Assembly (NCBI RefSeq): GCF_026898095.1
Contig: NZ_CP114015.1
Coordinates: 248,001-312,000, forward strand
DNA: 64,000 nucleotides
Direction of reading: 5' to 3'
Source of the DNA: Arthrobacter sp. ATA002
GTDB taxonomy: Bacteria; Actinomycetota; Actinomycetes; Actinomycetales; Micrococcaceae
The notes under the pieces are model-generated. The model was not told the DNA's origin and made no database searches. It was given only the letters and a program-made list of their open reading frames with translations. A program made the translations under genes and the position numbers. Positions 1-64,000 of the stretch are shown here, piece after piece (position 1 is the stretch's first letter; each line of letters starts with the position of its first letter).

Positions 1-825
1 CACGGCGCTGAAGCTGTATCCGGTGCTGATCCTGGGTGCCGTGCTGGTCCTGGCACTGCGCACGCTGCGGCTGCGCCCGGCAGTCCAGGCGTTCGGCGGA
101 GCCGCGGGCGCGTGGCTGGCGGTGAACCTTCCGTTCATGGTTTCCGACTTCACCGGATGGAAGTTCTTCCTGAGCTTCACCGAAGAGCGTCCGGCCGGTT
201 ATTCCTCGGTGTGGTTTGCCTGGAACCTCCTGGCCGCGCGGCTCGGACGCGCCGAAGCCGGACCGGAACTCATCAACTTCTGGGCGTACCTTCTCTTCGC
301 CGCCGCGTGCGCCGGCATAGCCGTGCTGGCTCTGGCCGCGCCGCGCCGTCCCCGGCTGGCGCAGCTGGCCTTCCTGATCGTGGCGGCGTTTGTCCTCACC
401 AACAAGGTCTATTCGCCCCAGTTTGTCCTGTGGCTGATCCCGCTGGCGGCCCTCGCCCGGCCCCGGTGGGCCGGCTTCCTGGTCTGGCAGTTTTTCGAGG
501 TAATGCACTGGTGGGCGGTGTGGATGTACCTGGGGGCGCTGACCTCCGGGGAGACCCCCGGAACAACATCGACGCGGCATACTACGTCTGGGCGGTGGCC
601 GGGCACGTGGCGGCCACAGCCTGGCTGATGATCCGGGTGATCACCGACATTATTTCCCCGCGGGGCGATCCGGTGCGCCGGCTCGACATCGATGACCCGC
701 AGGGCGGGCCCTTCGACCATGCCCCGGACCGGTTCCGCCTGGGGCGCAGGACGCGGCGGCCGGCTACCGGCCCGCCCGCCGCACCTACCGTTCCGGAAAC
801 CGTTCCAGAAAGCAGGCATCCATGA
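1..825 (+). CDS. GT87/DUF2029-like integral membrane glycosyltransferase, 3' part, frameshifted
   Basis: The 5' end lies outside the window. Reading from base 2, the protein is strongly hydrophobic and carries an N-terminal K-x-YP motif and the string NKVYSPQFVLWLIPLAALAR, both typical of the polyprenyl-phosphate-dependent GT87 (DUF2029) family. Related genes lie just upstream of rpsF in mycobacteria (Rv0051-like). Frame 2 continues to about base 555, and frame 1 then carries the natural continuation (NNIDAAYYVWAVAGHVAATA), so one C is probably missing from the C-run near 555-560. The charged tail ends at a TGA that overlaps the next start (ATGA). Function in cell-envelope mannosylation is inferred from the family only. 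Confidence 0.72.
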   Translation, partial: HGAEAVSGADPGCRAGPGTAHAAAAPGSPGVRRSRGRVAGGEPSVHGFRLHRMEVLPELHRRASGRLFLGVVCLEPPGRAARTRRSRTGTHQLLGVPSLRRRVRRHSRAGSGRAAPSPAGAAGLPDRGGVCPHQQGLFAPVCPVADPAGGPRPAPVGRLPGLAVFRGNALVGGVDVPGGADLRGDPRNNIDAAYYVWAVAGHVAATAWLMIRVITDIISPRGDPVRRLDIDDPQGGPFDHAPDRFRLGRRTRRPATGPPAAPTVPETVPESRHP

Positions 826-2267
826 GTGACGTTTCGGTGGTCGGAGCAGGACCCAACGGGCTGGCGGCCGCGGTCATTATGGCCCGTGCCGGATTGTCAG
901 TCCGGGTCTTTGAGGCCGGGCCCACGGCCGGCGGGGGCAGCCGGACCAAGGAGCTGCTGGAACCGGGCTACCGCTACGACGTCTGCTCGGCCGTGCATCC
1001 CATGGCGCTCGCATCACCCTTTTTCCGGGAGTTTGGCCTGGCGGAGCGGATCCGGGTCCTGGCGCCGGACGTGTCCTACGCCCATCCCCTTGACGGCGGA
1101 GACGCCGGCCTGGCCTACCGGGAGCTCGAACGCACAGTCGAGGGACTGGGGCCCGACGGCGCGGCCTTCCGCCGCCTGATGCTGCCCCTGACGGAGCGCG
1201 GCGAAGCGGTCACGAAGCTGCTCATGTCGCCGCTGGTCCGCGGGTACCGCGAACCAGCGGCAGCCCTCGCGTTCGGACGGGCGGCCCTGGAACAGGGCAC
1301 CCGGCTGTGGAACCGGCGGTTCACCGGTGAAAAAGCTCCGGCCCTCCTGACCGGCGTCGCCGCGCACCCGGTGGGGCGGATGCCGTCGCTGCCCTCGGCC
1401 GGCGGAGGCCTGCTGCTCTCACTGCTGGCGCATACCGTGGGCTGGCCCATCCCCGAGGGAGGATCCCAGGCCATCGCCGAGGCCATGGTCCGGGATTTGC
1501 AGGCCCACGGCGGCGAACTCATTACCGGACACCGGGTGGCATCCCTCAAGGAGCTGCGCGGCTCACGGACCGTACTGCTTGATGTTGCGCCGGCCACCCT
1601 GCTGGAGCTGGCCGGCGAGGAACTGCCGCGCCCGTATGCGAAGGCGCTGGAGCGCTTCCGCTACGGCAACGCCGCCTGCAAGGTGGATTTCATCCTGTCC
1701 GGGCCGGTGCCCTGGGCGAACGGGGAGGTGCACCGGGCCGGCACGGTCCATTTGGGCGGCACCCGTGCCGAGCTGGCGCGGGCCGCGGCCCGGGTGGCTG
1801 CCGGGCAGCACCCGGACCGGCCCTACGTCCTGCTGTCGCAGCCCAGCAGCTTTGACTCTTCCCGGGCGCCTGCGGGCCGTCACGTCCTCTGGACCTACTG
1901 CCATGTCCCCGCCGGCTCCACCGCAGACATGACCGGTGCCGTCACCGCGCAGATCGAACGTTTCGCTCCCGGCTTCCGGGACGTCGTCGTGCGCTCACAG
2001 GTTACGACGGCGGCGGACCTGGAGCGGTACAACGAAAACTACGTGGGCGGAGACTTCGGCGGCGGAGCCGTAACCCTGCGGCAAATGGCCGCCCGCCCCG
2101 TGCCCGCCGTGAACCCCTGGCGGACGCCGCTTCCCGGGGTTTACCTTTGTTCCGCGTCCACCCCGCCCGGGCCCGGCGTTCACGGCATGGGCGGCCGGCA
2201 CGCGGCCGCGCTGGCGCTGCGCCGGGACTACGGGACCGGCGTGCCGGACCTTGGCCCGGAGGCCTGA
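822..2267 (+). CDS. FAD-dependent phytoene-desaturase-like oxidoreductase
   Basis: The 481-residue protein belongs to the phytoene dehydrogenase-like flavoprotein family (COG1233). The N-terminus has the dinucleotide-binding GAGPNG (residues 8-13) and an acidic residue closing the second strand (VFEAG, E31). The C-terminus has the FAD-binding segment GPGVHGMGGRHAA. The substrate is unknown; no other carotenoid gene is nearby, so carotenoid desaturation should not be assumed. The start is fixed by the ATGA overlap with the preceding membrane glycosyltransferase, which suggests translational coupling. Confidence 0.85.
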   Translation: MSDVSVVGAGPNGLAAAVIMARAGLSVRVFEAGPTAGGGSRTKELLEPGYRYDVCSAVHPMALASPFFREFGLAERIRVLAPDVSYAHPLDGGDAGLAYRELERTVEGLGPDGAAFRRLMLPLTERGEAVTKLLMSPLVRGYREPAAALAFGRAALEQGTRLWNRRFTGEKAPALLTGVAAHPVGRMPSLPSAGGGLLLSLLAHTVGWPIPEGGSQAIAEAMVRDLQAHGGELITGHRVASLKELRGSRTVLLDVAPATLLELAGEELPRPYAKALERFRYGNAACKVDFILSGPVPWANGEVHRAGTVHLGGTRAELARAAARVAAGQHPDRPYVLLSQPSSFDSSRAPAGRHVLWTYCHVPAGSTADMTGAVTAQIERFAPGFRDVVVRSQVTTAADLERYNENYVGGDFGGGAVTLRQMAARPVPAVNPWRTPLPGVYLCSASTPPGPGVHGMGGRHAAALALRRDYGTGVPDLGPEA

Positions 2268-2380
2268 CGCACTGCCGGGCGGTTCAAGCGCTCCGTGCTT
2301 CCTCGCGGAGACGGGAGCCGGAACCTTGTATCTTTAAGTCCAGCGCACAGCAGCTTACGCTCTGCAGGGGGAATGGACAC

Positions 2381-3679
2381 ATGGAGAACCAGGACACAGG
2401 GATTCCGGCGAACCCGGGCACCCTTCCCCTGCCGGCCGGGCCTGAGCGCCGGCACCCGCAGTGGTGGCTGGCGGTGCAGTCGGCACTGATTGCCTACGGC
2501 CTGACGTTGGGAGCCGCGCTGGTGACAATGGCGCTGCTGGTTCTGGGCTTTTTCCTGGGCGGCACCGGCGCGCTGAACGGCATGAATGATTCCGCCGGAA
2601 CCATGGGTGCCAGGCTCGACGGCCCGTCGGCGCTGCTGATCTATCCGTTTTTCCTGGCCGCAATGGCGCTGGGCGGAACCCCGGTCCTCACCGTATCCTC
2701 CGCCGGATTCGCAAGCCTTCCCGCCCCGCTCGTCAGCCTCTGGGCCGGTGCCATGCCCCTGCTCCTGACCGGGGTTGCGGGCGCTTCCCTGTGGCGGCTG
2801 GGCCGCCGGGCCGAGCGGCGCCGGCCGCTGGACTCCGAGTGGCACCGGTGGTTGTATTCGGCACTGACCGGCCTGGTCCTGGCCGCCGTGTCAGTCCTGT
2901 TGAGCCTGCTGGTCTCGCTGCGGGAGAACACCGAAGCCGGGGCCATGTTCCTGACCGCCGCTTCACCGGGCCTCGTGGCCGGGGCGGTACTGCTCGGCAC
3001 CGCCGCCAGCTGGGCGGGCCGGAAACACGGAACCGGATCGGCTCCGCGCTGGGCGGCATGGACGGAACGGACCCTGCCCGGCGTCAGGGCGGCGCTGCGG
3101 GTGACCGGAAGCCACTACCTCGCCTACACGGCAGCGGCAGGAACAGTGCTGGTGGTCACGGCCCTGGTCAAGGGCGGGGCCGCCGTGGCGTTTGCGTCGC
3201 CACTGTGGTTGCCCACCGCTTCCGCCTGGGCCTACAGCCTGGGCCATCTCTCCGCCGTGACGGAACGGGGGCTGCCCGCAGCCGCCGGCCTTCCCGGGTC
3301 GATCGGCGATTTGCCCGTGTGGGCCAGTGCGGCAACGGGCGTGCTGAGCCTCCTGCTGGCCGCCGCGGCCTCCGTGGCCTGGTTCCTTGCACGGGACGGG
3401 GATCCGGACTGGCTCGGACGCCGCTCCTCGTGGCTGACCCTGCCGGTGGTTTTCGGGTTCGCCGGGGCGGCGGTATCCCTGCTCGCCGTCGTAGCGGCCG
3501 GGCAGACATCCGCCGGCGCCGGGGGAAGTTTCGGCACCGCCGGTCCCGCTCCGTGGACGTTCCTGGTGATGGCGGCGTGGGGGCTGCTGATCGAGGCCGG
3601 AGCGCGCATCATGGCCGGACACGTGGAACACCTGGTGCCGGCATGGGCCGCAGCGTTCTTCCGCAAGGCCGGCAACTGA
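2381..3679 (+). CDS. Hypothetical polytopic membrane protein (432 aa)
   Basis: I do not recognise the family. The frame is open upstream, but the ATG at 2381 is preceded by a purine-rich AGGGGGAA and is the best start. The protein begins with a short Pro-rich cytoplasmic stretch and then has about eight to ten hydrophobic segments, including ones near residues 28-60, 85-105, 110-130, 155-178, 185-205, 240-265, 315-338, 352-378 and 400-420. Loops are short and rich in Gly/Ala. No catalytic motif is visible. It is followed by a convergent gene. Confidence 0.75.
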   Translation: MENQDTGIPANPGTLPLPAGPERRHPQWWLAVQSALIAYGLTLGAALVTMALLVLGFFLGGTGALNGMNDSAGTMGARLDGPSALLIYPFFLAAMALGGTPVLTVSSAGFASLPAPLVSLWAGAMPLLLTGVAGASLWRLGRRAERRRPLDSEWHRWLYSALTGLVLAAVSVLLSLLVSLRENTEAGAMFLTAASPGLVAGAVLLGTAASWAGRKHGTGSAPRWAAWTERTLPGVRAALRVTGSHYLAYTAAAGTVLVVTALVKGGAAVAFASPLWLPTASAWAYSLGHLSAVTERGLPAAAGLPGSIGDLPVWASAATGVLSLLLAAAASVAWFLARDGDPDWLGRRSSWLTLPVVFGFAGAAVSLLAVVAAGQTSAGAGGSFGTAGPAPWTFLVMAAWGLLIEAGARIMAGHVEHLVPAWAAAFFRKAGN

Positions 3680-3697
3680 GCGCTCCCGGAAGAGCGC
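3680..3697. terminator. Hairpin between convergent genes
   Basis: GCGCTC and GAGCGC form a 6-bp stem around a 6-nt loop, directly after the stop at 3679 and before the end of the convergent gene at 3746. No T-run follows, so it is a candidate only. Confidence 0.35.
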
Positions 3698-3745
3698 AGC
3701 GCTCCGGTCCTCTGCGCTTACGAAGCCACCCCGGCCGGCCGGGAC

Positions 3746-4066
3746 CTACTCGACGGTCAGCTCGCCCATCCGCGACCAGTCTTCACCATCGATTGTCGTG
3801 TTGATGATTTTCGGGGTTTCCACCAGGGCCTGCACCATGTCCTTCATGGCCTGCTGGAAGTGGCCGCTCTGGACGTGGGCGGCAGCGGCGTCGTCCTTGA
3901 AGGCCTCAACCAGGACAAACTCGTTGGGGTTCTCCAGGCTGCGGGACCAGTCGAACCACAGGTTGCCGGGCTCGGCACGGGTGGCGGCGGTGAAGCCGGC
4001 GGTCAGCTCCGGCCAGCGGTCTGTCCATTCCGGCTTGACGTTGAATTTCACGGTGATGAAGATCAT
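3746..4066 (-). CDS. Antibiotic biosynthesis monooxygenase (ABM)-fold protein
   Basis: The 106-residue protein has the ABM/YgiN pattern: a first strand MIFITVKFNVKPEW, a central FDWSRSLENPNEFVLVEAF and the helix HVQSGHFQQAM. Members are dimeric ferredoxin-like proteins that act as quinol monooxygenases or heme-degrading enzymes; the actual substrate here cannot be told. The frame continues nine codons upstream, but the ATG at 4066 has AGGAG five bases upstream and starts exactly at the first strand of the fold. It is divergently transcribed from the ABC-F gene. Confidence 0.85.
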   Translation of the reverse strand: MIFITVKFNVKPEWTDRWPELTAGFTAATRAEPGNLWFDWSRSLENPNEFVLVEAFKDDAAAAHVQSGHFQQAMKDMVQALVETPKIINTTIDGEDWSRMGELTVE

Positions 4067-4181
4067 TTGTGCTCCTGATGGTTGGATGCGCATTTGCGGA
4101 TCTTCATCGTAGGCAGACGGGCGCGTCCCGTGTCCATGCGGACGAACGCAGCCGCAGCGCTGCGGATGGGAGGATGGGAGT

Positions 4182-5864
4182 GTGGCTCACCTCGACGTAT
4201 CCAACATTGACTATTTCCTTTCCGACGGCCGGCAGCTGCTCAACGGCGTCAGCTTCAAGGTGGGGGAAGGGCACAAGACAGCCCTGATCGGTCCCAACGG
4301 CACCGGAAAAACCACGCTGCTGCGCATCATTGCCGAGGACATCAAGGCAGATGAGGGCACCGTCTCGAAATCGGGGTCCATGGGCATCATGCGCCAGTTC
4401 GTCGGCCAGGTCCGCGATGACAGCACCGTGCGGGACCTGCTAGTCTCGGCCGCCCCGCCCGCGCTCGCCGCCGCAGCCAAGGCCGTGGACGATGCGGAGC
4501 TGGCCATGATGGAGCACGACGACGAGCCCACCCAGATGCGCTACGCCACCGCGATTGCCGACTGGGGAGACGCGGGCGGCTATGAACAGGAAACCGTCTG
4601 GGACGAGGTCACCATGGCAGCGCTGGGGATGCCCTTTGACCGGGCGCAGTATCGGAAGGCGTCCACCCTGTCCGGCGGTGAGCAGAAGCGGCTGGTCCTG
4701 GAGGCCCTGTTCTCCGGCCCCGACGAACTGCTGCTGCTGGATGAGCCGGACAACTACTTGGACGTGCCCGGCAAACGCTGGCTGGAGGCCAAACTGGCCG
4801 AGTCCAGGAAGTCCGTCCTCTTTGTCAGCCACGACCGCGAGCTGCTGGACAACGCCGCCACCCGCATCGTCACCCTGGAACCGGGCATCAACGGCGCCTC
4901 GGCCTGGATCCACGGCGGCGGGTTCAGCAGCTACGTCACCGCGCGTGAAGACCGCAACGCCCGGTTCGAGGAACTTCGCCGGCGCTGGGACGAGGAGCAC
5001 CTGAAGCTTAAGGAACTCGTGAACATGTACAAAAACAAGGCCGCGTTCCGCTCCGACATGGCTAACCGGTACCAGGCAGCCCAAACCCGGCTGGCCAAGT
5101 TCCTCGAAGCCGGCCCGCCCGAGGCCCTGCCGATCGAGCAAAACGTAAAAATGCGCCTGCGCGGCGGACGCACGGCCAAACGCGCCGTCGTCGCTCAGAA
5201 GCTGGAACTGACCGGGCTCATGAAACCCTTCAGCACGGAAATCTGGTTCGGGGACCGGGTGGGCGTGCTGGGATCCAACGGGTCCGGGAAATCCCACTTC
5301 CTGCGCCTGCTGGCCGCGGGCGGCACCGATCCGGAAAAGGAACACGAGCCCGTGTCCGAGGTGGAGATCGCCCCGGTTCCGCATGATGGCACGGTGAAAC
5401 TGGGCGCCAGGATCCGCCCGGGCTTCTTCGCGCAGACCATGATGCGCCCGGACCTGCTCGGCAAGACCCTGCTGGACATCCTGCACCGCGGCGACGAGCA
5501 CCGCTCCGGCCTGGGCCGGGAAGCAGCAGCCGGGGCCTTGGACCGCTACGGGCTGGCAGCGTCCTCGGAGCAGAAATACGATTCGCTCTCGGGCGGGCAG
5601 CAGGCCCGGCTGCAGATCCTGCTGCTCGAGCTCTCCGGCGCCACCCTGCTGCTGCTCGATGAACCGACGGACAACCTGGACCTGCACTCGGCCGAAGCCC
5701 TGGAAAAGGCCATCGACGCGTTCGAGGGGACCGTCCTGGCCGTCACCCACGACCGCTGGTTTGCCCGCAGCTTCGACAGGTTCCTGGTCTTCGGCGCGGA
5801 CGGCAAAGTCTATGAATCCGAGACCCCGGTCTGGGACGAGAAACGGGTTGTCCGGGCCCGATAG
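4182..5864 (+). CDS. ABC-F family ATP-binding protein
   Basis: The 560-residue soluble protein has two ABC domains and no membrane segments, the hallmark of ABC-F translation factors/ribosome-protection proteins. Domain 1: Walker A GPNGTGKTT (37-45), signature LSGGEQ (163-168), Walker B ending LDEPD (D187). Domain 2: Walker A GSNGSGKS (364-371), signature SGGQQ (470-474), Walker B LDEPTDN (D493). A charged helical linker (about 245-300) separates them. The GTG start has GGGAGGATGGGA upstream. Whether it is a housekeeping EttA-like factor or confers antibiotic resistance cannot be told from sequence. Confidence 0.93.
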   Translation: MAHLDVSNIDYFLSDGRQLLNGVSFKVGEGHKTALIGPNGTGKTTLLRIIAEDIKADEGTVSKSGSMGIMRQFVGQVRDDSTVRDLLVSAAPPALAAAAKAVDDAELAMMEHDDEPTQMRYATAIADWGDAGGYEQETVWDEVTMAALGMPFDRAQYRKASTLSGGEQKRLVLEALFSGPDELLLLDEPDNYLDVPGKRWLEAKLAESRKSVLFVSHDRELLDNAATRIVTLEPGINGASAWIHGGGFSSYVTAREDRNARFEELRRRWDEEHLKLKELVNMYKNKAAFRSDMANRYQAAQTRLAKFLEAGPPEALPIEQNVKMRLRGGRTAKRAVVAQKLELTGLMKPFSTEIWFGDRVGVLGSNGSGKSHFLRLLAAGGTDPEKEHEPVSEVEIAPVPHDGTVKLGARIRPGFFAQTMMRPDLLGKTLLDILHRGDEHRSGLGREAAAGALDRYGLAASSEQKYDSLSGGQQARLQILLLELSGATLLLLDEPTDNLDLHSAEALEKAIDAFEGTVLAVTHDRWFARSFDRFLVFGADGKVYESETPVWDEKRVVRAR

Positions 5865-5878
5865 GCGACAATGGTGCC

Positions 5879-7092
5879 GTGAACGAAACCAACGAAATCA
5901 CCGAAACAGCCCTTCACCGGGCTCTCATCGCCGTCTTCGTGTGCTTCGGCCTTAACGGCCTGGTCTTCGCCAGCTGGGCGGCCCGAATCCCCGCCGCCGC
6001 CCAGGACCTCGGGATCGGCGCCGCCGGCGTGGGACTGCTGCTGCTGTTCTCCGCCGTTGGCTCGGTCATGGCCCTTCCGCTCGCCGGGTCGGTGGCGCAG
6101 CGCATCGGGACTGCCGGGACGGTGCGGGCGGGGGGCATCACGACGTCGGCCGCCTCCTGATAATTGCCGCCGGACTGTTCCTCGGCTCGATTCCGCTGAC
6201 CGGCGCCGGCCTGCTGATTTTCGGCGTGGGCATCGCCGGCTGGGACGTCGCGATGAACCTGGAAGGCGCTGACGTGGAGCGGCGCCTGGGCCGGAACATC
6301 ATGCCCCGGTTCCACGGGGCCTTCAGCGGCGGATCGTTCGTGGGAGCCCTGATCGGAGCCCTGCTGTCCTCGCTGGGTGTCTCGCTGTCGCTGCACCTGC
6401 TGGCCATCCTCACCGTTGTCTGCGTCATTGTCCTCATCGTGCCGCGGAACTTCCTGCCGCTTTCCGCGGTCGTCCACAACACCGGCGACGGCGGCCAGCC
6501 CGGCCCGGTATCGCGCTTCGGAGCCTGGAAGGAAGGGCGCACCCTGCTGATCGGCGTCGTCGTGCTGGGCGCCGCCCTGACCGAGGGGGCCGCGAACGAC
6601 TGGGTGGCCAAGGCCACGGTGGACGGCCTGGGGGCAAGCGAGTCCGCCGGCGCGGTGATGTTTGCCGTCTTTGTCGCTGCGATGACCCTGACGCGCTGGT
6701 TCGGCGCGCGGCTGATCGACCGGATGGGCCGCGTTCCCGCGCTGCGGATCTGCATGAGCGCATCCCTGGTGGGACTGCTGCTCTTCGTCCTGGCACCCAA
6801 TCTCGTGCTGGCAGCCCTGGGCGCCGTTCTGTGGGGCATCGGTGCGGCGCTGGGCTTCCCCATGGGAATGTCCGCCGCCGGCGAAGATCCCGCGCACGCT
6901 GCCGCCCGCGTTTCGGTGGTCTCCACCATCGGATACTCCGCGTTCTTCCTGGGCCCGCCGGTGCTCGGGTTCCTGGGTGAACACTGGGGCATCCGGAACT
7001 CACTGCTGGTGGTTGGCGCGGCCATGCTGGTTTCCATCATCTTTGCCCCGGCTGCTGCGGAGCGGGAGAAAGTGCCGGTCAAAGCACCCTAA
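5879..7092 (+). CDS. MFS transporter, YbjJ-like, frameshifted
   Basis: A 12-helix major facilitator begins at GTG 5879 (GLNGLVFASWAARIP is typical of the YbjJ-like group). The first frame stops at 6160; the remaining protein, from LLIIAAGLFLG through the C-terminal helices, is in another frame up to 7092. Restoring one base around 6130-6155 (C/G-rich run) joins helix 3 cleanly, giving about 404 residues. The gene starts 15 nt after the ABC-F stop, so the two may be co-transcribed. The transported compound is unknown. Confidence 0.8.
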
Positions 7093-7172
7093 CAACGGCC
7101 GGGCAGACCAGCGGACCGCATCTGTCCGCAATGGGGGTACCGGAGCAGAACCGCCGGGTCTATCTTCGAGCA

Positions 7173-8225
7173 ATGTTCAATTCCCCAACTCCTCCTGCCC
7201 GCAGCCGCGGTTCCGGCTCACCGCTGATTGAGGCACACGGAGTCAGCAAAGTCTACAAGTCAAAATCCGGGCCGGTACATGCACTGGACGGGCTGGACAT
7301 CGGAGTTCCGGAAGGCACGGTCATGGCCCTGCTGGGACCGAACGGCGCCGGGAAAACCACTGCGGTCAAGGTCCTGACCACGCTGATCCGGCCCGATGCC
7401 GGCGTTCTGCGCATTGACGGCATCGACGTCCTGGACAACCCGAAGGAGGTTCGCCGGATTATTGGCGTGTCCGGCCAGTACGCGGCGGTGGACGAGAACC
7501 TGACCGGCACGGAAAACCTGCGGATGGTCGGCCGGCTGTACCATCTGCCGGACCGGCAGGCCCGGGAGCGGGCCGCCGAACTCATCGACATGTTCGAGCT
7601 GACCGAGGCCGGGAACCGTCCGGTCAAGGGCTACTCCGGCGGCATGCGGCGGCGCCTGGACCTGGCCGGGGCGCTGGTCAACAGCCCCCGGGTCCTGTTC
7701 CTGGACGAACCGACCACCGGGCTGGACCCGCGCAGCCGCCTGGCCCTGTGGCAGGTCATCAAGGACCTCGTCGCTGCCGGCACCACGCTGCTGCTGACCA
7801 CGCAGTATCTGGAGGAGGCCGACCAGCTGGCGGACACCGTGGCTGTGATCGACCGCGGCACCGTGATCGCCGAGGGCACGTCGGACCAGCTCAAGTCCCT
7901 GATCGGCGGCCACAGTGTTGCCGTGGCACTGGTGGACGGAAACGACGCGGGGGCGGCGGGGACCATCCTGGCCCGCCACGGCGCGGGCCCGCCGCACACC
8001 GCCGCCGACGGCCGCACCTTGGAGGTGTCCGTCCAGAACGGGCCGGCGTCGCTGCAGTTCATCCTCGCGGATTTGCAGGCGCAGGACATCGCACTGCACG
8101 ACGCCGGCATCCGCCGCCCCACGCTTGATGACGTCTTCCTGCAGATCACCGGCCGTCCGGCCGAAGAGGAGCCGGCATCCGGCGCCGCGGATGGCGCCGC
8201 TGACAGGGAAGGAGCCCGCCAATGA
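7173..8225 (+). CDS. DrrA-like ABC exporter ATP-binding protein
   Basis: The 350-residue ATPase resembles daunorubicin-resistance (DrrA) subunits: Walker A GPNGAGKTT (55-63), Q-loop in VSGQYAAVDENLTG, signature SGGM (155-158), Walker B LFLDEPTTGLD (D178) and the family C-terminal domain (RPTLDDVFLQITG). ATG 7173 has little Shine-Dalgarno sequence, but TATCTT lies just upstream, so a leaderless transcript is possible. Its stop overlaps the start of the permease gene by ATGA, so the two form one transporter. Confidence 0.92.
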   Translation: MFNSPTPPARSRGSGSPLIEAHGVSKVYKSKSGPVHALDGLDIGVPEGTVMALLGPNGAGKTTAVKVLTTLIRPDAGVLRIDGIDVLDNPKEVRRIIGVSGQYAAVDENLTGTENLRMVGRLYHLPDRQARERAAELIDMFELTEAGNRPVKGYSGGMRRRLDLAGALVNSPRVLFLDEPTTGLDPRSRLALWQVIKDLVAAGTTLLLTTQYLEEADQLADTVAVIDRGTVIAEGTSDQLKSLIGGHSVAVALVDGNDAGAAGTILARHGAGPPHTAADGRTLEVSVQNGPASLQFILADLQAQDIALHDAGIRRPTLDDVFLQITGRPAEEEPASGAADGAADREGARQ

Positions 8226-9067
8226 GTGCCGCAGCAACCCGGCTTCCCGCCGTCCGGACCGGCGGTAAGGCAGCCGCCGCCAACTGGGCCGCCGACGGAT
8301 GGACCGTGACCTGGCGAAACCTGATCAAGATCAAGCGTTCCCCGGACATGATCATTTTCGCCGTGCTGCAGCCGATCATGTTTGTGCTGCTGTTCAGCCA
8401 GGTGTACGGGGGATCGATTTCGGTGGCCGGCACCGACTACACGCAGTACCTCATGGCCGGGATTTTCGCCCAGACCGTGGTGTTCGGTTCGACCTTCTCC
8501 GGCGCCGCCATGGCACAGGACCTCAAGGAAGGCATCGTGGACCGGTTCCGCACCCTGCCGATGAGCCCGTCTGCAGTGCTGATCGGGCGGACCAACTCGG
8601 ACCTGGTGCTCAACGGCATTTCCATGCTCATCATGATGGCCACCGGGCTGCTGGTGGGCTGGCGGGTCAACACCTCCTTCGCGTCCTTCGCAGCGGCAGT
8701 GGGGCTGCTGCTGCTCTTCTCCTACGCCTTCAGCTGGGTCATGGCCCTGCTGGGAATGACCGTCCGGACACCGGAAACGATCAACAATGCCTCCTTCATG
8801 ATCCTGTTTCCCCTCACCTTCATCTCCAACGCATTTGTGCAGAGCTCCACGCTGCCGGCGCCGCTGCGCGTCTTCGCCGAATGGAACCCCGTCTCTGCCC
8901 TCGTCCAGGCGGCGCGGGAACTGTTCGGCAACCTCGGCACCACCGCCGTTCCGGACACCTGGCCCATGCAGCACGCCGTGGCAACCGTGGTGATCGGATC
9001 CGCGGTGATGCTGCTCGTGTTCGTTCCGCTGGCCGTGCGGAAATTCGAGTCGGTGAGCTCGCGGTAA
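8222..9067 (+). CDS. DrrB-like ABC-2 type permease
   Basis: The 281-residue partner of the preceding ATPase has about six hydrophobic segments of the ABC-2 family. Typical features are a short cytoplasmic N-terminus, the conserved KEGIVDRFRTLPMS segment after the second helix and SWVMALLGMTVRTPE in the middle. The ATGA overlap shows translational coupling. It probably exports a hydrophobic drug or lipid; the substrate is not predictable. Confidence 0.9.
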   Translation: MSAAATRLPAVRTGGKAAAANWAADGWTVTWRNLIKIKRSPDMIIFAVLQPIMFVLLFSQVYGGSISVAGTDYTQYLMAGIFAQTVVFGSTFSGAAMAQDLKEGIVDRFRTLPMSPSAVLIGRTNSDLVLNGISMLIMMATGLLVGWRVNTSFASFAAAVGLLLLFSYAFSWVMALLGMTVRTPETINNASFMILFPLTFISNAFVQSSTLPAPLRVFAEWNPVSALVQAARELFGNLGTTAVPDTWPMQHAVATVVIGSAVMLLVFVPLAVRKFESVSSR

Positions 9068-9141
9068 TCCTCAGGATTTCCACCGGGAGGACTCCAGGCC
9101 CGCAAATTCCGCAAACCGCCCGTTCCACGGAAGGACCCACC

Positions 9142-10091
9142 ATGATCGAGGCACATCAGCTGGCCAAGCGTTTCGGGAACAAACCGCCGTCGACGGCATC
9201 ACGTTTACGGTCCGGCCCGGAAAGGTGACTGGCTTCCTCGGCCCCAACGGCGCGGGCAAGTCCACGACGATGCGCATGATCCTCGCCCTGGACAGTCCCA
9301 CCGGCGGAAACGTCAAGGTCAACGGCCGCCCCTATGCAAGCCACAAGGCACCACTGCACGAGGTCGGCGCCCTGCTCGAGGCCAAGGCGGTGCACCCCAA
9401 ACGCACCGCGTACAACCATCTGAGGGCCCTGGCCGCCACCCACGGGATTTCCTCCGCCCGGATCAACGACGTCATTGAACTCACCGGCCTCGGCCCCGTG
9501 GCCCGCCGGCGCGTGGGCGGCTTTTCCCTGGGCATGGGACAGCGGCTTGGCATCGCCGCGGCCCTGCTGGGAGACCCGCAAACCCTGATCTTCGACGAAC
9601 CGGTCAACGGCCTGGACCCCGAGGGTGTGCAGTGGGTCCGCCACCTGGCCAGGGGGCTCGCGGCGGAGGGCCGCACCGTGTTCATATCCTCGCACCTGAT
9701 GAGCGAGATGGCCGTGACCGCCGACCACCTGATCGTGATCGGCCGGGGCAGGATCCTCGCGGATGCGCCCATGGACGAGGTGCTTGCCGGCAGCAGCCGG
9801 CAGCGCACGTTCGTGCGCACCGACGACGCCGGGGCCCTGGCCTCCACCCTCACCGGCGCCGAGGTCCGCCGCACAGCTCCGGACCAGCTCGAAGTGCTCG
9901 ACGTTCCCGCCCGCCGCATTGCCGAAGCCGCACTGGCCGCACGCATCCTGGTCACCGAACTGATCCCGCAGCAAACGTCCCTGGAGGATGCCTACATGGA
10001 GCTGACCCGCGGTGAGGCCGAGTATCAGTCGCGGGACATCGGACAGCCGCCGGCTGCCGGTCCCGGCGCAAGCGGGGTCCCGGCCGTGTGA
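9142..10091 (+). CDS. ABC transporter ATP-binding protein (copy 1 of tandem pair), frameshifted
   Basis: The protein begins MIEAHQLAKRFG at ATG 9142; the rest (TFTVRPGKVTGFLGPNGAGKST onward, split over two frames) needs one extra A in the run at 9177-9183. Restored, it is about 316 residues with Walker A GPNGAGKST, signature FSLGMGQ and Walker B FDEPVNGLD. It is a close paralogue of the ATPase at 10260-11213, matching it nearly throughout (same helical domain, same ELTRGEAEYQS-type tail). No permease sits between the copies. Confidence 0.85.
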
Positions 10092-10134
10092 CCCGACATC
10101 CCGGTGCCCGGGACAAACCAGGGGAAACCCTGAG

Positions 10135-10176
10135 TCATCCCTAAGGGGGACCCCGGGTTCCCGCCGAATCATCCCT
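10135..10176 (+). promoter_or_regulatory. Direct repeat TCATCCCT with CCCTAAGGG palindrome
   Basis: TCATCCCT occurs at 10135-10142 and 10169-10176 (34 bp apart, about three helical turns); the first overlaps the palindrome CCCTAAGGG (10139-10147). Both are in the short gap before the second ATPase gene. This looks like a regulator binding region for the transporter operon; the regulator is unknown. Confidence 0.35.
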
Positions 10177-10259
10177 CGGAACGGTTCGTTTCCTCCCCGC
10201 TGTCGCCTACGGTTGAGGGAGCCCCCCCGCACCAGCACCCGTCCAACGTGAGGATCACC

Positions 10260-11213
10260 ATGATCGAGGCATCCGGCCTCTCGAAACGCTACGGCCCCAA
10301 GACCGCCGTTAGCGACGTTTCCTTTACCGTCCATCCGGGCAAGGTCACGGGCTTCCTTGGCCCGAACGGCGCCGGTAAATCCACCACCATGCGCATGATC
10401 GTGGGTCTGGACAACCCGACGTCGGGCCGTGTCCTGGTCAACGGCAGGCCGTACGCGCAGCACAGGGCTCCGCTGCGCGAGGTGGGGGCACTGCTGGACG
10501 CCAAGGCCGTGCATACCAAGCGCAGCGCCTACAACCATTTGCGGGCAATGGCGGCCACTCACGGGATTCCCACGAAGCGGGTCAACGACGTCATAGAGCT
10601 GACCGGCCTGGCTCCGGTGGCGAAGAAGCGGGTGGGCGGCTTCTCCCTGGGCATGGGACAGCGCCTCGGCATTGCCGTGGCACTGCTGGGCGACCCGCAC
10701 ACCGTCATCCTGGACGAACCGGTCAACGGTCTTGACCCCGAGGGTGTCCTCTGGGTCCGCCACCTGGCCCGGGGGCTGGCTTCCGAGGGGCGCACGGTCT
10801 TCCTTTCCTCCCACCTGATGAGCGAAATGGCCCAGACCGCCGACCACCTGATCGTCATTGGACGCGGCCGGATCATCGCCGATGCTCCGATCACCGAGGT
10901 CATAGCCGGCCAGGACAAGGTCCGTACGCTCGTGCGGACCGACAGCCCGCGCGAACTGCTGCAGGCCCTGGCGGGACCGCAGGTCAGCGGCATTGAAAAG
11001 GAAGCCGGGCTGCTGGAAATCACCGGAGCCGAACCGCGCGTAATTGCCGAAGCGGCGCTGGAGCGCCGGATCCTGGTGTACGAGCTGACGCCGCAGCAGG
11101 TGTCCCTCGAGGACGCGTACATGGAGCTGACCCGGGACGACGTCGAATACCGGTCCCAGGACCTGCCGCAGGAACCGGTTGCTGCCGGATCCGCCTCCGG
11201 AGAGGGGAAATAG
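10260..11213 (+). CDS. ABC transporter ATP-binding protein (copy 2 of tandem pair)
   Basis: The 317-residue ATPase has Walker A GPNGAGKST (34-42), signature SLGMGQ, Walker B ILDEPVNGLD and a C-terminal segment (TPQQVSLEDAYMELTRDD) typical of ATPases working with ABC-2 permeases of the antibiotic-export type. The ATG at 10260 is preferred over the in-frame GTG at 10248 because GAGGA lies upstream and it matches the MIEA start of copy 1. The permease gene follows after 4 nt. Confidence 0.92.
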   Translation: MIEASGLSKRYGPKTAVSDVSFTVHPGKVTGFLGPNGAGKSTTMRMIVGLDNPTSGRVLVNGRPYAQHRAPLREVGALLDAKAVHTKRSAYNHLRAMAATHGIPTKRVNDVIELTGLAPVAKKRVGGFSLGMGQRLGIAVALLGDPHTVILDEPVNGLDPEGVLWVRHLARGLASEGRTVFLSSHLMSEMAQTADHLIVIGRGRIIADAPITEVIAGQDKVRTLVRTDSPRELLQALAGPQVSGIEKEAGLLEITGAEPRVIAEAALERRILVYELTPQQVSLEDAYMELTRDDVEYRSQDLPQEPVAAGSASGEGK

Positions 11214-11217
11214 AACC

Positions 11218-12102
11218 GTGAGCACTGCTACAACATCCAAGCATTCCGCCGCATCCGGGCCGGGCGCCCCCGCCAAATCCGGGGTGAACTTCCTGCGCGT
11301 CCTGAGGTCCGAGTGGATCAAGGTCACCACCGTGCCCTCCACGGTGATCCTGCTGGCCATCACCGTGGCGGTCATGGTCGGTCTGGCTGCCCTGGGCGCC
11401 TGGCAGATCGTCGTCGTCCTGGACCAAATCGCTTCCGCCACCAATGCCGAAGAGGCCGTGATCTTCGGCGACCCGCAGATGTACCGCGACATCGTCCCTG
11501 AAATCCCGTCCAGCGGAATTTTCTTCGGACAGCTGCTGATCGCATCCCTCGCCGTGGTGCTTATTGCCTCGGAGTGGGGGACCGGAATGATCCGCTCCAC
11601 CTTCAGTGCCGTCCCCAAGCGCATACCGGCACTGCTGGCCAAGAACCTCATTATGGCCCTGATTGCCTTTCTGGTCGGAGCGGCGGCCGCTTTCATCAGT
11701 CTGCTGGCCGCCCAGCCGATCCTGTCCGGAGGCGATTTGTCCCTGTCCGTGAACGACGACGGCGTCCTCGCCAGCATTCTTAACACCGGCACCTGCCTGG
11801 CCCTGATTGCCGTGTTCTCCATGGCCATTGGAACACTGCTGCGCAACACCGCCGGCGGCGTGGTGACCGCTATTGGCATCATCTTTGTCCTGCCCATGGT
11901 CGTGGGCCTGGTCGAGGGAATCGCCGACTGGATTCCCGACGCTGCCCGGTTCCTGCCAAGCAACGCCGGAACCCAGCTGGTCATGGCCGGCGCCACTGCC
12001 GAGGGGGACCTGACCCAGCTTCAGGGCGGTCTCGTCCTGGCGGCCTGGGCTGCGGTGCTGCTCCTCATCTCCCTGATCGTCACCAAGCGGCGCGACGTCT
12101 AG
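11218..12102 (+). CDS. ABC-2 family transporter permease
   Basis: The 294-residue protein has a short cytoplasmic N-terminus with the motif FLRVLRSEWIKVTTVPST, typical of ABC-2 permeases of this class, then six hydrophobic segments. The GTG start at 11218 has GGAGAGGGG upstream, inside the end of the ATPase gene. It is the only permease available to the two tandem ATPases, so they may form a heterodimeric ATPase pair with it. Confidence 0.88.
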   Translation: MSTATTSKHSAASGPGAPAKSGVNFLRVLRSEWIKVTTVPSTVILLAITVAVMVGLAALGAWQIVVVLDQIASATNAEEAVIFGDPQMYRDIVPEIPSSGIFFGQLLIASLAVVLIASEWGTGMIRSTFSAVPKRIPALLAKNLIMALIAFLVGAAAAFISLLAAQPILSGGDLSLSVNDDGVLASILNTGTCLALIAVFSMAIGTLLRNTAGGVVTAIGIIFVLPMVVGLVEGIADWIPDAARFLPSNAGTQLVMAGATAEGDLTQLQGGLVLAAWAAVLLLISLIVTKRRDV

Positions 12103-12119
12103 GGACCCCATTCTTCGGT

Positions 12120-12204
12120 GAAGGAGGCGGCGGAAGAACGGCCGCAGCCTCCTTTGCCGGACACCCGTTACGGGCCGGAAACTCCTCCACAGCGGGGAGT
12201 TTCC
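12120..12204 (+). terminator. Tandem hairpins ending the ABC operon
   Basis: Two stems follow the permease stop: AAGGAGGC (12121-12128) with GCCTCCTT (12147-12154), and GGAAACTCC (12177-12185) with GGAGTTTCC (12196-12204). The second is 9 bp, perfect, followed by GCGTTTATA. They lie between the permease and the aminopeptidase gene. Confidence 0.5.
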
Positions 12205-12279
12205 GCGTTTATAGCCGCCGTTGTCCCGGGTGCCGGTCCGCTATTACGCGCCCGGAGCAGGCTCTGGTTGAATCGGAGT

Positions 12280-13554
12280 ATGTCTGATGCAACGGATCAC
12301 ATTCACGACCTCGGGGCTTTCGTCAGCGCCTCGCCCTCCAGTTTTCACGCGGCCCGCGAGGGTGCGCGCCGCCTCACCGCCGCGGGATTCACCGAGCTCG
12401 ACGAACGCCGGGACTGGCCGGCAGCGCCCGGCAAGTACCACGTGGTGCGGGACGGAGCCCTCATCGCGTGGATCGTTCCGCCGGGCGCGGCACCCGGAAC
12501 CGGTTTCTCAATTCTTGGCACGCACACCGATTCGCCGTCCTTCAAGCTCAAGCCGCGGCCCACCACCGGCCGGCTGGGCTGGCTGCAGGCCGGCGTCGAA
12601 GTCTACGGCGGGCCCCTGCTGAACTCCTGGCTGGACCGCGAGCTGCAGCTGGCAGGGCGCCTCGTCACGCTCGACGGTACCGAACACCTGGTGGAAACCG
12701 GCCCGCTGCTGCGCTTCCCGCAGCTTGCCATCCACCTGGACCGGGCCGTGAACGAGGGGCTGAAACTGGACAAGCAGCAGCACATGAACCCGGTATGGGG
12801 GCTCGGAGATCCCTCCGCCGCTGATCTGCTGGAGCTGCTGGCCGCACGCGCCGGATTGTCGGCGAAGGAAATCGGCGGGTACGACATCGTGGCCGCCGAC
12901 ACCCAGGAGCCGCGCACGTTCGGTGCCGACAACGAGTTCTTCGCCTCCGGACGGCTGGACAACCTGTCCTCGGTCCACGCCGGACTCGCTGCCCTGACCG
13001 CGGCGGCGGAAACCAAGACGGACGGCTCCATCGCCGTGCTGGCCGCCTTCGACCACGAGGAAGTTGGCAGCGCCAGCCGCTCCGGAGCCGCCGGACCCTT
13101 TCTGGAAGACGTGCTGCACCGGATCACCGGCGGGCTGGGCGGCTCCGAGGCGGACCGCCAGCGCGCGTTTGCGCGGTCGTTCTGCATTTCGGCTGATGCC
13201 GGCCACGCCGTGCATCCGAACTACGCCGAACGCCACGACCCGGCCAATCATCCGGTGCTCAACGGCGGACCCCTGCTGAAGATCAACGCCAACCAGCGGT
13301 ACACCACCGACGCCCCCGGTGCGGCGCGCTGGGCCGGGCTGTGCCGCCGGGCCGGGATCCCGTACCAGGAGTTCGTCTCGCACAATTCCGTGCCGTGCGG
13401 CTCAACGATCGGGCCGCTGACGGCCACCAGGCTGGGCATCCGCACCGTCGACGTCGGGATCCCCCTGCTGTCGATGCATTCGGCCCGCGAAATGGCCGGT
13501 GTGCAGGATCCGTACCATCTGGCCAGGGTGAGCGAAGTGTTTTTTGCCGGGTAG
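12280..13554 (+). CDS. M18 family aminopeptidase
   Basis: The 424-residue protein has the full set of M18 (aspartyl aminopeptidase family) metal-site motifs: GTHTDSPSFKLKP, GRLDN, the Glu pair in FDHEEVGS, SADAGHAVHPNY and the final HNSVPCGST. These enzymes are dodecameric, cytoplasmic di-zinc aminopeptidases that remove N-terminal acidic or other residues from peptides. The frame is open further upstream, but ATG 12280 starts at the family N-terminus (a short helix then FVSASPSSFHA). CGGAG is very close to this ATG, so the ribosome site is weak. Confidence 0.93.
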   Translation: MSDATDHIHDLGAFVSASPSSFHAAREGARRLTAAGFTELDERRDWPAAPGKYHVVRDGALIAWIVPPGAAPGTGFSILGTHTDSPSFKLKPRPTTGRLGWLQAGVEVYGGPLLNSWLDRELQLAGRLVTLDGTEHLVETGPLLRFPQLAIHLDRAVNEGLKLDKQQHMNPVWGLGDPSAADLLELLAARAGLSAKEIGGYDIVAADTQEPRTFGADNEFFASGRLDNLSSVHAGLAALTAAAETKTDGSIAVLAAFDHEEVGSASRSGAAGPFLEDVLHRITGGLGGSEADRQRAFARSFCISADAGHAVHPNYAERHDPANHPVLNGGPLLKINANQRYTTDAPGAARWAGLCRRAGIPYQEFVSHNSVPCGSTIGPLTATRLGIRTVDVGIPLLSMHSAREMAGVQDPYHLARVSEVFFAG

Positions 13555-13584
13555 CCCCGGTCCGAAGCACCTTCGTCCGTCCGG

Positions 13585-13727
13585 TAGACTAGCTAAGTCT
13601 GTGCCGTCGGCAATGCTGACGGCTTTCCCGCTCCCTGGTCACCCAGGTCCGGCGGGACGACAACGCAAAAGAACCTCCTGTTACGGAAATGCCGTGACCG
13701 TATAGCCCAAAGGAGGTGGGTTCACAA
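13585..13727 (+). promoter_or_regulatory. rpsF operon promoter candidate and structured leader
   Basis: TAGACT at 13585-13590 is a good -10 candidate, though no clear -35 is seen. The following leader has hairpin GCCGTC/GACGGC (13603-13623) and a longer one pairing CCCGC (13627) with GCGGG (13656) around an inner CCTGG-TCAC-CCAGG. A strong AAAGGAGGTG follows at 13710-13719. Such leaders often bind the S6:S18 complex for autoregulation; that role is inferred. Confidence 0.45.
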
Positions 13728-14081
13728 ATGCGTGCTTATGAACTGATGGTTATCATCGACCCCGAGGTAGAAGAGCGTACAGTCGAGCCTTCGCTCGACA
13801 AGTTCCTCAATGTTGTCCGTAACGACGGCGGAACCGTCGATAAGGTCGACATCTGGGGCCGCCGCCGCCTCGCCTACGAAATCCAGAAGAAGGCTGAAGG
13901 CATCTACGCAGTGGTTAACTTCACCGCGACGCCTGCAGCTGCCGCTGAGCTTGACCGCCAGCTGAGCCTGAACGAAACCATCATGCGCACCAAGATCATC
14001 CGCCCGGAAGAGCAGAAGATCTCGAAGAAGGATGCCAAGAAGGCTGCAAAGGCTGACGCTGCAAAGGTTTCCGCAGAGTAA
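13728..14081 (+). CDS. rpsF: 30S ribosomal protein bS6
   Basis: The 117-residue protein starts [16 protein letters not shown] and contains [18 protein letters not shown], both diagnostic of bS6, followed by a Lys/Ala-rich tail. It binds bS18 and 16S rRNA in the 30S platform. The ATG at 13728 has a near-perfect AAAGGAGGTG; the in-frame codons upstream are leader. It is the first gene of rpsF-ssb-rpsR-rplI. Confidence 0.98.
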
Positions 14082-14114
14082 TTTCTGCAAACCAAACCGA
14101 AATCAGGAGGCAAC

Positions 14115-14681
14115 ATGGCAGGCGAGACAACTATTACCGTCGTCGGCAACCTAACGAATGATCCGGAACTCCGGTTCACCCCGTCAGGTTCGGCAGTGGC
14201 GAACTTCACCATTGCCTCGACTCCGCGGACCTTCGACCGGCAGTCAAATGACTGGAAGGACGGCGAAACGCTGTTCCTCCGGGCCTCTGTCTGGCGCGAA
14301 GCTGCTGAGAACGTGGCCGAATCCCTGACCAAGGGGACGCGTGTTGTTTGCCAGGGCCGCCTGAAGTCGCGTTCGTACGAAACCAAAGAGGGCGAAAAGC
14401 GCACTGTTATGGAGCTTGAGGTCGATGAGATCGGCCCCTCGCTTCGGTACGCTTCCGCGAAGGTCACCCGCACCCAGCGCTCCGGCGGCGGTGGCGGCGG
14501 CTTTGGCGGCAACAGCGGAAACTCCGGAAACAGCGGCTTCGGCGGCAATTCCAACCCCGCATGGGGCGGAGGCCAGCAGCAGCCGCAGGCTGCGCCGGCC
14601 GATCCCTGGGGTGCACCGGCAGGCGGCGGCAACGCCGGCGGCTGGGGCAACGGACCGGATTCCAACGATCCGCCCTTCTAA
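14115..14681 (+). CDS. ssb: Single-stranded DNA-binding protein
   Basis: The 188-residue protein has an N-terminal OB fold (about 1-115, [21 protein letters not shown], then [19 protein letters not shown]), a Gly/Asn/Gln-rich flexible linker and the acidic partner-binding tip SNDPPF at the C-terminus. It coats single-stranded DNA in replication and repair. AGGAGG precedes the ATG. Its place between rpsF and rpsR is the usual bacterial arrangement. Confidence 0.98.
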
Positions 14682-14757
14682 ATCTCGACCGGAGAGCGGC
14701 ACCTCCCCCGGGGGAACGTCCTTCTCTTCACCCCTGCGCCTCCGGGCGCAACCTCGA

Positions 14758-14801
14758 GACGGCATTCGCCGTCGAGCCCATCCCGTGGAATGATCCACGG
14801 G
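14758..14801 (+). promoter_or_regulatory. Two hairpins in the ssb-rpsR gap
   Basis: GACGGC-ATTC-GCCGTC (14758-14773) and CCCGTGGA-ATGA-TCCACGGG (14782-14801) are perfect stems with tetraloops within the 146-nt ssb-rpsR gap, 26 nt before the rpsR start. They may attenuate or stabilise the rpsR-rplI part of the transcript, or be an autoregulatory site. Confidence 0.45.
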
Positions 14802-14827
14802 CTCCACTAGACATAAGGAGCTCCACG

Positions 14828-15067
14828 ATGGCTAAGGCTGAACTTCGCAAGCCCAAACCAAAGTCCAATCCCTTGAAGGCCGCTGACATCACTGTCATCG
14901 ACTACAAGGACGTAGCATTGCTGCGCAAGTTCATTTCCGACCGCGGAAAGATCCGCGCCCGTCGCGTAACTGGCGTAACCGTGCAGGAACAGCGCAAAAT
15001 TGCACAGGCGATCAAGAATGCCCGTGAAGTTGCTCTCCTGCCGTACTCCGGCGCTGGCCGCGGCTAA
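14828..15067 (+). CDS. rpsR: 30S ribosomal protein bS18
   Basis: The 79-residue basic protein contains [19 protein letters not shown] and the C-terminal [20 protein letters not shown] region that define bS18; it pairs with bS6 in the 30S platform. The frame is open well upstream, but ATG 14828 is preceded by AAGGAG and gives the family length. It contains no Cys motif, so it is the zinc-free (C-) form. Confidence 0.98.
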
Positions 15068-15085
15068 GGAAAGGAACCCTAACTC

Positions 15086-15534
15086 ATGGCAAAGCTCATT
15101 CTGACCCACGAAGTAACCGGTCTCGGCGCTGCCGGCGACGTCATCGAGGTAAAGGACGGTTACGCACGTAACTTCCTGCTGCCCCGCGGCTTCGCTCTGA
15201 CCTGGACCAAGGGTGGCGAGAAGCAGGTTGAGTCCATCAAGACTGCCCGCGCCGCCCGCGAGCACGCTTCCTCGAAGATGCTCAGAAGCAGGCTGCTGCG
15301 CTCTCCGCCAAGCCGGTCACGCTGACCGTCAAGGCAGGCGAGTCCGGACGCCTCTTCGGTACCGTCAAGCCCGCCGACGTTGCCGCTGCTGTCGAAGCTG
15401 CCGGTCTCGGCGCCATCGACAAGCGCAAGGTCGAATTGCCGACGCACATCAAGTCGGTTGGTTCCTTCCAGGCCAACGTTCGTCTGCACGACGACGTAGC
15501 TGCTGTCATCGACCTCAACGTCGTAGCCAGCTAG
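15086..15534 (+). CDS. rplI: 50S ribosomal protein bL9, frameshifted
   Basis: The N-terminal half ([19 protein letters not shown], then [10 protein letters not shown]) is in one frame and the C-terminal half ([20 protein letters not shown] to the end, VIDLNVVAS) in another. Adding one C in the TTCCTC at 15268-15272 yields a normal 149-150 residue bL9 with two globular domains and a connecting helix. bL9 is highly conserved, so the break is much more likely an assembly error than a true mutation. Confidence 0.93.
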
Positions 15535-15566
15535 CACGGTCATTTGTGCGCCTCCGGGCGTGCACG

Positions 15567-15599
15567 AAGCGCCCTCCGCCTGTTGGCGGGGGCGCTTTT
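15567..15599 (+). terminator. Rho-independent terminator after rplI
   Basis: AAGCGCC (15567-15573) pairs with GGCGCTT (15591-15597) and CCGCC with GGCGG inside, loop TGTT, followed by TTTT. It ends the rpsF operon. Confidence 0.8.
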
Positions 15600-15613
15600 G
15601 CGTGCCTGCGGCA

Positions 15614-15884
15614 CTATCCACAGCCGCCGTGCACCTGCTGTGGATATCGGCTGTGGAAATCGGGGATAACCGAGCCCCATAGGTGGGATTCCACCATCTG
15701 TCAACCTGCAGGTAGGGGGTGAACGTTGAGAAAAAATAGTCGCTATACACAGGTGTGTATCAACGTTTGCCCTAGTCAGAGCTATGTTCGGCCGGAAATT
15801 AATAGTTTATCCACACCCTTATGCCCAACCTGTGCACAAGACACGCCCAGTTATGAACATCTTGTCCACAAGGTCTGTGGATAA
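15614..15884 (+). promoter_or_regulatory. Cluster of DnaA boxes and inverted repeats upstream of dnaB
   Basis: The 15600-16083 gap is lower in GC than its surroundings and has six DnaA-box-like 9-mers. Four are strong: TTATCCACA (15807-15815, +), TTGTGCACA (15831-15839, - strand), TTGTCCACA (15862-15870, +) and TTATCCACA (15876-15884, - strand). Two have one mismatch: 15614-15622 and 15639-15647. Between the groups is a nested palindrome: AACGTTGA (15722) with TCAACGTT (15760), enclosing ATACACA-GG-TGTGTAT (15745-15760). No ORF is credible here. DnaA binding, for control of dnaB or titration, is inferred. Confidence 0.7.
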
Positions 15885-16083
15885 CTCGTTTGGGGGCGGG
15901 GGATTTGACGGCTACGGTTGCGGGTGAATCCCATCTAATCAACTCTCTGCCCGTCACCGGGCCGGCACCGGACGTCCACGGCGGCCGCCGCACCCGAAAG
16001 TGTCACCGGGGCGGGATAGACCTGAATCAGCTGCCACCGGGCAGGGATCGCACCACAGCAGTACCTTGGGAAAGGGTTACACA

Positions 16084-17466
16084 GTGTCGCTCACGCATGC
16101 TGACGCACCGGCATCGAGCTCCGGCTCCGACTTCGCCCGCACACCGCCGCAGGATCTGGTTGCCGAACAGTCAGTCCTGGGCGGCATGATGCTCTCCAAG
16201 GACGCGATCGCAGACGTGGTCGAGGTTCTCCGCGGCGTGGACTTTTACCGCCCCGCGCATGAATCGATTTTCGAAGCAATCATCGACCTGTACGGCCGGG
16301 GGGAGCCGGCCGACGCCGTCACCATCTCGGACGAACTCACGAAGCGCGGCGAGATTGGCCGCATCGGCGGGCCCGCCTACCTCCATACCCTGATCCAGTC
16401 GGTCCCCACGGCAGCCAACGCCGGCTTCTACGCGGAGATCGTGCGTGAGCGGGCCGTGCTGCGCCGCCTGGTGGACGCGGGAACAAAGATTGTCCAGCTC
16501 GGGTACTCCGGCGACGGCATGGAGGTCGACGACATCGTCAACGCCGCCCAGGCCGAGGTGTTCGCTGTCGCGGAGCGGCGCACCGCCGAGGACTACGTTC
16601 CCCTGAAGGACATCATCGAAGGCACCGTCGATGAAATCGAAGCCGCCCAGCATAAGGGCGAGGGAATGACCGGTGTGCCCACCGGCTTCTACGAGCTCGA
16701 TGAGCTGACCCAGGGACTCCATCCGGGGCAGATGATCGTGATTGCCGCCCGGCCGGCCGTGGGTAAGTCCACCTTTGCCCTCGACTTTGCCCGCTCCGCC
16801 GCGATCAAGAGCAACATGACCACGGTGTTTTTCTCGCTGGAAATGGGCCGCAACGAGATCGCGATGCGCCTGCTCTCGGCCGAGGCCACGATTGCCCTCC
16901 AGGACCTGCGCAAGGGAACCATCAAGGATGAGCAGTGGGGCAAGATCGCCACCACCATGGGACGGATGAACGAGGCGCCGCTGTTCATCGACGACAGCCC
17001 CAACATGTCGCTGATGGAAATCCGCGCCAAGTGCCGGCGGCTGAAGCAGCGGCATGACCTGAAGCTCGTGGTCCTTGACTACCTTCAGCTGATGTCCTCC
17101 GGCAAGAAAGTGGAATCACGCCAGCAGGAAGTGTCCGAGTTCTCCCGTGCCCTGAAGCTGCTGGCCAAGGAACTTGAAGTCCCCGTCATCGCCCTGTCCC
17201 AGCTGAACCGCGGTTCCGAACAGCGCACCGACAAGAAACCGATGATTTCGGACCTTCGTGAATCGGGGTCCATCGAGCAGGACGCCGACATGGTCATCCT
17301 GCTCCACCGCGAGGACATCTACGACAAGGAGTCCCCGCGTGCCGGCGAAGCCGACGTGATCGTCGCCAAGCACCGTAACGGCCCCACCAAGACCATCACC
17401 GTGGGCTTCCAGGGCCACTACTCCCGGTTCTCCAACATGGCAGTCGAAGGCGGCTCGGGCTTCTAG
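16084..17466 (+). CDS. dnaB: Replicative DNA helicase DnaB
   Basis: The 460-residue hexameric helicase unwinds DNA at replication forks. It shows the DnaB N-terminal helical domain (RTPPQDLVAEQSVLGGMMLS), Walker A RPAVGKST (223-230), Walker B VVLDYLQL (D332) and the C-terminal RESGSIEQDADMVILLHR region with the arginine-finger motif. No intein interrupts it. GTG 16084, preceded by GGGAAAGGG, is preferred over an upstream in-frame start because the extra residues are not conserved-looking. Confidence 0.97.
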   Translation: MSLTHADAPASSSGSDFARTPPQDLVAEQSVLGGMMLSKDAIADVVEVLRGVDFYRPAHESIFEAIIDLYGRGEPADAVTISDELTKRGEIGRIGGPAYLHTLIQSVPTAANAGFYAEIVRERAVLRRLVDAGTKIVQLGYSGDGMEVDDIVNAAQAEVFAVAERRTAEDYVPLKDIIEGTVDEIEAAQHKGEGMTGVPTGFYELDELTQGLHPGQMIVIAARPAVGKSTFALDFARSAAIKSNMTTVFFSLEMGRNEIAMRLLSAEATIALQDLRKGTIKDEQWGKIATTMGRMNEAPLFIDDSPNMSLMEIRAKCRRLKQRHDLKLVVLDYLQLMSSGKKVESRQQEVSEFSRALKLLAKELEVPVIALSQLNRGSEQRTDKKPMISDLRESGSIEQDADMVILLHREDIYDKESPRAGEADVIVAKHRNGPTKTITVGFQGHYSRFSNMAVEGGSGF

Positions 17467-17584
17467 CCCAACAGGGGCCGCGGGGTCCCGCGGACTAGAA
17501 TCGTTACTGCCGGCCGGCGGCTGTTCCCTGCCCGACTTTCCCCGTCCGGCTGTTTCCTGCCCCAACCGCTTCAAGGAGATTTCC

Positions 17585-18211
17585 GTGCCCAAGTCCAAAC
17601 CCCGCAAGAAGGCCGCCGCCAAGAAGAAGCTGGCCCGCCGCACGGAGCACGAGACGAACCTGCTCTTTGGAAACACACCGGCCTTCGTCAGCGACGAAGG
17701 CGAAGCACTGCTCACGGCCCGCGGCTGGATCAGCGAACGAAGCCAGCCCGGCGGCGCCGACCAGGGCGACGCCTGGTACTGGATGCCTTCGCAGCTGCCC
17801 GCCTACCTGGAGGAGGGCGAGCCGGTGCCCACCTCCGTCTTCCCCCTGGAGACCGGATTCGTCAGCCAGCTTGCGACGCCGGACGGGTCGGTTCCGCCCG
17901 AGGCGCAGACCGAGTACGCCTCCCTCGAAGAGCTGGAAGCCGACCTTGGCCGGCTCGAGGCCTACCGTGTTCCCAGCGGCTCCTGGACCGTGCTGGGCGG
18001 AGGTCCGGGCCGGGACGAAACCCCCGGTGAGCTCATAGACACCATTGCCGAGGAATGGGAACTGGTGGCCGAGCTGATCCACTTCCCCTACAGCACCGGG
18101 CCCGGACCGCGCTCCTTTGACGCTGTCGGGCAGGCCCGCAGCGAAGGCCGCCTCACCGAGTACGCCTACCGCTCCGTCCTTGCCGGGCGCGGCTTGCCGG
18201 CTCCGGAATAG
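17585..18211 (+). CDS. Hypothetical protein with Lys-rich N-terminus
   Basis: The 208-residue protein begins with a strongly basic stretch (KPRKKAAAKKKLARR) followed by an acidic, soluble, mixed alpha/beta region with many Glu and Trp residues (DAWYWMPSQLPAYLEEGEP). There are no membrane segments and no motif that I recognise. GTG 17585 has CAAGGAG upstream. The basic tail could bind nucleic acid or ribosomes; that is a guess. Confidence 0.8.
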   Translation: MPKSKPRKKAAAKKKLARRTEHETNLLFGNTPAFVSDEGEALLTARGWISERSQPGGADQGDAWYWMPSQLPAYLEEGEPVPTSVFPLETGFVSQLATPDGSVPPEAQTEYASLEELEADLGRLEAYRVPSGSWTVLGGGPGRDETPGELIDTIAEEWELVAELIHFPYSTGPGPRSFDAVGQARSEGRLTEYAYRSVLAGRGLPAPE

Positions 18212-18262
18212 TCCGGGCCCCGGACCGGGCCCCCGGACCCGGACCACGGACCCGGACCGGCG
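18212..18262. repeat. Short GGACC-rich repeat between convergent genes
   Basis: A run of overlapping CCCGGACC/GGACCCGGACC units fills the gap between convergent genes and can fold into several GC-rich stems. It probably acts as a bidirectional terminator. Confidence 0.4.
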
Positions 18263-18265
18263 GGA

Positions 18266-20249
18266 TCAGAGGCCGGAGCCCGGTGTCGGGGCGGCGCCGC
18301 GGCCGCGGCTGGAAGCGAGCTGCCACGGCACACTGGCCACCATGATGCCGGGTTCGAAGTGCAGCCGGGCCTTAATGCGCAGCGCGGTTTGGTTGTGCAC
18401 CAGCTGTTCCCACCAGCGTCCGACGACGTACTCGGGAATGTAGACCACGAAGAGTTCGCGCGGGGCGGCCCGCCGCGCCTCGCGCAGATAGTCCAGGACC
18501 GGGGAAATGGTTTCCCGGTAGGGCGAGGACAGGACGGTCAGCGGCACCGGGATCCGCATCCGCTCCCACTCCCCGAGGACGCGCTCGGTGTCCTCGGGAT
18601 CAATGTCCACAATGATGGCGTTCAGGCTGGACGGCCGGGAAGCCCGGGCATAGGCCAGCGCGCGGAGGGCTGGTTTGTGGACCTTCGACACCAGGATCAC
18701 GGCGTTTACCCGCGACGGGAGGGCCAGCCCCCCTGGGCTGTCCTCGACGGAGAGTTCCCGGCCACGGCGTCGTAATGCGCCCGAATACTGAACATCAGCA
18801 GGTACAGCCCGCCCATTGCCAGCAGGGCTATCCATGCTCCGTGCGTGAACTTGGTGACGAGGACGATCAGAAGCACCAGCGCGGTCATACCGAATCCGAC
18901 GGCGTTGATGGCCCGGGAACGCTTCATCCGGTGTCTGGCCTCGCGGCTGCGTTCGGTCCGCAGCTTTGCGGTCCAGTGCCGGATCATGCCCAGCTGGCTG
19001 GCCGTGAATGACACGAAGACCCCGACGATGTAGAGCTGGATCAGGCGGGTCACGTCGGCGTCGAAGACGATAATCAAGGCCAGGGCTCCCAGCCCCAGGG
19101 CAATGATGCCGTTGCTGAACGCCAGGCGGTCTCCGCGGGTCCGCATTTGCCGGGGCAGGAAACCGTCCTTTGCCAGGATGGAGGCCAGCACCGGGAACCC
19201 GTTGAACGCGGTGTTGGATGCGAACACCAGGATCAGCCCGGTGGCGGCCACCACAATAAAGAAGGGAATGCTGCCGTCGCCGAAGACGGTTTCCGCGAGT
19301 TGGCTGATAACCGGGTGCTGCACGTATTCGGGCCCCACCGGGCTGCCGTTCAGCGTCAGCTGGGTTTCCGGGTCCTGGACCACCCGGACGTCGGTGGCGC
19401 TGGCCAGGGCCAGGATTCCAGCGAGCATGGAAGCTGACACCACACCCAGCAGCAGCAGCGTAGTGGCCGCGTTGGTGCTCTTCGGTTTGCGGAACGTGGG
19501 CACGCCGTTGCTGATGGCCTCCACGCCGGTCAGGGCTGCGGCGCCCGAGGAGAAGGCGCGCAGCAGCAGGAACGCTCCGGCCAGCCCCACCAGTCCGCTG
19601 TCCAGCCCGGACTCCGGAACAAGGTCAAACGCGGCGGACGGCGAAGCGTCCAGGGTTCCCGTGGCCGCCTGGAAGGCACCGAAAGCGCACATGCCGAGCA
19701 CCGATGCCATGAACAAATAGGTGGGGACGGCAAAAGCGCGCCTGCCTCGCGGATGCCCCGCAGATTCACCAGGACCAGCACTGCCACCCCGGCGGCAGCG
19801 ATGGGTGCCTGCAGGCCGTTAAGCCCCGGCACCGCCGTGACCAGGTAGTGGGAGGCCGAGGACATGGACACCGCAACCGTGAGGACATAGTCCACCAGCA
19901 GGGCGGATGCCACTGTCAGCCCCGCCGGCTTCCCCAGATTGGCGCTGGCGATTTCATAGTCTCCGCCGCCGGAAGGATACGCATACACATTCTGCCGGTA
20001 GGAGGCCACCACCGTCAGCAGGACCACCACGACTGCCAGCCCAACCCAGGGTGAAAGTGTCACGGCGGTCACGCCGGCCAGTGCGAGGGTCAGCAGGATT
20101 TCATCGGGCGCGTACGCCGCTGACGACAGGGCGTCGGACGCATATACGGGGAGGGCGATGCGCTTGGGCAAAAGAGTCCGTGAGAGCCGCTCGTTGCCGT
20201 ACGGACGCCCGACAAGAATGCGCTTTAACGCATTGAAGAATGTGAGCAC
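18266..20249 (-). CDS. KimA/YdaO-like APC-superfamily permease, two frameshifts
   Basis: Spliced over three frames, this is a protein of about 660 residues. The N-terminal part (LPKRIALPVYASDALSSAAY, SYRQNVYAYPSGGGDYEI, LLVDYVLTVAVSMS) matches the KimA (YdaO) potassium importers of Firmicutes and their actinobacterial relatives. Twelve helices are followed by a cytoplasmic UspA-like domain (VNAVILVSKVHKPALRALAY). Breaks, each a missing C, lie near 19738 and 18763. GTG 20249 gives the usual family N-terminus (LTFFNALKRILVGRP). Potassium uptake is inferred from the family; amino-acid transport is the alternative. It is divergent from the Rpf-like gene. Confidence 0.78.
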
Positions 20250-21431
<1,182 letters not shown>

Positions 21432-21473
21432 CACCGGCCCCGGAAACGGAACAACCCGGGAACGGGACAATTA

Positions 21474-21535
21474 GGAAGAGCCGCGAACCGCGGCTCTTCC
21501 AACCAGCAGGCGCCCCGCCAACAGGCGGGGTGCCT
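21474..21535. terminator. Two strong hairpins between convergent genes
   Basis: GGAAGAGCCGCG-AAC-CGCGGCTCTTCC (21474-21500) is a perfect 12-bp stem. AGGCGCCCCGCC-AACA-GGCGGGGTGCCT (21508-21535) is 12 bp with one G-U pair. They probably insulate the Rpf-like gene from the MoaD-like gene. Confidence 0.65.
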
Positions 21536-21583
21536 GCCCTGTTAATACTCCCCGGCAGTTCTCCGGGCAGCCGGAACCCGGCG

Positions 21584-21877
21584 TTACCCGCCGGCAACGG
21601 ACTGCAGGATCAGGACCTCGGCTCCCGGCGGCACCGGGCTGGCCAGACCGTCGAGGGCCCGCAGCTCCTCACCGTCAATGTAGACGTTGACGTAGCGGCG
21701 GAGCCTGCCGGCCTCATCCCGGATCCGGCGCTCCAACCGGGGATAGTCCACGGCCAGCCCGTCGAGCAGCCGGGCTGCCGTAAGTCCCGCCCCGGCTGCG
21801 CATTCCAGCTCACGCCGCCCGCCGGCGGCGGCGGACAGGGCCGCCGGAAGGAGCAGGCGCACCGGTTCCGCAGTCAT
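21584..21877 (-). CDS. MoaD/ThiS-like sulfur-carrier-fold protein
   Basis: The 97-residue protein has the beta-grasp pattern of MoaD/ThiS proteins: a central RYVNVYIDGEELRALDGLAS, then PPGAEVLILQSVAGG with the C-terminal Gly-Gly needed for activation by an E1-like enzyme. Its start overlaps the stop of the upstream propeller gene by one base (TGATG), so the two are translationally coupled. No molybdopterin or thiamin gene is nearby. A ubiquitin-like or sulfur-donor role with the propeller protein is possible but unproven. Confidence 0.82.
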   Translation of the reverse strand: MTAEPVRLLLPAALSAAAGGRRELECAAGAGLTAARLLDGLAVDYPRLERRIRDEAGRLRRYVNVYIDGEELRALDGLASPVPPGAEVLILQSVAGG

Positions 21878-22980
21878 CAGCCCGGTTCCGCCGAAACCAT
21901 CCCGGCGCGGACACAGAGCACGTCGGGCAGGTTTCCGGCCACCAGCGAGAAGGTGTCCCCCTCGTCGGCGCTCGCGAAGACCTGGCCGCCGCGGGTGCCG
22001 AAGTACACCCCCGCCGGTTCGGCAGTATCCACGGCGGCCGCATCGCGGAGTACGGCGTTATAGTCCGTTTCGGGCAGGCCACGGTCCAGCCGGGTCCAGC
22101 TGCCGCCGGCATCGGTGCTGCGGTACACGGCCGGATGGCCGTCCGGCGGAATCCGCTCGCCGTCCGCCTTCAGGGGAATGGTCCAGATGGTCCCGGGCCG
22201 GGTGGGATGGGCCAGCATGACAAAACCGAAATCCGCGGGCAGCCCGTCAGCGATCGAGATCCAGGAGTCACCGCCGTCGTCCGTCCGGTACACGCCGTGG
22301 TGGTTTTGCGCGTACAACCGGCGGGGGTCGCCGGCGTCGCGGGCAGCCTTGTGCACGCATTGGCCGAACTCCGGGTTCGGGTCGGGCAGGAAATAAGCGC
22401 TGATGCCGTGGTTGCGCGGGGTCCAGGAGCCGCCGCCGTCGTCGGTCCTGTACACCCCCGCCGCGCTGATCGCCACGAGCATGCTGTCGTCCGCCGGGCT
22501 GGGCAGGACCGTGTGCGCTGCCGCACCGCCGAAACCGGCACCCCACTCACTGCGGTGCGGGTGGTCCCAGAAGGGGCGGTTCAGTTCAAAGTGCCCGCCG
22601 CCGTCGGTGGACCTCCACACCGAGATGGGTTCGGCCCCGGCCCACACCACCCCCGGCCGTGCTTCGCTGTCCGGCTGCAGCTGCCAGACCCGGGCCAGCG
22701 CCTCGCCGGTGTCTTCCGGAAACCGGACGGCGCCGTCTGCAGGTTCGCTCCAGGTGGCACCGAGGTCGTCCGAGTGCACAACGCAGGGACCCCAGTGCCA
22801 GTTCATGATGCCCGCGAGAATTCGTGGCCTGCCGCCGCGCGTATCAATCGCAACGGAGGCCACTTCATCCATCAGGAAATGCGGACCGGTCACATTCCAG
22901 GTCCGCCGGTCCGGGCTGTCCGCCAGCCACAGGCCCTTCTTGGTGCCGATGGCCAGGACCGCGCTGTCCCCGTTGCTCAT
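21877..22980 (-). CDS. Asp-box (BNR) beta-propeller protein
   Basis: The 367-residue protein has six Asp-box motifs (SDDLGATW, STDGGGHF, TDDGGGSW, TDDGGDSW, STDAGGSW, SADEGDTF), giving a predicted six-bladed propeller like sialidases and VPS10/photosystem assembly proteins. There is no signal peptide, so it is probably cytoplasmic. The sialidase catalytic Arg triad is not evident, so enzyme activity should not be assumed. The upstream region is AT-richer (CGAATATTCGC). It is coupled to the MoaD-like gene. Confidence 0.85.
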   Translation of the reverse strand: MSNGDSAVLAIGTKKGLWLADSPDRRTWNVTGPHFLMDEVASVAIDTRGGRPRILAGIMNWHWGPCVVHSDDLGATWSEPADGAVRFPEDTGEALARVWQLQPDSEARPGVVWAGAEPISVWRSTDGGGHFELNRPFWDHPHRSEWGAGFGGAAAHTVLPSPADDSMLVAISAAGVYRTDDGGGSWTPRNHGISAYFLPDPNPEFGQCVHKAARDAGDPRRLYAQNHHGVYRTDDGGDSWISIADGLPADFGFVMLAHPTRPGTIWTIPLKADGERIPPDGHPAVYRSTDAGGSWTRLDRGLPETDYNAVLRDAAAVDTAEPAGVYFGTRGGQVFASADEGDTFSLVAGNLPDVLCVRAGMVSAEPG

Positions 22981-23101
22981 GCGAATATTCGACCACGCAC
23001 CGCACCTCCGGACAAGGCCCAGCTGCGGAAGCCCGCATGGAAATACTTCCTTCTCTCCGGTAGGTATGAGGGATGTCTTTCCTGTACCCGGGCGGTGCCC
23101 G

Positions 23102-24038
23102 GTGATCTACATTGACCCGCCGCTGTGGCCGGCACACAATACCGTGTTCTCCCATCTGGTGTCCGATGCCTCAGTGGCGGAACTGCATGCCTTCGCCGCG
23201 GACGCCGGTATTGCCTTCCGCGCCTTCGACCTGGACCACTACGATGTTCCGGCCAGCCGCTACCGGGATCTGGTGGCCCGCGGAGCGGTGGAGGTCGACG
23301 GCGGAACCCTGGTGCGCCTGCTGATCCGCAGCGGACTGCGGATCAAGGCGCGGGAGCGCAGCGCCTCCCTGGTGCATCCGCTGCTCGCGCGGTGGGAGGC
23401 GCTGCTGCCGGAAGCCGGGAGCTGGGCGCGGAACTGCTGAACCGGTGGGGCGAGCCGCACCGCCGGTACCACGACCGGCGGCATCTGCTCGCGGTCCTGG
23501 AAGCGGCGGAGCTGCTCTGGAGCGGCCCGCCGCCGCGTCCGGTCCTCCTGGCCGGATGGTTCCACGATGCCGTGTACCGCGGGCGCGCCGACGACGAGGA
23601 ACAGTCGGCGCTGCTGGCCGGAGCCCTGCTGGCCGAGGCGGACATTCCGGGACAGGAAATCAGTGAGGTGCAGCGGCTCGTCCTGCTGACGGCGGGGCAC
23701 GCTCCTGCGGCCGGTGACGAGGCCGGCCAGGTGCTGTGCGATGCGGACCTGTCCGTGCTGGGCCGGGAACCGGCGGCCTATGCCCGCTACCTGTCGGACG
23801 TGCGGCATGAGTACCGGAACCTGGACGATGCGGCGTTTGCCGCCGGACGGACCCGGGTGGTCCGCGGGCTGCTCGCCCTGCAGCCCCTTTTTCCACGGCG
23901 GCGGCCCGGGAGCTGTGGGAGGAACCGGCCCGGCGGAACCTGGCCGCCGAACTCCTCCCGGCCGGCGGAACCAGCGGCCGGCCCGAACCCGGGGCCGGCC
24001 CCGGGAGCTCCACTGCGCATCAGGGGCCGCCGGCATGA
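23102..24038 (+). CDS. DUF4031-HD domain fusion protein, two frameshifts
   Basis: The N-terminal about 100 residues (VIYIDPPLWPAHNTVFSHLV, DLDHYDVPASRYRDLVARGA) match DUF4031. The C-terminal about 200 residues (EPHRRYHDRRHLLAVL, AGWFHDAVYRGRADDE) match predicted metal-dependent HD hydrolases (COG4339), with the His and HD ligands present. Each missing base is in a homopolymer: GGG at about 23417 and TTTTT at 23888-23892. Repaired, the reading runs continuously to TGA 24036, which overlaps the next ATG, so the fusion is probably real. The substrate is unknown, perhaps a nucleotide. Confidence 0.75.
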
Positions 24039-25291
24039 GCAGCGGCGGGCAGCCCTGGGCCGGACACGTGAAGGGCAGCCGGGGATACCGCGGCGTCCTC
24101 ATCGGCCTGGCCGCAGCCGGCATGGCCACCTTCGCCCAGCTGTATTCACTGCAGGGGGTGCTGCCGGGACTGGCTGCTGATCTGGACATTTCGGCCGCTT
24201 CGGCGGCGCTGACGGTTTCCGCCGCCACGCTGGGGCTGGCCGCGGCCGTCATTCCCTGGTCTGCGGCCGCTGACCGCTTCGGCCGGCTGCCGGTGATGCG
24301 GCTGGCCATCCTTGCGGCCGTCGTGCTGGGCCTGGCGGTTCCCCTGAGCCCCAACCTGCCCGTCCTGCTGGTGCTGCGCTTCGTCGAGGGCGCGGCCATG
24401 GGCGGAATCCCCGCCGTCGCGCTGGCCTACCTCAGCGAGGAAGTATCCCGGGTGCATGCCGCCGTCGCGGCGGGCAGCTACGTTTCGGGCACCACCATCG
24501 GCGGGCTGGCCGGCCGCATCGTGGCCGCACCGCTCAGCGAGGCCGCCTCCTGGCGGGTCGGCGTCGGCACCGTGAGCCTCCTGGCCGCGGCGGCCGCCGT
24601 GGTCTTTCTGCTGACGGCGCCCAAGCAGCAGGGGTTTTCGCCGCTGCGGCGGTCGGACCCCGGTCCGGGCCTGGGCGGACGGCTGCTGGCCCAACTGCGC
24701 GATCCGCGGCAGGTCAGCCTGTACCTGCAGGCATTCCTGCTGATGGGCGGATTCGTCGCCGTGTACAACTATTTGGGCTTCCGGCTGGGCGGGGCACCGT
24801 TTTCGCTGCCGCAGAGCGTCATCAGTCTCCTGTTCCTGGCCTACCTGGCCGGAACCTGGTCCTCCCGCGCCGCCGGAAGCCTGGCCGGCCGGCTGTCAGC
24901 ACACGGCGGCCGCCGGACGGTCCTGCTGGGTGCCATAGCAGTGATGGCCGGCGGGCTGGCCCTGACGCTGGCCGAGTGGCTTCCGGCCATGGTCGCGGGG
25001 CTGGTGGCCTTCACCGCCGGTTTCTTCGCCGCGCACTCCATCGCCTCCGGCTGGGCGCCGTTCCTGGCCACAGAGGGCCGGGCGCAGGCCTCCTCCCTGT
25101 ATAACCTGTGCTACTACGCCGGCTCCAGCGTGCTCGGCTGGACCGGAGGCTTTTTCTTCCAGGCCTGGGGCTGGGGCGGGCTGAGCGCCTTTGTGGGAGT
25201 GCTGCTGGCAGCGGCCGCCGCGGCAGCCGCCGTCGTGCTCGCCCCGGAAGCGGGGGCAGCACCGGCGCGGCCCGCCTCCGAAAAACCGTAG
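24035..25291 (+). CDS. MFS exporter
   Basis: The 418-residue, 12-helix major facilitator starts by ATGA overlap with the preceding HD-domain gene. The DRFGRLPVMR loop between helices 2 and 3 and the FVEGAAMGGIPAVALAYLSE segment place it near the YnfM/arabinose-efflux-like drug:H+ antiporters. The alternative start codons in the long open frame upstream belong to the other gene's frames. The substrate is unknown. Confidence 0.88.
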   Translation: MSSGGQPWAGHVKGSRGYRGVLIGLAAAGMATFAQLYSLQGVLPGLAADLDISAASAALTVSAATLGLAAAVIPWSAAADRFGRLPVMRLAILAAVVLGLAVPLSPNLPVLLVLRFVEGAAMGGIPAVALAYLSEEVSRVHAAVAAGSYVSGTTIGGLAGRIVAAPLSEAASWRVGVGTVSLLAAAAAVVFLLTAPKQQGFSPLRRSDPGPGLGGRLLAQLRDPRQVSLYLQAFLLMGGFVAVYNYLGFRLGGAPFSLPQSVISLLFLAYLAGTWSSRAAGSLAGRLSAHGGRRTVLLGAIAVMAGGLALTLAEWLPAMVAGLVAFTAGFFAAHSIASGWAPFLATEGRAQASSLYNLCYYAGSSVLGWTGGFFFQAWGWGGLSAFVGVLLAAAAAAAAVVLAPEAGAAPARPASEKP

Positions 25292-25300
25292 GCTGGTTTC

Positions 25301-26662
25301 GTGGGCAACACTTCGTCGCAGACTTCCAGCCCGGCCCTGAGCCGGCGCATCCTCGCACTGGCCGTTCCGGCGCTGGGTGCCCTCATCGCCGAACCACTGT
25401 TCCTGATCGCCGATTCCGCCATCGTGGGGCACCTGGGCGTCAACCAGCTCGCCGGAGTGGGGCTGGCGTCCACTGTGCTGCAAACCGCCGTCGGCCTCAT
25501 GGTGTTCCTGGCGTACTCGACCACCGGAACCGTGGCGCGCTACCTGGGCGGCGACCGGCACCGCGAGGCCGTGGCGGCGGGCCGCGACGGCATCGGCCTG
25601 GCGCTGATCCTGGGCGTGCTGCTCTCCGCCGCCGGCATCCTGGCCGCACCGTGGCTGGCCTCCGCACTGGGAGCCACCGGAGAGGTCCACCGGTACGCGG
25701 TGGACTACCTGCAGTATTCCATGCCGGGGCTGACCGCCATGCTGGTGGTGCTGGCCGCCACCGGCGTGCTGCGCGGACTGCAGGACACCCGCACCCCGCT
25801 GGCGGTGGCCGGCGTCGGCTTCGGTGTGAACATTGGGCTGAACTATCTGCTGGTGTACGGCTTTAACCTGTCAGTGGCCGGTTCCGCGCTGGGGACAAGC
25901 ATCACGCAGTGGGGAATGGCCGGGGTGTATCTGGTGCTGGTGGGCCGGATGGCACGGCGGGCAGGAGTTCCACTGCGCCCCACGGCCGCGGGCATCCGGG
26001 CCACCGCCCACGTGGGGTCCTGGCTGATGCTGCGGACGCTGAGCCTGCGGCTGGCCGTGCTCGCCGCAGTATTCGTGGCCACGGCCCAGGGCCCGCAGTC
26101 CCTGGCGGCCCATCAGCTGGTGATGACCGTCTTCACCTTCCTGGCCTTCGCCCTGGATGCCCTGGCCATCGCTGCGCAGGCACTCATCGGCAAGGAACTG
26201 GGCGCCGGCAACCGGGCCCTGGCGCGGGAGCTGACCCGGAGAATGATCCGCTGGGGTGTCGGATTCGGGGTGGGAACCGGCGCGCTGCTGGCGGCGGCGG
26301 CGCCCTTTGCCGGCTGGATCTTCACGCCCGACGCCGGTGTCCAGTCCGCGCTGACCGCCGGACTGTGGGTGCTCGCAGCATCCCAGCCGATATGCGGGCT
26401 GGTGTTTGTGCTGGACGGCGTGCTCATCGGCGCCGGCGACGCCCGCTACCTGGCGCTGACCGGAGTGCTGAACCTGCTGGCCTACCTGCCGCTGCTGTGG
26501 TGGGTGCAGGCCGCCGGCCTGGCCGGGCCCGGCGGCATCGCCTGGCTGTGGGCTGCCTTCGCCCTTGGTTACATGAGCGCGCGGGCGGTGACCCTGACCT
26601 GGCGGATCCGGCAGGATGCGTGGATGGTCACCGGGGCGGCGCCGGGCGCGGCAAGCGACTAA
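25301..26662 (+). CDS. MATE family efflux transporter (DinF-like)
   Basis: The 453-residue protein has 12 hydrophobic segments in two homologous halves. The opening helix (LALAVPALGALIAEPLFLIA) followed by DSAIVGHLG is typical of the DinF branch of MATE antiporters, as is QDTRTPLAVAGVGFGVNI. These export cationic drugs or metabolites using Na+ or H+. GTG 25301 lies 9 nt after the MFS gene, so the two exporters are probably co-transcribed. Confidence 0.92.
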   Translation: MGNTSSQTSSPALSRRILALAVPALGALIAEPLFLIADSAIVGHLGVNQLAGVGLASTVLQTAVGLMVFLAYSTTGTVARYLGGDRHREAVAAGRDGIGLALILGVLLSAAGILAAPWLASALGATGEVHRYAVDYLQYSMPGLTAMLVVLAATGVLRGLQDTRTPLAVAGVGFGVNIGLNYLLVYGFNLSVAGSALGTSITQWGMAGVYLVLVGRMARRAGVPLRPTAAGIRATAHVGSWLMLRTLSLRLAVLAAVFVATAQGPQSLAAHQLVMTVFTFLAFALDALAIAAQALIGKELGAGNRALARELTRRMIRWGVGFGVGTGALLAAAAPFAGWIFTPDAGVQSALTAGLWVLAASQPICGLVFVLDGVLIGAGDARYLALTGVLNLLAYLPLLWWVQAAGLAGPGGIAWLWAAFALGYMSARAVTLTWRIRQDAWMVTGAAPGAASD

Positions 26663-26717
26663 GCTTGTGGGTGGCCAACCGGCCATGCGCTCGTTATTTG
26701 AAAGTGGAGGCTCAGCA

Positions 26718-27307
26718 GTGGCAGATTCGAACCACGGCACCCCGTGGGCGCCGATCCTGCTGCGCGCGGCCGCAGCGGCAGCCTTTGGCATCCTGACCAT
26801 CTTCTGGCAGTCACCCGGCGTGGGCGTCCTGTCGGTCGCCGGCGGACTGTACCTGCTGTTCACCGCGGGCGCCGTCTGGCGGATGGCAGCGCTGGCAGGT
26901 GCCCGTGCCGAAACCCGGATCCGCAGCCTGCAGCTCCTGGAAGCCGGCGTGTACGCGGTGGCCGGCCTCGCCGTCGCCGCGTTCCGTTCCGCCGAGGCTT
27001 TCTGCGCGGCAGCGGGCGCCGCACTGCTGGTTGGAGGTGCGGTGGAACTCTACCTTGGGCCAAGGCCCGCGGCACGTTCCTTCCGGCCCGGGACTGGCTG
27101 ATCACGGGAGTGGTGAGCCTGGGGACGGCCGCCATCCTTGTCGCCGTTCAAATCATGGGACTGGGCGCCCACGCGATGCTGGGGGTCACCGGCGGCTCCG
27201 CCATCATCATCGCGGTGGTCCTGGCCACCTCGGGACTGGGGGCCCGCTGGGACGCCCGGACCCCGTCGGCACCGAAGCCGGCTGCAGCCGCCCGGGAAAA
27301 GCCGTAA
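26718..27307 (+). CDS. Small membrane protein, HdeD/DUF308-like, frameshifted
   Basis: The N-terminal part (WAPILLRAAAAAAFGILTIF) stops at 27101 after a few non-matching residues; the continuation KARGTFLPARDWLITGVVSL is in a second frame. One missing G near 27056-27060 restores about 196 residues with six hydrophobic segments arranged in pairs, resembling the HdeD (DUF308) family linked to acid stress in enterobacteria. The match is weak. GTG 26718 has GGAGG upstream. Confidence 0.65.
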
Positions 27308-27320
27308 ACTGAACAACTCT

Positions 27321-27343
27321 GGGTTCTACGCACTGTAGAACCC
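27321..27343. promoter_or_regulatory. Perfect inverted repeat
   Basis: GGGTTCTAC-GCACT-GTAGAACCC has 9-bp arms and a 5-bp centre. It sits between the HdeD-like stop and the next GTG. It could be a regulator operator or a terminator hairpin without a T-run. Confidence 0.5.
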
Positions 27344-27373
27344 ACGGACATCAACGCAGCAGGAGGAAAAACA

Positions 27374-27754
27374 GTGGCGAACAGCTCATCCGGTGGACCG
27401 CAGAAGCGGAACTCCGTGAAGGCCCCGCTCATTTTCTCGGCCGTGCTGGCCCTGGTCGCGGGCATCGCCACCATGATCTTCGCCACGGGCGGTGCGGACA
27501 AGGAACTGCGCCTGGACCTGGCCGTTACCGCTGCCGGCATTGCGTTTATTGTTTCGCTGCTGATTTGCTCGCTGCTGCTGATGACGGAAAAGCCGAACCC
27601 GGACCACCTGAGCGAGGGCTCCGGCGTGCACCGCAGCTCGGCCAAGATCCCCGGCGGCGCCGGCAGCGTGGGCGGCCCCGGGGCCCCGGTTCAGCCGGGC
27701 ACCGCGCCCAACGCAGCCGACGGCGGCTCCCGCCCCGCCGACCCCACGGCTTAA
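27374..27754 (+). CDS. Hypothetical two-helix membrane protein
   Basis: The 126-residue protein has two hydrophobic segments (about 18-40 and 48-70) and a Gly/Pro/Ala/Ser-rich C-terminal tail. Family not recognised; similar small proteins are common in Micrococcaceae. GTG 27374 has a strong AGGAGG. It is convergent with the DUF2795 gene. Confidence 0.75.
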   Translation: MANSSSGGPQKRNSVKAPLIFSAVLALVAGIATMIFATGGADKELRLDLAVTAAGIAFIVSLLICSLLLMTEKPNPDHLSEGSGVHRSSAKIPGGAGSVGGPGAPVQPGTAPNAADGGSRPADPTA

Positions 27755-27788
27755 GTCCGCGGTCCGCGGGGCAGCAGCTGCCGCGGCC

Positions 27789-27980
27789 TCAGTCGAAGAT
27801 CTCCTTGCTGATGTCGGTCGGGGCGTCATACCGGCGTTCGGGCAGGTTCTGCAGCGCGTCCAGTACCGACGAATCCGCCTTGGCTCCCTGGGCTTTTTTC
27901 ACGATGTCGTCCCTGGACGCGGGATAGTCCAACCCGCCCAGCGCCTTCTGAATGTCGATGGGGCTCGGTTTGTCCGCCAT
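27789..27980 (-). CDS. DUF2795 domain protein
   Basis: The 63-residue protein has the DUF2795 pattern: IQKALGGLDYPASRDDIVKKAQ followed by LDALQNLPERRYDAPTDISK. Relatives are small, soluble actinobacterial proteins of unknown function. ATG 27980 is chosen over an upstream in-frame start because AAGGAG precedes it and it gives the whole domain without extra sequence. It lies downstream of the GT2 gene. Confidence 0.88.
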   Translation of the reverse strand: MADKPSPIDIQKALGGLDYPASRDDIVKKAQGAKADSSVLDALQNLPERRYDAPTDISKEIFD

Positions 27981-28009
27981 GGTGCTCCTTCGATTGGTGG
28001 TAGCTGTGC

Positions 28010-28912
28010 TCACTGTCCGAACACCTGCTCGGCAGCGTCTGTGGAACGGTCCGGGACCGTTGTGGGTGATTCCAAATGCACGGCACCGGACGGGAGCAGG
28101 CCTGCTCCGCCGTACTTCTCCATAACCCGCCACTGTGCCGCAACATCCTCGCCGGCGTGACCCGGCGGCAGGTCCTGCCAGAAACCAAATCCGCCGCAGT
28201 CCACGAGTTTGGCGCGGTCAAAGAGCACGCACGCCCCCACCCAGGCCACTTTGTACAGCTGCCAGGCCCCGGCGGGAAGGCCCAGGCCCGCGGCAAGGTG
28301 GGTGAGGTTCGCGGCGTTGTGCAGCGGCCAGCGGCCGAAGCCCGGCCCGCCCCGGCGGATCCGTTCCGGACGCACGGGTCCGGACCACGGTTCGAAGGAC
28401 TCCTGCTCACCGGGCCGCCGGTCCTGCAGGTAGGACAGACCCTGCACCGCAGCACCGACAAATCCGCAGCCGGCCTCCGCCAGCGCACCGGCCATCCGCC
28501 GGAGCATGTCCGGCTCCAGCCAAACATCGTTGTCCAGATAGAGCACCAGCGGGGCGTCGGCCAAATCCAGCAGGTGCTGGCGCTGCTGGGCGAGGCCGCG
28601 CACCGGCAGGTTCCGCTCCAGCCGTACCGGCCGGCCCTGGGCGCGGAGCACCCGGACCATGGCGGCCGCCGCCGGATGGTTCCACGACGGCTCCGCGGAA
28701 CTTTGGTCGCTGACCACCACGCCAAAGTCCGGGCCGTCCTGCGCGGCCAGCCCGGCCAGGGTCACACCGAATTCGGCCGCGCGGTTCCGGGTGGGAATCA
28801 GGACCTGCAGGAAACCGGCCGGCCGTTGCCCGCGGCGCCGGCGCCCTCCAGCCCCCATTCGCCGGACCATCTCCGGTTCATGGCCCGGCCCCTGCTTCCT
28901 CCCGGCTTCCAT
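28010..28912 (-). CDS. Family 2 glycosyltransferase
   Basis: The 300-residue GT-A protein has LQVLIPTRNRAAEFGVTLAG at the start of the nucleotide-binding fold and the metal-binding DxD in VLYLDNDVW. There are no membrane helices. It probably transfers a nucleotide-activated sugar to an envelope or exopolysaccharide glycan. The ATG at 28912 overlaps the end of the HldE gene by 35 nt and has GGAGG about nine bases upstream; an internal ATG at 28870 is possible. It is the last glycosyltransferase of the second minus-strand operon. Confidence 0.82.
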   Translation of the reverse strand: MEAGRKQGPGHEPEMVRRMGAGGRRRRGQRPAGFLQVLIPTRNRAAEFGVTLAGLAAQDGPDFGVVVSDQSSAEPSWNHPAAAAMVRVLRAQGRPVRLERNLPVRGLAQQRQHLLDLADAPLVLYLDNDVWLEPDMLRRMAGALAEAGCGFVGAAVQGLSYLQDRRPGEQESFEPWSGPVRPERIRRGGPGFGRWPLHNAANLTHLAAGLGLPAGAWQLYKVAWVGACVLFDRAKLVDCGGFGFWQDLPPGHAGEDVAAQWRVMEKYGGAGLLPSGAVHLESPTTVPDRSTDAAEQVFGQ

Positions 28913-30472
28913 CCCCGCCGGCCTCCACCGGGTCCGCTGCCGGCCGCGCCTGCTCCTCCACCGGCCGGCCGGCTGCGGGACGCCGGCGCACCGCCGATGC
29001 CTGGATCCGCTCCACTACGGCACTGGTGGAATGGTCCGCCACATAGTCCAGGATCCGCACCTGGCCGCCGGCGGCCAGCACCACCGGCGTTTCCTGCAGC
29101 ATTTCGGGGGAGTAATCCCCGCCCTTGGCATAAACGTCCGGGCGCAGCGCTTCAATCAGCGGAATCGGCGTATCGGTGTCAAAGACGGTGACGTAGTCCA
29201 CGCAGCTCAGCGCGGCGATCACTGCCGCACGGTCGTGGACCGGGTTGATCGGGCGGCCTGGTCCCTTCAGGCGTGCCACCGAGCCGTCGCTGTTCAGCGC
29301 CACCACGAGGATGTCGCCCAGGGCCTTCGCCTGCTGCAGATAGCGGGTATGGCCGCGGTGCAGTACATCAAAGCAGCCGTTGGTGAGCACTATCCGCTTG
29401 CCCGCCGCCCGGTCCGCGGCCACGCGGGCGCGCAGCTCCCCATGGGGCAGCGCCGTGTCGGCCAGCGCCGTCAGATGCAGTGCCAGGTCCGCCGACGTGC
29501 AGACGGAAGTTCCGGCGCGCTGCACCACGATATCGGCGGCGTTCTGGGCCAAATCCGCCGCGGTACTCAGCGGAAGGCCGGCAACGCGGGCCAGGGTCAG
29601 GCACGCCACAAACGTGTCACCGGCCCCGGAGGCGTGCTTCTCCGCGGCGGGGCGGGCCCAGGTCCGGTGCACCCCACCGTCTCCGGCGACCAGGACGGTG
29701 CCCTCCCGGTCCAGGGTGACGACGGCGGATGCGGCGCCCGCGGCGCGGAGCAGGTCCCGGCCGCGGCTGATAATGTGACCGGCGCGGTCGGTCTGCGGTT
29801 CCAGGACCTCACCCAGCAGACGGGCGGTTTCCTGCGCGTTGGGCGTGACGACGTCGGGCTCCAGCCCGGCCCAGAGCGCCGGATCATGGGCGTCGACCAC
29901 GGTAAACCTGCTGCCGCGGGCGGCGGCCAGCGCCTCCCGCAGCAGTCCGTGCAGCAGCCCGCTCCCGTAATCGCAGACCACCACCGCGTCCGTGCCCTGC
30001 AGCCAGGCCTCCAGCGCCGCAGCAATGCGTTCCTCCGCATCGGCCGGCACCGGGCTCCCGCCGTCGTCCATTCGCAGCAGCACCTGATCCCCGGCCTGCA
30101 CCCGGTACTTGGTTGCCGTCCGGGCGGCCGGATGGGAGTGCATCTGCCGCAGGTCGATGCCCGCGGCCGCCAAAGGCCGCGCAGACGGCGGCCTGGCCCG
30201 TCCTCGCCCACCAGCCCCGCCAGTTGTACCCGGGCGCCGAGGGACTGAAGATTCATGGCGGTGTTGGCGGCGCCGCCCGGCGAGTAGTCCCGCCGCCCAA
30301 TGTCCACCACGGGGGCTGGAGCTTCCCGGCAGAACCGGTCCGTGGTGCCGGAGAACCAGCCGTCCAGCATGACATCGCCAATGACGGCAATGCGGGGTGC
30401 CAGCCCGGCCAGGCGGGCGGGCAGCCACGGAGCCAGGCTGCGCAGCCCGGCCAGGTCCTGCGGCCCGCTCAC
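28878..30472 (-). CDS. hldE: HldE-like heptose-phosphate kinase/nucleotidyltransferase, copy 1, frameshifted
   Basis: The N-terminal PfkB-family kinase has IAVIGDVMLDGW, SPGGAANTAMNLQSLGA and the catalytic SGAGDTF. The C-terminal nucleotidyltransferase has TNGCFDVLHRGH (HxGH motif) and KGGDYSPEMLQETPVV. This two-domain order is that of HldE, which phosphorylates D-glycero-D-manno-heptose 7-phosphate and then makes the nucleotide-heptose. A missing T near 30172 splits the kinase. GTG 30472 overlaps the ALDH stop (GTGA). After the second domain is a charged tail of about 40 residues. Sugar specificity is inferred from family and neighbours. Confidence 0.85.
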
Positions 30473-31890
30473 TCCAGCCTTCCCGCCTGCGGCAGGCCCA
30501 CATGGACGACTTTGACCAGGCTGAACTCGTCCAACAGTTCGGGCCCGTAGCCGAAACCACTGCCGCTGTCTCCGCGGGGCTGGGCCGAACCGCCGGGAGC
30601 ACCGCCGAAGACCGCGTTGATTTTCACGGTTCCCACGGGCAGGGCGGCCACGGCGCGGTGCGCGGAGTCGATGCGGGGCGTGAGCACGGTGGCGGCCAGG
30701 CCGAACCGGTCCGCGGCCGCCAGGGCGAGCCCCTCCTCGAAGCTGTCCACCACCTGCACGGGAGCAACCGGGCCGAAGGTTTCCTCCGTGAACACCGCCA
30801 TTGGGTGCGAGCAGTTCAACAGCACGGTGGCCGGATAGAAGGCGCCCGGCCCGGGCGGGACCGTGCCTCCTTCGGCCAGCTCCGCGCCGCCGCGCACGGC
30901 CCCGGTGACCTGGGCATGTACTTCGGCCCGCAGCCGTTCATCCACCAGCGGGGCCCGCACCGCGTTCCGGTTGCGGCGCCGGGCTTCCCGGATCAAGGCC
31001 TCGCAGAACGGCCCGGCAACGGCGCGGTGGACATAGATGCGTTCGGCGGCGGTGCACATCTGTCCGTTGTTGCTGAAGGCTCCGAGGGCTGCCTGCTCCG
31101 CTGCCCAGTCCGGGTCCACTCCGGCGTCAATGAGCAGCGGATCATTGCCGCCATTCTCCCGGATGACGTGGGCACCGGTCAGGGCGCCGGCCCGGGCGAT
31201 CCGTGCCCCGGTGACACTGGAGCCCACGTGGGCCAGCAGGTCGACCCCGCCCTCCAGGCTTAGCAGCGCCCCGGTTTCGGCGCCCCCGGGCAGGGTGGTG
31301 AAGATCCCGTCCGGGAAGAAGGGTGCGAGCAGTTCCCCGAGCAGCGCCCCGGTGTGCGGGGACCGTTCACTGGGTTTGTGGATGACGGCGTTGCCGGCCA
31401 CCAGCGCCGCACCGATCAGGCCGGACGCCACCGCCACCGGATCATTCCACGGTGTGAGCAGCACGGCGACGCCGCGCGGTTCGGTGACGGTGTAGTCCGC
31501 CGCCAGCACCGGTCCGCGCAGGCTTCGTCCGCGGTGCACCGGTCCCAGTTCGGCGTATTGCTCCAGCGCGGCGACCCCGGCGGCCACGCCTTCCAGTGCC
31601 TCGTTCAGGGGCTTTCCGGTTTCCCGGGTGTTCAGGTCCGCCAGCTCCCGCGCATGTTCAGCCACCGCCGCTGCCGCCGCGCGGACCGCCCTGCCCCGCG
31701 CACTGGGATCCGTGGCCGCCCAGCCAAGACGGGCAGCCCGTGCGGCCCGGACAGCCGTTTCGACCTGGTCCCGGCCGGCGGCGTCCAGTTCGCCCACAAG
31801 GGTGCCGTCGGCCGGATTATGCACTGCCAGGCGTCCGGCCGGTAAATCCTTGCCGGGGGAGGCCTGGGTGGAAGCGGCGCTGGCGGACAT
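30469..31890 (-). CDS. Aldehyde dehydrogenase family protein
   Basis: The 473-residue NAD(P)-dependent dehydrogenase has the catalytic Cys279 in NNGQMCTAAERIYV and general base Glu245 in RENGGNDP, plus the cofactor motif HKPSERSP. ATG 31890 has GGAGGAG upstream. It lies directly before the HldE copy with a GTGA overlap, which suggests a role in the same sugar pathway, perhaps oxidising a sugar aldehyde or detoxifying one. The substrate is not predictable from sequence. Confidence 0.9.
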   Translation of the reverse strand: MSASAASTQASPGKDLPAGRLAVHNPADGTLVGELDAAGRDQVETAVRAARAARLGWAATDPSARGRAVRAAAAAVAEHARELADLNTRETGKPLNEALEGVAAGVAALEQYAELGPVHRGRSLRGPVLAADYTVTEPRGVAVLLTPWNDPVAVASGLIGAALVAGNAVIHKPSERSPHTGALLGELLAPFFPDGIFTTLPGGAETGALLSLEGGVDLLAHVGSSVTGARIARAGALTGAHVIRENGGNDPLLIDAGVDPDWAAEQAALGAFSNNGQMCTAAERIYVHRAVAGPFCEALIREARRRNRNAVRAPLVDERLRAEVHAQVTGAVRGGAELAEGGTVPPGPGAFYPATVLLNCSHPMAVFTEETFGPVAPVQVVDSFEEGLALAAADRFGLAATVLTPRIDSAHRAVAALPVGTVKINAVFGGAPGGSAQPRGDSGSGFGYGPELLDEFSLVKVVHVGLPQAGRLE

Positions 31891-31999
31891 GGAACTCCTC
31901 CGGATCGACGGTGCAGGGCAACTTCGTGTGTAGGGTTCCTACCCGTTTGGCCGCGCTTTACACGGATTTCCGGCGGAAGATTTTTTCTCCCTCCTGCGG

Positions 32000-32028
32000 T
32001 TGGGATCGACAGTGCGAGGACCTAGGGT
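32000..32028 (+). promoter_or_regulatory. Sigma-70-type promoter candidate for the GT9 gene
   Basis: TTGGGA (32000-32005), a 17-bp spacer and TAGGGT (32023-32028) form a good housekeeping-type promoter about 110 bp before the GT9 start, in the gap divergent from the ALDH gene. Confidence 0.5.
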
Positions 32029-32136
32029 GGGGCCAGGCAACAGCCAGGCTGCCAGCCGGAGAGCCGGTCCGGTGACGGGCGGACGGCACCGCAGCGGCAC
32101 GTGTAACGGGGACGGGAACCGGGAAGGGGACGGCGC

Positions 32137-33324
32137 ATGGCGGAAAAAGGGGCAGCTGATGAAGCCGGGCAGGCGGGGGCGCAGCACGGGGGAGAGCAGA
32201 CTGCCGCGCGGCCGGGGGTGCGCCGCGGGGTCGGTCCGGTCCTGGCGCCGTTTCCGGAGGTGGGCCGGATCGCCGTCCTGCGCGGCGGCGGCCTGGGTGA
32301 CCTGATGTTTGCCATGCCTGCCCTGGACGCCCTCGCGGCGGCCTATCCGGACGCGGAGATCACGCTGCTGGGCACCCCGCTGCATGCGGCCCTGCTGGCA
32401 GGCCGGCCCGGACCGGTGCACCGGGTGGAGGTGCTGCCGCCGGCTCCGGGCATCCGTCCCGGCCGGGAGAACCCGCCCGCCCTGGCCGGTTTCCTGGCGT
32501 CCATGCGCGCCCGGCGCTTCGATGTGGCGGTGCAGGTGCACGGCGGCGGGCGTAATTCCAATCCTTTCCTCCTGCGGCTGGAGGCACGGCATACGGTTGG
32601 CACCCGGACTCCCGACGCGGCCCTCCTGGAACGCACCATTCCCTACGTTTACTACCAGCATGAGGTGCTGCGGGCCCTGGAAGTGGCGGGCCTGGCCGGT
32701 GCCGCTCCGCTCTCCCTGGAGCCGCAGCTGGAGGTCCTCCCGGCGGAGGAGGAGGAAGCGGCCGCGTATCTGGTCCCGGGCCGGGACCTGGTGACCCTGC
32801 ATCCCGGGGCCACGGATCCGCGGCGCCGCTGGCCGGCGTCGGCCTTTGCCGCCGTGGCCGCGCAGGCCGCCGCCGACGGCTGCCGGGTCCTGGTCGTCGG
32901 TGACGACGGCGACCGGGACCTCGCCGAGCAGGTCACGGCTCTGGGCCTCGCGGCGGCCGGGCCCAGAGCGGACATCGATTCCGTGGCCGGCAAGCTGGAG
33001 ATCGGCACCCTTGCGGCACTGCTCAGGGCCAGCGCCGTGATGGTCGGAAACGACAGCGGCCCCCGGCATCTGGCCCAGGCGGTGGGAACGCCCACGGTGG
33101 GCGTGTACTGGTTCGGAAACGTGATCAACGCCGGCGCCATGGGACGGACCCGGCATCGGGTGCACATGTCCTGGGTGTCCGCCTGTCCGGTCTGCGGCGC
33201 CGATGTCACCCAGGTCGGCTGGACGGCTGAACGCTGCCCCCATGATGATTCCTTCGTGGCTTCGGTGGACCCGGCGGCTGTGTACGCCGACGTCGCCGAT
33301 CTGCGGTCCGCGCCGCCGGCTTGA
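32137..33324 (+). CDS. Family 9 glycosyltransferase (heptosyltransferase-like), copy 1
   Basis: The 395-residue GT-B protein has the GT9 N-terminal RIAVLRGGGLGDLMFAMPAL, a C-terminal VTLHPGATDPRRRWPASAFA and the nucleotide-binding VMVGNDSGPRHLAQAVGTPT. GT9 enzymes include ADP-heptose:LPS heptosyltransferases, but here there is no LPS. Near the C-terminus three Cys (CPVC and a later C) could bind metal. ATG 32137 has GAAGGGG upstream. It is on the opposite strand from the rest of the heptose genes but embedded among them. Confidence 0.9.
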   Translation: MAEKGAADEAGQAGAQHGGEQTAARPGVRRGVGPVLAPFPEVGRIAVLRGGGLGDLMFAMPALDALAAAYPDAEITLLGTPLHAALLAGRPGPVHRVEVLPPAPGIRPGRENPPALAGFLASMRARRFDVAVQVHGGGRNSNPFLLRLEARHTVGTRTPDAALLERTIPYVYYQHEVLRALEVAGLAGAAPLSLEPQLEVLPAEEEEAAAYLVPGRDLVTLHPGATDPRRRWPASAFAAVAAQAAADGCRVLVVGDDGDRDLAEQVTALGLAAAGPRADIDSVAGKLEIGTLAALLRASAVMVGNDSGPRHLAQAVGTPTVGVYWFGNVINAGAMGRTRHRVHMSWVSACPVCGADVTQVGWTAERCPHDDSFVASVDPAAVYADVADLRSAPPA

Positions 33325-33351
33325 CCGCCGCGCCCCCGCAGCGGCGGACGG

Positions 33352-34053
33352 TCAGGGCCAGGAATCCTCCTCCTCATGGCAGATGACCATCTCCCGGATT
33401 TCGCAGCCTCGGGGCTGGTGCAGCGCAAAGAGGATCGCCTCGGCCACCCGCACCGGGTCGTTGAGCCGGGAGTCGTCCTGCGGCTTGTACTGCTCGGTGC
33501 GGTCCTCGAAGAAGTTGGTCTTCATCCCGGAGGGGATCATGGTGGTCACGCCCATGCGGCCGCGGGTTTCGGCGGCGAGGGCACGGCTGAAACCCACCAC
33601 GCCGAACTTCGAGGCGCAGTACGCCGTGGCGTCGGAAACAGCCTTGATGCCCAGGCTGGAGGCAATGGTTACGGCCCGGCCGTGGCTCTCGAGCAGATAG
33701 GGGAGGGCGGCGCGCACCACGGATACGGTGCCGAGGAGGTTCACTCCGATCACCTTTTCCCATTCTTCGGCCGCGACGTCCTCCAGGCGCCCGCAGCGGT
33801 CAATCCCCGCTGCGGTTACCACGGCGTCCAGCCCGCCCAGCGATTCGGCGGCGTCCCGCACTGCCGCCTCAACGGCAGTCCGGTCCGCGACGTCCACTTC
33901 CACGGCCTTCGCCGCGCTGACCGTGCTGATGTTCCGGTCCAGCACGACGGCGGTTCCGCCGGCGCCGGTCACGGCCCGGACGACGGCGGCCCCCAGGCCG
34001 GACCCGCCGCCGGTCACGAGGACCCGGCCGGGATTGGAGAGCTGCAAAGTCAT
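33352..34053 (-). CDS. Short-chain dehydrogenase/reductase
   Basis: The 233-residue classical SDR has cofactor motif TGGGSGLG (14-21) and the active-site Tyr145-x3-Lys149 (YCASK), with Ser in TIASS. It is not an HldD-type extended SDR (which would be about 310 residues with GGxGFIG), so it is not the usual heptose 6-epimerase. ATG 34053 has AAAGGAC upstream; the earlier in-frame start lacks support. It follows the second HldE after 71 nt. A role as a sugar oxidoreductase is possible. Confidence 0.87.
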   Translation of the reverse strand: MTLQLSNPGRVLVTGGGSGLGAAVVRAVTGAGGTAVVLDRNISTVSAAKAVEVDVADRTAVEAAVRDAAESLGGLDAVVTAAGIDRCGRLEDVAAEEWEKVIGVNLLGTVSVVRAALPYLLESHGRAVTIASSLGIKAVSDATAYCASKFGVVGFSRALAAETRGRMGVTTMIPSGMKTNFFEDRTEQYKPQDDSRLNDPVRVAEAILFALHQPRGCEIREMVICHEEEDSWP

Positions 34054-34124
34054 GGATAGTCCTTTCCTAGGTGTTCCGGTCCGCGGTGTTCCGGGACCGA
34101 AGCGGATGAGTTGCCGGCCGCTGC

Positions 34125-35510
34125 CTAACCCACCCGGGCCAGGGCGGCGGCCAGCGCGGTGGTGGAACGGGCCGGGTGATAGGGGACGGTGACGGTTTCC
34201 CCGCCCCACGCCCTGATCAGCCGGGCTTCAGGCAGCTGGTCCTCGCGGTAGTCCCCGCCCTTGACCCAGATGTCCGGCCGCAGCCGCTCCAGGGCCGCCT
34301 CGGGGGTGTCTTCCTCGAAGATCAGCACCCCGTCCACGCAGCCGAGGGACAGCAGCAGCTCGGCCCGGTCCTCCTGTCCAATAATCGGGCGCTGGTTCCC
34401 CTTGAGCCGGCGGACCGACGCGTCGGAATTCAGGACCACGATCAGGCAGTCGCCCAGCCGGCGGGCCGCGGACAGGGTCCGGGCATGTCCGGCGTGGAGC
34501 AGGTCGAAGCACCCGCCGGTGGCAACCACGGTGCCGCCGCGGCCCCGCACCGCCCCGGCGGCGGCCATGGCGTCGAGGCTGCCGCTGTGCAGCTGTACGG
34601 GTGCTTTTCCCCGGTGCAGGGCGGCCACTCCGCCGGCCGCAAGGAAACCGGCGGCTGCCTGCACTGCCTGTTCCGCGGCAGGTTCCAGGGCGGTTCCGCG
34701 GGCCAGGGCCAGGGCGAGGGTGGCGGCGAACCGGTCACCGGCGCCGCAGGTGTCGGCGGCCTGGACGTCCGGGGCGGGAATCACCTGCGGCAGTCCTGCG
34801 GCAGGGTGCACCAGCGCCCCCAGGGCTCCCAGGGTCACCACCACCGAACGGCTCTTCCACCGCTCCAGCAGCACTGCCGCGGCATGCAGGGCTGCCGCAA
34901 TTCCTCCGGTGCCGGCCCCTGCGCCCACGCCGCCCGGCCCGGACGCGCTTTGCCGCGCTTCGGACAGATTGGGGGTCACCGCGGCCACGCCGGGCACCGG
35001 GCCGGCTCCGGCCGGATGCGGATCCCAGATGACCGGCACCCGCCCGGCCGCGGCTTCCAGGGCGTGGCGCAGCTGCGGCACAGCGGTCAGTCCGCGGCCG
35101 TAGTCGGCCACCACCACCGCATCGGCGCCGGCTATGACGGACAGCATCTCGCGGGTTACTGCGGGAACCGGCGGCGGTGAGCAGCCCTCGTCAAAACGGA
35201 CGACGGCCTGCGTGCCGGCGCGGATGCGGGTCTTTACCGGCGTCGGCGCTCCCGACGGGCCGGCGGTGACGGCAATCCCGGCGAGGGCGGCACGCAGCTC
35301 TGCCGAAGCGCCGTCGTCGGACAGCACCGTCACCAGGGCCACATCGTGGCCGTCGCGGGCGAGCATCCGGGCCACCAGGCCGGCTCCGCCGGCACGCCTG
35401 CGGATACTGTCCACATCCACCACCGGAACCGGGGCATCCGGCGACAACCGCTGCGCGCTGCCGGTGATATCGGTGTCCAGCAGGACGTCGCCCACCACCA
35501 CGGTCTTCAC
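34125..35510 (-). CDS. hldE: HldE-like heptose-phosphate kinase/nucleotidyltransferase, copy 2
   Basis: This intact 461-residue protein has the same two domains as copy 1: a PfkB-type kinase with [20 protein letters not shown] and catalytic GAGD in CGAGDRFAA, then a nucleotidyltransferase with GGCFDLLHAGH and KGGDYREDQLPEA. The two copies differ a lot outside the motifs, so they are old paralogues, perhaps for different nucleotides or sugars. GTG 35510 overlaps the GmhA stop by GTGA. Confidence 0.9.
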   Translation of the reverse strand: MKTVVVGDVLLDTDITGSAQRLSPDAPVPVVDVDSIRRRAGGAGLVARMLARDGHDVALVTVLSDDGASAELRAALAGIAVTAGPSGAPTPVKTRIRAGTQAVVRFDEGCSPPPVPAVTREMLSVIAGADAVVVADYGRGLTAVPQLRHALEAAAGRVPVIWDPHPAGAGPVPGVAAVTPNLSEARQSASGPGGVGAGAGTGGIAAALHAAAVLLERWKSRSVVVTLGALGALVHPAAGLPQVIPAPDVQAADTCGAGDRFAATLALALARGTALEPAAEQAVQAAAGFLAAGGVAALHRGKAPVQLHSGSLDAMAAAGAVRGRGGTVVATGGCFDLLHAGHARTLSAARRLGDCLIVVLNSDASVRRLKGNQRPIIGQEDRAELLLSLGCVDGVLIFEEDTPEAALERLRPDIWVKGGDYREDQLPEARLIRAWGGETVTVPYHPARSTTALAAALARVG

Positions 35511-36175
35511 AGCTGCTCCTTTCCGCCACGGCGGAGAACTTCGGCGTCAAAGGCCCGGCACACGGCGTGCAGGGCAATCAGGTGGGCCTCCTGCGCGTTG
35601 GCGGCCTGCGCGTTGATGCTCACGGCTTCGTCGCAGGCCGTACTCAGCGGATTCGGGCCGCGCCCGGTCAGGGCCCATGTGGTGATCCCCGCGGTGCGGG
35701 CGGTTTCGGCGGCGCGCAGCAGGTTGGGGCTGCGGCCGCTGGTGGACAGCAGAATCAGTACATCCCCGGTCCGCCCGTGGCCCAGCACCTGCCGGGCGTA
35801 CAGCTGGTCGAACCCGTAATCATTGGCAATGGCCGTCACCGCGGACGTCTCGGCATGCAGTGCGATGGCGGAGAACGGCCGCCGGTCGGCGTCGAACCTG
35901 CCCACCAGCTCCGCCGTCAGGTGCTGGGCCTCGGCCGCCGATCCGCCGTTGCCGGCGGCGAGCAGCCGCTGCCCGGCCAGGAGCCGCACGGCGAGTTCCG
36001 CGCCCCAGCCGGTGAGCCGGGCGGCCTGCGCTTCGAGCGAGGCGACCGCCGGCCGCAGATCAGACAGGTGCTGCAGGACCGCGCGGTGGGCGGCAGACGG
36101 TATCGGCCGGGCAGCAGGGGCGGGCTGCGCGTCGGCCAGCAGGGTTCCGGCCGCGTCCGGGGTTGTCGGTTTCAC
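35507..36175 (-). CDS. gmhA: Sedoheptulose 7-phosphate isomerase (GmhA-like SIS protein)
   Basis: The 222-residue SIS-domain protein has [20 protein letters not shown] and [17 protein letters not shown], the phosphosugar-binding motifs of GmhA. GmhA makes D-glycero-D-manno-heptose 7-phosphate from sedoheptulose 7-phosphate, the first step to nucleotide-heptose. The N-terminal about 45 residues are Pro/Ala-rich and disordered-looking. GTG 36175 overlaps the GT4 stop by GTGA. The next gene is HldE. Confidence 0.93.
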
Positions 36176-37440
36176 AGGGCCTTCCCTCCCAGCGGCTGCA
36201 GGCGGTTCCGGCGGGCAGCGGCCGTACCGCCCACTGCCACTTGGTAGGCTTTCTCGGTATCGGCAGCCACCCGGTCCCATGAGTAGCGTGCCCGGGCCCG
36301 CTGCCGGCCGGCAGCACCGAGACGGCGGGCATACCCCGGATTGTGCAGCAGCTCGGCCAGCGCTGCGGCCAGGGCCTGCGGATCCCTGGGCGGCACATGC
36401 AGGCCCGTTTTACCGTGTACCACGGTGTCGATCAGCCCGCCGACGGCTGATGCCACGACCGGAACACTGCAGGCCATGGCCTCCAGCGGCACAATCCCGA
36501 ACGGCTCGTACCAGGGGGCGCAGACCACGGCGTCGGCGCTGCGCAGCACCGCGGGCATTTGTTCCCGCGGAACCTGTCCCCGCAGCAGCACGCGGTCCAC
36601 CACGCCGAGGATGCGGGCCAGGGCCAGCAGCCGCTGGGCTTCCGGATCGGAGGCCAGCCCGGCGGAGTCGGAGGCGCCGCCCACGATCAGGAGTTCGACG
36701 TCGTCGTGCCCGCTTTCCGCGAGCAGCGCCAGCGCCTGCACCGCCAGGTCCACGCCTTTGCGCGGAACCAGGCGGCCGACGACGGCGATCCGGAACCGCT
36801 GCCCCTTGCGTTCCGCCGGCCCGCCGGACCCGAAGAGCTCCAGGTCCACGCCGCAGGGGGCCACGGAAATCCGGCCTCCCGGAACACCCATGGCCTTGAG
36901 TTCAAACACCTCGTCGGAGCAGGTGGCGATCACCCGGTCCGCCGTCCGCCCGACGGACGGCTCCAGCCAGGTGCGCTGCGGCGGGCTGGTGTCTTCGGCT
37001 CCCTGATGGCGTTTTTTCACGGTGCCCAGGGCGTGGAAGGTCTGCAGCACTGGAACGGGATACCCCGGGGCCTCAACGTGCCGCGCGGCTTCAAGCGCGG
37101 CCACGCCGGACATCCAAAAGTGGGCGTGCACCACGTCCGGCGGTGCGGCGCCCCAGTCTGCCGAGATGCCCTCGGCCAGCTCGTGCATGTACGGCAGCAG
37201 AACGTCCTTGGGCAGGGCCCGGGGCGGTCCTGCCTCCACGTGCACCACCTCGAGTCCGTCGCGGACCGGAACCACCGCCGGTAAACCGGGATCATCACGG
37301 CGGGTGTAGACGCGGACGGAGTGGCCGCGGCGGGCCAGCGCCACCGACAGGGCGGCGACATGCACGTTCTGCCCGCCCGCGTCCACGCCGCCCAGGGCGG
37401 CCAGCGGGCTGGCGTGCTCGGACACCATTGAAATTTTCAC
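36172..37440 (-). CDS. Family 4 glycosyltransferase (MshA-like GT-B)
   Basis: The 422-residue protein has the GT4 N-terminal loop [20 protein letters not shown], the [13 protein letters not shown] region and the C-terminal donor motif [20 protein letters not shown]. It resembles D-inositol 3-phosphate glycosyltransferases and other retaining GT4 enzymes. The acceptor is unknown. GTG 37440 overlaps the preceding glycosyltransferase stop (GTGA). Confidence 0.92.
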
Positions 37441-38497
37441 TGCGTTCCCCCTCCGGCAGCTGACAGTTCCGTATTCCGCTGCAGCGGCAGCTCCCCGGCG
37501 GCAGCCGGATCCCTCATATCGGGGCTGCTGCCACCCCGGGTCATGATGTCCGAAAGCGTGTTGTCCCAGGCCGCCAGGAAAGCGGCCAGGCCGTACTGCT
37601 GCAGGGCAAAGTCCCGGGCGGCCCGGCCCCGCTGCCGTGCCTCCCCGGGGTCGCCAAGCAGGTCCGCTGCCGCCTGCACCAGCTCATCGACGTCGGTTGA
37701 GACGGCCCCGGCCTCCGGGGAACGGCGCGGACAGCTTCGGTGGTGGCCAGGGCCAGCACGGGCAAGCCCAGATGCATTGCTTCGAGCAGGGACAGCCCGA
37801 GGGAGGTCCAGCGCATGGGATGAACATAGGCCCGGCATCCGCTCAGCTCCGAATGCAGGGCATCGGCCGGCAGGTCACCCCGGACTGTTAGCTCATCCGG
37901 GCCAAGACCGGTGGCGGCGGCCAGGCCTCCGGTCCCCATGCCGAACACTTCCAGCCGGGCGGCGCGGGCAAAGCGGGGCAGCAGGTCCGTTCCGGTGACC
38001 CGCCAGCGGCGCACCGGTTCATTGATGACTACGCCCAGATGGCCGCGTTCGCCGGTGTACCGGTAGCCGGGGTCCGGGATGCCGTGCTCGATGACCCGCA
38101 CCAGCGCGCGCCCGTTATCCCAGAACACCGCATTGAAATGGCTGACGTGCACGATGGGAATGCTGCTTTGGCCGGCGAGCGGATGGCTGGTGGACGGAAC
38201 TGCGCCGCGCGGAGTGTTGTGCTCCAGGTACACGGCCGGAAGGTCCCGGCCCGGGCGCCGTCCCAGCAGGCGCTCGCAGGCGGCGAGCTCCTCCGGACGC
38301 TGGAGCACGACGGCATCGATCCCGGCGTCACGCAGGTCCCCGGGAGCGCATTCAACGGCCGATGCCGGCCACTCCCGCCCGCCCCGGCCCAGCCCCCAGG
38401 GGCCGCCTTCGGGCGTAGCCGGCAGGATGTACTCATGCGGCCCGCGGACAAAGGCTTCCATCCAGCCTCCGTGCACATGCCAAAGCAGGATCCTCAT
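37437..38497 (-). CDS. Second glycosyltransferase (GT4-like), frameshifted
   Basis: ATG 38497 starts [19 protein letters not shown]; the C-terminal half has the GT-B donor pattern [20 protein letters not shown]. The frame breaks after TTEAVRAVP at about 37716 where one C is missing; the other frame continues [20 protein letters not shown] to the stop at 37437. The repaired protein has about 353 residues. The start has GAGGA upstream and overlaps the GT9 stop (ATGA). Confidence 0.83.
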
Positions 38498-39554
38498 GCA
38501 GTCCTCGTTTCTCTGCGCGTTCCCAGGGACGTAACGCCGGTGGTCAAGCGGTGCACGGCCTCCACGACCTGTTCCGGTGTCACCCCGGAAAGGCAGGGTG
38601 CCCCGGCTCCGGGCACTGACGGGCCCGGCTGAGCCGGCACGGCGCGTTTTGGTCGCCCAGCAGTTCCAGCGGCACGCGGTACGGTGCCCACCGCACGGCC
38701 GGAACCACAGGGGCGAACAGGCTGACCACGGGGGTTCCGACCGCCGCCGCCAGGTGGGCCGGTCCGGTGTTCCCGACGACGACGGCGGAGGCTCCGGCCA
38801 GCACGCCGGCCAGGGCACGCAAGTCGGTGCGGCCGCCCAGATCTCCGCCGGCCACGCCCGCGACGGTGGCGGTCAGCCGGGTTTCGCCCGGGCCGCCGGT
38901 GACCAGGACCCGGTGTCCGGCGGCAGCGAGCAGCTCCACTGCGGCGGCGTGGTGCAGGGGCGGCCAGGCGCGGGCCGGCACCGCGGCGCCGGGGTGGACC
39001 ACCACATAGGGCCCGTTCCCCACCAGGTGCCGGACATCGCCGGGACCGGTCACGCGCAGGCGGCCGTCGTCCTCGTCGGGCAGCCGGTAACCGGCCCCGG
39101 CGGCGATCTGCAGGGCGCGCTCGGCCTCGGGCTGATCCTCGGGAAAATCCTCACCGGGCCGCAGGCGGGTATCCAGCAGCGACCCGGCATAGTCCACGGA
39201 GGCACCGGCGATCCGCTGCACACCCGCCAGGCGCAGCACCAGGGCCAGCGGCAGCGGGGACTGGTGAAAGGAGGTCAGGATCACGGCTTCCTCAATGCCG
39301 GCGCTGCGCACCTCCTGCTCCAGGCGGGCCAGGGAAGCGGCGGTGACCGGCGGCGCCGGATCGGTAATCCAGGGCGCGGTCCAGGTCAGGACCGTGTCGG
39401 CACCGGGCAGCAGGCGGCCGGCGTCGGCGCCCTGCGGCCCGCAAAGCAGGGTGACCCTGGTCTGCGGGTCCGCCGCGACGGCGCGGACCGCGGGCCCGGC
39501 GAGCAGGACGTCTCCCGCACTGTCCAGGCGCGCGACCAGGACGCCGCGGGTCAC
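38494..39554 (-). CDS. Family 9 glycosyltransferase, copy 2, frameshifted near C-terminus
   Basis: GTG 39554 begins VTRGVLVARLDSAGDVLLAG; later VVVHPGAAVPARAWPP and AVVVGNTGPAHLAAAVGTP give a clear GT9. The first frame ends at 38580, but adding one C at about 38597 produces the family C-terminal motif CPEPGHPCL followed by SGVTPEQVVEAVHRL to TGA 38494, which overlaps the next ATG. About 353 residues. GTGA overlap with GmhB upstream. It is predicted to transfer heptose or another sugar. Confidence 0.87.
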
Positions 39555-40087
39555 GGACCCTCCAGCAGGAGTGCGACGGCGCCGGCCAGATCCCGGGCCA
39601 CCAGCGGCGCGGCTGCGGTTTCCGCCGGGAGGGTGACCGGCGTGGGCACCAGGACAGCCCGTGCACCGGCCGCTTCCGCTGCCGCCATGTCTGCCCCAAT
39701 GTCCCCAATGACGGCTACGTCGGCCGGCCGCAGGCCTGGCCGGGCACAGGCGCTGTGGATCATGCCGGGCTGCGGTTTGCGGCAGGTGCATCCGTCACCG
39801 GGACCGTGCGGGCACATTTCCCAGACGTCGAACGGGCCGAGCAGGTCCTGGATCCGCGAGTTAACGGCGGCCACCTGGGAACGCGTGAGCAGGCCGCGGG
39901 CCACACCGGACTGGTTAGTGACCACTCCGGTCCGGATGCCGGCCCGGCGCAGCTTCCGCAGGATGCCGGCGGCCTGCGGAAACGGATCCACCAGGCCGGG
40001 GTTCCCGTTGTACGGGACGTCGCGGACCAGCGTGCCGTCCCGGTCAAAGAGCACCGCGCGCGGCGGCTTCCAGTCCACATGTCCCAT
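39551..40087 (-). CDS. gmhB: D-glycero-D-manno-heptose bisphosphate phosphatase (GmhB-like HAD)
   Basis: The 178-residue HAD-superfamily phosphatase has the nucleophile/acid pair in LFDRDGT (D15, D17), the TNQSGVARG motif and the GmhB zinc site CPHGPGDGCTCRKPQPGM. It removes one phosphate from heptose 1,7-bisphosphate between the two HldE steps. An in-frame ATG six codons earlier (40105) is also possible. It is the first gene of the long minus-strand operon and is divergent from the third GT9 gene. Confidence 0.92.
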   Translation of the reverse strand: MGHVDWKPPRAVLFDRDGTLVRDVPYNGNPGLVDPFPQAAGILRKLRRAGIRTGVVTNQSGVARGLLTRSQVAAVNSRIQDLLGPFDVWEMCPHGPGDGCTCRKPQPGMIHSACARPGLRPADVAVIGDIGADMAAAEAAGARAVLVPTPVTLPAETAAAPLVARDLAGAVALLLEGP

Positions 40088-40240
40088 ACCGAACTTCTTC
40101 CCCATCCGTACCAGGCTCAAACACTTCCGCGTGCACTTCTTCTCCGCGCCGCCGCTGCGCTCAGCCTGCCGCCGTCTGTCTGGCAGGATGAGGTCCATTC
40201 GTTCCGGACGGCGGGACGGCGCGTCGGCAGGAGGGCCGGA

Positions 40241-41187
40241 ATGCAGCAGACCAGCGCACATCGAGGGCAGCCGGAACTCCTGGCCCTGCGCGCCCTGAAA
40301 CTGGGGGACCTGCTCGTGGCGGTACCCGCGCTGCGGGCACTCCGCCGGGCCTTTCCGGAGCATTTCATCTCCTACGCGGCGCAGGAGTGGCTGCTGCCGG
40401 TCCTGAAACTGGTGGGAAGCGTGGATGCACTGCTGCCGCTGCACGGGCTGGATGTTCCCATTCCGCTGGAGCCGGGGCGGATTGACGTGGCCGTGAACCT
40501 GCACGGCAGCGGTCCGGAAAGCACCGGCCGGCTGGAGGCGCTGAAGCCGCGCCGCCTGCTCGGACATGCCGCCCCGGGACTGCCCGGACCCGCCTGGCGG
40601 GACGGCGTCCATGAGCGGGAGCGCTGGGCTGACCTCATGACCTGGCACGGGGTTCCGGCCGATCCGCTGGACTACCTGCTGCTGCCACCGGCATCGCCAA
40701 GCCCGGCACCGGGTGCAGCGGTCATCCATGTGGGAGCCGCCTACGGCAGCCGGCTCTGGCCGGTGGAACGGTTCGCTGCGGTCGCCGCCGAGCTGCACCG
40801 GGCCGGACTCCGCGTGCTGTTCACCGGCAGCACCGGTGAACGCCCCGGGCACTGGCCGCTGCGGAACTGGCAGGACTTCCGGCTGCTGCTGTTGCCGCCG
40901 GGCAACTGGACCTGGACGGGTTCGCGGCCGCCGTCGCAGGAGCCGCCCTGGTGGTTTCCGCCGACACCGGCGCCGCGCATTTGGCCTCGGCGTACGCCCG
41001 GCCGTCGGTGGTGATCTTCGGTCCGGCCCCCGTCGCGGAGTGGGGTCCCCCGGACGGCCCGCACATTGCGCTGACGGATGAGAGCCGCCGCCGGGGGGAT
41101 ACGTTCGCCGTCGACCCGGATCCGGCGCTGCTGGCGGTGTCGGTGCAGGATGTGCTGGCGGCCGTCGAAAAACTGGATGTTCCGTAG
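40241..41187 (+). CDS. Family 9 glycosyltransferase, copy 3, frameshifted
   Basis: ATG 40241 (AGGAGG upstream) begins with a short head and ALRALKLGDLLVAVPALRAL, the GT9 N-terminus; AVIHVGAAYGSRLWPVERFA and LVVSADTGAAHLASAYARPS follow. The reading frame breaks at about 40846 (one C missing from CCCC), after which AALAGLPAAAV-like sequence and the donor-site motif are in another frame to 41187. Repaired length is about 315 residues. It is transcribed away from GmhB. Confidence 0.87.
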
Positions 41188-41205
41188 GTCGTCCGGGGCG
41201 GCCAA

Positions 41206-42030
41206 TTAAGCGCTCGCTGTCTGGGCCCCGACTGCTGCCCCCGCCTGGGCCCTGGCCACTGCCGCGGCCTTGGCCGGTGCGGGACGGCCCAAAATCTCAT
41301 GCTGGAGTTTGACCAGGATCTTGGCCAGCCGGCGTGACACCTGCATTTGGGTCATCCCCAGGCGCTCGCCGATGACCTGCTGCGGCTCCTCGTGAAAGTA
41401 CCGGCGGCAGAGCAGGTCCTTCTCGCCGTCGTCCAGGGTGCGGATAGCTTCCGCGAGGACCACGAGATTCTCCGCCTGCTCGAGCCGGCCGTCGATGCTT
41501 CCGTGGACGTCGGCCAGGAAACCGCCCTGGAAGGGCGCATCGAGGGAGTCCGGCTGGAGGCTGCTGTGACACGTCAACGCCTCCGACACGATTTTTTCGG
41601 TCTGCCCCAGCTCCCGGGCCAGTTCCGGCAGGGACGGCTCACGGGCCAGCCGCTGGGTCAGGGACGGATACACCTTGGCGACGGTGGTGCGCAGGTCCTG
41701 GACCTCACGCGGCGGGCGCACCATCCAGGACAGGTCCCGCAGATAGCGTTTAATTTCACCGTGGATGGTGGGCACGGCAAACGCGGGAAAGCGCCGGCCG
41801 ATGGCCGGATCAAACCGCCGGACAGCTTTGATGAGCCCGATGTAGGCCACCTGGCGGAGGTCGGCGCGGTCGCGGCCCTGGCCGGCATAGGCTGCGGCCA
41901 CGCTGTCCGCGAGATCCCGGTGCTGCAGGATCAGTTCGTTGTGCAGGGCCTGCTGCAGGTCACCGTGGGCACCGCGTGCCTTGGTGAAGTGGTCGAGGGC
42001 ATCGGACTCAGGAAGCGTCATGGGCAGCAT
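41206..42030 (-). CDS. SigB/SigF-family alternative sigma factor
   Basis: The 274-residue sigma-70 protein has region 2 (DLRQVAYIGLIKAVRRFDP), region 3 (LRTTVAKVYPSLTQRL) and region 4 (GERLGMTQMQVSRRLAKIL), without region 1.1, as in general-stress/sporulation group 3 factors. The C-terminal about 25 residues are Ala-rich. No RsbW-type anti-sigma factor gene is adjacent; an RsbQ/PAS module is about 20 kb away. ATG 42030 has AGGA upstream, and an ATG three codons later is also possible. Confidence 0.92.
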   Translation of the reverse strand: MLPMTLPESDALDHFTKARGAHGDLQQALHNELILQHRDLADSVAAAYAGQGRDRADLRQVAYIGLIKAVRRFDPAIGRRFPAFAVPTIHGEIKRYLRDLSWMVRPPREVQDLRTTVAKVYPSLTQRLAREPSLPELARELGQTEKIVSEALTCHSSLQPDSLDAPFQGGFLADVHGSIDGRLEQAENLVVLAEAIRTLDDGEKDLLCRRYFHEEPQQVIGERLGMTQMQVSRRLAKILVKLQHEILGRPAPAKAAAVARAQAGAAVGAQTASA

Positions 42031-42063
42031 TTCGTCGTTCCTACCTAGCCCCCTGCTGGACCG

Positions 42064-42621
42064 CTACCTTAGGAAATCAGAAGCCCCCTTAGTTATCAAG
42101 ACTTCCCGCGGAAACCCTGCAGTGAGGGCTTTACTTCCCGGCTGAGCAGAAGGTATACGGAGAAGCAGCAGTCGTATGCTGCCGGTGCAGTACCCGGGGA
42201 AGCTATCGTCCTTTGCGGCGTTTGCGCTGTCCGCCGGTGCTCTTCCGGGCCCCCGCGGAGACGGTCCGGGCTCCCGGGATGAGTGCCCGCTGCTACCCGG
42301 AACGTGTAAGGGTGGACCGTCCAGCATGCTGCCCAGACCGGCGAACTGGTCCAGTGCTGCCGGCGCCTGGCCGGTGCTGCCGCTCCGTCTCCCGCGCTTT
42401 GCCAGCAGGACGGCGGCGGCGCCGATGACAGCAAGGCCGGAGGCCAGTATCAGCATCAGCATGGCGTAGAACCAAAAGAGGGTGAGGTTGGGCGGGGCCG
42501 AGACCGGAGGGGTCAGTACGCCCGTCAGGCAAATGAGCCAGAACGCCGCGCAGCTGCCGATGATGATCCAGGCTGTCCGGGTGGGGAGGGAGTACAGGAG
42601 GTTCTGCAGCTTCTGTTCCAT
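42064..42621 (-). CDS. Hypothetical small membrane protein
   Basis: The 185-residue reading frame has two good membrane helices (about 17-40 and 47-75) near the N-terminus, then a Pro/Ser/Gly-rich cytoplasmic part. The last about 45 residues (from the CTGSIRLLLL region) look like translated intergenic DNA, so the real stop may be earlier if a base is missing here too. ATG 42621 has AGGA upstream. Function unknown. Confidence 0.55.
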   Translation of the reverse strand: MEQKLQNLLYSLPTRTAWIIIGSCAAFWLICLTGVLTPPVSAPPNLTLFWFYAMLMLILASGLAVIGAAAVLLAKRGRRSGSTGQAPAALDQFAGLGSMLDGPPLHVPGSSGHSSREPGPSPRGPGRAPADSANAAKDDSFPGYCTGSIRLLLLRIPSAQPGSKALTAGFPREVLITKGASDFLR

Positions 42622-42722
42622 GTGGGGGTCCTGGGAAGAGGCAGTGGTGCCGTGTGCTCGACGCCCCCAAGTCTAGGCAGCACCCCCGGGGCCCGGACAG
42701 TCCCTGACGGGTTGCGGGGCGC

Positions 42723-43390
42723 TTAGGGGGCGTTTGTGGCGAGGGGGTTGCCGGACCGCTGGACTCCTCCACAATGACCTGGACGGCACCGGCCGGCTGC
42801 TGCAGCGCCACGGCGTCGGCCAGCGGCTGAACCTGCTCGCCCGGCACCCGGACGTTGATGCTGCCGGTGCGCCCGCTCGTGCTCAGCCAGTGCAACTGCA
42901 CCCGGGGAGCACTGTCAGTGCCGAGCCAGGCCTTGAAAGCATCTGCGGCCTCGCGCAGCTGTTGTTCCGTAAATTCCGCCCTGAACGGGATAGCTCCGGC
43001 CTCCGAGACTGCCGTTTCGGCTTCCGGCGCGGTCACTGCGACGTGGAGCCGGCCGCCCTCGATCCACGCGTCGGAGTAGGCGCCGCCAAGGTCCGTTTTC
43101 AACTGGGCATGAAGTTGCAGGAGATCTGTCATTTGCTCTTCCGATAGGGGTCCGGGATCCGCGGCCGACGGCGTTGCTGCCGTCTCGTCCGCAGGTTGAC
43201 TGCCGGGGGCGGCCGGTGCCATCCCGGGACCGCTTGTCCCGGGGGCGTCCGGGGCTGCGGCCGCGGTCAGGGGCGCCGTGGCCGGCGGGGCCTCCTGCCC
43301 GCAGCCGGTGAGGGCCAGCAGTGCCGTCAGCGAAAGTGCGGTGAGTGCCGGGCCGGCGGTGCGGCCGATGGGTCGGAGTGTCGGTGACAT
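42723..43390 (-). CDS. Lipoprotein consisting of an S1E-protease pro-domain, without protease domain
   Basis: ATG 43390 (AGGAGG upstream) starts a lipoprotein signal (ALLALTGC lipobox). After an Ala/Pro linker the protein reads GGAYSDAWIEGGRLHVAVTA, FTEQQLREAADAFKAWL and GAVQVIVEESSGPAT, the pattern of the pro-region of alpha-lytic protease/streptogrisin. Adding one C in the C-run at 42743-42747 gives ESSGPATPLATNAP then stop at 42723; without it the frame runs on into the next gene. The junction SSGPATPL also occurs in the neighbouring protease before its catalytic domain. It may act in trans as chaperone or inhibitor. Confidence 0.6.
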
Positions 43391-43486
43391 GGTGCCTCCT
43401 GCTGTCGGTCCAGTATGCACGTAATACCAAAGCGGGCCCCGGCACAAGACCGGGACCCGTTTCAGTGTTCTTCCGCTAGGTGCAGA

Positions 43487-46124
43487 TTAGGCATCCTGCA
43501 GCTGGCGGCGGCGGTTGATCAGCAGGGCGCTGATTCCACCGGCGGTGAGCAGGGCACCTGCTCCGGCGAACAGACCCATGCCGGCAGCACCGGTGTCGGG
43601 CAGGCCGTCACCGTTGTTGTCCGGAGCCGGGGCGGGATCGCCCGGGGCCGGAGTCGGGCCGGGTACTACCGGAGCGGGAGCCTCGGGTGCAATGACAACC
43701 GCGGTCACGGTGAAGGTGACGGCTGTTGCTGCGGAGGTCGCGCCTTCGAGAGTCTGCACGGCCGAGACCGTGTAGCTGCCCGGAACCAGGGCCGGGAAGC
43801 CGTTGACGCTCCAGCTGCCGTTGTCGGCAACCGTGGCGCTCAGGGTGTCTTTCCCGATGGTGACATTCACCTTGGCACCGGCGGTGCCGGTGCCGGAGAT
43901 CTCGCTGGGGTTCTCGCCCTCAACGAAGTCCTGTCCATCGGTGACGGACGTGATGACAGCCTCTTCGAGGATGACGGAGAACTTCGAGGTTGCGGTGTCG
44001 GAGGTTTCCTTGCCAGCGAGATCCTGGACAGCAGTCACGGAGTACTCGCCGTAGGTGAGCGCCTCGTCAAGCTTCCATTCCCAGTTGCCGTCCGCGTCGA
44101 CAGTGGCGGTGTCGCTTTCTTCAACGGCGGCCAGGCTGTTTGCGGTCTCGGTGTCTTCGCGGGTGTCGGTGCCGGTGAGCTTCAGGGTTACCTCGGCACC
44201 CTTGGCACCGGTGCCGGTGATCGCTTCGACGGAATCAGCAATGGCTGCACCATCTGCCGGGTTGGTGATGACCGGAGCTGCCAGCGGAGCTTCCTTGACC
44301 TCGAGCTCGTAAGATACGGTCTTGGACTTGTTGTAGCCGTTGACGGCCTGGACGGTGAATTCGAGCGTTCCGCCTTCGGGAACGGTGGACGGAGCCGTGA
44401 AGCTCCAGGTGCCGTTCTCAACCGTAACGGGCTCGGTCTCACCGTTGACGGTGAGCTTTACCTCGGTGCCGGTGGTGGTTCCGCTGATGGTCTCGTCCGT
44501 GAGGACGGTTCCCTTGTCCTCATGCGAGGTCAGCTTCGGAGCTTCAACGAAGACCGCAACCGTGTAGCCGGGCAGGTACTTGGTCAGGCCGTCGACCAGG
44601 GAGGTGGAGGACAGGCGCTCGATGCCGTCCCGGACGACGCCGGCGCTGGTGATGCCCATGGCGTTGGTACCGGAGATAACGGATCCGCCGGAGTCGCCGG
44701 GAGCTGCGTTTTCCTCAAGAGTGGATTCGAAGCCCCACACGCCGCGAATGTCGTCGGAACCGTTGTGGCCCAGGACGTAGAATTCGCCGAGGCCGGTGAC
44801 CTCGCCGCAGCTCCAGCCCGTGGTGCGGCCGGACTTGCATACGGGTGCGCCGTTGACGGCTTCGACAACCCCGGTGATGGCGACTGTATCTGCCGTGAGA
44901 TCCGTGGCGTCCTGCCACTTCGTGGTTTCGGGGAGCAAATCGAGTTCGCTGTTGATGTCATCAATAACAGCAATGTCGGTGCCAATGTTTCCGCCGGTCA
45001 CCGGGTCAGCAATGGGCGAGTTGCCCTCCCCGCCGAACTGCGAGAAGCCGAATGTTCCGAGATCTGATCCGAGGCTGGGCTGTGTTCCCCGCTTGCATCA
45101 TCATTCGTGGGGTCGGTGAGTGCCGCTTCTTTGCCGTTGCCGTCGTCGTTGCAGTGACCCGCAGTGATGACGGCGGGCTTGCCGCCCGGGGCAAAGCCGT
45201 TGAAGCCGATGGAGCAGAGGAAGGATTCGTCGATCGCATAGCCCTGACCGTTGACAACCTCTTCAAGCGGCGTGGCCGGGCCTGAGGAGTCGGAAATGGT
45301 GACGTTGGTGAATCGCTCCGCGAAGGCGTCCGCAGGAGAGCCCGTTACGTCTGCCATGCTCCTGGCAAGGACCGAATCGCCGACAACAGCGGACTTATCA
45401 ACGCTGATGACGTAACCGTTGTCGGTCAGGAGGATGGACTGCAGTCCCTCCACGCCAACGCTGGAGATGTACTCTGACCGGATTTTGGAAATTTCAGTGC
45501 GGTAGTCGCCTGACAGGCTGATCTTCGCAGCGGGGGTTTCCTCGGCGGCCTCGGTTGCCTCGGCGCTCGGAGCTTCGGAGGCTTCCTCAGCGGGGGCATC
45601 TTCAGCAGGGCCTCGACAACCTCAGCCTCTTCAGCCGGCGCCACGAGAGTGGCGTCCAGCTCAAGTGCGAGGGCTTCAAGGGCGTCACCGGAACCGGTAA
45701 TGACAATCTTGCCGTCTTCGATGGCAATGCCTACGAAGCCTTCGGTGGCCTGGAGCCCGGGAAGGGCATCCGCTGCCTTCTTGCCGAGCTCGCCGGCTGC
45801 CTCGAACTCTTCAACCGTCATGCCCAGGTCTCGGAGGAGGGCCTCGGCCAGGCCGGGATCGACCGTTCCTGCTTCTTCAGTGGCTTCAGCCTCGTCGGTG
45901 ACGGCTTCTTCCGGAGCTTCCTCGGTGACGGTTTCGTCAACGGCGGGTTCGCTGGCCGGGGCCTCAGTGGCTGTAGTGACGGGAGCATCGGTGGACGCAG
46001 TGTCCGGCTCCCCTGTCGGTGAAGCAATGGCCGGGGAAGCAATGAATGCTCCGCTCACCGCCAGTGCTGTTGCGGCGCCCAAGGCGCCAACGCGTTTGTA
46101 AAACGCGCTCGTATGGTCCTGCAT
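43487..46124 (-). CDS. LPXTG-anchored S1 family serine protease with Ig-like repeats, two frameshifts
   Basis: Spliced over three frames (missing bases near 45605 and 45066), the protein has about 880 residues. It starts with a signal peptide (ATALAVSGAFIASPAIA), then a Glu/Ala-rich stretch and a pro-domain (LPGLQATEGFVGIAI). The trypsin-like domain carries His in AVITAGHC, Asp in GTDIAVID and Ser in APGDSGGSV. Three Ig-like repeats (each with GTWSF/GSWSV/GNWEW strands) lead to LPDTG, a hydrophobic helix and NRRRQ, a sortase anchor. It is expected at the cell wall. ATG 46124 follows GGGGG. Confidence 0.83.
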
Positions 46125-46356
46125 TGAAACCCCCATTTATGTACTGGCACAGACTCCACCGCCGCACAGGGCACAGGTGTAGACCTGGACCGGTAAATGC
46201 AGAGCCGAGACTGAGTGGAATTGGCCGTCCGCCAAGAAGGCAGACGAAGCTCATCCAGAGCATAGCGGCAGGTGAGGAAACTAACAAGGGCACTTGGCAC
46301 TTCTGGGCACGGGCGCCGGAGAAAGGTCCACGGACGCCTCCGCCGCCTCCGCCGCT

Positions 46357-46926
46357 TCAGCCGGCGGGCTTCTGCCGGGTTGCCTGCCGGGTGCGGTAGG
46401 AGCGCACGTGCTCCCGGTTTGCGCAGTTTCCGGTGTCGCAGTACCGCTTGGAACGGTTCCGGGTCAGATCCAGCAGAACCGCGCTGCAGTCCGGCGACGC
46501 ACAGGCCCGCAGCCGGTCAAGTTCTCCGCCGCGCAGGGCATCGGCAAGGGCCATTGCTGCTTCGGTGGCCATTCGGTCCTCGAGCGGAGCCGCGGCGGAG
46601 GTGCAGTGCAGATGCCAGCTCCATCCGTCGTGGCGGACGACCCGGGGAAGGGCCCGTGCGTTCCGCAGGAGCTGATTCACTCCGTCAGCCACCTGTTCCT
46701 CGTCAGCCGTCCAGAGTCGCTGCAGGCGGGTGCGCAGGTGCCGGACGGCCCGCAGCTCGCCGGCAGTGCGGGTGCGCGGGCCGCTGAAACGCTGTTCGGC
46801 CAGGAAATCATCGAGGTCCCCGGTTGTAAGCAGCCCGTCCGCCCGGTCCGGCCGGGTGCCGATCCCGGTATTGATGAAGGCCGCCAGTGTCTTCAGCGCC
46901 ACCTCAGTGTCATGTGTAAAAGTCAT
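46357..46926 (-). CDS. CGNR zinc-finger (ABATE-domain) regulator
   Basis: The 189-residue protein starts MTFTHDTEVALKTLAAFINT, the family N-terminus, and ends in the zinc finger CASPDCSAVLLDLTRNRSKR followed by YCDTGNCANREHV. The usual CGNR motif is CANR here. Members are predicted DNA-binding transcription factors. ATG 46926 has AGGGG upstream; an ATG five codons earlier is also possible. It is divergent from the EamA-type exporter, which it may regulate. Confidence 0.88.
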   Translation of the reverse strand: MTFTHDTEVALKTLAAFINTGIGTRPDRADGLLTTGDLDDFLAEQRFSGPRTRTAGELRAVRHLRTRLQRLWTADEEQVADGVNQLLRNARALPRVVRHDGWSWHLHCTSAAAPLEDRMATEAAMALADALRGGELDRLRACASPDCSAVLLDLTRNRSKRYCDTGNCANREHVRSYRTRQATRQKPAG

Positions 46927-47037
46927 AGTGACCCCTGACATCTTTCCGCATGGTCTTCCCAGTGTAAGGTCCAACCGCGCACAATGAAGCTGACAGGTCC
47001 CGCCGGGACAAGGAAACTGCTCCCATCGGAGGCCGTC

Positions 47038-48042
47038 ATGAAACGCTCCACCTCTCACCAGCCTCTTCTCAGGGGACGCGGGACAGGGCATCACGGACAT
47101 GTCGGCGGTGGGACCCCGGCGCTGACGGTGGCCCTCCTGTCCTCGGCGGTCTTCGGCCTCTCGGGCTCCTTTGCCAAGTCCCTGCTGGAAACCGGCTGGA
47201 CTTCCACCACGGCAGTTGCGGTGCGCATGGGGGGAGCTGCCCTGGTTCTGCTGGTGCCCGCCATAATCTCTCCACGGCCGGTGGCATCAGGTGTGGGATA
47301 ACTGGAAAACGCTGCTGGCTTTCGGCTTTATCGGTGTGGCCGGCTGCCAGTTCTTCTATTTCAATGCAGTCCAGCGACTGTCCGTAGGGGTGGCCCTGCT
47401 GCTGGAATTCCTGGCACCGGTGTTGATGGTGCTGTGGGTCTGGGCCTCCACCCGGCGCCGGCCGGGGGAAGGACCATCGGCGGTGCGCTGGCTGCCGTTG
47501 CCGGACTTGTTCTCGTTCTGGATGTTGCCGGTGACGTGCGGGTGGACCCGATCGGGGTGTTGTGGGGACTCGCCGCCGCGGTTTGCCTGGCGATCTATTT
47601 TTTCATCACGGCCCGGCAAAATGATTCCCTGCCGCCGCTGGTGCTCGCCACCGGCGGCATGCTGGTGGGGGCGGCCACCATGCTGGTGCTGGGAGCCACC
47701 GGGATCCTGCCGACCGGTTTCAGCACCGAAAACGTCATGCTGGGCGGCAGGGTTACCCCTTGGTGGGTGCCGCTTGCCGGACTCGTCCTGTTGTCCACCG
47801 TGCTCGCCTATGTCACGGGAATTGTGGCAGCCCGACGCCTGGGCTCACGGATTGCTTCCTTTGTCTCCCTGACCGAGGTGCTCTTCGCCGTCCTGTGGGC
47901 CTGGGTGCTGCTGTCCGAGCTGCCCCGCCCGATTCAGCTGGCCGGCGGCGCACTGATCATCCTGGGTGTGGTCCTCGTGCGGGCAGATAAACGGGCGGGC
48001 CTGCCAGGCGAAGGTGCGGACGATATTTCTCCGGCAGCCTGA
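47038..48042 (+). CDS. EamA/DMT family exporter, two frameshifts
   Basis: A ten-helix drug/metabolite transporter is split into three frames. The first holds ALTVALLSSAVFGLSGSFAK; the second, from about 47285, holds WDNWKTLLAFGFIGVAGCQF; the third, from about 47466, holds RTIGGALAAVAGLVLVLD through ALIILGVVLVRADKR. The first break needs one base removed (or two added), the second one G added. Repaired length is about 334 residues. ATG 47038 has GGAGG upstream. It probably exports amino acids or other metabolites. Confidence 0.8.
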
Positions 48043-48055
48043 GTTCCGGCGGGCT

Positions 48056-48079
48056 GCCCGGGCGGTGTCCCGCCCGGGC
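48056..48079. terminator. Bidirectional terminator hairpin
   Basis: GCCCGGGCG-GTGTCC-CGCCCGGGC, a perfect 9-bp stem between the EamA stop at 48042 and the likely end of the convergent acyl-CoA ligase at 48086. Confidence 0.6.
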
Positions 48080-48085
48080 GGGGCT

Positions 48086-49653
48086 TTACCCTGCGGCTCG
48101 GCCTGTTCCACCCGGTCCCCGCCGGCAGCTTCTCCGGCATTTGTTCCGACGCGAATTTCACGCTTCAGGATTTTACCGGTGGGCCCTTTGGGAAGGGCGT
48201 CGGTCAGGATTACCCGGCGCGGGTACTTATAGGCCGCGAGCCGGTCCTTGGCGAAGTCGCGGATCTCCTGCAGCAGCGACTCGCGGCCGGCGTCACCGCC
48301 CGGCAGGGCGTCCTCCTTCAGACCCACCACGGCAACAATTTCCTCGCCGTGAAGCTCGTCAGGAACTCCGACCACCGCAGCTTCGGCCACAGCGGGATGC
48401 TCGTACAGGACTTCTTCGACCTCGCGCGGATACACGTTGTAGCCGCCGCGCAGGATGACATCCTTTTTGCGGTCCACGATGTACAGGTTCCCCGCCTCGT
48501 CGGCGCGGGCCAGGTCTCCGCTGCGGAACCAGCCGTCCGGAATGGCTGCCTGCGTGGCCTCGGGGTTGTTCCAGTACCCCTTCATGACGCCCGTGCCGCG
48601 CACCGCCAGCTCACCGACGTCGCCCACCGGGACGTCGGCACCTTCCGGGTCCACGATCCGCACCTCCATGCCCTGCACCGGCTTGCCGATGGAACCGGCC
48701 ATGCGCTCCGGGCCCGGCAGGTTGAAGGACACCACCGGGGAGGTTTCCGAAAGCCCGTAGCCTTCCAGCAGCTGCGTACCAAACACACGTTCAAACTCAT
48801 GCAGCACTTCCAGCGGCATCGCGGAGCCGCCGGTGATGGCACCGCGGAGAGTGGACACGTCGGTGGAGGCCAGGTCCGGATGGCGCAGCATGCCCACATA
48901 CATGGTCGGCACACCCTCGAAAATCGTCACGCCGTCACGTTCAATGATTTCCAGGGCCTTGCCGGCGTCGAACCGCGGCAGCAGGCTGATCGAGGCTCCC
49001 ACCATCACGGCCGAATTCAGGGCGGATGTTTGCCCGAACACGTGGAAAAAGGGCAGTCCGCCAAAAATCACGTCCGATTCCAGGGTGTGCAGCAGGTTGC
49101 GGGAGATGTCGGCATTGCTGCGCAGGTTGTCGTGGGTGAGCGCGGCGCCCTTGGGGCGTCCGGTGGTGCCGGAGGTGTACAGGATGACGGCAACGTCGTC
49201 GCCGCTGACGTCCGCCACGGCCGAAACCGGGTCAGCATCGGCCAACAGCTTGAGGAAAGCGCCGGAATCCACTGAGATGACCGGAACACCGCCGGCCTCC
49301 TCGGCACCGCCCAGGGCTTCGGCCAGAACACCTTCCCAGGCGAACACAAGCCCGGCACCGGAATCGGACAGGTGGTAGGCCACCTCACGTGCCTTCAGCA
49401 GCGGATTCATCGGCACCACCACAGCGCCGGCCCGGAGTGCGCCGTAGTACGCAAATGCCATTTGCGGGATATTCGGCATGATCAGCGCTACCCGGTCGCC
49501 GGGGCCGATGCCGTGCTCCGCCAGGACTCCGGCCACTTTGGCGCTCATGGCATCGAGCACCGCATAGGAGACGGTGGTGTCGTCCAGTTTCAAAACGGGC
49601 CGGTCCGGAACCCGGGCTGCGGTCTCGGTGAGAATGCCGGCGAGGTTGTGCAT
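48086..49653 (-). CDS. Long-chain acyl-CoA ligase (FadD-like)
   Basis: This AMP-forming ligase has YTSGTTGRPKGAALTHDN, LLEGYGLSETSPVV, SGDLARADEAGNLYIVDRKK and the C-terminal LPKGPTGKILKREI with the catalytic Lys. It activates fatty acids to acyl-CoA. The literal frame runs on to 47845, well into the convergent exporter gene and through the terminator. With one base missing near the 3' end, the TAA at 48086-48088 is the natural stop, giving about 522 residues. The exact break is not located. ATG 49653 has AAAGGAG upstream. Confidence 0.87.
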
Positions 49654-49728
49654 GAAGATCTCCTTTGATCAGACATGGAACGTGGAGCAGCGGCGGGCAG
49701 TCAATGCCAACTGGCAGGGTGATGAGCA

Positions 49729-49750
49729 TCACATACTGCGCGGTATGTGA
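49729..49750. promoter_or_regulatory. 22-bp palindromic operator upstream of acyl-CoA ligase
   Basis: TCACATAC-TGCGCG-GTATGTGA has perfect 8-bp arms, a TetR-type architecture. It lies 76 nt before the ligase start. On the minus strand TAGACT, a -10 candidate, sits just upstream of it, so binding would block transcription. Confidence 0.6.
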
Positions 49751-49807
49751 GCAGTCTAGCCCCAGACGGGCCCGGACGGGCAAGGCCGTCCGGCAATTTT
49801 GTTTGGC

Positions 49808-49832
49808 CAGGGGCCGGCGCAACCGGCCCCTG
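49808..49832. terminator. Hairpin between ligase promoter and gntP-like gene
   Basis: CAGGGGCCGG-CGCAA-CCGGCCCCTG, perfect 10-bp stem, no T-run. The rest of the 49654-49972 gap is AT-richer and holds only promoter sequence; no gene is seen. Confidence 0.4.
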
Positions 49833-49972
49833 CTGCTGTGCGTGGCCCTGAGTGAAAATTCCCTGGCCGGCGCAAAGTGGAATTCTACCTTTTCGCGTCA
49901 ACGACAATCCGTGTTTTTATTATTTGCCCGCCCAGATGGCCGGGCTTTCACAAAAATAGATCAAGGGACACC

Positions 49973-51328
49973 ATGGTTGACCTGCTGATATTGCTGTTGC
50001 TGGTGGCCGGCATCGTTGCCGTCACAGCCAAGTTCAAGATTTCGCCGTTCCTGGCTCTCCTCGGCGCCGCGTTTATCGGTGCCTTTGCCTTCCGCCTGCC
50101 GGTCGGAGACATTATTCCGACCATTACGACGGCGTTCGGCAACACGATGGGAAACATAGGCCTGGTGATCCTTTTTGGCACCATGATCGGCGTTATTCTG
50201 GAGCGGTCCGGCGGCGCTATCTCCATGGCCGATGCCCTGATTAAAGTCCTGGGGACACGTTTTCCCACCCTGACGATGAGCATTATCGGCTACATCGTCT
50301 CCATCCCCGTGTTCTGCGATTCCGGGTACATCATCCTGAATTCACTCAAAAAAGCGATGGCCGAACGGGCCAGGGTTTCCCTGGTGGCCATGTCAATAGC
50401 GCTGATGACCGGCCTGTACGCCACGCACACGATGGTCCCGCCCACGCCCGGACCGCTGGCTGCCGCCTCCAACCTCAATGTCGTGAACGACCTCGGGCTC
50501 CTGATCGGCCTGGGCCTCGTGGTGGCAGCGGTTTCGGCGGGCGCAGCGCTGCTTTACGCCAACCGCTTCCTGAAAAAGGACATTGAGCTGTTGCCGGTGC
50601 CGGCTGAAGAAGCCGAGGTCAGCTACGAAGAGTTGAGGGCGACGTACGGCAAGCTGCCCAGCGGTTTCATGGCCTTCCTGCCGATCCTGCTGCCGATTGC
50701 GCTTATCTGCCTGTCCTCGATCGCCAAGCTCCCCGGCAGCCCGCTGGGAGATAGCGGCCTTGCTGCGACGGTCACGTTCGTCGGAACGCCCGTCGTCGCG
50801 CTTGCGCTGGGCCTCATGGCCGCGGTGTTCCTGCTGCGCGGCAAGGGCAAGCTCGCCTCGTTCAACTCCCAGATCTCCGATTCCATTCTCCTTGCCGCAC
50901 CAATCCTCCTGATCACGAGCGCGGGAGCGGCTTTCGGCGGCGTCCTGGGCGAGAGCGCCATCACCGGGTTTTTGTCCGATAACCTCGCCACACTGGGGCT
51001 GGGCATCGCGGTGCCGTTCCTGATTTCCGCGGCGCTGAAAACGGCCCAGGGGTCCTCCACCGTGGCGATGGTAACGACGTCGGCCATGCTGCTGCCGCTG
51101 CTGGAACCGCTTGGCCTGGCCTCCGGCGCGGGCCCGGTGCTGGCGGTGCTCGCTATTGGTGCCGGCGCCATGGTTGTTTCCCATGCCAATGACTCGTATT
51201 TCTGGGTGGTGTCCCAGTTCAGCCGGATTCCAACGGCGACCGCCTACCGCACGCTTACTCCGGCCACGGCGGTGCAGGGTGTTGCCGGTTTCGCTGCGGT
51301 GTGGGTCCTGAGCCTTTTCCTGGTCTAG
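49973..51328 (+). CDS. GntP family gluconate:H+ symporter-like permease
   Basis: The 451-residue protein has about 12-14 hydrophobic segments and GntP family signatures: CDSGYIILNSLKKAM, TGLYATHTMVPPTPGP, ALKTAQGSSTVAM and SHANDSYFWVVSQF. These take up gluconate or related sugar acids. The frame is open upstream, but ATG 49973 with AGGGA starts the first helix. No gluconate kinase lies next to it. Confidence 0.92.
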   Translation: MVDLLILLLLVAGIVAVTAKFKISPFLALLGAAFIGAFAFRLPVGDIIPTITTAFGNTMGNIGLVILFGTMIGVILERSGGAISMADALIKVLGTRFPTLTMSIIGYIVSIPVFCDSGYIILNSLKKAMAERARVSLVAMSIALMTGLYATHTMVPPTPGPLAAASNLNVVNDLGLLIGLGLVVAAVSAGAALLYANRFLKKDIELLPVPAEEAEVSYEELRATYGKLPSGFMAFLPILLPIALICLSSIAKLPGSPLGDSGLAATVTFVGTPVVALALGLMAAVFLLRGKGKLASFNSQISDSILLAAPILLITSAGAAFGGVLGESAITGFLSDNLATLGLGIAVPFLISAALKTAQGSSTVAMVTTSAMLLPLLEPLGLASGAGPVLAVLAIGAGAMVVSHANDSYFWVVSQFSRIPTATAYRTLTPATAVQGVAGFAAVWVLSLFLV

Positions 51329-51358
51329 GGAAAGCGCCGGGGCAGGCAGGCCAGGACT

Positions 51359-51392
51359 CCGGCCCGGCCCGCCGGCTTCCGGCCGGGGCCGG
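51359..51392 (+). terminator. GC-rich hairpin after the GntP-like gene
   Basis: CCGGCCCGGCC (51359-51369) pairs with GGCCGGGGCCGG (51381-51392), one bulged base, about 30 nt after the stop. Confidence 0.45.
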
Positions 51393-51486
51393 GGCGGAGG
51401 GGTAATCTGGAACCGGATTCGATGAGCAGCCCCGGGTTCCCGCCGCTGCCGGGTCCAACACTCCCAAAAGCCTAAGGAACTCCCTC

Positions 51487-52989
51487 ATGCCATCCTCCGC
51501 GGCACCTGTTCTCACGCCTGCCGCCCGGCAGTCCGTGCTGGGCACCCTGAAGTCTCCGCGGCTGCTTAAGACTGAGGTGCTGGCGGGTTTGGTTGTAGCC
51601 CTGGCGCTGATTCCGGAAGCAATCGCGTTTTCCGTCATCGCCGGTGTCGATCCCCGGATGGGCCTCTTTGCCTCGTTCACGATGGCCGTCACCATTGCGT
51701 TTGTGGGCGGACGCCCCGCCATGATTTCCGCAGCCACCGGCGCCGTCGCCCTGGTGATCGCCCCGGTGGTGGCCGAACACGGCGCCCACTACCTTGTCCC
51801 CACCGTCATCCTCGCCGGAATTTTCCAGATCCTGCTGGCCGTGGCCGGCGTCGCGAAACTGATGCGCTTCATCCCGCGTTCGGTCATGGTCGGCTTCGTC
51901 AACGCGCTGGCCATCCTGGTGTTCTCCTCCCAGGTCCCCGAGCTGCTGGGTGTGCCCTGGCTGGTGTACCCGATCACCGCCGCCGGGCTGTTCATTGTCT
52001 TCGGCCTGCCCCGGCTGACGGCGGCGGTGCCCGCTCCGCTGGCGGCCATCGTCATCCTGACCGCAGCGGCCGTCCTCATGGGCTGGGACGTGCCGACGGT
52101 CGGGGATAAGGGAGAGCTGCCCGCCTCGCTTCCGTCACTGCTGTTTCCGGATATTCCGCTGACCCTGGAGACCCTGCGGATCATCGCTCCGTACGCGGTG
52201 GCGATGGCCTTTGTGGGCCTGCTGGAATCGCTGCTCACCGCCAAGCTGGTGGACGACATCACCGACACCCGGTCCTCCAAGGTGCGGGAGTCCTGGGGGC
52301 AGGGCGTGGCGAACATCGTCACCGGCTTCTTCGGCGGCATGGGCGGCTGCGCCGTCGTGGGCCAAACCATGATGAACGTGAAGGCCTCCGGCGCCCGCAC
52401 CCGGATCTCCACCTTCCTGGCCGGGGTGTTCCTGCTGCTGCTCGTGGTGGTGCTTGGCGACGTCGTGGCGCTGATACCGATGGCGGCCCTCGTGGCTGTG
52501 ATGATTTATGTGTCAGTGGCGACCTTCGACTGGCACAGCATCCGTCCCTCGACCCTTCGCCGGATGCCGAAATCTGAAACCGCCGTCATGGTCATCACCG
52601 TTGCCGTGGTGGTATTCACCCACAACCTGGCGATCGGCGTCGCGGTGGGTGTGCTGGCCGCAATGGTGCTCTTCGCGCGCCGGGTGGCGCATTTTGTCAC
52701 CGTCCGCCGCACCCTGGGCGACGACGGCGCCGCCGTCACCTACGCGGTCCAGGGCGAGCTGTTCTTCGCGTCCTCCAACGACCTGTACACCCAGTTCGAG
52801 TACGCGCTGGATCCGGACCGGGTGCTGATTGACATGAGCGCTTCCCATGTGTGGGATGCCTCCACCGTGGCGGCGCTGGACGCAATCACGGAGAAGTACC
52901 GCACCCACGGCAAGACGGTGCGGATCACCGGACTGGACGACTCCTCCGACGCCATCCGCTCCCGGCTCAGCGGCCGGTTCGGCGGCTGA
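51487..52989 (+). CDS. SulP/SLC26 family anion transporter with STAS domain
   Basis: The 500-residue protein has a SulP membrane core (EVLAGLVVALALIPEAIAFS, LLESLLTAKLVDDIT, GGMGGCAVVGQTMMNVKAS) and a C-terminal STAS domain (VQGELFFASSNDLYTQFE, VLIDMSASHVWDASTVAALD). SulP proteins move sulfate, bicarbonate or dicarboxylates; the substrate is not decided by sequence. There is no adjacent carbonic anhydrase. ATG 51487 has AAGGAA upstream. Confidence 0.94.
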   Translation: MPSSAAPVLTPAARQSVLGTLKSPRLLKTEVLAGLVVALALIPEAIAFSVIAGVDPRMGLFASFTMAVTIAFVGGRPAMISAATGAVALVIAPVVAEHGAHYLVPTVILAGIFQILLAVAGVAKLMRFIPRSVMVGFVNALAILVFSSQVPELLGVPWLVYPITAAGLFIVFGLPRLTAAVPAPLAAIVILTAAAVLMGWDVPTVGDKGELPASLPSLLFPDIPLTLETLRIIAPYAVAMAFVGLLESLLTAKLVDDITDTRSSKVRESWGQGVANIVTGFFGGMGGCAVVGQTMMNVKASGARTRISTFLAGVFLLLLVVVLGDVVALIPMAALVAVMIYVSVATFDWHSIRPSTLRRMPKSETAVMVITVAVVVFTHNLAIGVAVGVLAAMVLFARRVAHFVTVRRTLGDDGAAVTYAVQGELFFASSNDLYTQFEYALDPDRVLIDMSASHVWDASTVAALDAITEKYRTHGKTVRITGLDDSSDAIRSRLSGRFGG

Positions 52990-53053
52990 CCCGTCCCGCG
53001 GCGGCGGTCCCGTGCGGAAGCGGGACGGCAGGCGGATTCGGATGAGAGCATGG

Positions 53054-53083
53054 TGTCATAAACCGGGGGCTCACGAATCCGTT
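53054..53083 (+). promoter_or_regulatory. Possible ECF-type promoter of the repair operon
   Basis: TGTCATA (53054-53060), a 19-bp spacer and CGTT (53080-53083) resemble ECF promoters of the TGTCACA/CGTC type, about 20 bp before the sigma gene start. A self-regulated promoter is plausible but unproven. Confidence 0.3.
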
Positions 53084-53103
53084 CCCGCAAACGTCTACCG
53101 GGT

Positions 53104-53619
53104 GTGGAAGTGAAACCGTTCGAAGCCATTGTCAGGGAACACGGGCCCGCCGTGCTGCGGGTGTGCCGCGCCGTGCTGGGACCGCAGGACGCGGAAGACG
53201 CCTGGTCCGAAACCTTCCTGGCGGCACTGCGCGCTTATCCCGGCCTTGCCCCCGGTGCCAACGTCCAAGCCTGGCTGGTCACCATTGCCAAGCACAAGGC
53301 AATCGATTCGCACCGCGCAGCAGCCCGCCGCCCGGTTCCGGTCGCCGAACTGCCGGCGGATGACCGGGACACGCCCTCCGGTGCCGCCGGGCGGGACGTT
53401 CCGGGCGTCGACGGCGGCAGGGGTGACAACGACGCGCTCTGGGCGGCGCTGAAAACCCTGCCCCGGCGCCAGCGTGAAGCTCTTGCCTACCACCACCTTG
53501 GCGGGCTGCCCTATGCAGAGGTGGCTCTGCTGCTGGGCGGTACCGAGGCGGCCTGCCGCCGGTCGGCGGCGGACGGAATGAAGAAACTGCGGGCTCTGAC
53601 TTTGGAGGAATCCCCATGA
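53104..53619 (+). CDS. ECF-type RNA polymerase sigma factor
   Basis: The 171-residue protein has sigma region 2 (FEAIVREHGPAVLRVCRAVL, AEDAWSETFLAALRAYP) and region 4 (LKTLPRRQREALAYHHLGGL, YAEVALLLGGTEAACRRSAAD). The linker is Asp/Gly-rich. No anti-sigma gene is adjacent. Several GTG codons (53102 in another frame, 53104, 53110) could start it, with no strong ribosome site. It overlaps Ogt by ATGA and heads an operon with Ogt and AlkB, so it probably controls alkylation repair. Confidence 0.88.
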   Translation: MEVKPFEAIVREHGPAVLRVCRAVLGPQDAEDAWSETFLAALRAYPGLAPGANVQAWLVTIAKHKAIDSHRAAARRPVPVAELPADDRDTPSGAAGRDVPGVDGGRGDNDALWAALKTLPRRQREALAYHHLGGLPYAEVALLLGGTEAACRRSAADGMKKLRALTLEESP

Positions 53620-54245
53620 CCATGCCACTGCCGCAGTCCCTGGTGCAGTCCCCGACGCAAGGGCTGCTGCTTCCGGATGCAGCCGGCGACGACGCACTGC
53701 CGCGGCTGCAGTCCCGGCTGGCCGCCGCGGCGGCGGACGCCGGAATGCTCGACGTGGCGTACACGGTGGTCGACACCCCGGTGGGCGGACTGCTCCTGGC
53801 CGCTACGCCGGAAGGCCTGGTCCGGGTCGCCTTTGCGTGTGAGGACCACGACGCCGTACTGGAGGTCCTGGCGGCACGGATCAGCCCGCGGATCCTCAAC
53901 GCTCCCGGCCGGCTGCAGAATGCGGCGGACCAGATCGGGGAGTATTTCGCCGGCGCCCGCCGTGCCTTCGACCTGCCGCTGGACCTGCGCCTGACCGCCG
54001 GGTTCCGCCGCTCCGTCGTCGAGCACCTGCCGACCATTGGCTACGGCTCAACCGCGAGCTACGCGGCGGTCGCCGCGCTGACGGGGAGCCCCGGTGCTGT
54101 GCGGGCCGTTGGAACCGCGTGCGCACTGAACCCGCTGCCCGTCGTCGTGCCCTGCCACCGTGTGGTGCGCTCGGACGGAAGCACCGGCAACTACCGCGGC
54201 GGCCCCGCCGCAAAACGCCTGCTCCTCAAGCTGGAGGCCGCATGA
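53616..54245 (+). CDS. ogt: Methylated-DNA-protein-cysteine methyltransferase
   Basis: The 209-residue protein has the methyl-acceptor Cys180 in VVVPCHRVVRSDGSTGNYRG and the DNA-binding helix-turn-helix TIGYGSTASYAAVAALTG. It repairs O6-alkylguanine by transferring the alkyl group to its own Cys. The N-terminal about 45 residues are an extra helical stretch. It starts within the sigma gene stop (ATGA) and its own stop overlaps AlkB. Confidence 0.95.
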   Translation: MTMPLPQSLVQSPTQGLLLPDAAGDDALPRLQSRLAAAAADAGMLDVAYTVVDTPVGGLLLAATPEGLVRVAFACEDHDAVLEVLAARISPRILNAPGRLQNAADQIGEYFAGARRAFDLPLDLRLTAGFRRSVVEHLPTIGYGSTASYAAVAALTGSPGAVRAVGTACALNPLPVVVPCHRVVRSDGSTGNYRGGPAAKRLLLKLEAA

Positions 54246-54928
54246 CCGGCACGCTTTTCCCGCCCGACCGGGCTGAACTGGCTCCCGGAGCCGTTCACAT
54301 TCCCGGATGGCTTGACCCTGCCGCGCAGCGGGACATCGTGGCCGCATGCCGGCAGTGGGCCATCGGACCGGTGCCGATGCGTGCGGCGGTCCTGCCGGGC
54401 GGACACCAGATGTCGGTGCAAACGGTATGCCTGGGCTGGCACTGGCAGCCCTATAAATACACGCGCACAGCGGACGACGCCGGCGGCGGGCAGGTTGCCG
54501 GCGTTCCGGACTGGCTGATCCGCCTGGGCCGCCGTGCGGTGGAGGAAGCATATGACCGGCCCGGGGAGGCGGGCTACGCTCCGGACATCTGGAAGCCCGG
54601 GGACTACACGCCGGACACGGCGCTGATCAACTACTACGCGCACGGCGCCCACATGGGGATGCACCAGGACAAGGATGAGAAGTCCAGCGCCCCCGTCGTC
54701 TCGCTGAGCATCGGAGACACGTGCGTATTCCGATTCGGGAATACATCGACGCGGACCCGGCCCTACACTGACATTGAGCTGGCCTCCGGAGACTTGTTCG
54801 TCTTTGGGGGACCGTCCCGCTTCGCCTATCACGGCGTTCCCAAAACCCGGCCCGGGACCGCTGATCCGGACTGCGGGCTGGCCGGCGGCCGGATTAACAT
54901 CACGCTGCGGATGACCGGACTGGCGTAA
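54242..54928 (+). CDS. alkB: AlkB-like 2-oxoglutarate/Fe(II) dioxygenase
   Basis: The 228-residue protein has the iron ligands H141-x-D143 (MHQDKDE) and H197 (YHGVP), and the 2-oxoglutarate-binding R217-x5-R223 (RINITLR). ALINYYAHGAHMGMHQDKDE is the AlkB core. It oxidatively removes methyl groups from 1-methyladenine and 3-methylcytosine in DNA. The ATG overlaps the ogt stop, so sigma, Ogt and AlkB are made together. Confidence 0.94.
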   Translation: MTGTLFPPDRAELAPGAVHIPGWLDPAAQRDIVAACRQWAIGPVPMRAAVLPGGHQMSVQTVCLGWHWQPYKYTRTADDAGGGQVAGVPDWLIRLGRRAVEEAYDRPGEAGYAPDIWKPGDYTPDTALINYYAHGAHMGMHQDKDEKSSAPVVSLSIGDTCVFRFGNTSTRTRPYTDIELASGDLFVFGGPSRFAYHGVPKTRPGTADPDCGLAGGRINITLRMTGLA

Positions 54929-54974
54929 CATGCAACGCCGCACCCTCGGGCGCCGCGCCTCGGGCGACCGGGCC

Positions 54975-55358
54975 TCAGGCGCCGAGCAGCGTGAAGGCGA
55001 GGCAAACCGCGGGCGGGCCGCCTTGAATCAGCGCGGGCCGGATCATGCTGCGGTTGCTGACAACCAGGACCAGTGCGGCCAGCACCATGGAGGCCGACGC
55101 AAAACTCATCAGGGTCAGCCCCGCGACTCTGCTGCCGGCCCCCAGCAGGGCGACGCCCAGAAGGATTCCAACGGCCAGGAACAGGTTGTAGAAGCCCTGG
55201 TTGTAGGCCAGCGTCTGGGTGGCTGCGGCATCCTGCGGGGTTGCCACCCGAAACACGGCCATGGTTGCCGGGGCGGTCCAGCGCAGGGATTCCAGGACGA
55301 AGATGTACAGATGGACGGCCGCCGCAATGACGGCGAAGACGGCTGCAGTGACGAGCAT
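54975..55358 (-). CDS. DUF1304 membrane protein
   Basis: The 127-residue protein has four hydrophobic segments and the family pattern HLYIFVLESLRW followed by NQGFYNLFLAVGIL. Function unknown. ATG 55358 has AAGGAG. It is convergent with alkB. Confidence 0.88.
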   Translation of the reverse strand: MLVTAAVFAVIAAAVHLYIFVLESLRWTAPATMAVFRVATPQDAAATQTLAYNQGFYNLFLAVGILLGVALLGAGSRVAGLTLMSFASASMVLAALVLVVSNRSMIRPALIQGGPPAVCLAFTLLGA

Positions 55359-55548
55359 GGTTACTCCTTATGCACCGGGTGACCCCCATCCTTCCACCTG
55401 CCCTGCGGGCGGCCAAGGCTGCGCCGGCCTTTGAGTTGGCGGAGGACAGGGAACGGCGGCTAGCCTTGAAGGGGCGACCGGTGTTCCTCCGGAGCCCCTC
55501 GGGCAGCCAGCAGAGCCCACAGCCACAGTCCCCGGAAGGACCGCCTCC

Positions 55549-56664
55549 GTGCACAAACCCCGTCCCGCCCGCGCCCTTGCCCTGGCCGCTGCCGCCGCCC
55601 TGGCACTGACCGCCTGCGGCTCCGACTATCCGCTGGGGGATGAGCAGCGCGAGGCTGCGGAGAACAGCGACTCCACCCTCTCCGGCATCCTGTCCGGGTC
55701 CGGTTCCAGCGCGCAGGGCCCCGCCATGGATGCCTGGATTGCCGGGTTCGGAACGCTGCATCCGAACGTTCAGCTTCAGTATTCCCCTGACGGCTCCGGC
55801 GCCGGGCGCAGCGCCCTGCTGGCCGGGGCAGTGGACTTCGCCGGCTCCGACGCCTACCTGCAGGATTCGGAAATCGCCGAAGCCAAGGAAGTGTGCGGTC
55901 CCGGCGGAGCCCTGGATATTCCGGCCTATGTTTCGCCGATTGCGGTGGCTTTCAACCTTCCGGGCATCGATTCCCTGAACCTGGACGCAGCAACCATTGC
56001 CGCTGTCTTCCGCGGCGAGATCACCGCGTGGAATGATCCGGCCATCGCCGCCCAGAACCCCGGGGTGGAACTGCCGGATACGCCGGTCACACCGGTCAGC
56101 CGCGCAGATGATTCCGGCACCACCGAGAACTTCACCGAATACCTGCATGAAACGGCCCCGGACGCCTGGCCGGACAGCCCCTCGGGGACCTGGCCCGGCG
56201 GGCTCGCCGGCGAAAACGCGCAGGGTAATTCCGGCGTCGTCAGCACCGTGACCCGCACCGAAGGCGCCGTCACCTATGCCGACGATTCGGTCATTGACGA
56301 CTCCATGGGCACCGTGAACCTGCTGGTGGGCGACGAGTATGTTCCGATCAGCGCCGAAGGTGCCTCGATTGCCGTCGAGCAGTCACAGCGCGTCCCGGAC
56401 CGCGCACCCAATGACATTGCCCTCCACCTGGACCGCACCACCACGGTCCCCGGGGCCTATCCGCTGGTTCTGGTTTCCTACCAGATTTTCTGCAGTGCGT
56501 ACGAGGATCCGGAGACAGTTGAGCTGGTCAAAACCTTCGGGGAATATGTCGTCAGCGACGAGGGGCAGGCAGCTTCGGAGGAGGCCGCCAAGAGTGCGCC
56601 GATCCCGGCAAGTCTCGCGGAACAGGCCCGTACGGCGATCGAGAGCATTACCACGATGCCCTGA
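55549..56664 (+). CDS. PstS-like phosphate-binding lipoprotein
   Basis: The 371-residue protein has a lipobox (LALTACGS, Cys23) and the PstS pattern: SGSGSSAQGPAMDAWIAGF, SPDGSGAGRSALLAGAVDFA (phosphate-binding loops), FRGEITAWNDPAI and SRADDSGTTENFTEYL. It should bind phosphate outside the membrane for a Pst ABC importer. No pstC, pstA or pstB follows, so it would have to serve a transporter encoded elsewhere. GTG 55549 has GGAAGGA. Confidence 0.9.
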   Translation: MHKPRPARALALAAAAALALTACGSDYPLGDEQREAAENSDSTLSGILSGSGSSAQGPAMDAWIAGFGTLHPNVQLQYSPDGSGAGRSALLAGAVDFAGSDAYLQDSEIAEAKEVCGPGGALDIPAYVSPIAVAFNLPGIDSLNLDAATIAAVFRGEITAWNDPAIAAQNPGVELPDTPVTPVSRADDSGTTENFTEYLHETAPDAWPDSPSGTWPGGLAGENAQGNSGVVSTVTRTEGAVTYADDSVIDDSMGTVNLLVGDEYVPISAEGASIAVEQSQRVPDRAPNDIALHLDRTTTVPGAYPLVLVSYQIFCSAYEDPETVELVKTFGEYVVSDEGQAASEEAAKSAPIPASLAEQARTAIESITTMP

Positions 56665-56752
56665 CAGCGGGCGCGGCTGGTACTTCCGGGCCCCCTTGCG
56701 CCGCCCGGACTGCGGTGGCACCGTTGATCTACCGCAGATTAAAGGGGGCGTT

Positions 56753-56953
56753 ATGCAACCCATCCAGATTGAGCGCTGGTGGCCGTATCTCGACGGTTCA
56801 GCCAAGGCATGGCTACGGGAGAATCTCCGCGACGAGGGGATTCCGGGAAAAATCCAGGACCGGATCGCCGAAGCGGGCGGGCCGGTGATGGAACCCATCC
56901 TCGAGGAGCGGGACTGGGTGTTTATCGAAGGGCAGCCGCAGTTCGCTGAGTAG
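56753..56953 (+). CDS. Small hypothetical protein (66 aa)
   Basis: ATG 56753 with a good AAAGGGGG starts a 66-residue acidic, Trp-containing soluble protein (IERWWPYLDGSAKAWL, then IAEAGGPVMEPILEERDWVF). No known motif. Codon use is like its neighbours. It lies between pstS and the AI-2E family gene. Confidence 0.65.
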   Translation: MQPIQIERWWPYLDGSAKAWLRENLRDEGIPGKIQDRIAEAGGPVMEPILEERDWVFIEGQPQFAE

Positions 56954-56983
56954 TTGTGCCTTCCGTTGAGGCAAGATGGAACG

Positions 56984-58249
56984 GTGAACACGACCGAATC
57001 CGCACCCTCACCGGCAGCAGCCGGCGCCCCTGACCGATCACCCGCCGGGGCTGATGGCTCCGGCCGGAACGCCGGCCTGAAACCCCGCGGAACATTTGCG
57101 CGGGGCTTGACTGCATCTTCCGTCTGGGTGGCCCGCAGCCTGGTGGTTCTGGCAGGTTTGGTGGTTCTGTGGTTCACCGTCCGGTCGCTGTGGTCGATTG
57201 CCCTTCCAGGCCTTTTGGCTCTGCTTCTCTCCTCCATCCTGTGGCCGGTGAACCGGGTCCTGCGCAAAGTACTTCCCAAGGCGCTTGCCGCCTTGCTTTC
57301 GCTCGCGGGCCTGCTCTCAGCCGTTGCAGCGGTGGCCATGCTGGTGCTGCCGTCCATATCCTCGGGATCCAAGGACCTGGTGGGGTCGGCCGGGCGGAAC
57401 CTGGCGGATCTTACGGAGTTTGTGGCCGGGCTGCCCTTCGCAGTTCAGGCCATCGACTTTAATGAGCTGCTCGATGCCGGCATCGCCCAGCTCCGGGAGC
57501 ACAGCAGTGATATTGTCTCGGGCATCACCGCAGGGCTGGGAACGGTCACCTCACTCACCGTGGTGTTCCTGCTGACCATGGTGTTCACCTTCTTCTGCCT
57601 CAAGGACGGGGACAAATTCCTGCCCTGGGCCAGTCGCTGGACCAACAACCGGGCCTTTGTCCACGCGGTCCGGGTATCCGAGCAGGCGTGGCAGACCCTG
57701 TCGGCCTATATCCTGGCGCAGGCCACGGTGGCGCTGGCCGATGCGGTACTCATCGGGCTGGCTTTGCTGCTGCTGGACGTTCCGCTGGCACTGGCGCTGA
57801 TGGTCCTGATTTTCTTCGCCAGTTTCATTCCCATTGTCGGGGCGGTCGCAACCGGAATCCTGGCCACGCTGGTGACGCTGGTGGCCCACGGCTGGGTGAC
57901 TGCCCTCGTTGTCCTGGGCATTGTGCTGGTGGTCCAGCAGCTCGAGTCAAACATCCTGCAGCCTTTCCTGGTGGGCAAGACTCTCAAACTCCATCCCGCC
58001 GTCGTTCTGGGCTCGGTCACGGTGGGCAGCACCCTGTTCGGGATCGTGGGTGCCTTTCTCGCCGTCCCCGCCACTGCCGTTGGCATAGTGGTGCTGCGGT
58101 ACCTGCGGGAGCAGTCGCTGACCTCGGCCAACGCCGCCGTTTCCGGGGAGGAGCCCGAAGCCGACGACGGAATCACGCCGTCCGGGGAGGACCGGGGGCT
58201 GCCGCAGCCTGTTCCCGCCGCGGGCCCGGGGCATGCGGCCGGCGAGTAG
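56984..58249 (+). CDS. AI-2E transporter (PerM) family membrane protein
   Basis: The 421-residue protein has about eight membrane segments and family strings FTFFCLKDGDKFLPW, ALMVLIFFASFIPIVGAVAT and QQLESNILQPFLVGKTLKLH. Members include the E. coli AI-2 exporter TqsA and Na+/H+ antiporters; the role here is open. N- and C-terminal tails are Ala/Gly/Pro-rich. GTG 56984 follows AGATGGAACG. Confidence 0.9.
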   Translation: MNTTESAPSPAAAGAPDRSPAGADGSGRNAGLKPRGTFARGLTASSVWVARSLVVLAGLVVLWFTVRSLWSIALPGLLALLLSSILWPVNRVLRKVLPKALAALLSLAGLLSAVAAVAMLVLPSISSGSKDLVGSAGRNLADLTEFVAGLPFAVQAIDFNELLDAGIAQLREHSSDIVSGITAGLGTVTSLTVVFLLTMVFTFFCLKDGDKFLPWASRWTNNRAFVHAVRVSEQAWQTLSAYILAQATVALADAVLIGLALLLLDVPLALALMVLIFFASFIPIVGAVATGILATLVTLVAHGWVTALVVLGIVLVVQQLESNILQPFLVGKTLKLHPAVVLGSVTVGSTLFGIVGAFLAVPATAVGIVVLRYLREQSLTSANAAVSGEEPEADDGITPSGEDRGLPQPVPAAGPGHAAGE

Positions 58250-58269
58250 TCCAGCAGCGGTGCCGGGCG

Positions 58270-58416
58270 TTACCTGCTGATGCTGCAGCCGGACTCGTAC
58301 TTGGTGGACCCGGCAAGGCGGTGTGCCCGCACCCCACAGAACGGATCGTAGACCTGAATGACCAGCCGGGCAGTAGCCGGGTCTGGATGGAGGATGCAGG
58401 TGCAGGAGAACTGCAT
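58270..58416 (-). CDS. Possible small Cys/His protein (48 aa)
   Basis: An ATG at 58416 with AAAGGCGG upstream opens a 48-codon frame with CTCILHP near the N-terminus and DPFCGVRAH in the middle, spaced like metal-binding knuckles. The rest of the 58250-58665 gap has only a terminator. Real but tiny, or a chance ORF; conservation would decide. Confidence 0.35.
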   Translation of the reverse strand: MQFSCTCILHPDPATARLVIQVYDPFCGVRAHRLAGSTKYESGCSISR

Positions 58417-58566
58417 GCCGGAGCCGCCTTTCTGAATCTTGCGGGAAACAGGCTGCCACGGTGCGGCCGGGCTGCCGTACCGGCAGCGGCGCGCTCGTGC
58501 AACCATATTTTCCCAAAGAAGGGCGGCAGGCAAAAACCGCAGTCGGGGACCGGCGCGCAACGAAAC

Positions 58567-58603
58567 GGGGCGCTTCCGGTGGTCTCACTTCCGGAAGCGC
58601 CCC
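58567..58603. terminator. Strong terminator hairpin
   Basis: GGGGCGCTTCCGG (58567-58579) and CCGGAAGCGCCCC (58591-58603), perfect 13-bp stem, 11-nt loop, between the convergent AI-2E family gene (and small ORF) and the SpaB_C-like gene. Confidence 0.7.
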
Positions 58604-58665
58604 TCGCGTTGCACTATTAGTATCACCATTGGAGCTGAAAGGGTGCTGAGAGGCGGCTTGCCGCG

Positions 58666-59619
58666 CTAGGGCGCCATCTTGAGGAAGTCCGCCTCCCGTT
58701 CCTTGCTCCAGGACCGCGCATACAGGCCGAGGCCGGCCTCGTCACGAACCGAAATTCCCAAGCGGTTCAGCATCAGGCGGCTTTGGTAAACCGTGAGCTG
58801 CTGGGCACTGCGGCTCGCCCGGACCTTATCCGCCCGGTACAAATACGTGTCGATGGCCCGGGACCAGCGCTTACGCCAGTTATCCACGGCGGGTTCCGAC
58901 GCGGTGGCGGCCATCAACCGGTGCGCCGGGAGGATCCGGGGTGCGAGCTGTGACGTCAGTGCGTTGCGCATATGGGCTGCCTGGGGGCCGGAGGCCGCAG
59001 TGCAGCTGCGAAGGTGGCTGTCCCAGTAATAGTCCCACGAGATGGCCCTGCGGTCCGCCCACACAGGGGAGCGGGGCCCGCGCATCATTGCATAGCTCGC
59101 ATCGAAGAGAAGCAGCGCGGCCAGGGACGAGCGGCTGTTGGCCTTGGGAAACCGGGACGTGGCCCACGCCGCCAGATCCGAGGACAGCTCAAAGACCTCC
59201 TCGGCCAGAGCCAGTCCGTCCGCGCCGCCGTACTTCGCGAGGTCGGATTCGGCCCGCGCGGACACCTGCCCGTAATCCCACCGGCTGGGAATGGGTTCCT
59301 CCCGGTACTCCGAGGTCTGCAGCTCTCCTACGTTGGGGGCGGCCTGGTCCACCAGGGCGCGCATCAGGGATTCCAGGCGGTCCAGGACCCGGGGCGAGCC
59401 GAGGATCCGTACCTGAAGGTAGGGATGGGACGGGTCCATGCAGCGGGTGTGAAACCATCGTTGTGCTCCCCAGGACCGGGCCTGTGCTGCCAGAGGAGTG
59501 ACGACTTCTCCGATGACGGCGTCGCAGACGTCCTTTTCAGCAGGCTGAATGGTCAAGGACCACCATTCGACTCCCGTGGTTAGCGGCTTGGTGGGGTGTG
59601 CCGCAGCTAACTGGCTCAT
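58666..59619 (-). CDS. Stand-alone thiopeptide/lanthipeptide SpaB_C-type domain protein
   Basis: The 317-residue protein resembles the C-terminal (glutamate-elimination/thiopeptide) domain of LanB dehydratases: EWWSLTIQPAEKDVCDAVIG at the start, a PSHPYLQVRILGSPRVLDRL segment, then SDLAKYGGADGLALAEEVF, a typical YGG motif of this family. There is no glutamylation (LanB N-terminal) domain and no cyclase nearby. It could remove glutamate from a peptide made elsewhere, or have another role. ATG 59619 lies just after AGAGGGACCTCT; the frame extends upstream but that part is not domain-like. Confidence 0.75.
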   Translation of the reverse strand: MSQLAAAHPTKPLTTGVEWWSLTIQPAEKDVCDAVIGEVVTPLAAQARSWGAQRWFHTRCMDPSHPYLQVRILGSPRVLDRLESLMRALVDQAAPNVGELQTSEYREEPIPSRWDYGQVSARAESDLAKYGGADGLALAEEVFELSSDLAAWATSRFPKANSRSSLAALLLFDASYAMMRGPRSPVWADRRAISWDYYWDSHLRSCTAASGPQAAHMRNALTSQLAPRILPAHRLMAATASEPAVDNWRKRWSRAIDTYLYRADKVRASRSAQQLTVYQSRLMLNRLGISVRDEAGLGLYARSWSKEREADFLKMAP

Positions 59620-60186
59620 AGAGAGGTCCCTCTCGTTGGTGTCATGCCGGCCAATGACATCCGGCAATGCAGAATGAAAAACCGAAGTGTTGTGCGGTGC
59701 TGCCCCGCTGCCGCGTACTGCGAAAGCGGGTCGTGGGGGGAGGAATGTCATGGTTTCGTCGGCCTCTGCAGCGTGGGGTTGCCACCCGGCGACAGCGCGG
59801 AGTTCACGCTCCGCCGTCATGAGGATCGAGACTGTGGAAGGTGCGCGGTGTGTTGCTGACTCTCTTCCGGCGTCTGGGTGATGCCGTCAGGGTCATATAC
59901 TTCCAGCAGACACGCCGCGATTACCAGAGGTATCCGTAAAACCCCTAGAAAACCGAGTTACTAGTTGCACCCGAAGGGATCGCGCTGTAAAACTTTCGGA
60001 CAGGTGCCGGAACTACTTGGAGCGAACCAAAAGAATTCCGCCATCTTCGCCCGTACTCTGGCGGAGGCGATCGCGGGGGCACTAGAGTCTTATTCGTTGC
60101 CGACGGCGACAATCCTTGGCCCAGGCGGAGCAGACCGACCCGGGCAGCACCTGTCCCAATGGCCGCCAGCGGTCAGGGAAGTGTAA
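59620..60186. other. Intergenic region between SpaB_C-like and LPD29-like genes
   Basis: About 570 nt divergent region, lower in GC than the rest of the window. No credible gene: the + frame 59644-59859 is Cys-rich (71 codons) but lacks a ribosome site and overlaps the promoter region. Promoters of both genes must lie here. Confidence 0.4.
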
Positions 60187-60687
60187 ATGACAGACCACCC
60201 GTGGCCGACCGAAGTATCGGACAGCCTCCGTACGTTCCTGACGGAGGCCTTTCCCGGCGTGCAGTTTCATGCAGTGCCACTTGTCGCCTACGACGTGGCG
60301 ACCATCGACCTCGCATGGACGGACGGGCCGTCCCTGCATGAAGTGGACCTGTTGGCGCTGGACTTTGTGCTGAGGATCCATTTGGATGTTTGGGGCACCC
60401 GGACATCCACGAGCATAGACCGCGTGTCCAGCCGGCGAACCATGAGCCCAGCGGCCGAACAAATGCTGCTGAACATGCTGGCCGAAGACATGGCACTGAG
60501 TGTGCCGGCGCTCGACATGAACCGGGTCTACTCGCTGCCTCCGCTCCTGAGCTCCTCGCGCTACCGTGTCGAGAAGGGGACCATCGCCGAGTTCCTGGAC
60601 CTCCTCTTCGAAGCGACCAGCTTCAGCTTTGGGAGAGCCGTTGGCAATCCTCCCGCGGCGCTGTGCAGCTGCACTCTATGTGCCTGA
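60187..60687 (+). CDS. LPD29-like hypothetical protein
   Basis: The 166-residue protein has AFPGVQFHAVPLVAYDVATI followed by DLAWTDGPSLHEVDLLALDF, which resembles the LPD29 domain (FPGVKFSVR...VRWTDGP pattern), usually found in large polyvalent proteins of phages and conjugative elements. Here it is a small protein with a C-terminal extension that ends in CSCTLCA. ATG 60187 follows AGGGAAG. The match is from memory of the motif. Confidence 0.6.
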   Translation: MTDHPWPTEVSDSLRTFLTEAFPGVQFHAVPLVAYDVATIDLAWTDGPSLHEVDLLALDFVLRIHLDVWGTRTSTSIDRVSSRRTMSPAAEQMLLNMLAEDMALSVPALDMNRVYSLPPLLSSSRYRVEKGTIAEFLDLLFEATSFSFGRAVGNPPAALCSCTLCA

Positions 60688-60773
60688 ACCGCTGTGGAAG
60701 CGGCTGCCGGGGCGCTGCAGGCACTCAACGCCGCGCTGCGCTCCGGGCAGGGCGGTGGACCGGAGACGGACAG

Positions 60774-61247
60774 TTAGCGGGGGTCCGGTTCGGCGCCGAA
60801 GGAGCGGTTGCTGCCGCTCCGGAATTTTCGGCAGCTGTAAACAATCAGCCCCAGGGCTAATAGGCCGGATGCGATCAGGCTGATTCCGGTGCCCCAGCCG
60901 CCGGGCAGCCAGAGCGCGTCACTGTAGGGCCACCATCCCGGTGTCCGGGTCCAAACGCCCCAGGCAACTCCGGCTGCCATAATGCAGAGAGTGCCGGTGA
61001 CGCTGGCACCAATGCGCGGCCATGTTTTCACCCCCTGCCGCGCTGTTGCAAAGGCCCTTGCCTTAACCGGGCGCAGGAAACGGTTGGCCCACCGGTAGCG
61101 CAGCGAGAGGACGGCTAGTCCGGCGACGAGGGCGAGCAGCCCGGGACCCGGCAGGACGAGGGCGGCCAGCCCGAGCACAATCAGTATCCATCCGGCAACT
61201 TCGATGCCGGTCCGCCGCAGCCATGCCGGGAGCGGAGGGCGCTTCAC
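60774..61247 (-). CDS. PGPGW-like small membrane protein
   Basis: The 157-residue protein has GWILIVLGLAALVLPGPGLL followed by RYRWANRFLRPVKARA, the PGPGW/TIGR02611-type motif, and four hydrophobic segments. Function unknown. GTG 61247 has GGGGAG upstream, 31 nt after the next minus-strand gene. Confidence 0.75.
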   Translation of the reverse strand: MKRPPLPAWLRRTGIEVAGWILIVLGLAALVLPGPGLLALVAGLAVLSLRYRWANRFLRPVKARAFATARQGVKTWPRIGASVTGTLCIMAAGVAWGVWTRTPGWWPYSDALWLPGGWGTGISLIASGLLALGLIVYSCRKFRSGSNRSFGAEPDPR

Positions 61248-61278
61248 TGGTGACTCCCCGGATGTGTGTGCATACCGA

Positions 61279-61932
61279 TTAGCTGCCGAGTCCGGCCTTA
61301 TCCACGCGCCGGTGGAACCGCATGCCCGCGAGTCCGCCCAGAATCGCACCGCCGAGGGCAACCAGGGCTGCGATCACGGCGGAAATGACGGCGGCCGCAG
61401 TGTTGTCCCCGGAAAGCTGCGGGTAGGTGTTGAGCTGGGCATTGATGTCCAGCTGGCTTCCGGCGATCGCGCCGATGAGGGCCAGGGCAACGGCGATGAC
61501 GATGCCCCAGGCCCATACTGCGACGCCCTGCTTGATTCCGTTGAACCGGGCCATCCGTCCTGCGACGTAACCACCGCAGAAGTAGGCCACAAATTGGACC
61601 ACCATCAGGATGATGACCCCGGCAATGCCGGCCCCTTCGGGGTTGCTGGTGGCCTCGCCGGCGGCGTCGACATTATTCGCGAGCAACGCCGCGCCAAAGG
61701 CCGTGGCAATGGCGCTGAGGAGAACCGTGGTCCCCGCCGCGGCGAGCCAGCCAAAGAAGGCAGAACCGATCTTGACTCCGCCGAACTGTTCCCGTTCCCG
61801 TCCGACGATCTGTTCGCGGCTTTCCGTTCCGCCGCGGCCGCCGGGGTTATCGGCCCCCGGTGTCTCCTGGCCTGTACTGCTTCGATTGGGCCGGCGGGCT
61901 GGCTGGCCAGCCGCTCCTGCGCTGGTGCTCAT
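61279..61932 (-). CDS. Hypothetical four-helix membrane protein
   Basis: The 217-residue protein has a Gly/Ser/Arg-rich cytoplasmic N-terminus (about 1-50) followed by GGVKIGSAFFGWLAAAGTTV and three more helices, with GGYVAGRMARFNGIKQGVAV in a central loop, and a final Gly zipper (ALVALGGAILGGLAGM). Family name not certain; similar proteins are common in actinobacteria. It is upstream of the PGPGW gene in an apparent operon. Confidence 0.78.
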   Translation of the reverse strand: MSTSAGAAGQPARRPNRSSTGQETPGADNPGGRGGTESREQIVGREREQFGGVKIGSAFFGWLAAAGTTVLLSAIATAFGAALLANNVDAAGEATSNPEGAGIAGVIILMVVQFVAYFCGGYVAGRMARFNGIKQGVAVWAWGIVIAVALALIGAIAGSQLDINAQLNTYPQLSGDNTAAAVISAVIAALVALGGAILGGLAGMRFHRRVDKAGLGS

Positions 61933-62040
61933 GGGAGTCTCCTTCGCTTCGGTTAACCCGCTTCGTTAACCTCAGAATAGGAAGCCGGAGCCCAAAAAGA
62001 CAGTGTGCTTAGTACTTTTCCAAAAGCCTCTTCGGGAGGG

Positions 62041-62274
62041 TTAGGACGAAGCTTCGGCATCCGAGGCCGGACTGTCGTCATCCTCTGTCAGGGCCGGTTG
62101 CTCCTCGCGTTCTTCCCGGCTCTCCTCGGATTTTGCCTCTTCCCCGCGTTTTTCGGACTTTGCCTCCTCGGTGAGGCGGGCAGTCACCTCATCGTTGAAC
62201 TCATCGCGTGTCCCGGCAAGGTTGTTCGTCGTTGCATCTGAACCGGGGTTGAAGCTCGGATCCTGGTCATTCAT
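62041..62274 (-). CDS. Small acidic hypothetical protein (77 aa)
   Basis: ATG 62274 with AGGAGC upstream starts a Glu/Lys/Ser-rich, probably disordered protein (NLAGTRDEFNDEVTARLTEE and later repeated EEAKSE). No motif is recognised. It may be a stress protein; that is a guess. Confidence 0.65.
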   Translation of the reverse strand: MNDQDPSFNPGSDATTNNLAGTRDEFNDEVTARLTEEAKSEKRGEEAKSEESREEREEQPALTEDDDSPASDAEASS

Positions 62275-62644
62275 GTGCTGCTCCTGTCGTCGGTGCGCAT
62301 TGACGGGTGCCGGCGGGGCGCCGGCACCTTCCCACCCTTGCACAGTATGACGCGTACGGAAAAGGGGTGCTATTAGTCACATATAGTCCGCTGCCGGTCA
62401 TTGTTTCCGGTGGCGCCCAGCTCGGGTTTTCGGTGTGTTGCTCCCAGTCGGACCGCTGACCGGCGGGCTTTCAATGGAAAGTTCATTGAGTCCCGGCTTC
62501 CGCCGGAATGTTCCGGCACAGTAATACGGTCATCACCTTTGTTTCTTATCTGTAAGATTTCGACTGAAGTCCCACACTGTCGTAGCCTTCGTTCCGCCGA
62601 AATGGGTAGCGCCCTTCGGATTCTAAGAGTCAAAGGTCTTCGTT
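62275..62644. other. Intergenic region upstream of the RsbQ-like gene
   Basis: About 370 nt with lower GC than the genes around it. No supported gene; short ORFs on the minus strand lack ribosome sites. Promoter of the RsbQ-like gene is presumably here. Confidence 0.35.
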
Positions 62645-63579
62645 ATGGTTTACTCTGTCTTTCCCCGGATACCGTCCCGTTCGTTCCTCAAGGGTACGGT
62701 TCCTGTCCCCGGCTGCCGGGGCACGGCAGCCGTCCTCCGGGCTGAGGCCGCAGTGGAACACGGCACCGTTCTGGCCCGCAACAACGTTCGCCTCATCGGT
62801 CCCTCCGGTGGTCAGGTGGTGATGCTGGCGCAGGGGTTCGGCTGCGACCAAGTGATTTGGCACCGGCTGCTGCCCTTTCTGAAGGATTGCAGAATCGTCC
62901 TGTTCGACCATGCAGGCACGGGCGGCGCAGATTTAGCGGCGTATTCAGCCGAAAGGCATTCCTCCCTGCACGGTTATCTGGATGATATGACGGAGATTCT
63001 GGATTTCCTCGATGTCCGGAATGTGACGATGATTGGCCACACCGTGGCTGGAATGATGGGCATTGCCGCCGCTGCTGCCGGCAATCCCAGGATTACCCGG
63101 CTGGTGCTGATGGGAACTTCCGCCTGCTACCGGAACATCCCGGCCGAGGGGTACGCGGGGGCCTGACTGCGGCGGATATCGAGAGAATCCTGGACGCCGT
63201 TACCCTTAATTATCCCCTGTGGGCCACGGCTGCGGCGCCGGCCATGACCGGGCAGCCTGCCGGCTCGGTCCTGGCCGACGAACTCACCGCTGCGCTATGC
63301 CGGCTGCATCCGGAGTACGTCCGGGATTTCCTGCAGCTGTCCCTCGAAACCGATGTCCGTCACCTGTTGCCCAGGGTGGAGCTTCCCGTTCTGGTGCTGC
63401 AGACACCGGCTGATCCGCTGACCCCGCCGGGATCCTCCCGTTATCTCCATGGGCACCTGCCCAGCAGTGTCCTCGTTCATCTCAATGCCAAAGGCAACAT
63501 GCCCCACGTCAGTGCACCCCGGGAAACCTCCGAGGCCATTCTTCAGTTCCTGTCCAGCTCCACTTATGTCTCTTCCTGA
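62645..63579 (+). CDS. RsbQ-like alpha/beta hydrolase with altered catalytic residues, frameshifted
   Basis: The core (VLARNNVRLIGPSGG, LAQGFGCDQVIWHRLLPFL) matches Bacillus RsbQ from about residue 43. The nucleophile elbow is GHTVAG, with Thr where RsbQ has Ser (GHSVG). The C-terminal half needs one G added at 63157-63161 and ends LNAKGNMPHVSAPRE, where RsbQ has GHCPH; the His of GH is Asn here. The acid Asp (PADPLTP) is present. GTG 62753 with GAGG would give the usual 275-residue length; ATG 62645 is the alternative. It overlaps the PAS gene by 14 nt. Confidence 0.8.
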
Positions 63580-64000
63580 AACGCCCGGCAACGACTCCGC
63601 GGGCGGCGCTGCCCGGCAAGCCGCCGTCGACTATGAGGCGCACTTCCATGCGGCGCCTTCGGGATATCTGATGACCGGAACGGACGGCACCGTGCTGGAC
63701 GTAAACCGGACCCTTTCCCGTTGGCTCGGTCTGGACCGCGGCCGGATTATTGGTGCCAGCGTGCTCGAGCTGATGCCGATGCCTGACCGGGTGCTTTACG
63801 CGTCGTTCGCGATGGTCCAGCTGGGAGTGTCCGGCGGTTTTGAGGAAATGGCGCTGGCTCTCACCGGTGCCGGCGGTGATCCGCTTCCCATGCTGGTGTC
63901 CGGGGTTCGCGACAGTGCCGCGGGTCACGCCGGCGCCGGTGACGGTGGCGTGGACCGGCTGACGTTCTTCAGTGCTCCCAAGCGCACGCAGTTTGAGCGC
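63566..64000 (+). CDS. PAS-domain protein (RsbP-like), 5' part
   Basis: Open from ATG 63566 to the window end (145 codons). After a short Gly/Ala-rich head, YEAHFHAAPSGYLMTGTDGT and NRTLSRWLGLDRGRIIGASV form a PAS sensor domain. Beside an RsbQ-like gene this is expected to be RsbP-like, with a PP2C phosphatase domain farther on, but that part is outside the window. The start lies inside the RsbQ-like gene, so the pair is translationally coupled. Confidence 0.75.
   Translation, partial: MSLPETPGNDSAGGAARQAAVDYEAHFHAAPSGYLMTGTDGTVLDVNRTLSRWLGLDRGRIIGASVLELMPMPDRVLYASFAMVQLGVSGGFEEMALALTGAGGDPLPMLVSGVRDSAAGHAGAGDGGVDRLTFFSAPKRTQFER

Follow-up and report, generated by a model that had tools for sequence, protein, structure and literature searches.

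Does one group of Gram-positive bacteria make NDP-heptose, a known ALPK1 agonist, and what would they build with it? The question is raised by a gene island in a 64-kb stretch of genomic DNA (the window) from a soil-type Gram-positive host of the Arthrobacter group, in which LPS is not expected. The original prediction had placed GmhA, GmhB, two HldE proteins and three GT9, two GT4 and one GT2 glycosyltransferases at positions 28010-41187, and every one of these enzymes was located there by family searches. An aldehyde dehydrogenase (ALDH), an SDR oxidoreductase and a sigma factor gene at 41206-42030 were missing from its list of members. The sigma factor gene sits just beyond position 41187, where the predicted stretch ended. 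The features are as follows (positions in the window, strand in brackets):

27789..27980 (-), DUF2795 small protein, 3' of GT2 (PF11387); belonging to the island uncertain
28010..28912 (-), GT2 glycosyltransferase (PF00535; 27 of 80 loci)
28878 to about 30472 (-), HldE2, second bifunctional HldE-type protein (TIGR02199; N-terminal part in other frame)
30469..31890 (-), ALDH family protein (PF00171, 337 bits; 41 of 80 loci)
32137..33324 (+), GT9C, heptosyltransferase-like (PF01075, 91 bits; heptsyl_trn_II/I below cut-off)
33352..34053 (-), SDR oxidoreductase, core member (PF00106; 74 of 80 loci)
34125..35510 (-), HldE1, predicted bifunctional heptose kinase/nucleotidyltransferase (PRK11316, 264 bits; 5x9q, 4e84)
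35507..36175 (-), GmhA, predicted sedoheptulose 7-phosphate isomerase (PRK13936/TIGR00441; 5i01)
36172..37428 (-), GT4A, MshA/sucrose-phosphate-synthase-like glycosyltransferase (TIGR03449, 235 bits; 6kih, 3c48)
about 37440..38497 (-), GT4B, retaining GT-B glycosyltransferase (weak Pfam GT4; two frames)
about 38497..39554 (-), GT9B, heptosyltransferase-like (PF01075; C-terminal tail in other frame)
39551..40087 (-), GmhB, predicted heptose 1,7-bisphosphate phosphatase (NF006506; PDB 3l8h, 4pnh)
40098..40122 (-), GTTTGA-N14-GGGAA, predicted sigma promoter some 10 nt upstream of the start of gmhB
about 40193..41187 (+), GT9A, WaaC-like glycosyltransferase (PF01075; two frames; start taken from the orthologue in the relative G007)
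41206..42030 (-), SigB/SigF/SigG-type sigma factor, island-specific (TIGR02980, 202.5 bits)

The three PF01075 matches in the whole genome all lie inside the island; two of these GT9 genes, GT9A and GT9C, are on the strand opposite to the remaining enzyme genes. The DUF2795 family was present at 8 loci, the window included. An open reading frame at 31939-33243 (-), antisense to GT9C, was judged spurious and dropped. In a crude hydropathy test, the core proteins were without membrane segments. HldE2, GT4B, GT9A and GT9B (tail only) each had to be read in two frames, GT9A being open in G007 and split in the window. In the comparison with this relative, 10 of 46 genes carried frameshifts; apart from the four just named, these are rplI (ribosomal L9) and five more. 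As rplI and other genes are hit too, a decay of the island into pseudogenes was rejected, and its frameshifts look like sequencing errors.

The enzyme set leading from sedoheptulose 7-phosphate to NDP-heptose was supported by families, structure matches and retained residues. All four pathway functions (GmhA, heptose kinase, GmhB and nucleotidyltransferase) are present, and the catalytic residues are kept in nearly all members examined. GmhA scored 158 bits against an NCBIfam cut-off of 276 and GmhB 106 bits against 178, the kinase domains also remained under curated cut-offs, and the nucleotidyltransferase domain of HldE1 stayed narrowly below its own (178.1 versus 181.5 bits). Among the pathway proteins of the window, only the nucleotidyltransferase domain of HldE2 passed an NCBIfam equivalog cut-off (195.8 versus 181.5 bits). 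GmhB reached its 106 bits with the beta-type model NF006506, compared with 36.8 bits for the alpha-type model. GmhA retains E65 and H180, GmhB its Asp and Zn ligands, and HldE1 the GAGD and HxGH motifs and the R before STT. Among solved structures, GmhA best matched phosphoheptose isomerases, and the kinase domain of HldE1 a heptose kinase. A grouping of GmhA and HldE with non-heptose families, which would have spoken against the original prediction, was not seen in family and structure-sequence searches. HldE2 forms a clade deeply apart from HldE1, and its G007 orthologue scored 373 bits with PRK11316. At the motif (F/L)XXGRSTT of the promiscuous STTR5 nucleotidyltransferases (PMC11573728), HldE1 of the window reads YHPARSTT; the fifth-position Arg occurs in 70 of 71 HldE1 proteins, with positions 1 and 4 variable, and the same Arg position in HldE2 holds R in 23, H in 22, Q in 5 and other residues in 4 (n=54). 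The genome encodes no HldD over the cut-off (best match 94 bits versus 274.6), and for this reason the heptose probably keeps the D,D form. An NDP-sugar epimerase family was seen beside the island in 18 loci.

The expectation that the GT9 proteins are of heptosyltransferase type was supported by the model of the G007 orthologue of GT9B, which matched WaaF first (1psw, E 1e-15) and WaaC as well. The GT9 proteins exceeded the PF01075 cut-off and carry a WaaC-like site, read for GT9A in its orthologues; the exception is GT9B at D261. This WaaC position is N in 73 of 73 GT9B proteins, so that the donor of GT9B may be other than NDP-heptose. The two G007 GT9 orthologues and GT9C of the window scored 48-84 bits with TIGR02193 (cut-off 185.3) and 51-66 bits with TIGR02195 (cut-off 134.6). 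For GT4B, the model of the G007 orthologue matched PimB' and BshA. In GT4A, residues K78 and R154 are present in 74 of 74 proteins; we take them to be the phosphate-binding residues of MshA, and the letters at these numbers fit chain 3c4q. Because both are kept, the acceptor of GT4A is probably phosphorylated.

The original prediction regarded the island as an undescribed system. This view had to be revised, as the same core stands in the cwg operon of Streptomyces coelicolor (12 genes, SCO6179-6190), which PMC6767563 and PMC5839063, both citing Hong et al. (2002), describe as a predicted cell wall glycan operon and PMC6767563 assigns to the sigma-E cell-envelope stress regulon. The two were compared using a Streptomyces genome bearing the exact published S. 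coelicolor sigma-E promoter. Both share GmhB-GT9B-GT4B-GT4A-GmhA-HldE1 in identical order, plus a GT9A: the consecutive GT4, GmhA and HldE genes correspond to cwgG-H-I and are immediately preceded, in cwg order, by GmhB, a GT9 and a second GT4. All proteins from cwgD to cwgJ matched the window with 46-64% identity in the best pieces, and the annotations of cwgH and cwgI given in PMC5839063 agree with GmhA and HldE. The epimerase, the carbamoyltransferase and the three GT2 enzymes of cwg had no match in the window (E 1e-5); by name, the carbamoyltransferase CwgB and the glycosyltransferase CwgC are unmatched. Conversely, the window, unlike cwg, has HldE2 where cwg has the carbamoyltransferase, the SDR, the ALDH, GT9C, a different GT2 and a linked sigma factor; the cwg promoter is of the ECF sigma-E type, whereas the window carries a SigB/F-type motif. 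Among 88 loci of at least 15 kb, counted without regard to kinship, 51 held HldE2 only, 25 carbamoyltransferase only, one both and 11 neither. Since the two are nearly exclusive and CwgB and CwgC are unmatched, the island was classified as a cwg-type variant. Synteny was conserved in Micrococcales. Most of 80 actinobacterial loci chosen by GmhA similarity showed the core in syntenic arrangement, and a sample of the phylum yielded 18 regions that contain it. Of the two Streptomyces regions examined, one (L119) lacks the greater part of the operon, GmhA and HldE included. The literature searched contained no structure of the cwg glycan product, no published description of heptose in glycans of the cwg type and nothing relevant on bleomycin-type sugar genes.

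The linked sigma factor is SigB/F-type by description and not a TIGR02980 member, although this was by far its best model (202.5 bits, and 208.4 for the G007 orthologue, versus a cut-off of 234.35). Among 25 genomes of the same genus, its gene and GT4B are present in exactly the same 13. The motif GTTT-N13..17-GGG[AT]A has a single match on both strands of the window, the site before gmhB, and there it is conserved across relatives, with only degenerate promoters in 2 of the 13 island genomes. Over 69 loci, again ignoring kinship, motif and linked sigma factor occurred together in 37, the motif alone in 1, the sigma factor alone in 2 and neither in 29. The motif was also present at 11 of 75 GT9C-type places. 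A whole-genome scan for further sigma targets returned 9 sites versus 4 in a reversed control; besides gmhB, only L170, L171 and L174 had a start codon within 10 nt on the 3' side. At L170 it lies 9 nt away, with a longer spacer and no called gene, at L171 0 nt away within a called gene, and at L174 4 nt away. The joint occurrence of sigma gene, motif and island suggests that the linked sigma factor controls the island.

Taken together, we consider it probable, with considerable room for doubt, that the island is the Micrococcaceae version of the cwg-type locus: its enzymes would assemble a heptose-containing glycoconjugate of the envelope in the cytoplasm, and the linked SigB/F-type sigma factor would turn the genes on. 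GmhA, GmhB and HldE would supply NDP-heptose from sedoheptulose 7-phosphate. Chain synthesis probably begins with GT4A acting on a small phosphorylated acceptor that resembles an inositol- or sugar-phosphate, and GT4B, the GT9 enzymes and GT2 would attach heptose and further sugars. One of the sugars may be modified by SDR and ALDH. Transcription would start at the gmhB promoter. The proposed envelope role rests on analogy with the regulation of the Streptomyces operon, and neither an exporter nor an anchor was found among the genes and families examined at the loci.

An ordinary secreted or capsular polysaccharide, with heptose as one of several sugars and the lipid carrier and flippase/polymerase genes elsewhere in the genome, would also explain the clustering of many glycosyltransferase families, GT2 and GT4 being common in polysaccharide clusters, and a MATE transporter gene (25301-26662) lies about 1.3 kb from GT2. 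The MATE protein, however, matched efflux models, the tested proteins had no clear membrane segments, and no flippase, polymerase or exporter was found among the named families common to 80 neighbourhoods or, in a Pfam scan, among nine further shared families (two of them without any match), which makes this reading unlikely. We give the same low weight to a soluble heptose-containing small molecule, either a specialised metabolite or a mycothiol-like pseudo-oligosaccharide. The lack of membrane proteins in the core would fit such a product, as would the resemblance of GT4A to MshA and sucrose-phosphate synthase, which both act on small phosphorylated acceptors, and the carbamoyltransferase and epimerase of the cwg form, genes that may resemble those for antibiotic sugars; but no scaffold-forming enzyme is among the identified shared families, and the Streptomyces operon belongs, according to PMC6767563, to an envelope stress regulon.

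Use of NDP-heptose for TibC/Aah-like protein O-heptosylation appears very improbable. GT9-type enzymes without HldD would suit it, and the GT9B model did match TibC (TMq 0.40-0.56 among the matches listed), but WaaF and WaaC matched far better, the family model TIGR04414 gave 18.2 bits versus a cut-off of 200, and the additional glycosyltransferases point to an oligosaccharide. Least probable of all is that the pathway proteins are lookalikes working on hexose or pentose phosphates: their scores below curated cut-offs would be expected in that case, whereas the co-occurrence of all four functions, the retained catalytic residues and the structure matches of GmhA and the HldE1 kinase argue for heptose.

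The envelope glycoconjugate pathway favoured here shares parts with several known systems. With the E. coli ADP-heptose/LPS inner core pathway (GmhA, HldE, GmhB, WaaC, WaaF) it has in common the enzyme families, active-site residues and the GT9 fold; it differs by the lack of an HldD over the cut-off, the N in place of D261 in GT9B and the MshA-like GT4A in the core. The TibC/Aah autotransporter heptosyltransferases are GT9-like and use ADP-D,D-heptose, and one of the fold matches to the GT9B model is a TibC structure containing ADP-D-beta-D-heptose; the family score lies far below its cut-off. GT4A aligns over nearly its full length with MshA, the inositol-phosphate glycosyltransferase of mycothiol synthesis, but has F for Y110 and A for T134 and scores 235 bits versus the cut-off of 462.5, which a protein encoded elsewhere in the genome exceeds. 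The cwg operon, labelled "cell wall glycan" since 2002, is now placed in an Actinomycetota-wide family with a full NDP-heptose set and an MshA-like enzyme. New here are HldE2 in place of the carbamoyltransferase, the co-travelling sigma factor with its gmhB promoter, the phosphate-binding residues of GT4A and a core without the look of membrane proteins. More tentatively, the product may belong to an unrecognised class of actinobacterial heptose glycoconjugates, built by an MshA-related enzyme on a phosphorylated cyclitol or sugar base. HldE1 and HldE2 would then feed two different pools of nucleotide-heptose, and the sigma factor of the Micrococcales would be dedicated to this system, with hardly any other target. 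Placing the cwg operon in this family, with the sigma factor that accompanies it in Micrococcales, makes it directly testable what the heptose is attached to and whether this group of Gram-positives makes NDP-heptose.

Scans with Pfam and NCBIfam models recovered all enzymes named in the original prediction, which had placed GmhA, GmhB, two HldE-like enzymes and three GT9, two GT4 and one GT2 glycosyltransferases in one island, and revealed in addition an aldehyde dehydrogenase (ALDH) and a short-chain dehydrogenase (SDR). The genes are arranged as follows:

28010-41187, minus strand, right to left: GmhB, GT9B, GT4B, GT4A, GmhA, HldE1, SDR, then ALDH, HldE2, GT2
28010-41187, plus strand: GT9A, GT9C
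41206-42030: SigB/F-type sigma factor gene adjoining GT9A, scoring slightly under the TIGR02980 cut-off

The whole genome (one 3.9-Mb contig) contains three PF01075 matches, all inside the window. The nearest named loci by GmhA, among the best 80 of 252 confirmed loci, belong to Arthrobacter, Paenarthrobacter and Pseudarthrobacter, and we accordingly place the host in the Micrococcaceae. A 63-aa DUF2795 protein (27789-27980) is encoded after GT2 and is shared by 8 loci, that of the window among them. In four genomes of the same genus (among L120-L125 and L127) other DNA parts the two island halves, with SDR-GT9C gaps of about 11 kb (G002), 15 kb (G009), 17 kb (G008) and 22 kb (G014).

Ten of the 46 window genes with a counterpart in the relative G007 were split over at least two frames, including HldE2, GT4B, GT9A and GT9B (the last in its tail only), whose G007 orthologues are all open. 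These ten also include rplI (ribosomal protein L9, 15086-15531; two frames). With 10 of 46 genes affected, the assembly probably carries many small indels. We attribute the frameshifts in the island genes to errors of sequencing or assembly and make no claim of gene decay. Near the sigma gene, an orthologue of an 869-aa G007 protein with bacterial Ig domains and a weak LPXTG anchor (43490-46058) is broken into several frames. At 9171-12099, adjacent genes resemble duplicated pairs, two G007 proteins each matching two places, in an arrangement unlike that in G007.

GmhA of the window and of all 74 orthologues, where a letter is present, retains the equivalents of E. coli H61, E65, Q172 and H180, which we take to be catalytic or functional residues, as we do the GmhB and HldE positions compared. 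In GmhB, D11 and D13 are conserved in all 63 sequences with a letter (5 gaps), and the zinc ligands C92 in 68/68 and H94, C107 and C109 in 67/68 each; its K137 position is I in 68/68, differing from E. coli. The GAGD motif is kept in HldE1 (72/72) and HldE2 (54/54), as is HxGH (71/71 with a letter and 54/54, respectively). GmhB scored 106 bits against the beta-type model versus 36.8 bits against the alpha-type model, which fits the HldE-type route. Speaking against such a pathway, its proteins in the window missed most curated NCBIfam cut-offs. No protein of the whole genome exceeded the cut-off of HldD, so that D,D-heptose is expected. We consider it highly probable that NDP-heptose is made. 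An NDP-sugar epimerase/dehydratase family, not seen as such in the window, lies near the island in 18 loci (e.g. L007:15888-16922, after HldE2, and L005:3973-5025) and could act on NDP-heptose.

According to a 2024 study (PMC11573728), an (F/L)XXGRSTT motif is found in nucleotidyltransferases with CDP- and UDP-heptose among their products. The full motif is absent from HldE1, which keeps its Arg in 70/71 sequences; at this position, the 54 HldE2 sequences divide into 23 with R, 22 with H, 5 with Q and 4 with other residues. A tree was built from 56 rows, taken from the window, L118, E. coli and 34 of the 80 loci; in it, HldE1 (30 rows) and HldE2 (24 rows) were each set apart as one side of a branch supported at 100/100. 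This separation and the differing motif residue make it possible that the two enzymes produce different donors.

The WaaC positions D13, K/R192, D261 and H266, presumably site residues, are kept in the orthologues of GT9A and GT9C (D13 in all with a letter); in GT9B, position 261 is N in 73/73. The predicted model of the G007 GT9B (pLDDT 88.8) had WaaF (1psw) as its top match, at E 1e-15 and TMq 0.73, followed by a GT9 of Veillonella and by WaaC. That of the G007 GT4B (pLDDT 86) matched PimB', BshA and other GT4 enzymes. The best matches of GT4A were cyanobacterial sucrose-phosphate synthase and MshA. Of the four MshA residues that we assume to contact phosphate (K78, Y110, T134 and R154), K78 and R154 are invariant in GT4A (74/74) and kept also in the Streptomyces copy, and the Y110 and T134 positions are occupied by F in 73 and by A in all 74 sequences. 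The MshA of this genome retains the full set. Two other GT4 enzymes of the genome were checked: in one, G replaces K78 and P replaces R154; the other has S for R154, and its late predicted start leaves no letter at K78. The simplest reading is that GT4A may use a phosphorylated acceptor other than inositol 1-phosphate; for phosphorylation of the acceptor as such we hold the balance to be even. At G000:C1:243063-244265 of the window's own genome, about 4 kb ahead of the window start, lies a gene whose product exceeds the MshA cut-off with 506.6 bits.

Among the best 80 of 252 confirmed loci, chosen by GmhA (hence present in 80) and some of them cut by contig ends, we found GmhB in 75, GT9B in 74, GT4B in 77, GT4A in 78, HldE1 in 76 and SDR in 74, then GT9A and HldE2 in 54 each, a sigma match in 46, ALDH in 41, GT9C in 39, GT2 in 27 and a carbamoyltransferase in 11. 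Across the phylum, GT4B occurred in 23 of 178 sampled genomes (own genome counted) and in 18 of 136 genera, with other classes represented among them. Eighteen regions from the 22 other GT4B genomes all contained GT4A, GT4B, GT9B and HldE1, with GmhB in 17 and GmhA in 16. The locus is patchy, since GT4B was not found in five genomes (7-10 Mb) of one genus in this sample. One region from another class, L158, has a diverged core (33-49% identity) in a different gene order. HldE2 and the carbamoyltransferase are nearly mutually exclusive: in counts uncorrected for phylogeny over 88 loci of at least 15 kb, HldE2 stood alone in 51 and the carbamoyltransferase alone in 25, with 1 having both and 11 neither. 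The sole locus with both, L083, is a possible intermediate between the two forms.

In the window's genus, GT4B was present in 13 of 25 genomes (own counted), and the sigma factor (E 1e-20 or better) in exactly those 13, as were strong HldE matches; the remaining 12 had neither GT4B nor sigma. Sigma identity in the other twelve island genomes was 53-82%. We read this factor as dedicated to the island locus. A motif, GTTTAG-N14-GGGGAA, precedes gmhB, 10 nt before the start codon in 30/38 cases. The expression GTTT-N13..17-GGG[AT]A occurs once in the 64-kb window, namely at gmhB, and matched 31 of 39 intergenic stretches upstream of gmhB (window, L126 and L129 counted); the background rate was 0.0099 per 300 bases of one strand, over loci as a whole with true sites counted in. 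Sixty-nine loci could be judged, since of the 75 with GmhB 2 lay on the opposite strand and in 4 the upstream sequence was short. Of the 69, 37 had both motif and linked same-strand sigma, 1 the motif only, 2 sigma only and 29 neither (Fisher 6e-16, with related species not independent). Both were lacking in three Amnibacterium and two Sinomonas loci; a third Sinomonas locus and L014 had sigma without motif. Within the genus, the expression matched ahead of gmhB in 11 of 13 island genomes (window, L126, L129 and eight others); G002 has one base changed in the -10 part, and G010, whose sigma diverges most, has a weak version. At other places in the sequence read, L126, L163 and L168 had one match each. 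The motif was not found upstream of GT9B, GT4B, GT4A, GmhA, HldE1 or SDR in any locus; taking best matches with paralogues pooled, it preceded GT9C-type genes in 11/75, ALDH in 2/41, GT9A in 1/55 and sigma in 1/47. A stricter pattern gave 9 sites in the whole genome versus 4 in a reversed control. We consider control of the locus by this sigma factor likely.

We propose that cytosolic enzymes would make NDP-D,D-heptose, that GT4A would start on a phosphorylated acceptor and that the remaining transferases would extend it. A crude hydropathy scan, with MATE as positive control, found no series of membrane segments in the tested proteins of the island (a set without its own GmhB) and of the cell wall glycan (cwg) operon of Streptomyces coelicolor, and single borderline windows in cwgJ, ALDH and HldE1. 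No exporter was found among the nameable families common to the 80 neighbourhoods (best 80 of 252); nine further shared families comprised, by Pfam, epimerases, a LysR regulator, a polyketide-cyclase-like protein and proteins of unknown function, two being without Pfam match. The product could be finished inside and then exported by unlinked genes, or could stay soluble. Because the Streptomyces operon belongs to the sigma-E regulon, we lean, by analogy, towards an envelope glycoconjugate.

The S. coelicolor cwg operon (cwgA to cwgL) is described as 12 genes with a sigma-E promoter and a predicted cell wall glycan as product (PMC6767563, citing Hong et al. 2002), cwgA as one of the SigE targets (PMC3902916), and cwgH and cwgI as a putative phosphoheptose isomerase and a bifunctional synthase/transferase (PMC5839063). 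In 392 Streptomyces genomes searched for the printed cwg promoter, a single site matched exactly and three more differed by one mismatch. A simple gene caller predicted 12 genes behind the exact match, in the following order:

epimerase, carbamoyltransferase, GT2, GmhB, GT9B, GT4B, GT4A, GmhA, HldE1, GT9A, GT2, GT2

In L119, the one of the three one-mismatch regions that was read, the operon is largely deleted: cwgC and cwgG remain at 94% identity, only the ends of cwgD and cwgF are left (the cwgD start running into the cwgF end), cwgA, B, E and H to J are missing, and cwgL gave only a weak match within cwgC. The link of the window to cwg therefore rests on one complete region and the published annotation. 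In the open-licence papers searched we found no account of heptose chemistry for a cwg-type locus, and one may exist elsewhere in print. At E 1e-5, cwgA, B, C, K and L had no window match; cwgD to cwgJ all have matches there, and the core gene order is the same in both. The island is thus very probably a cwg-type locus, whose control has apparently been exchanged, since Streptomyces drives the same operon from an ECF sigma-E promoter.
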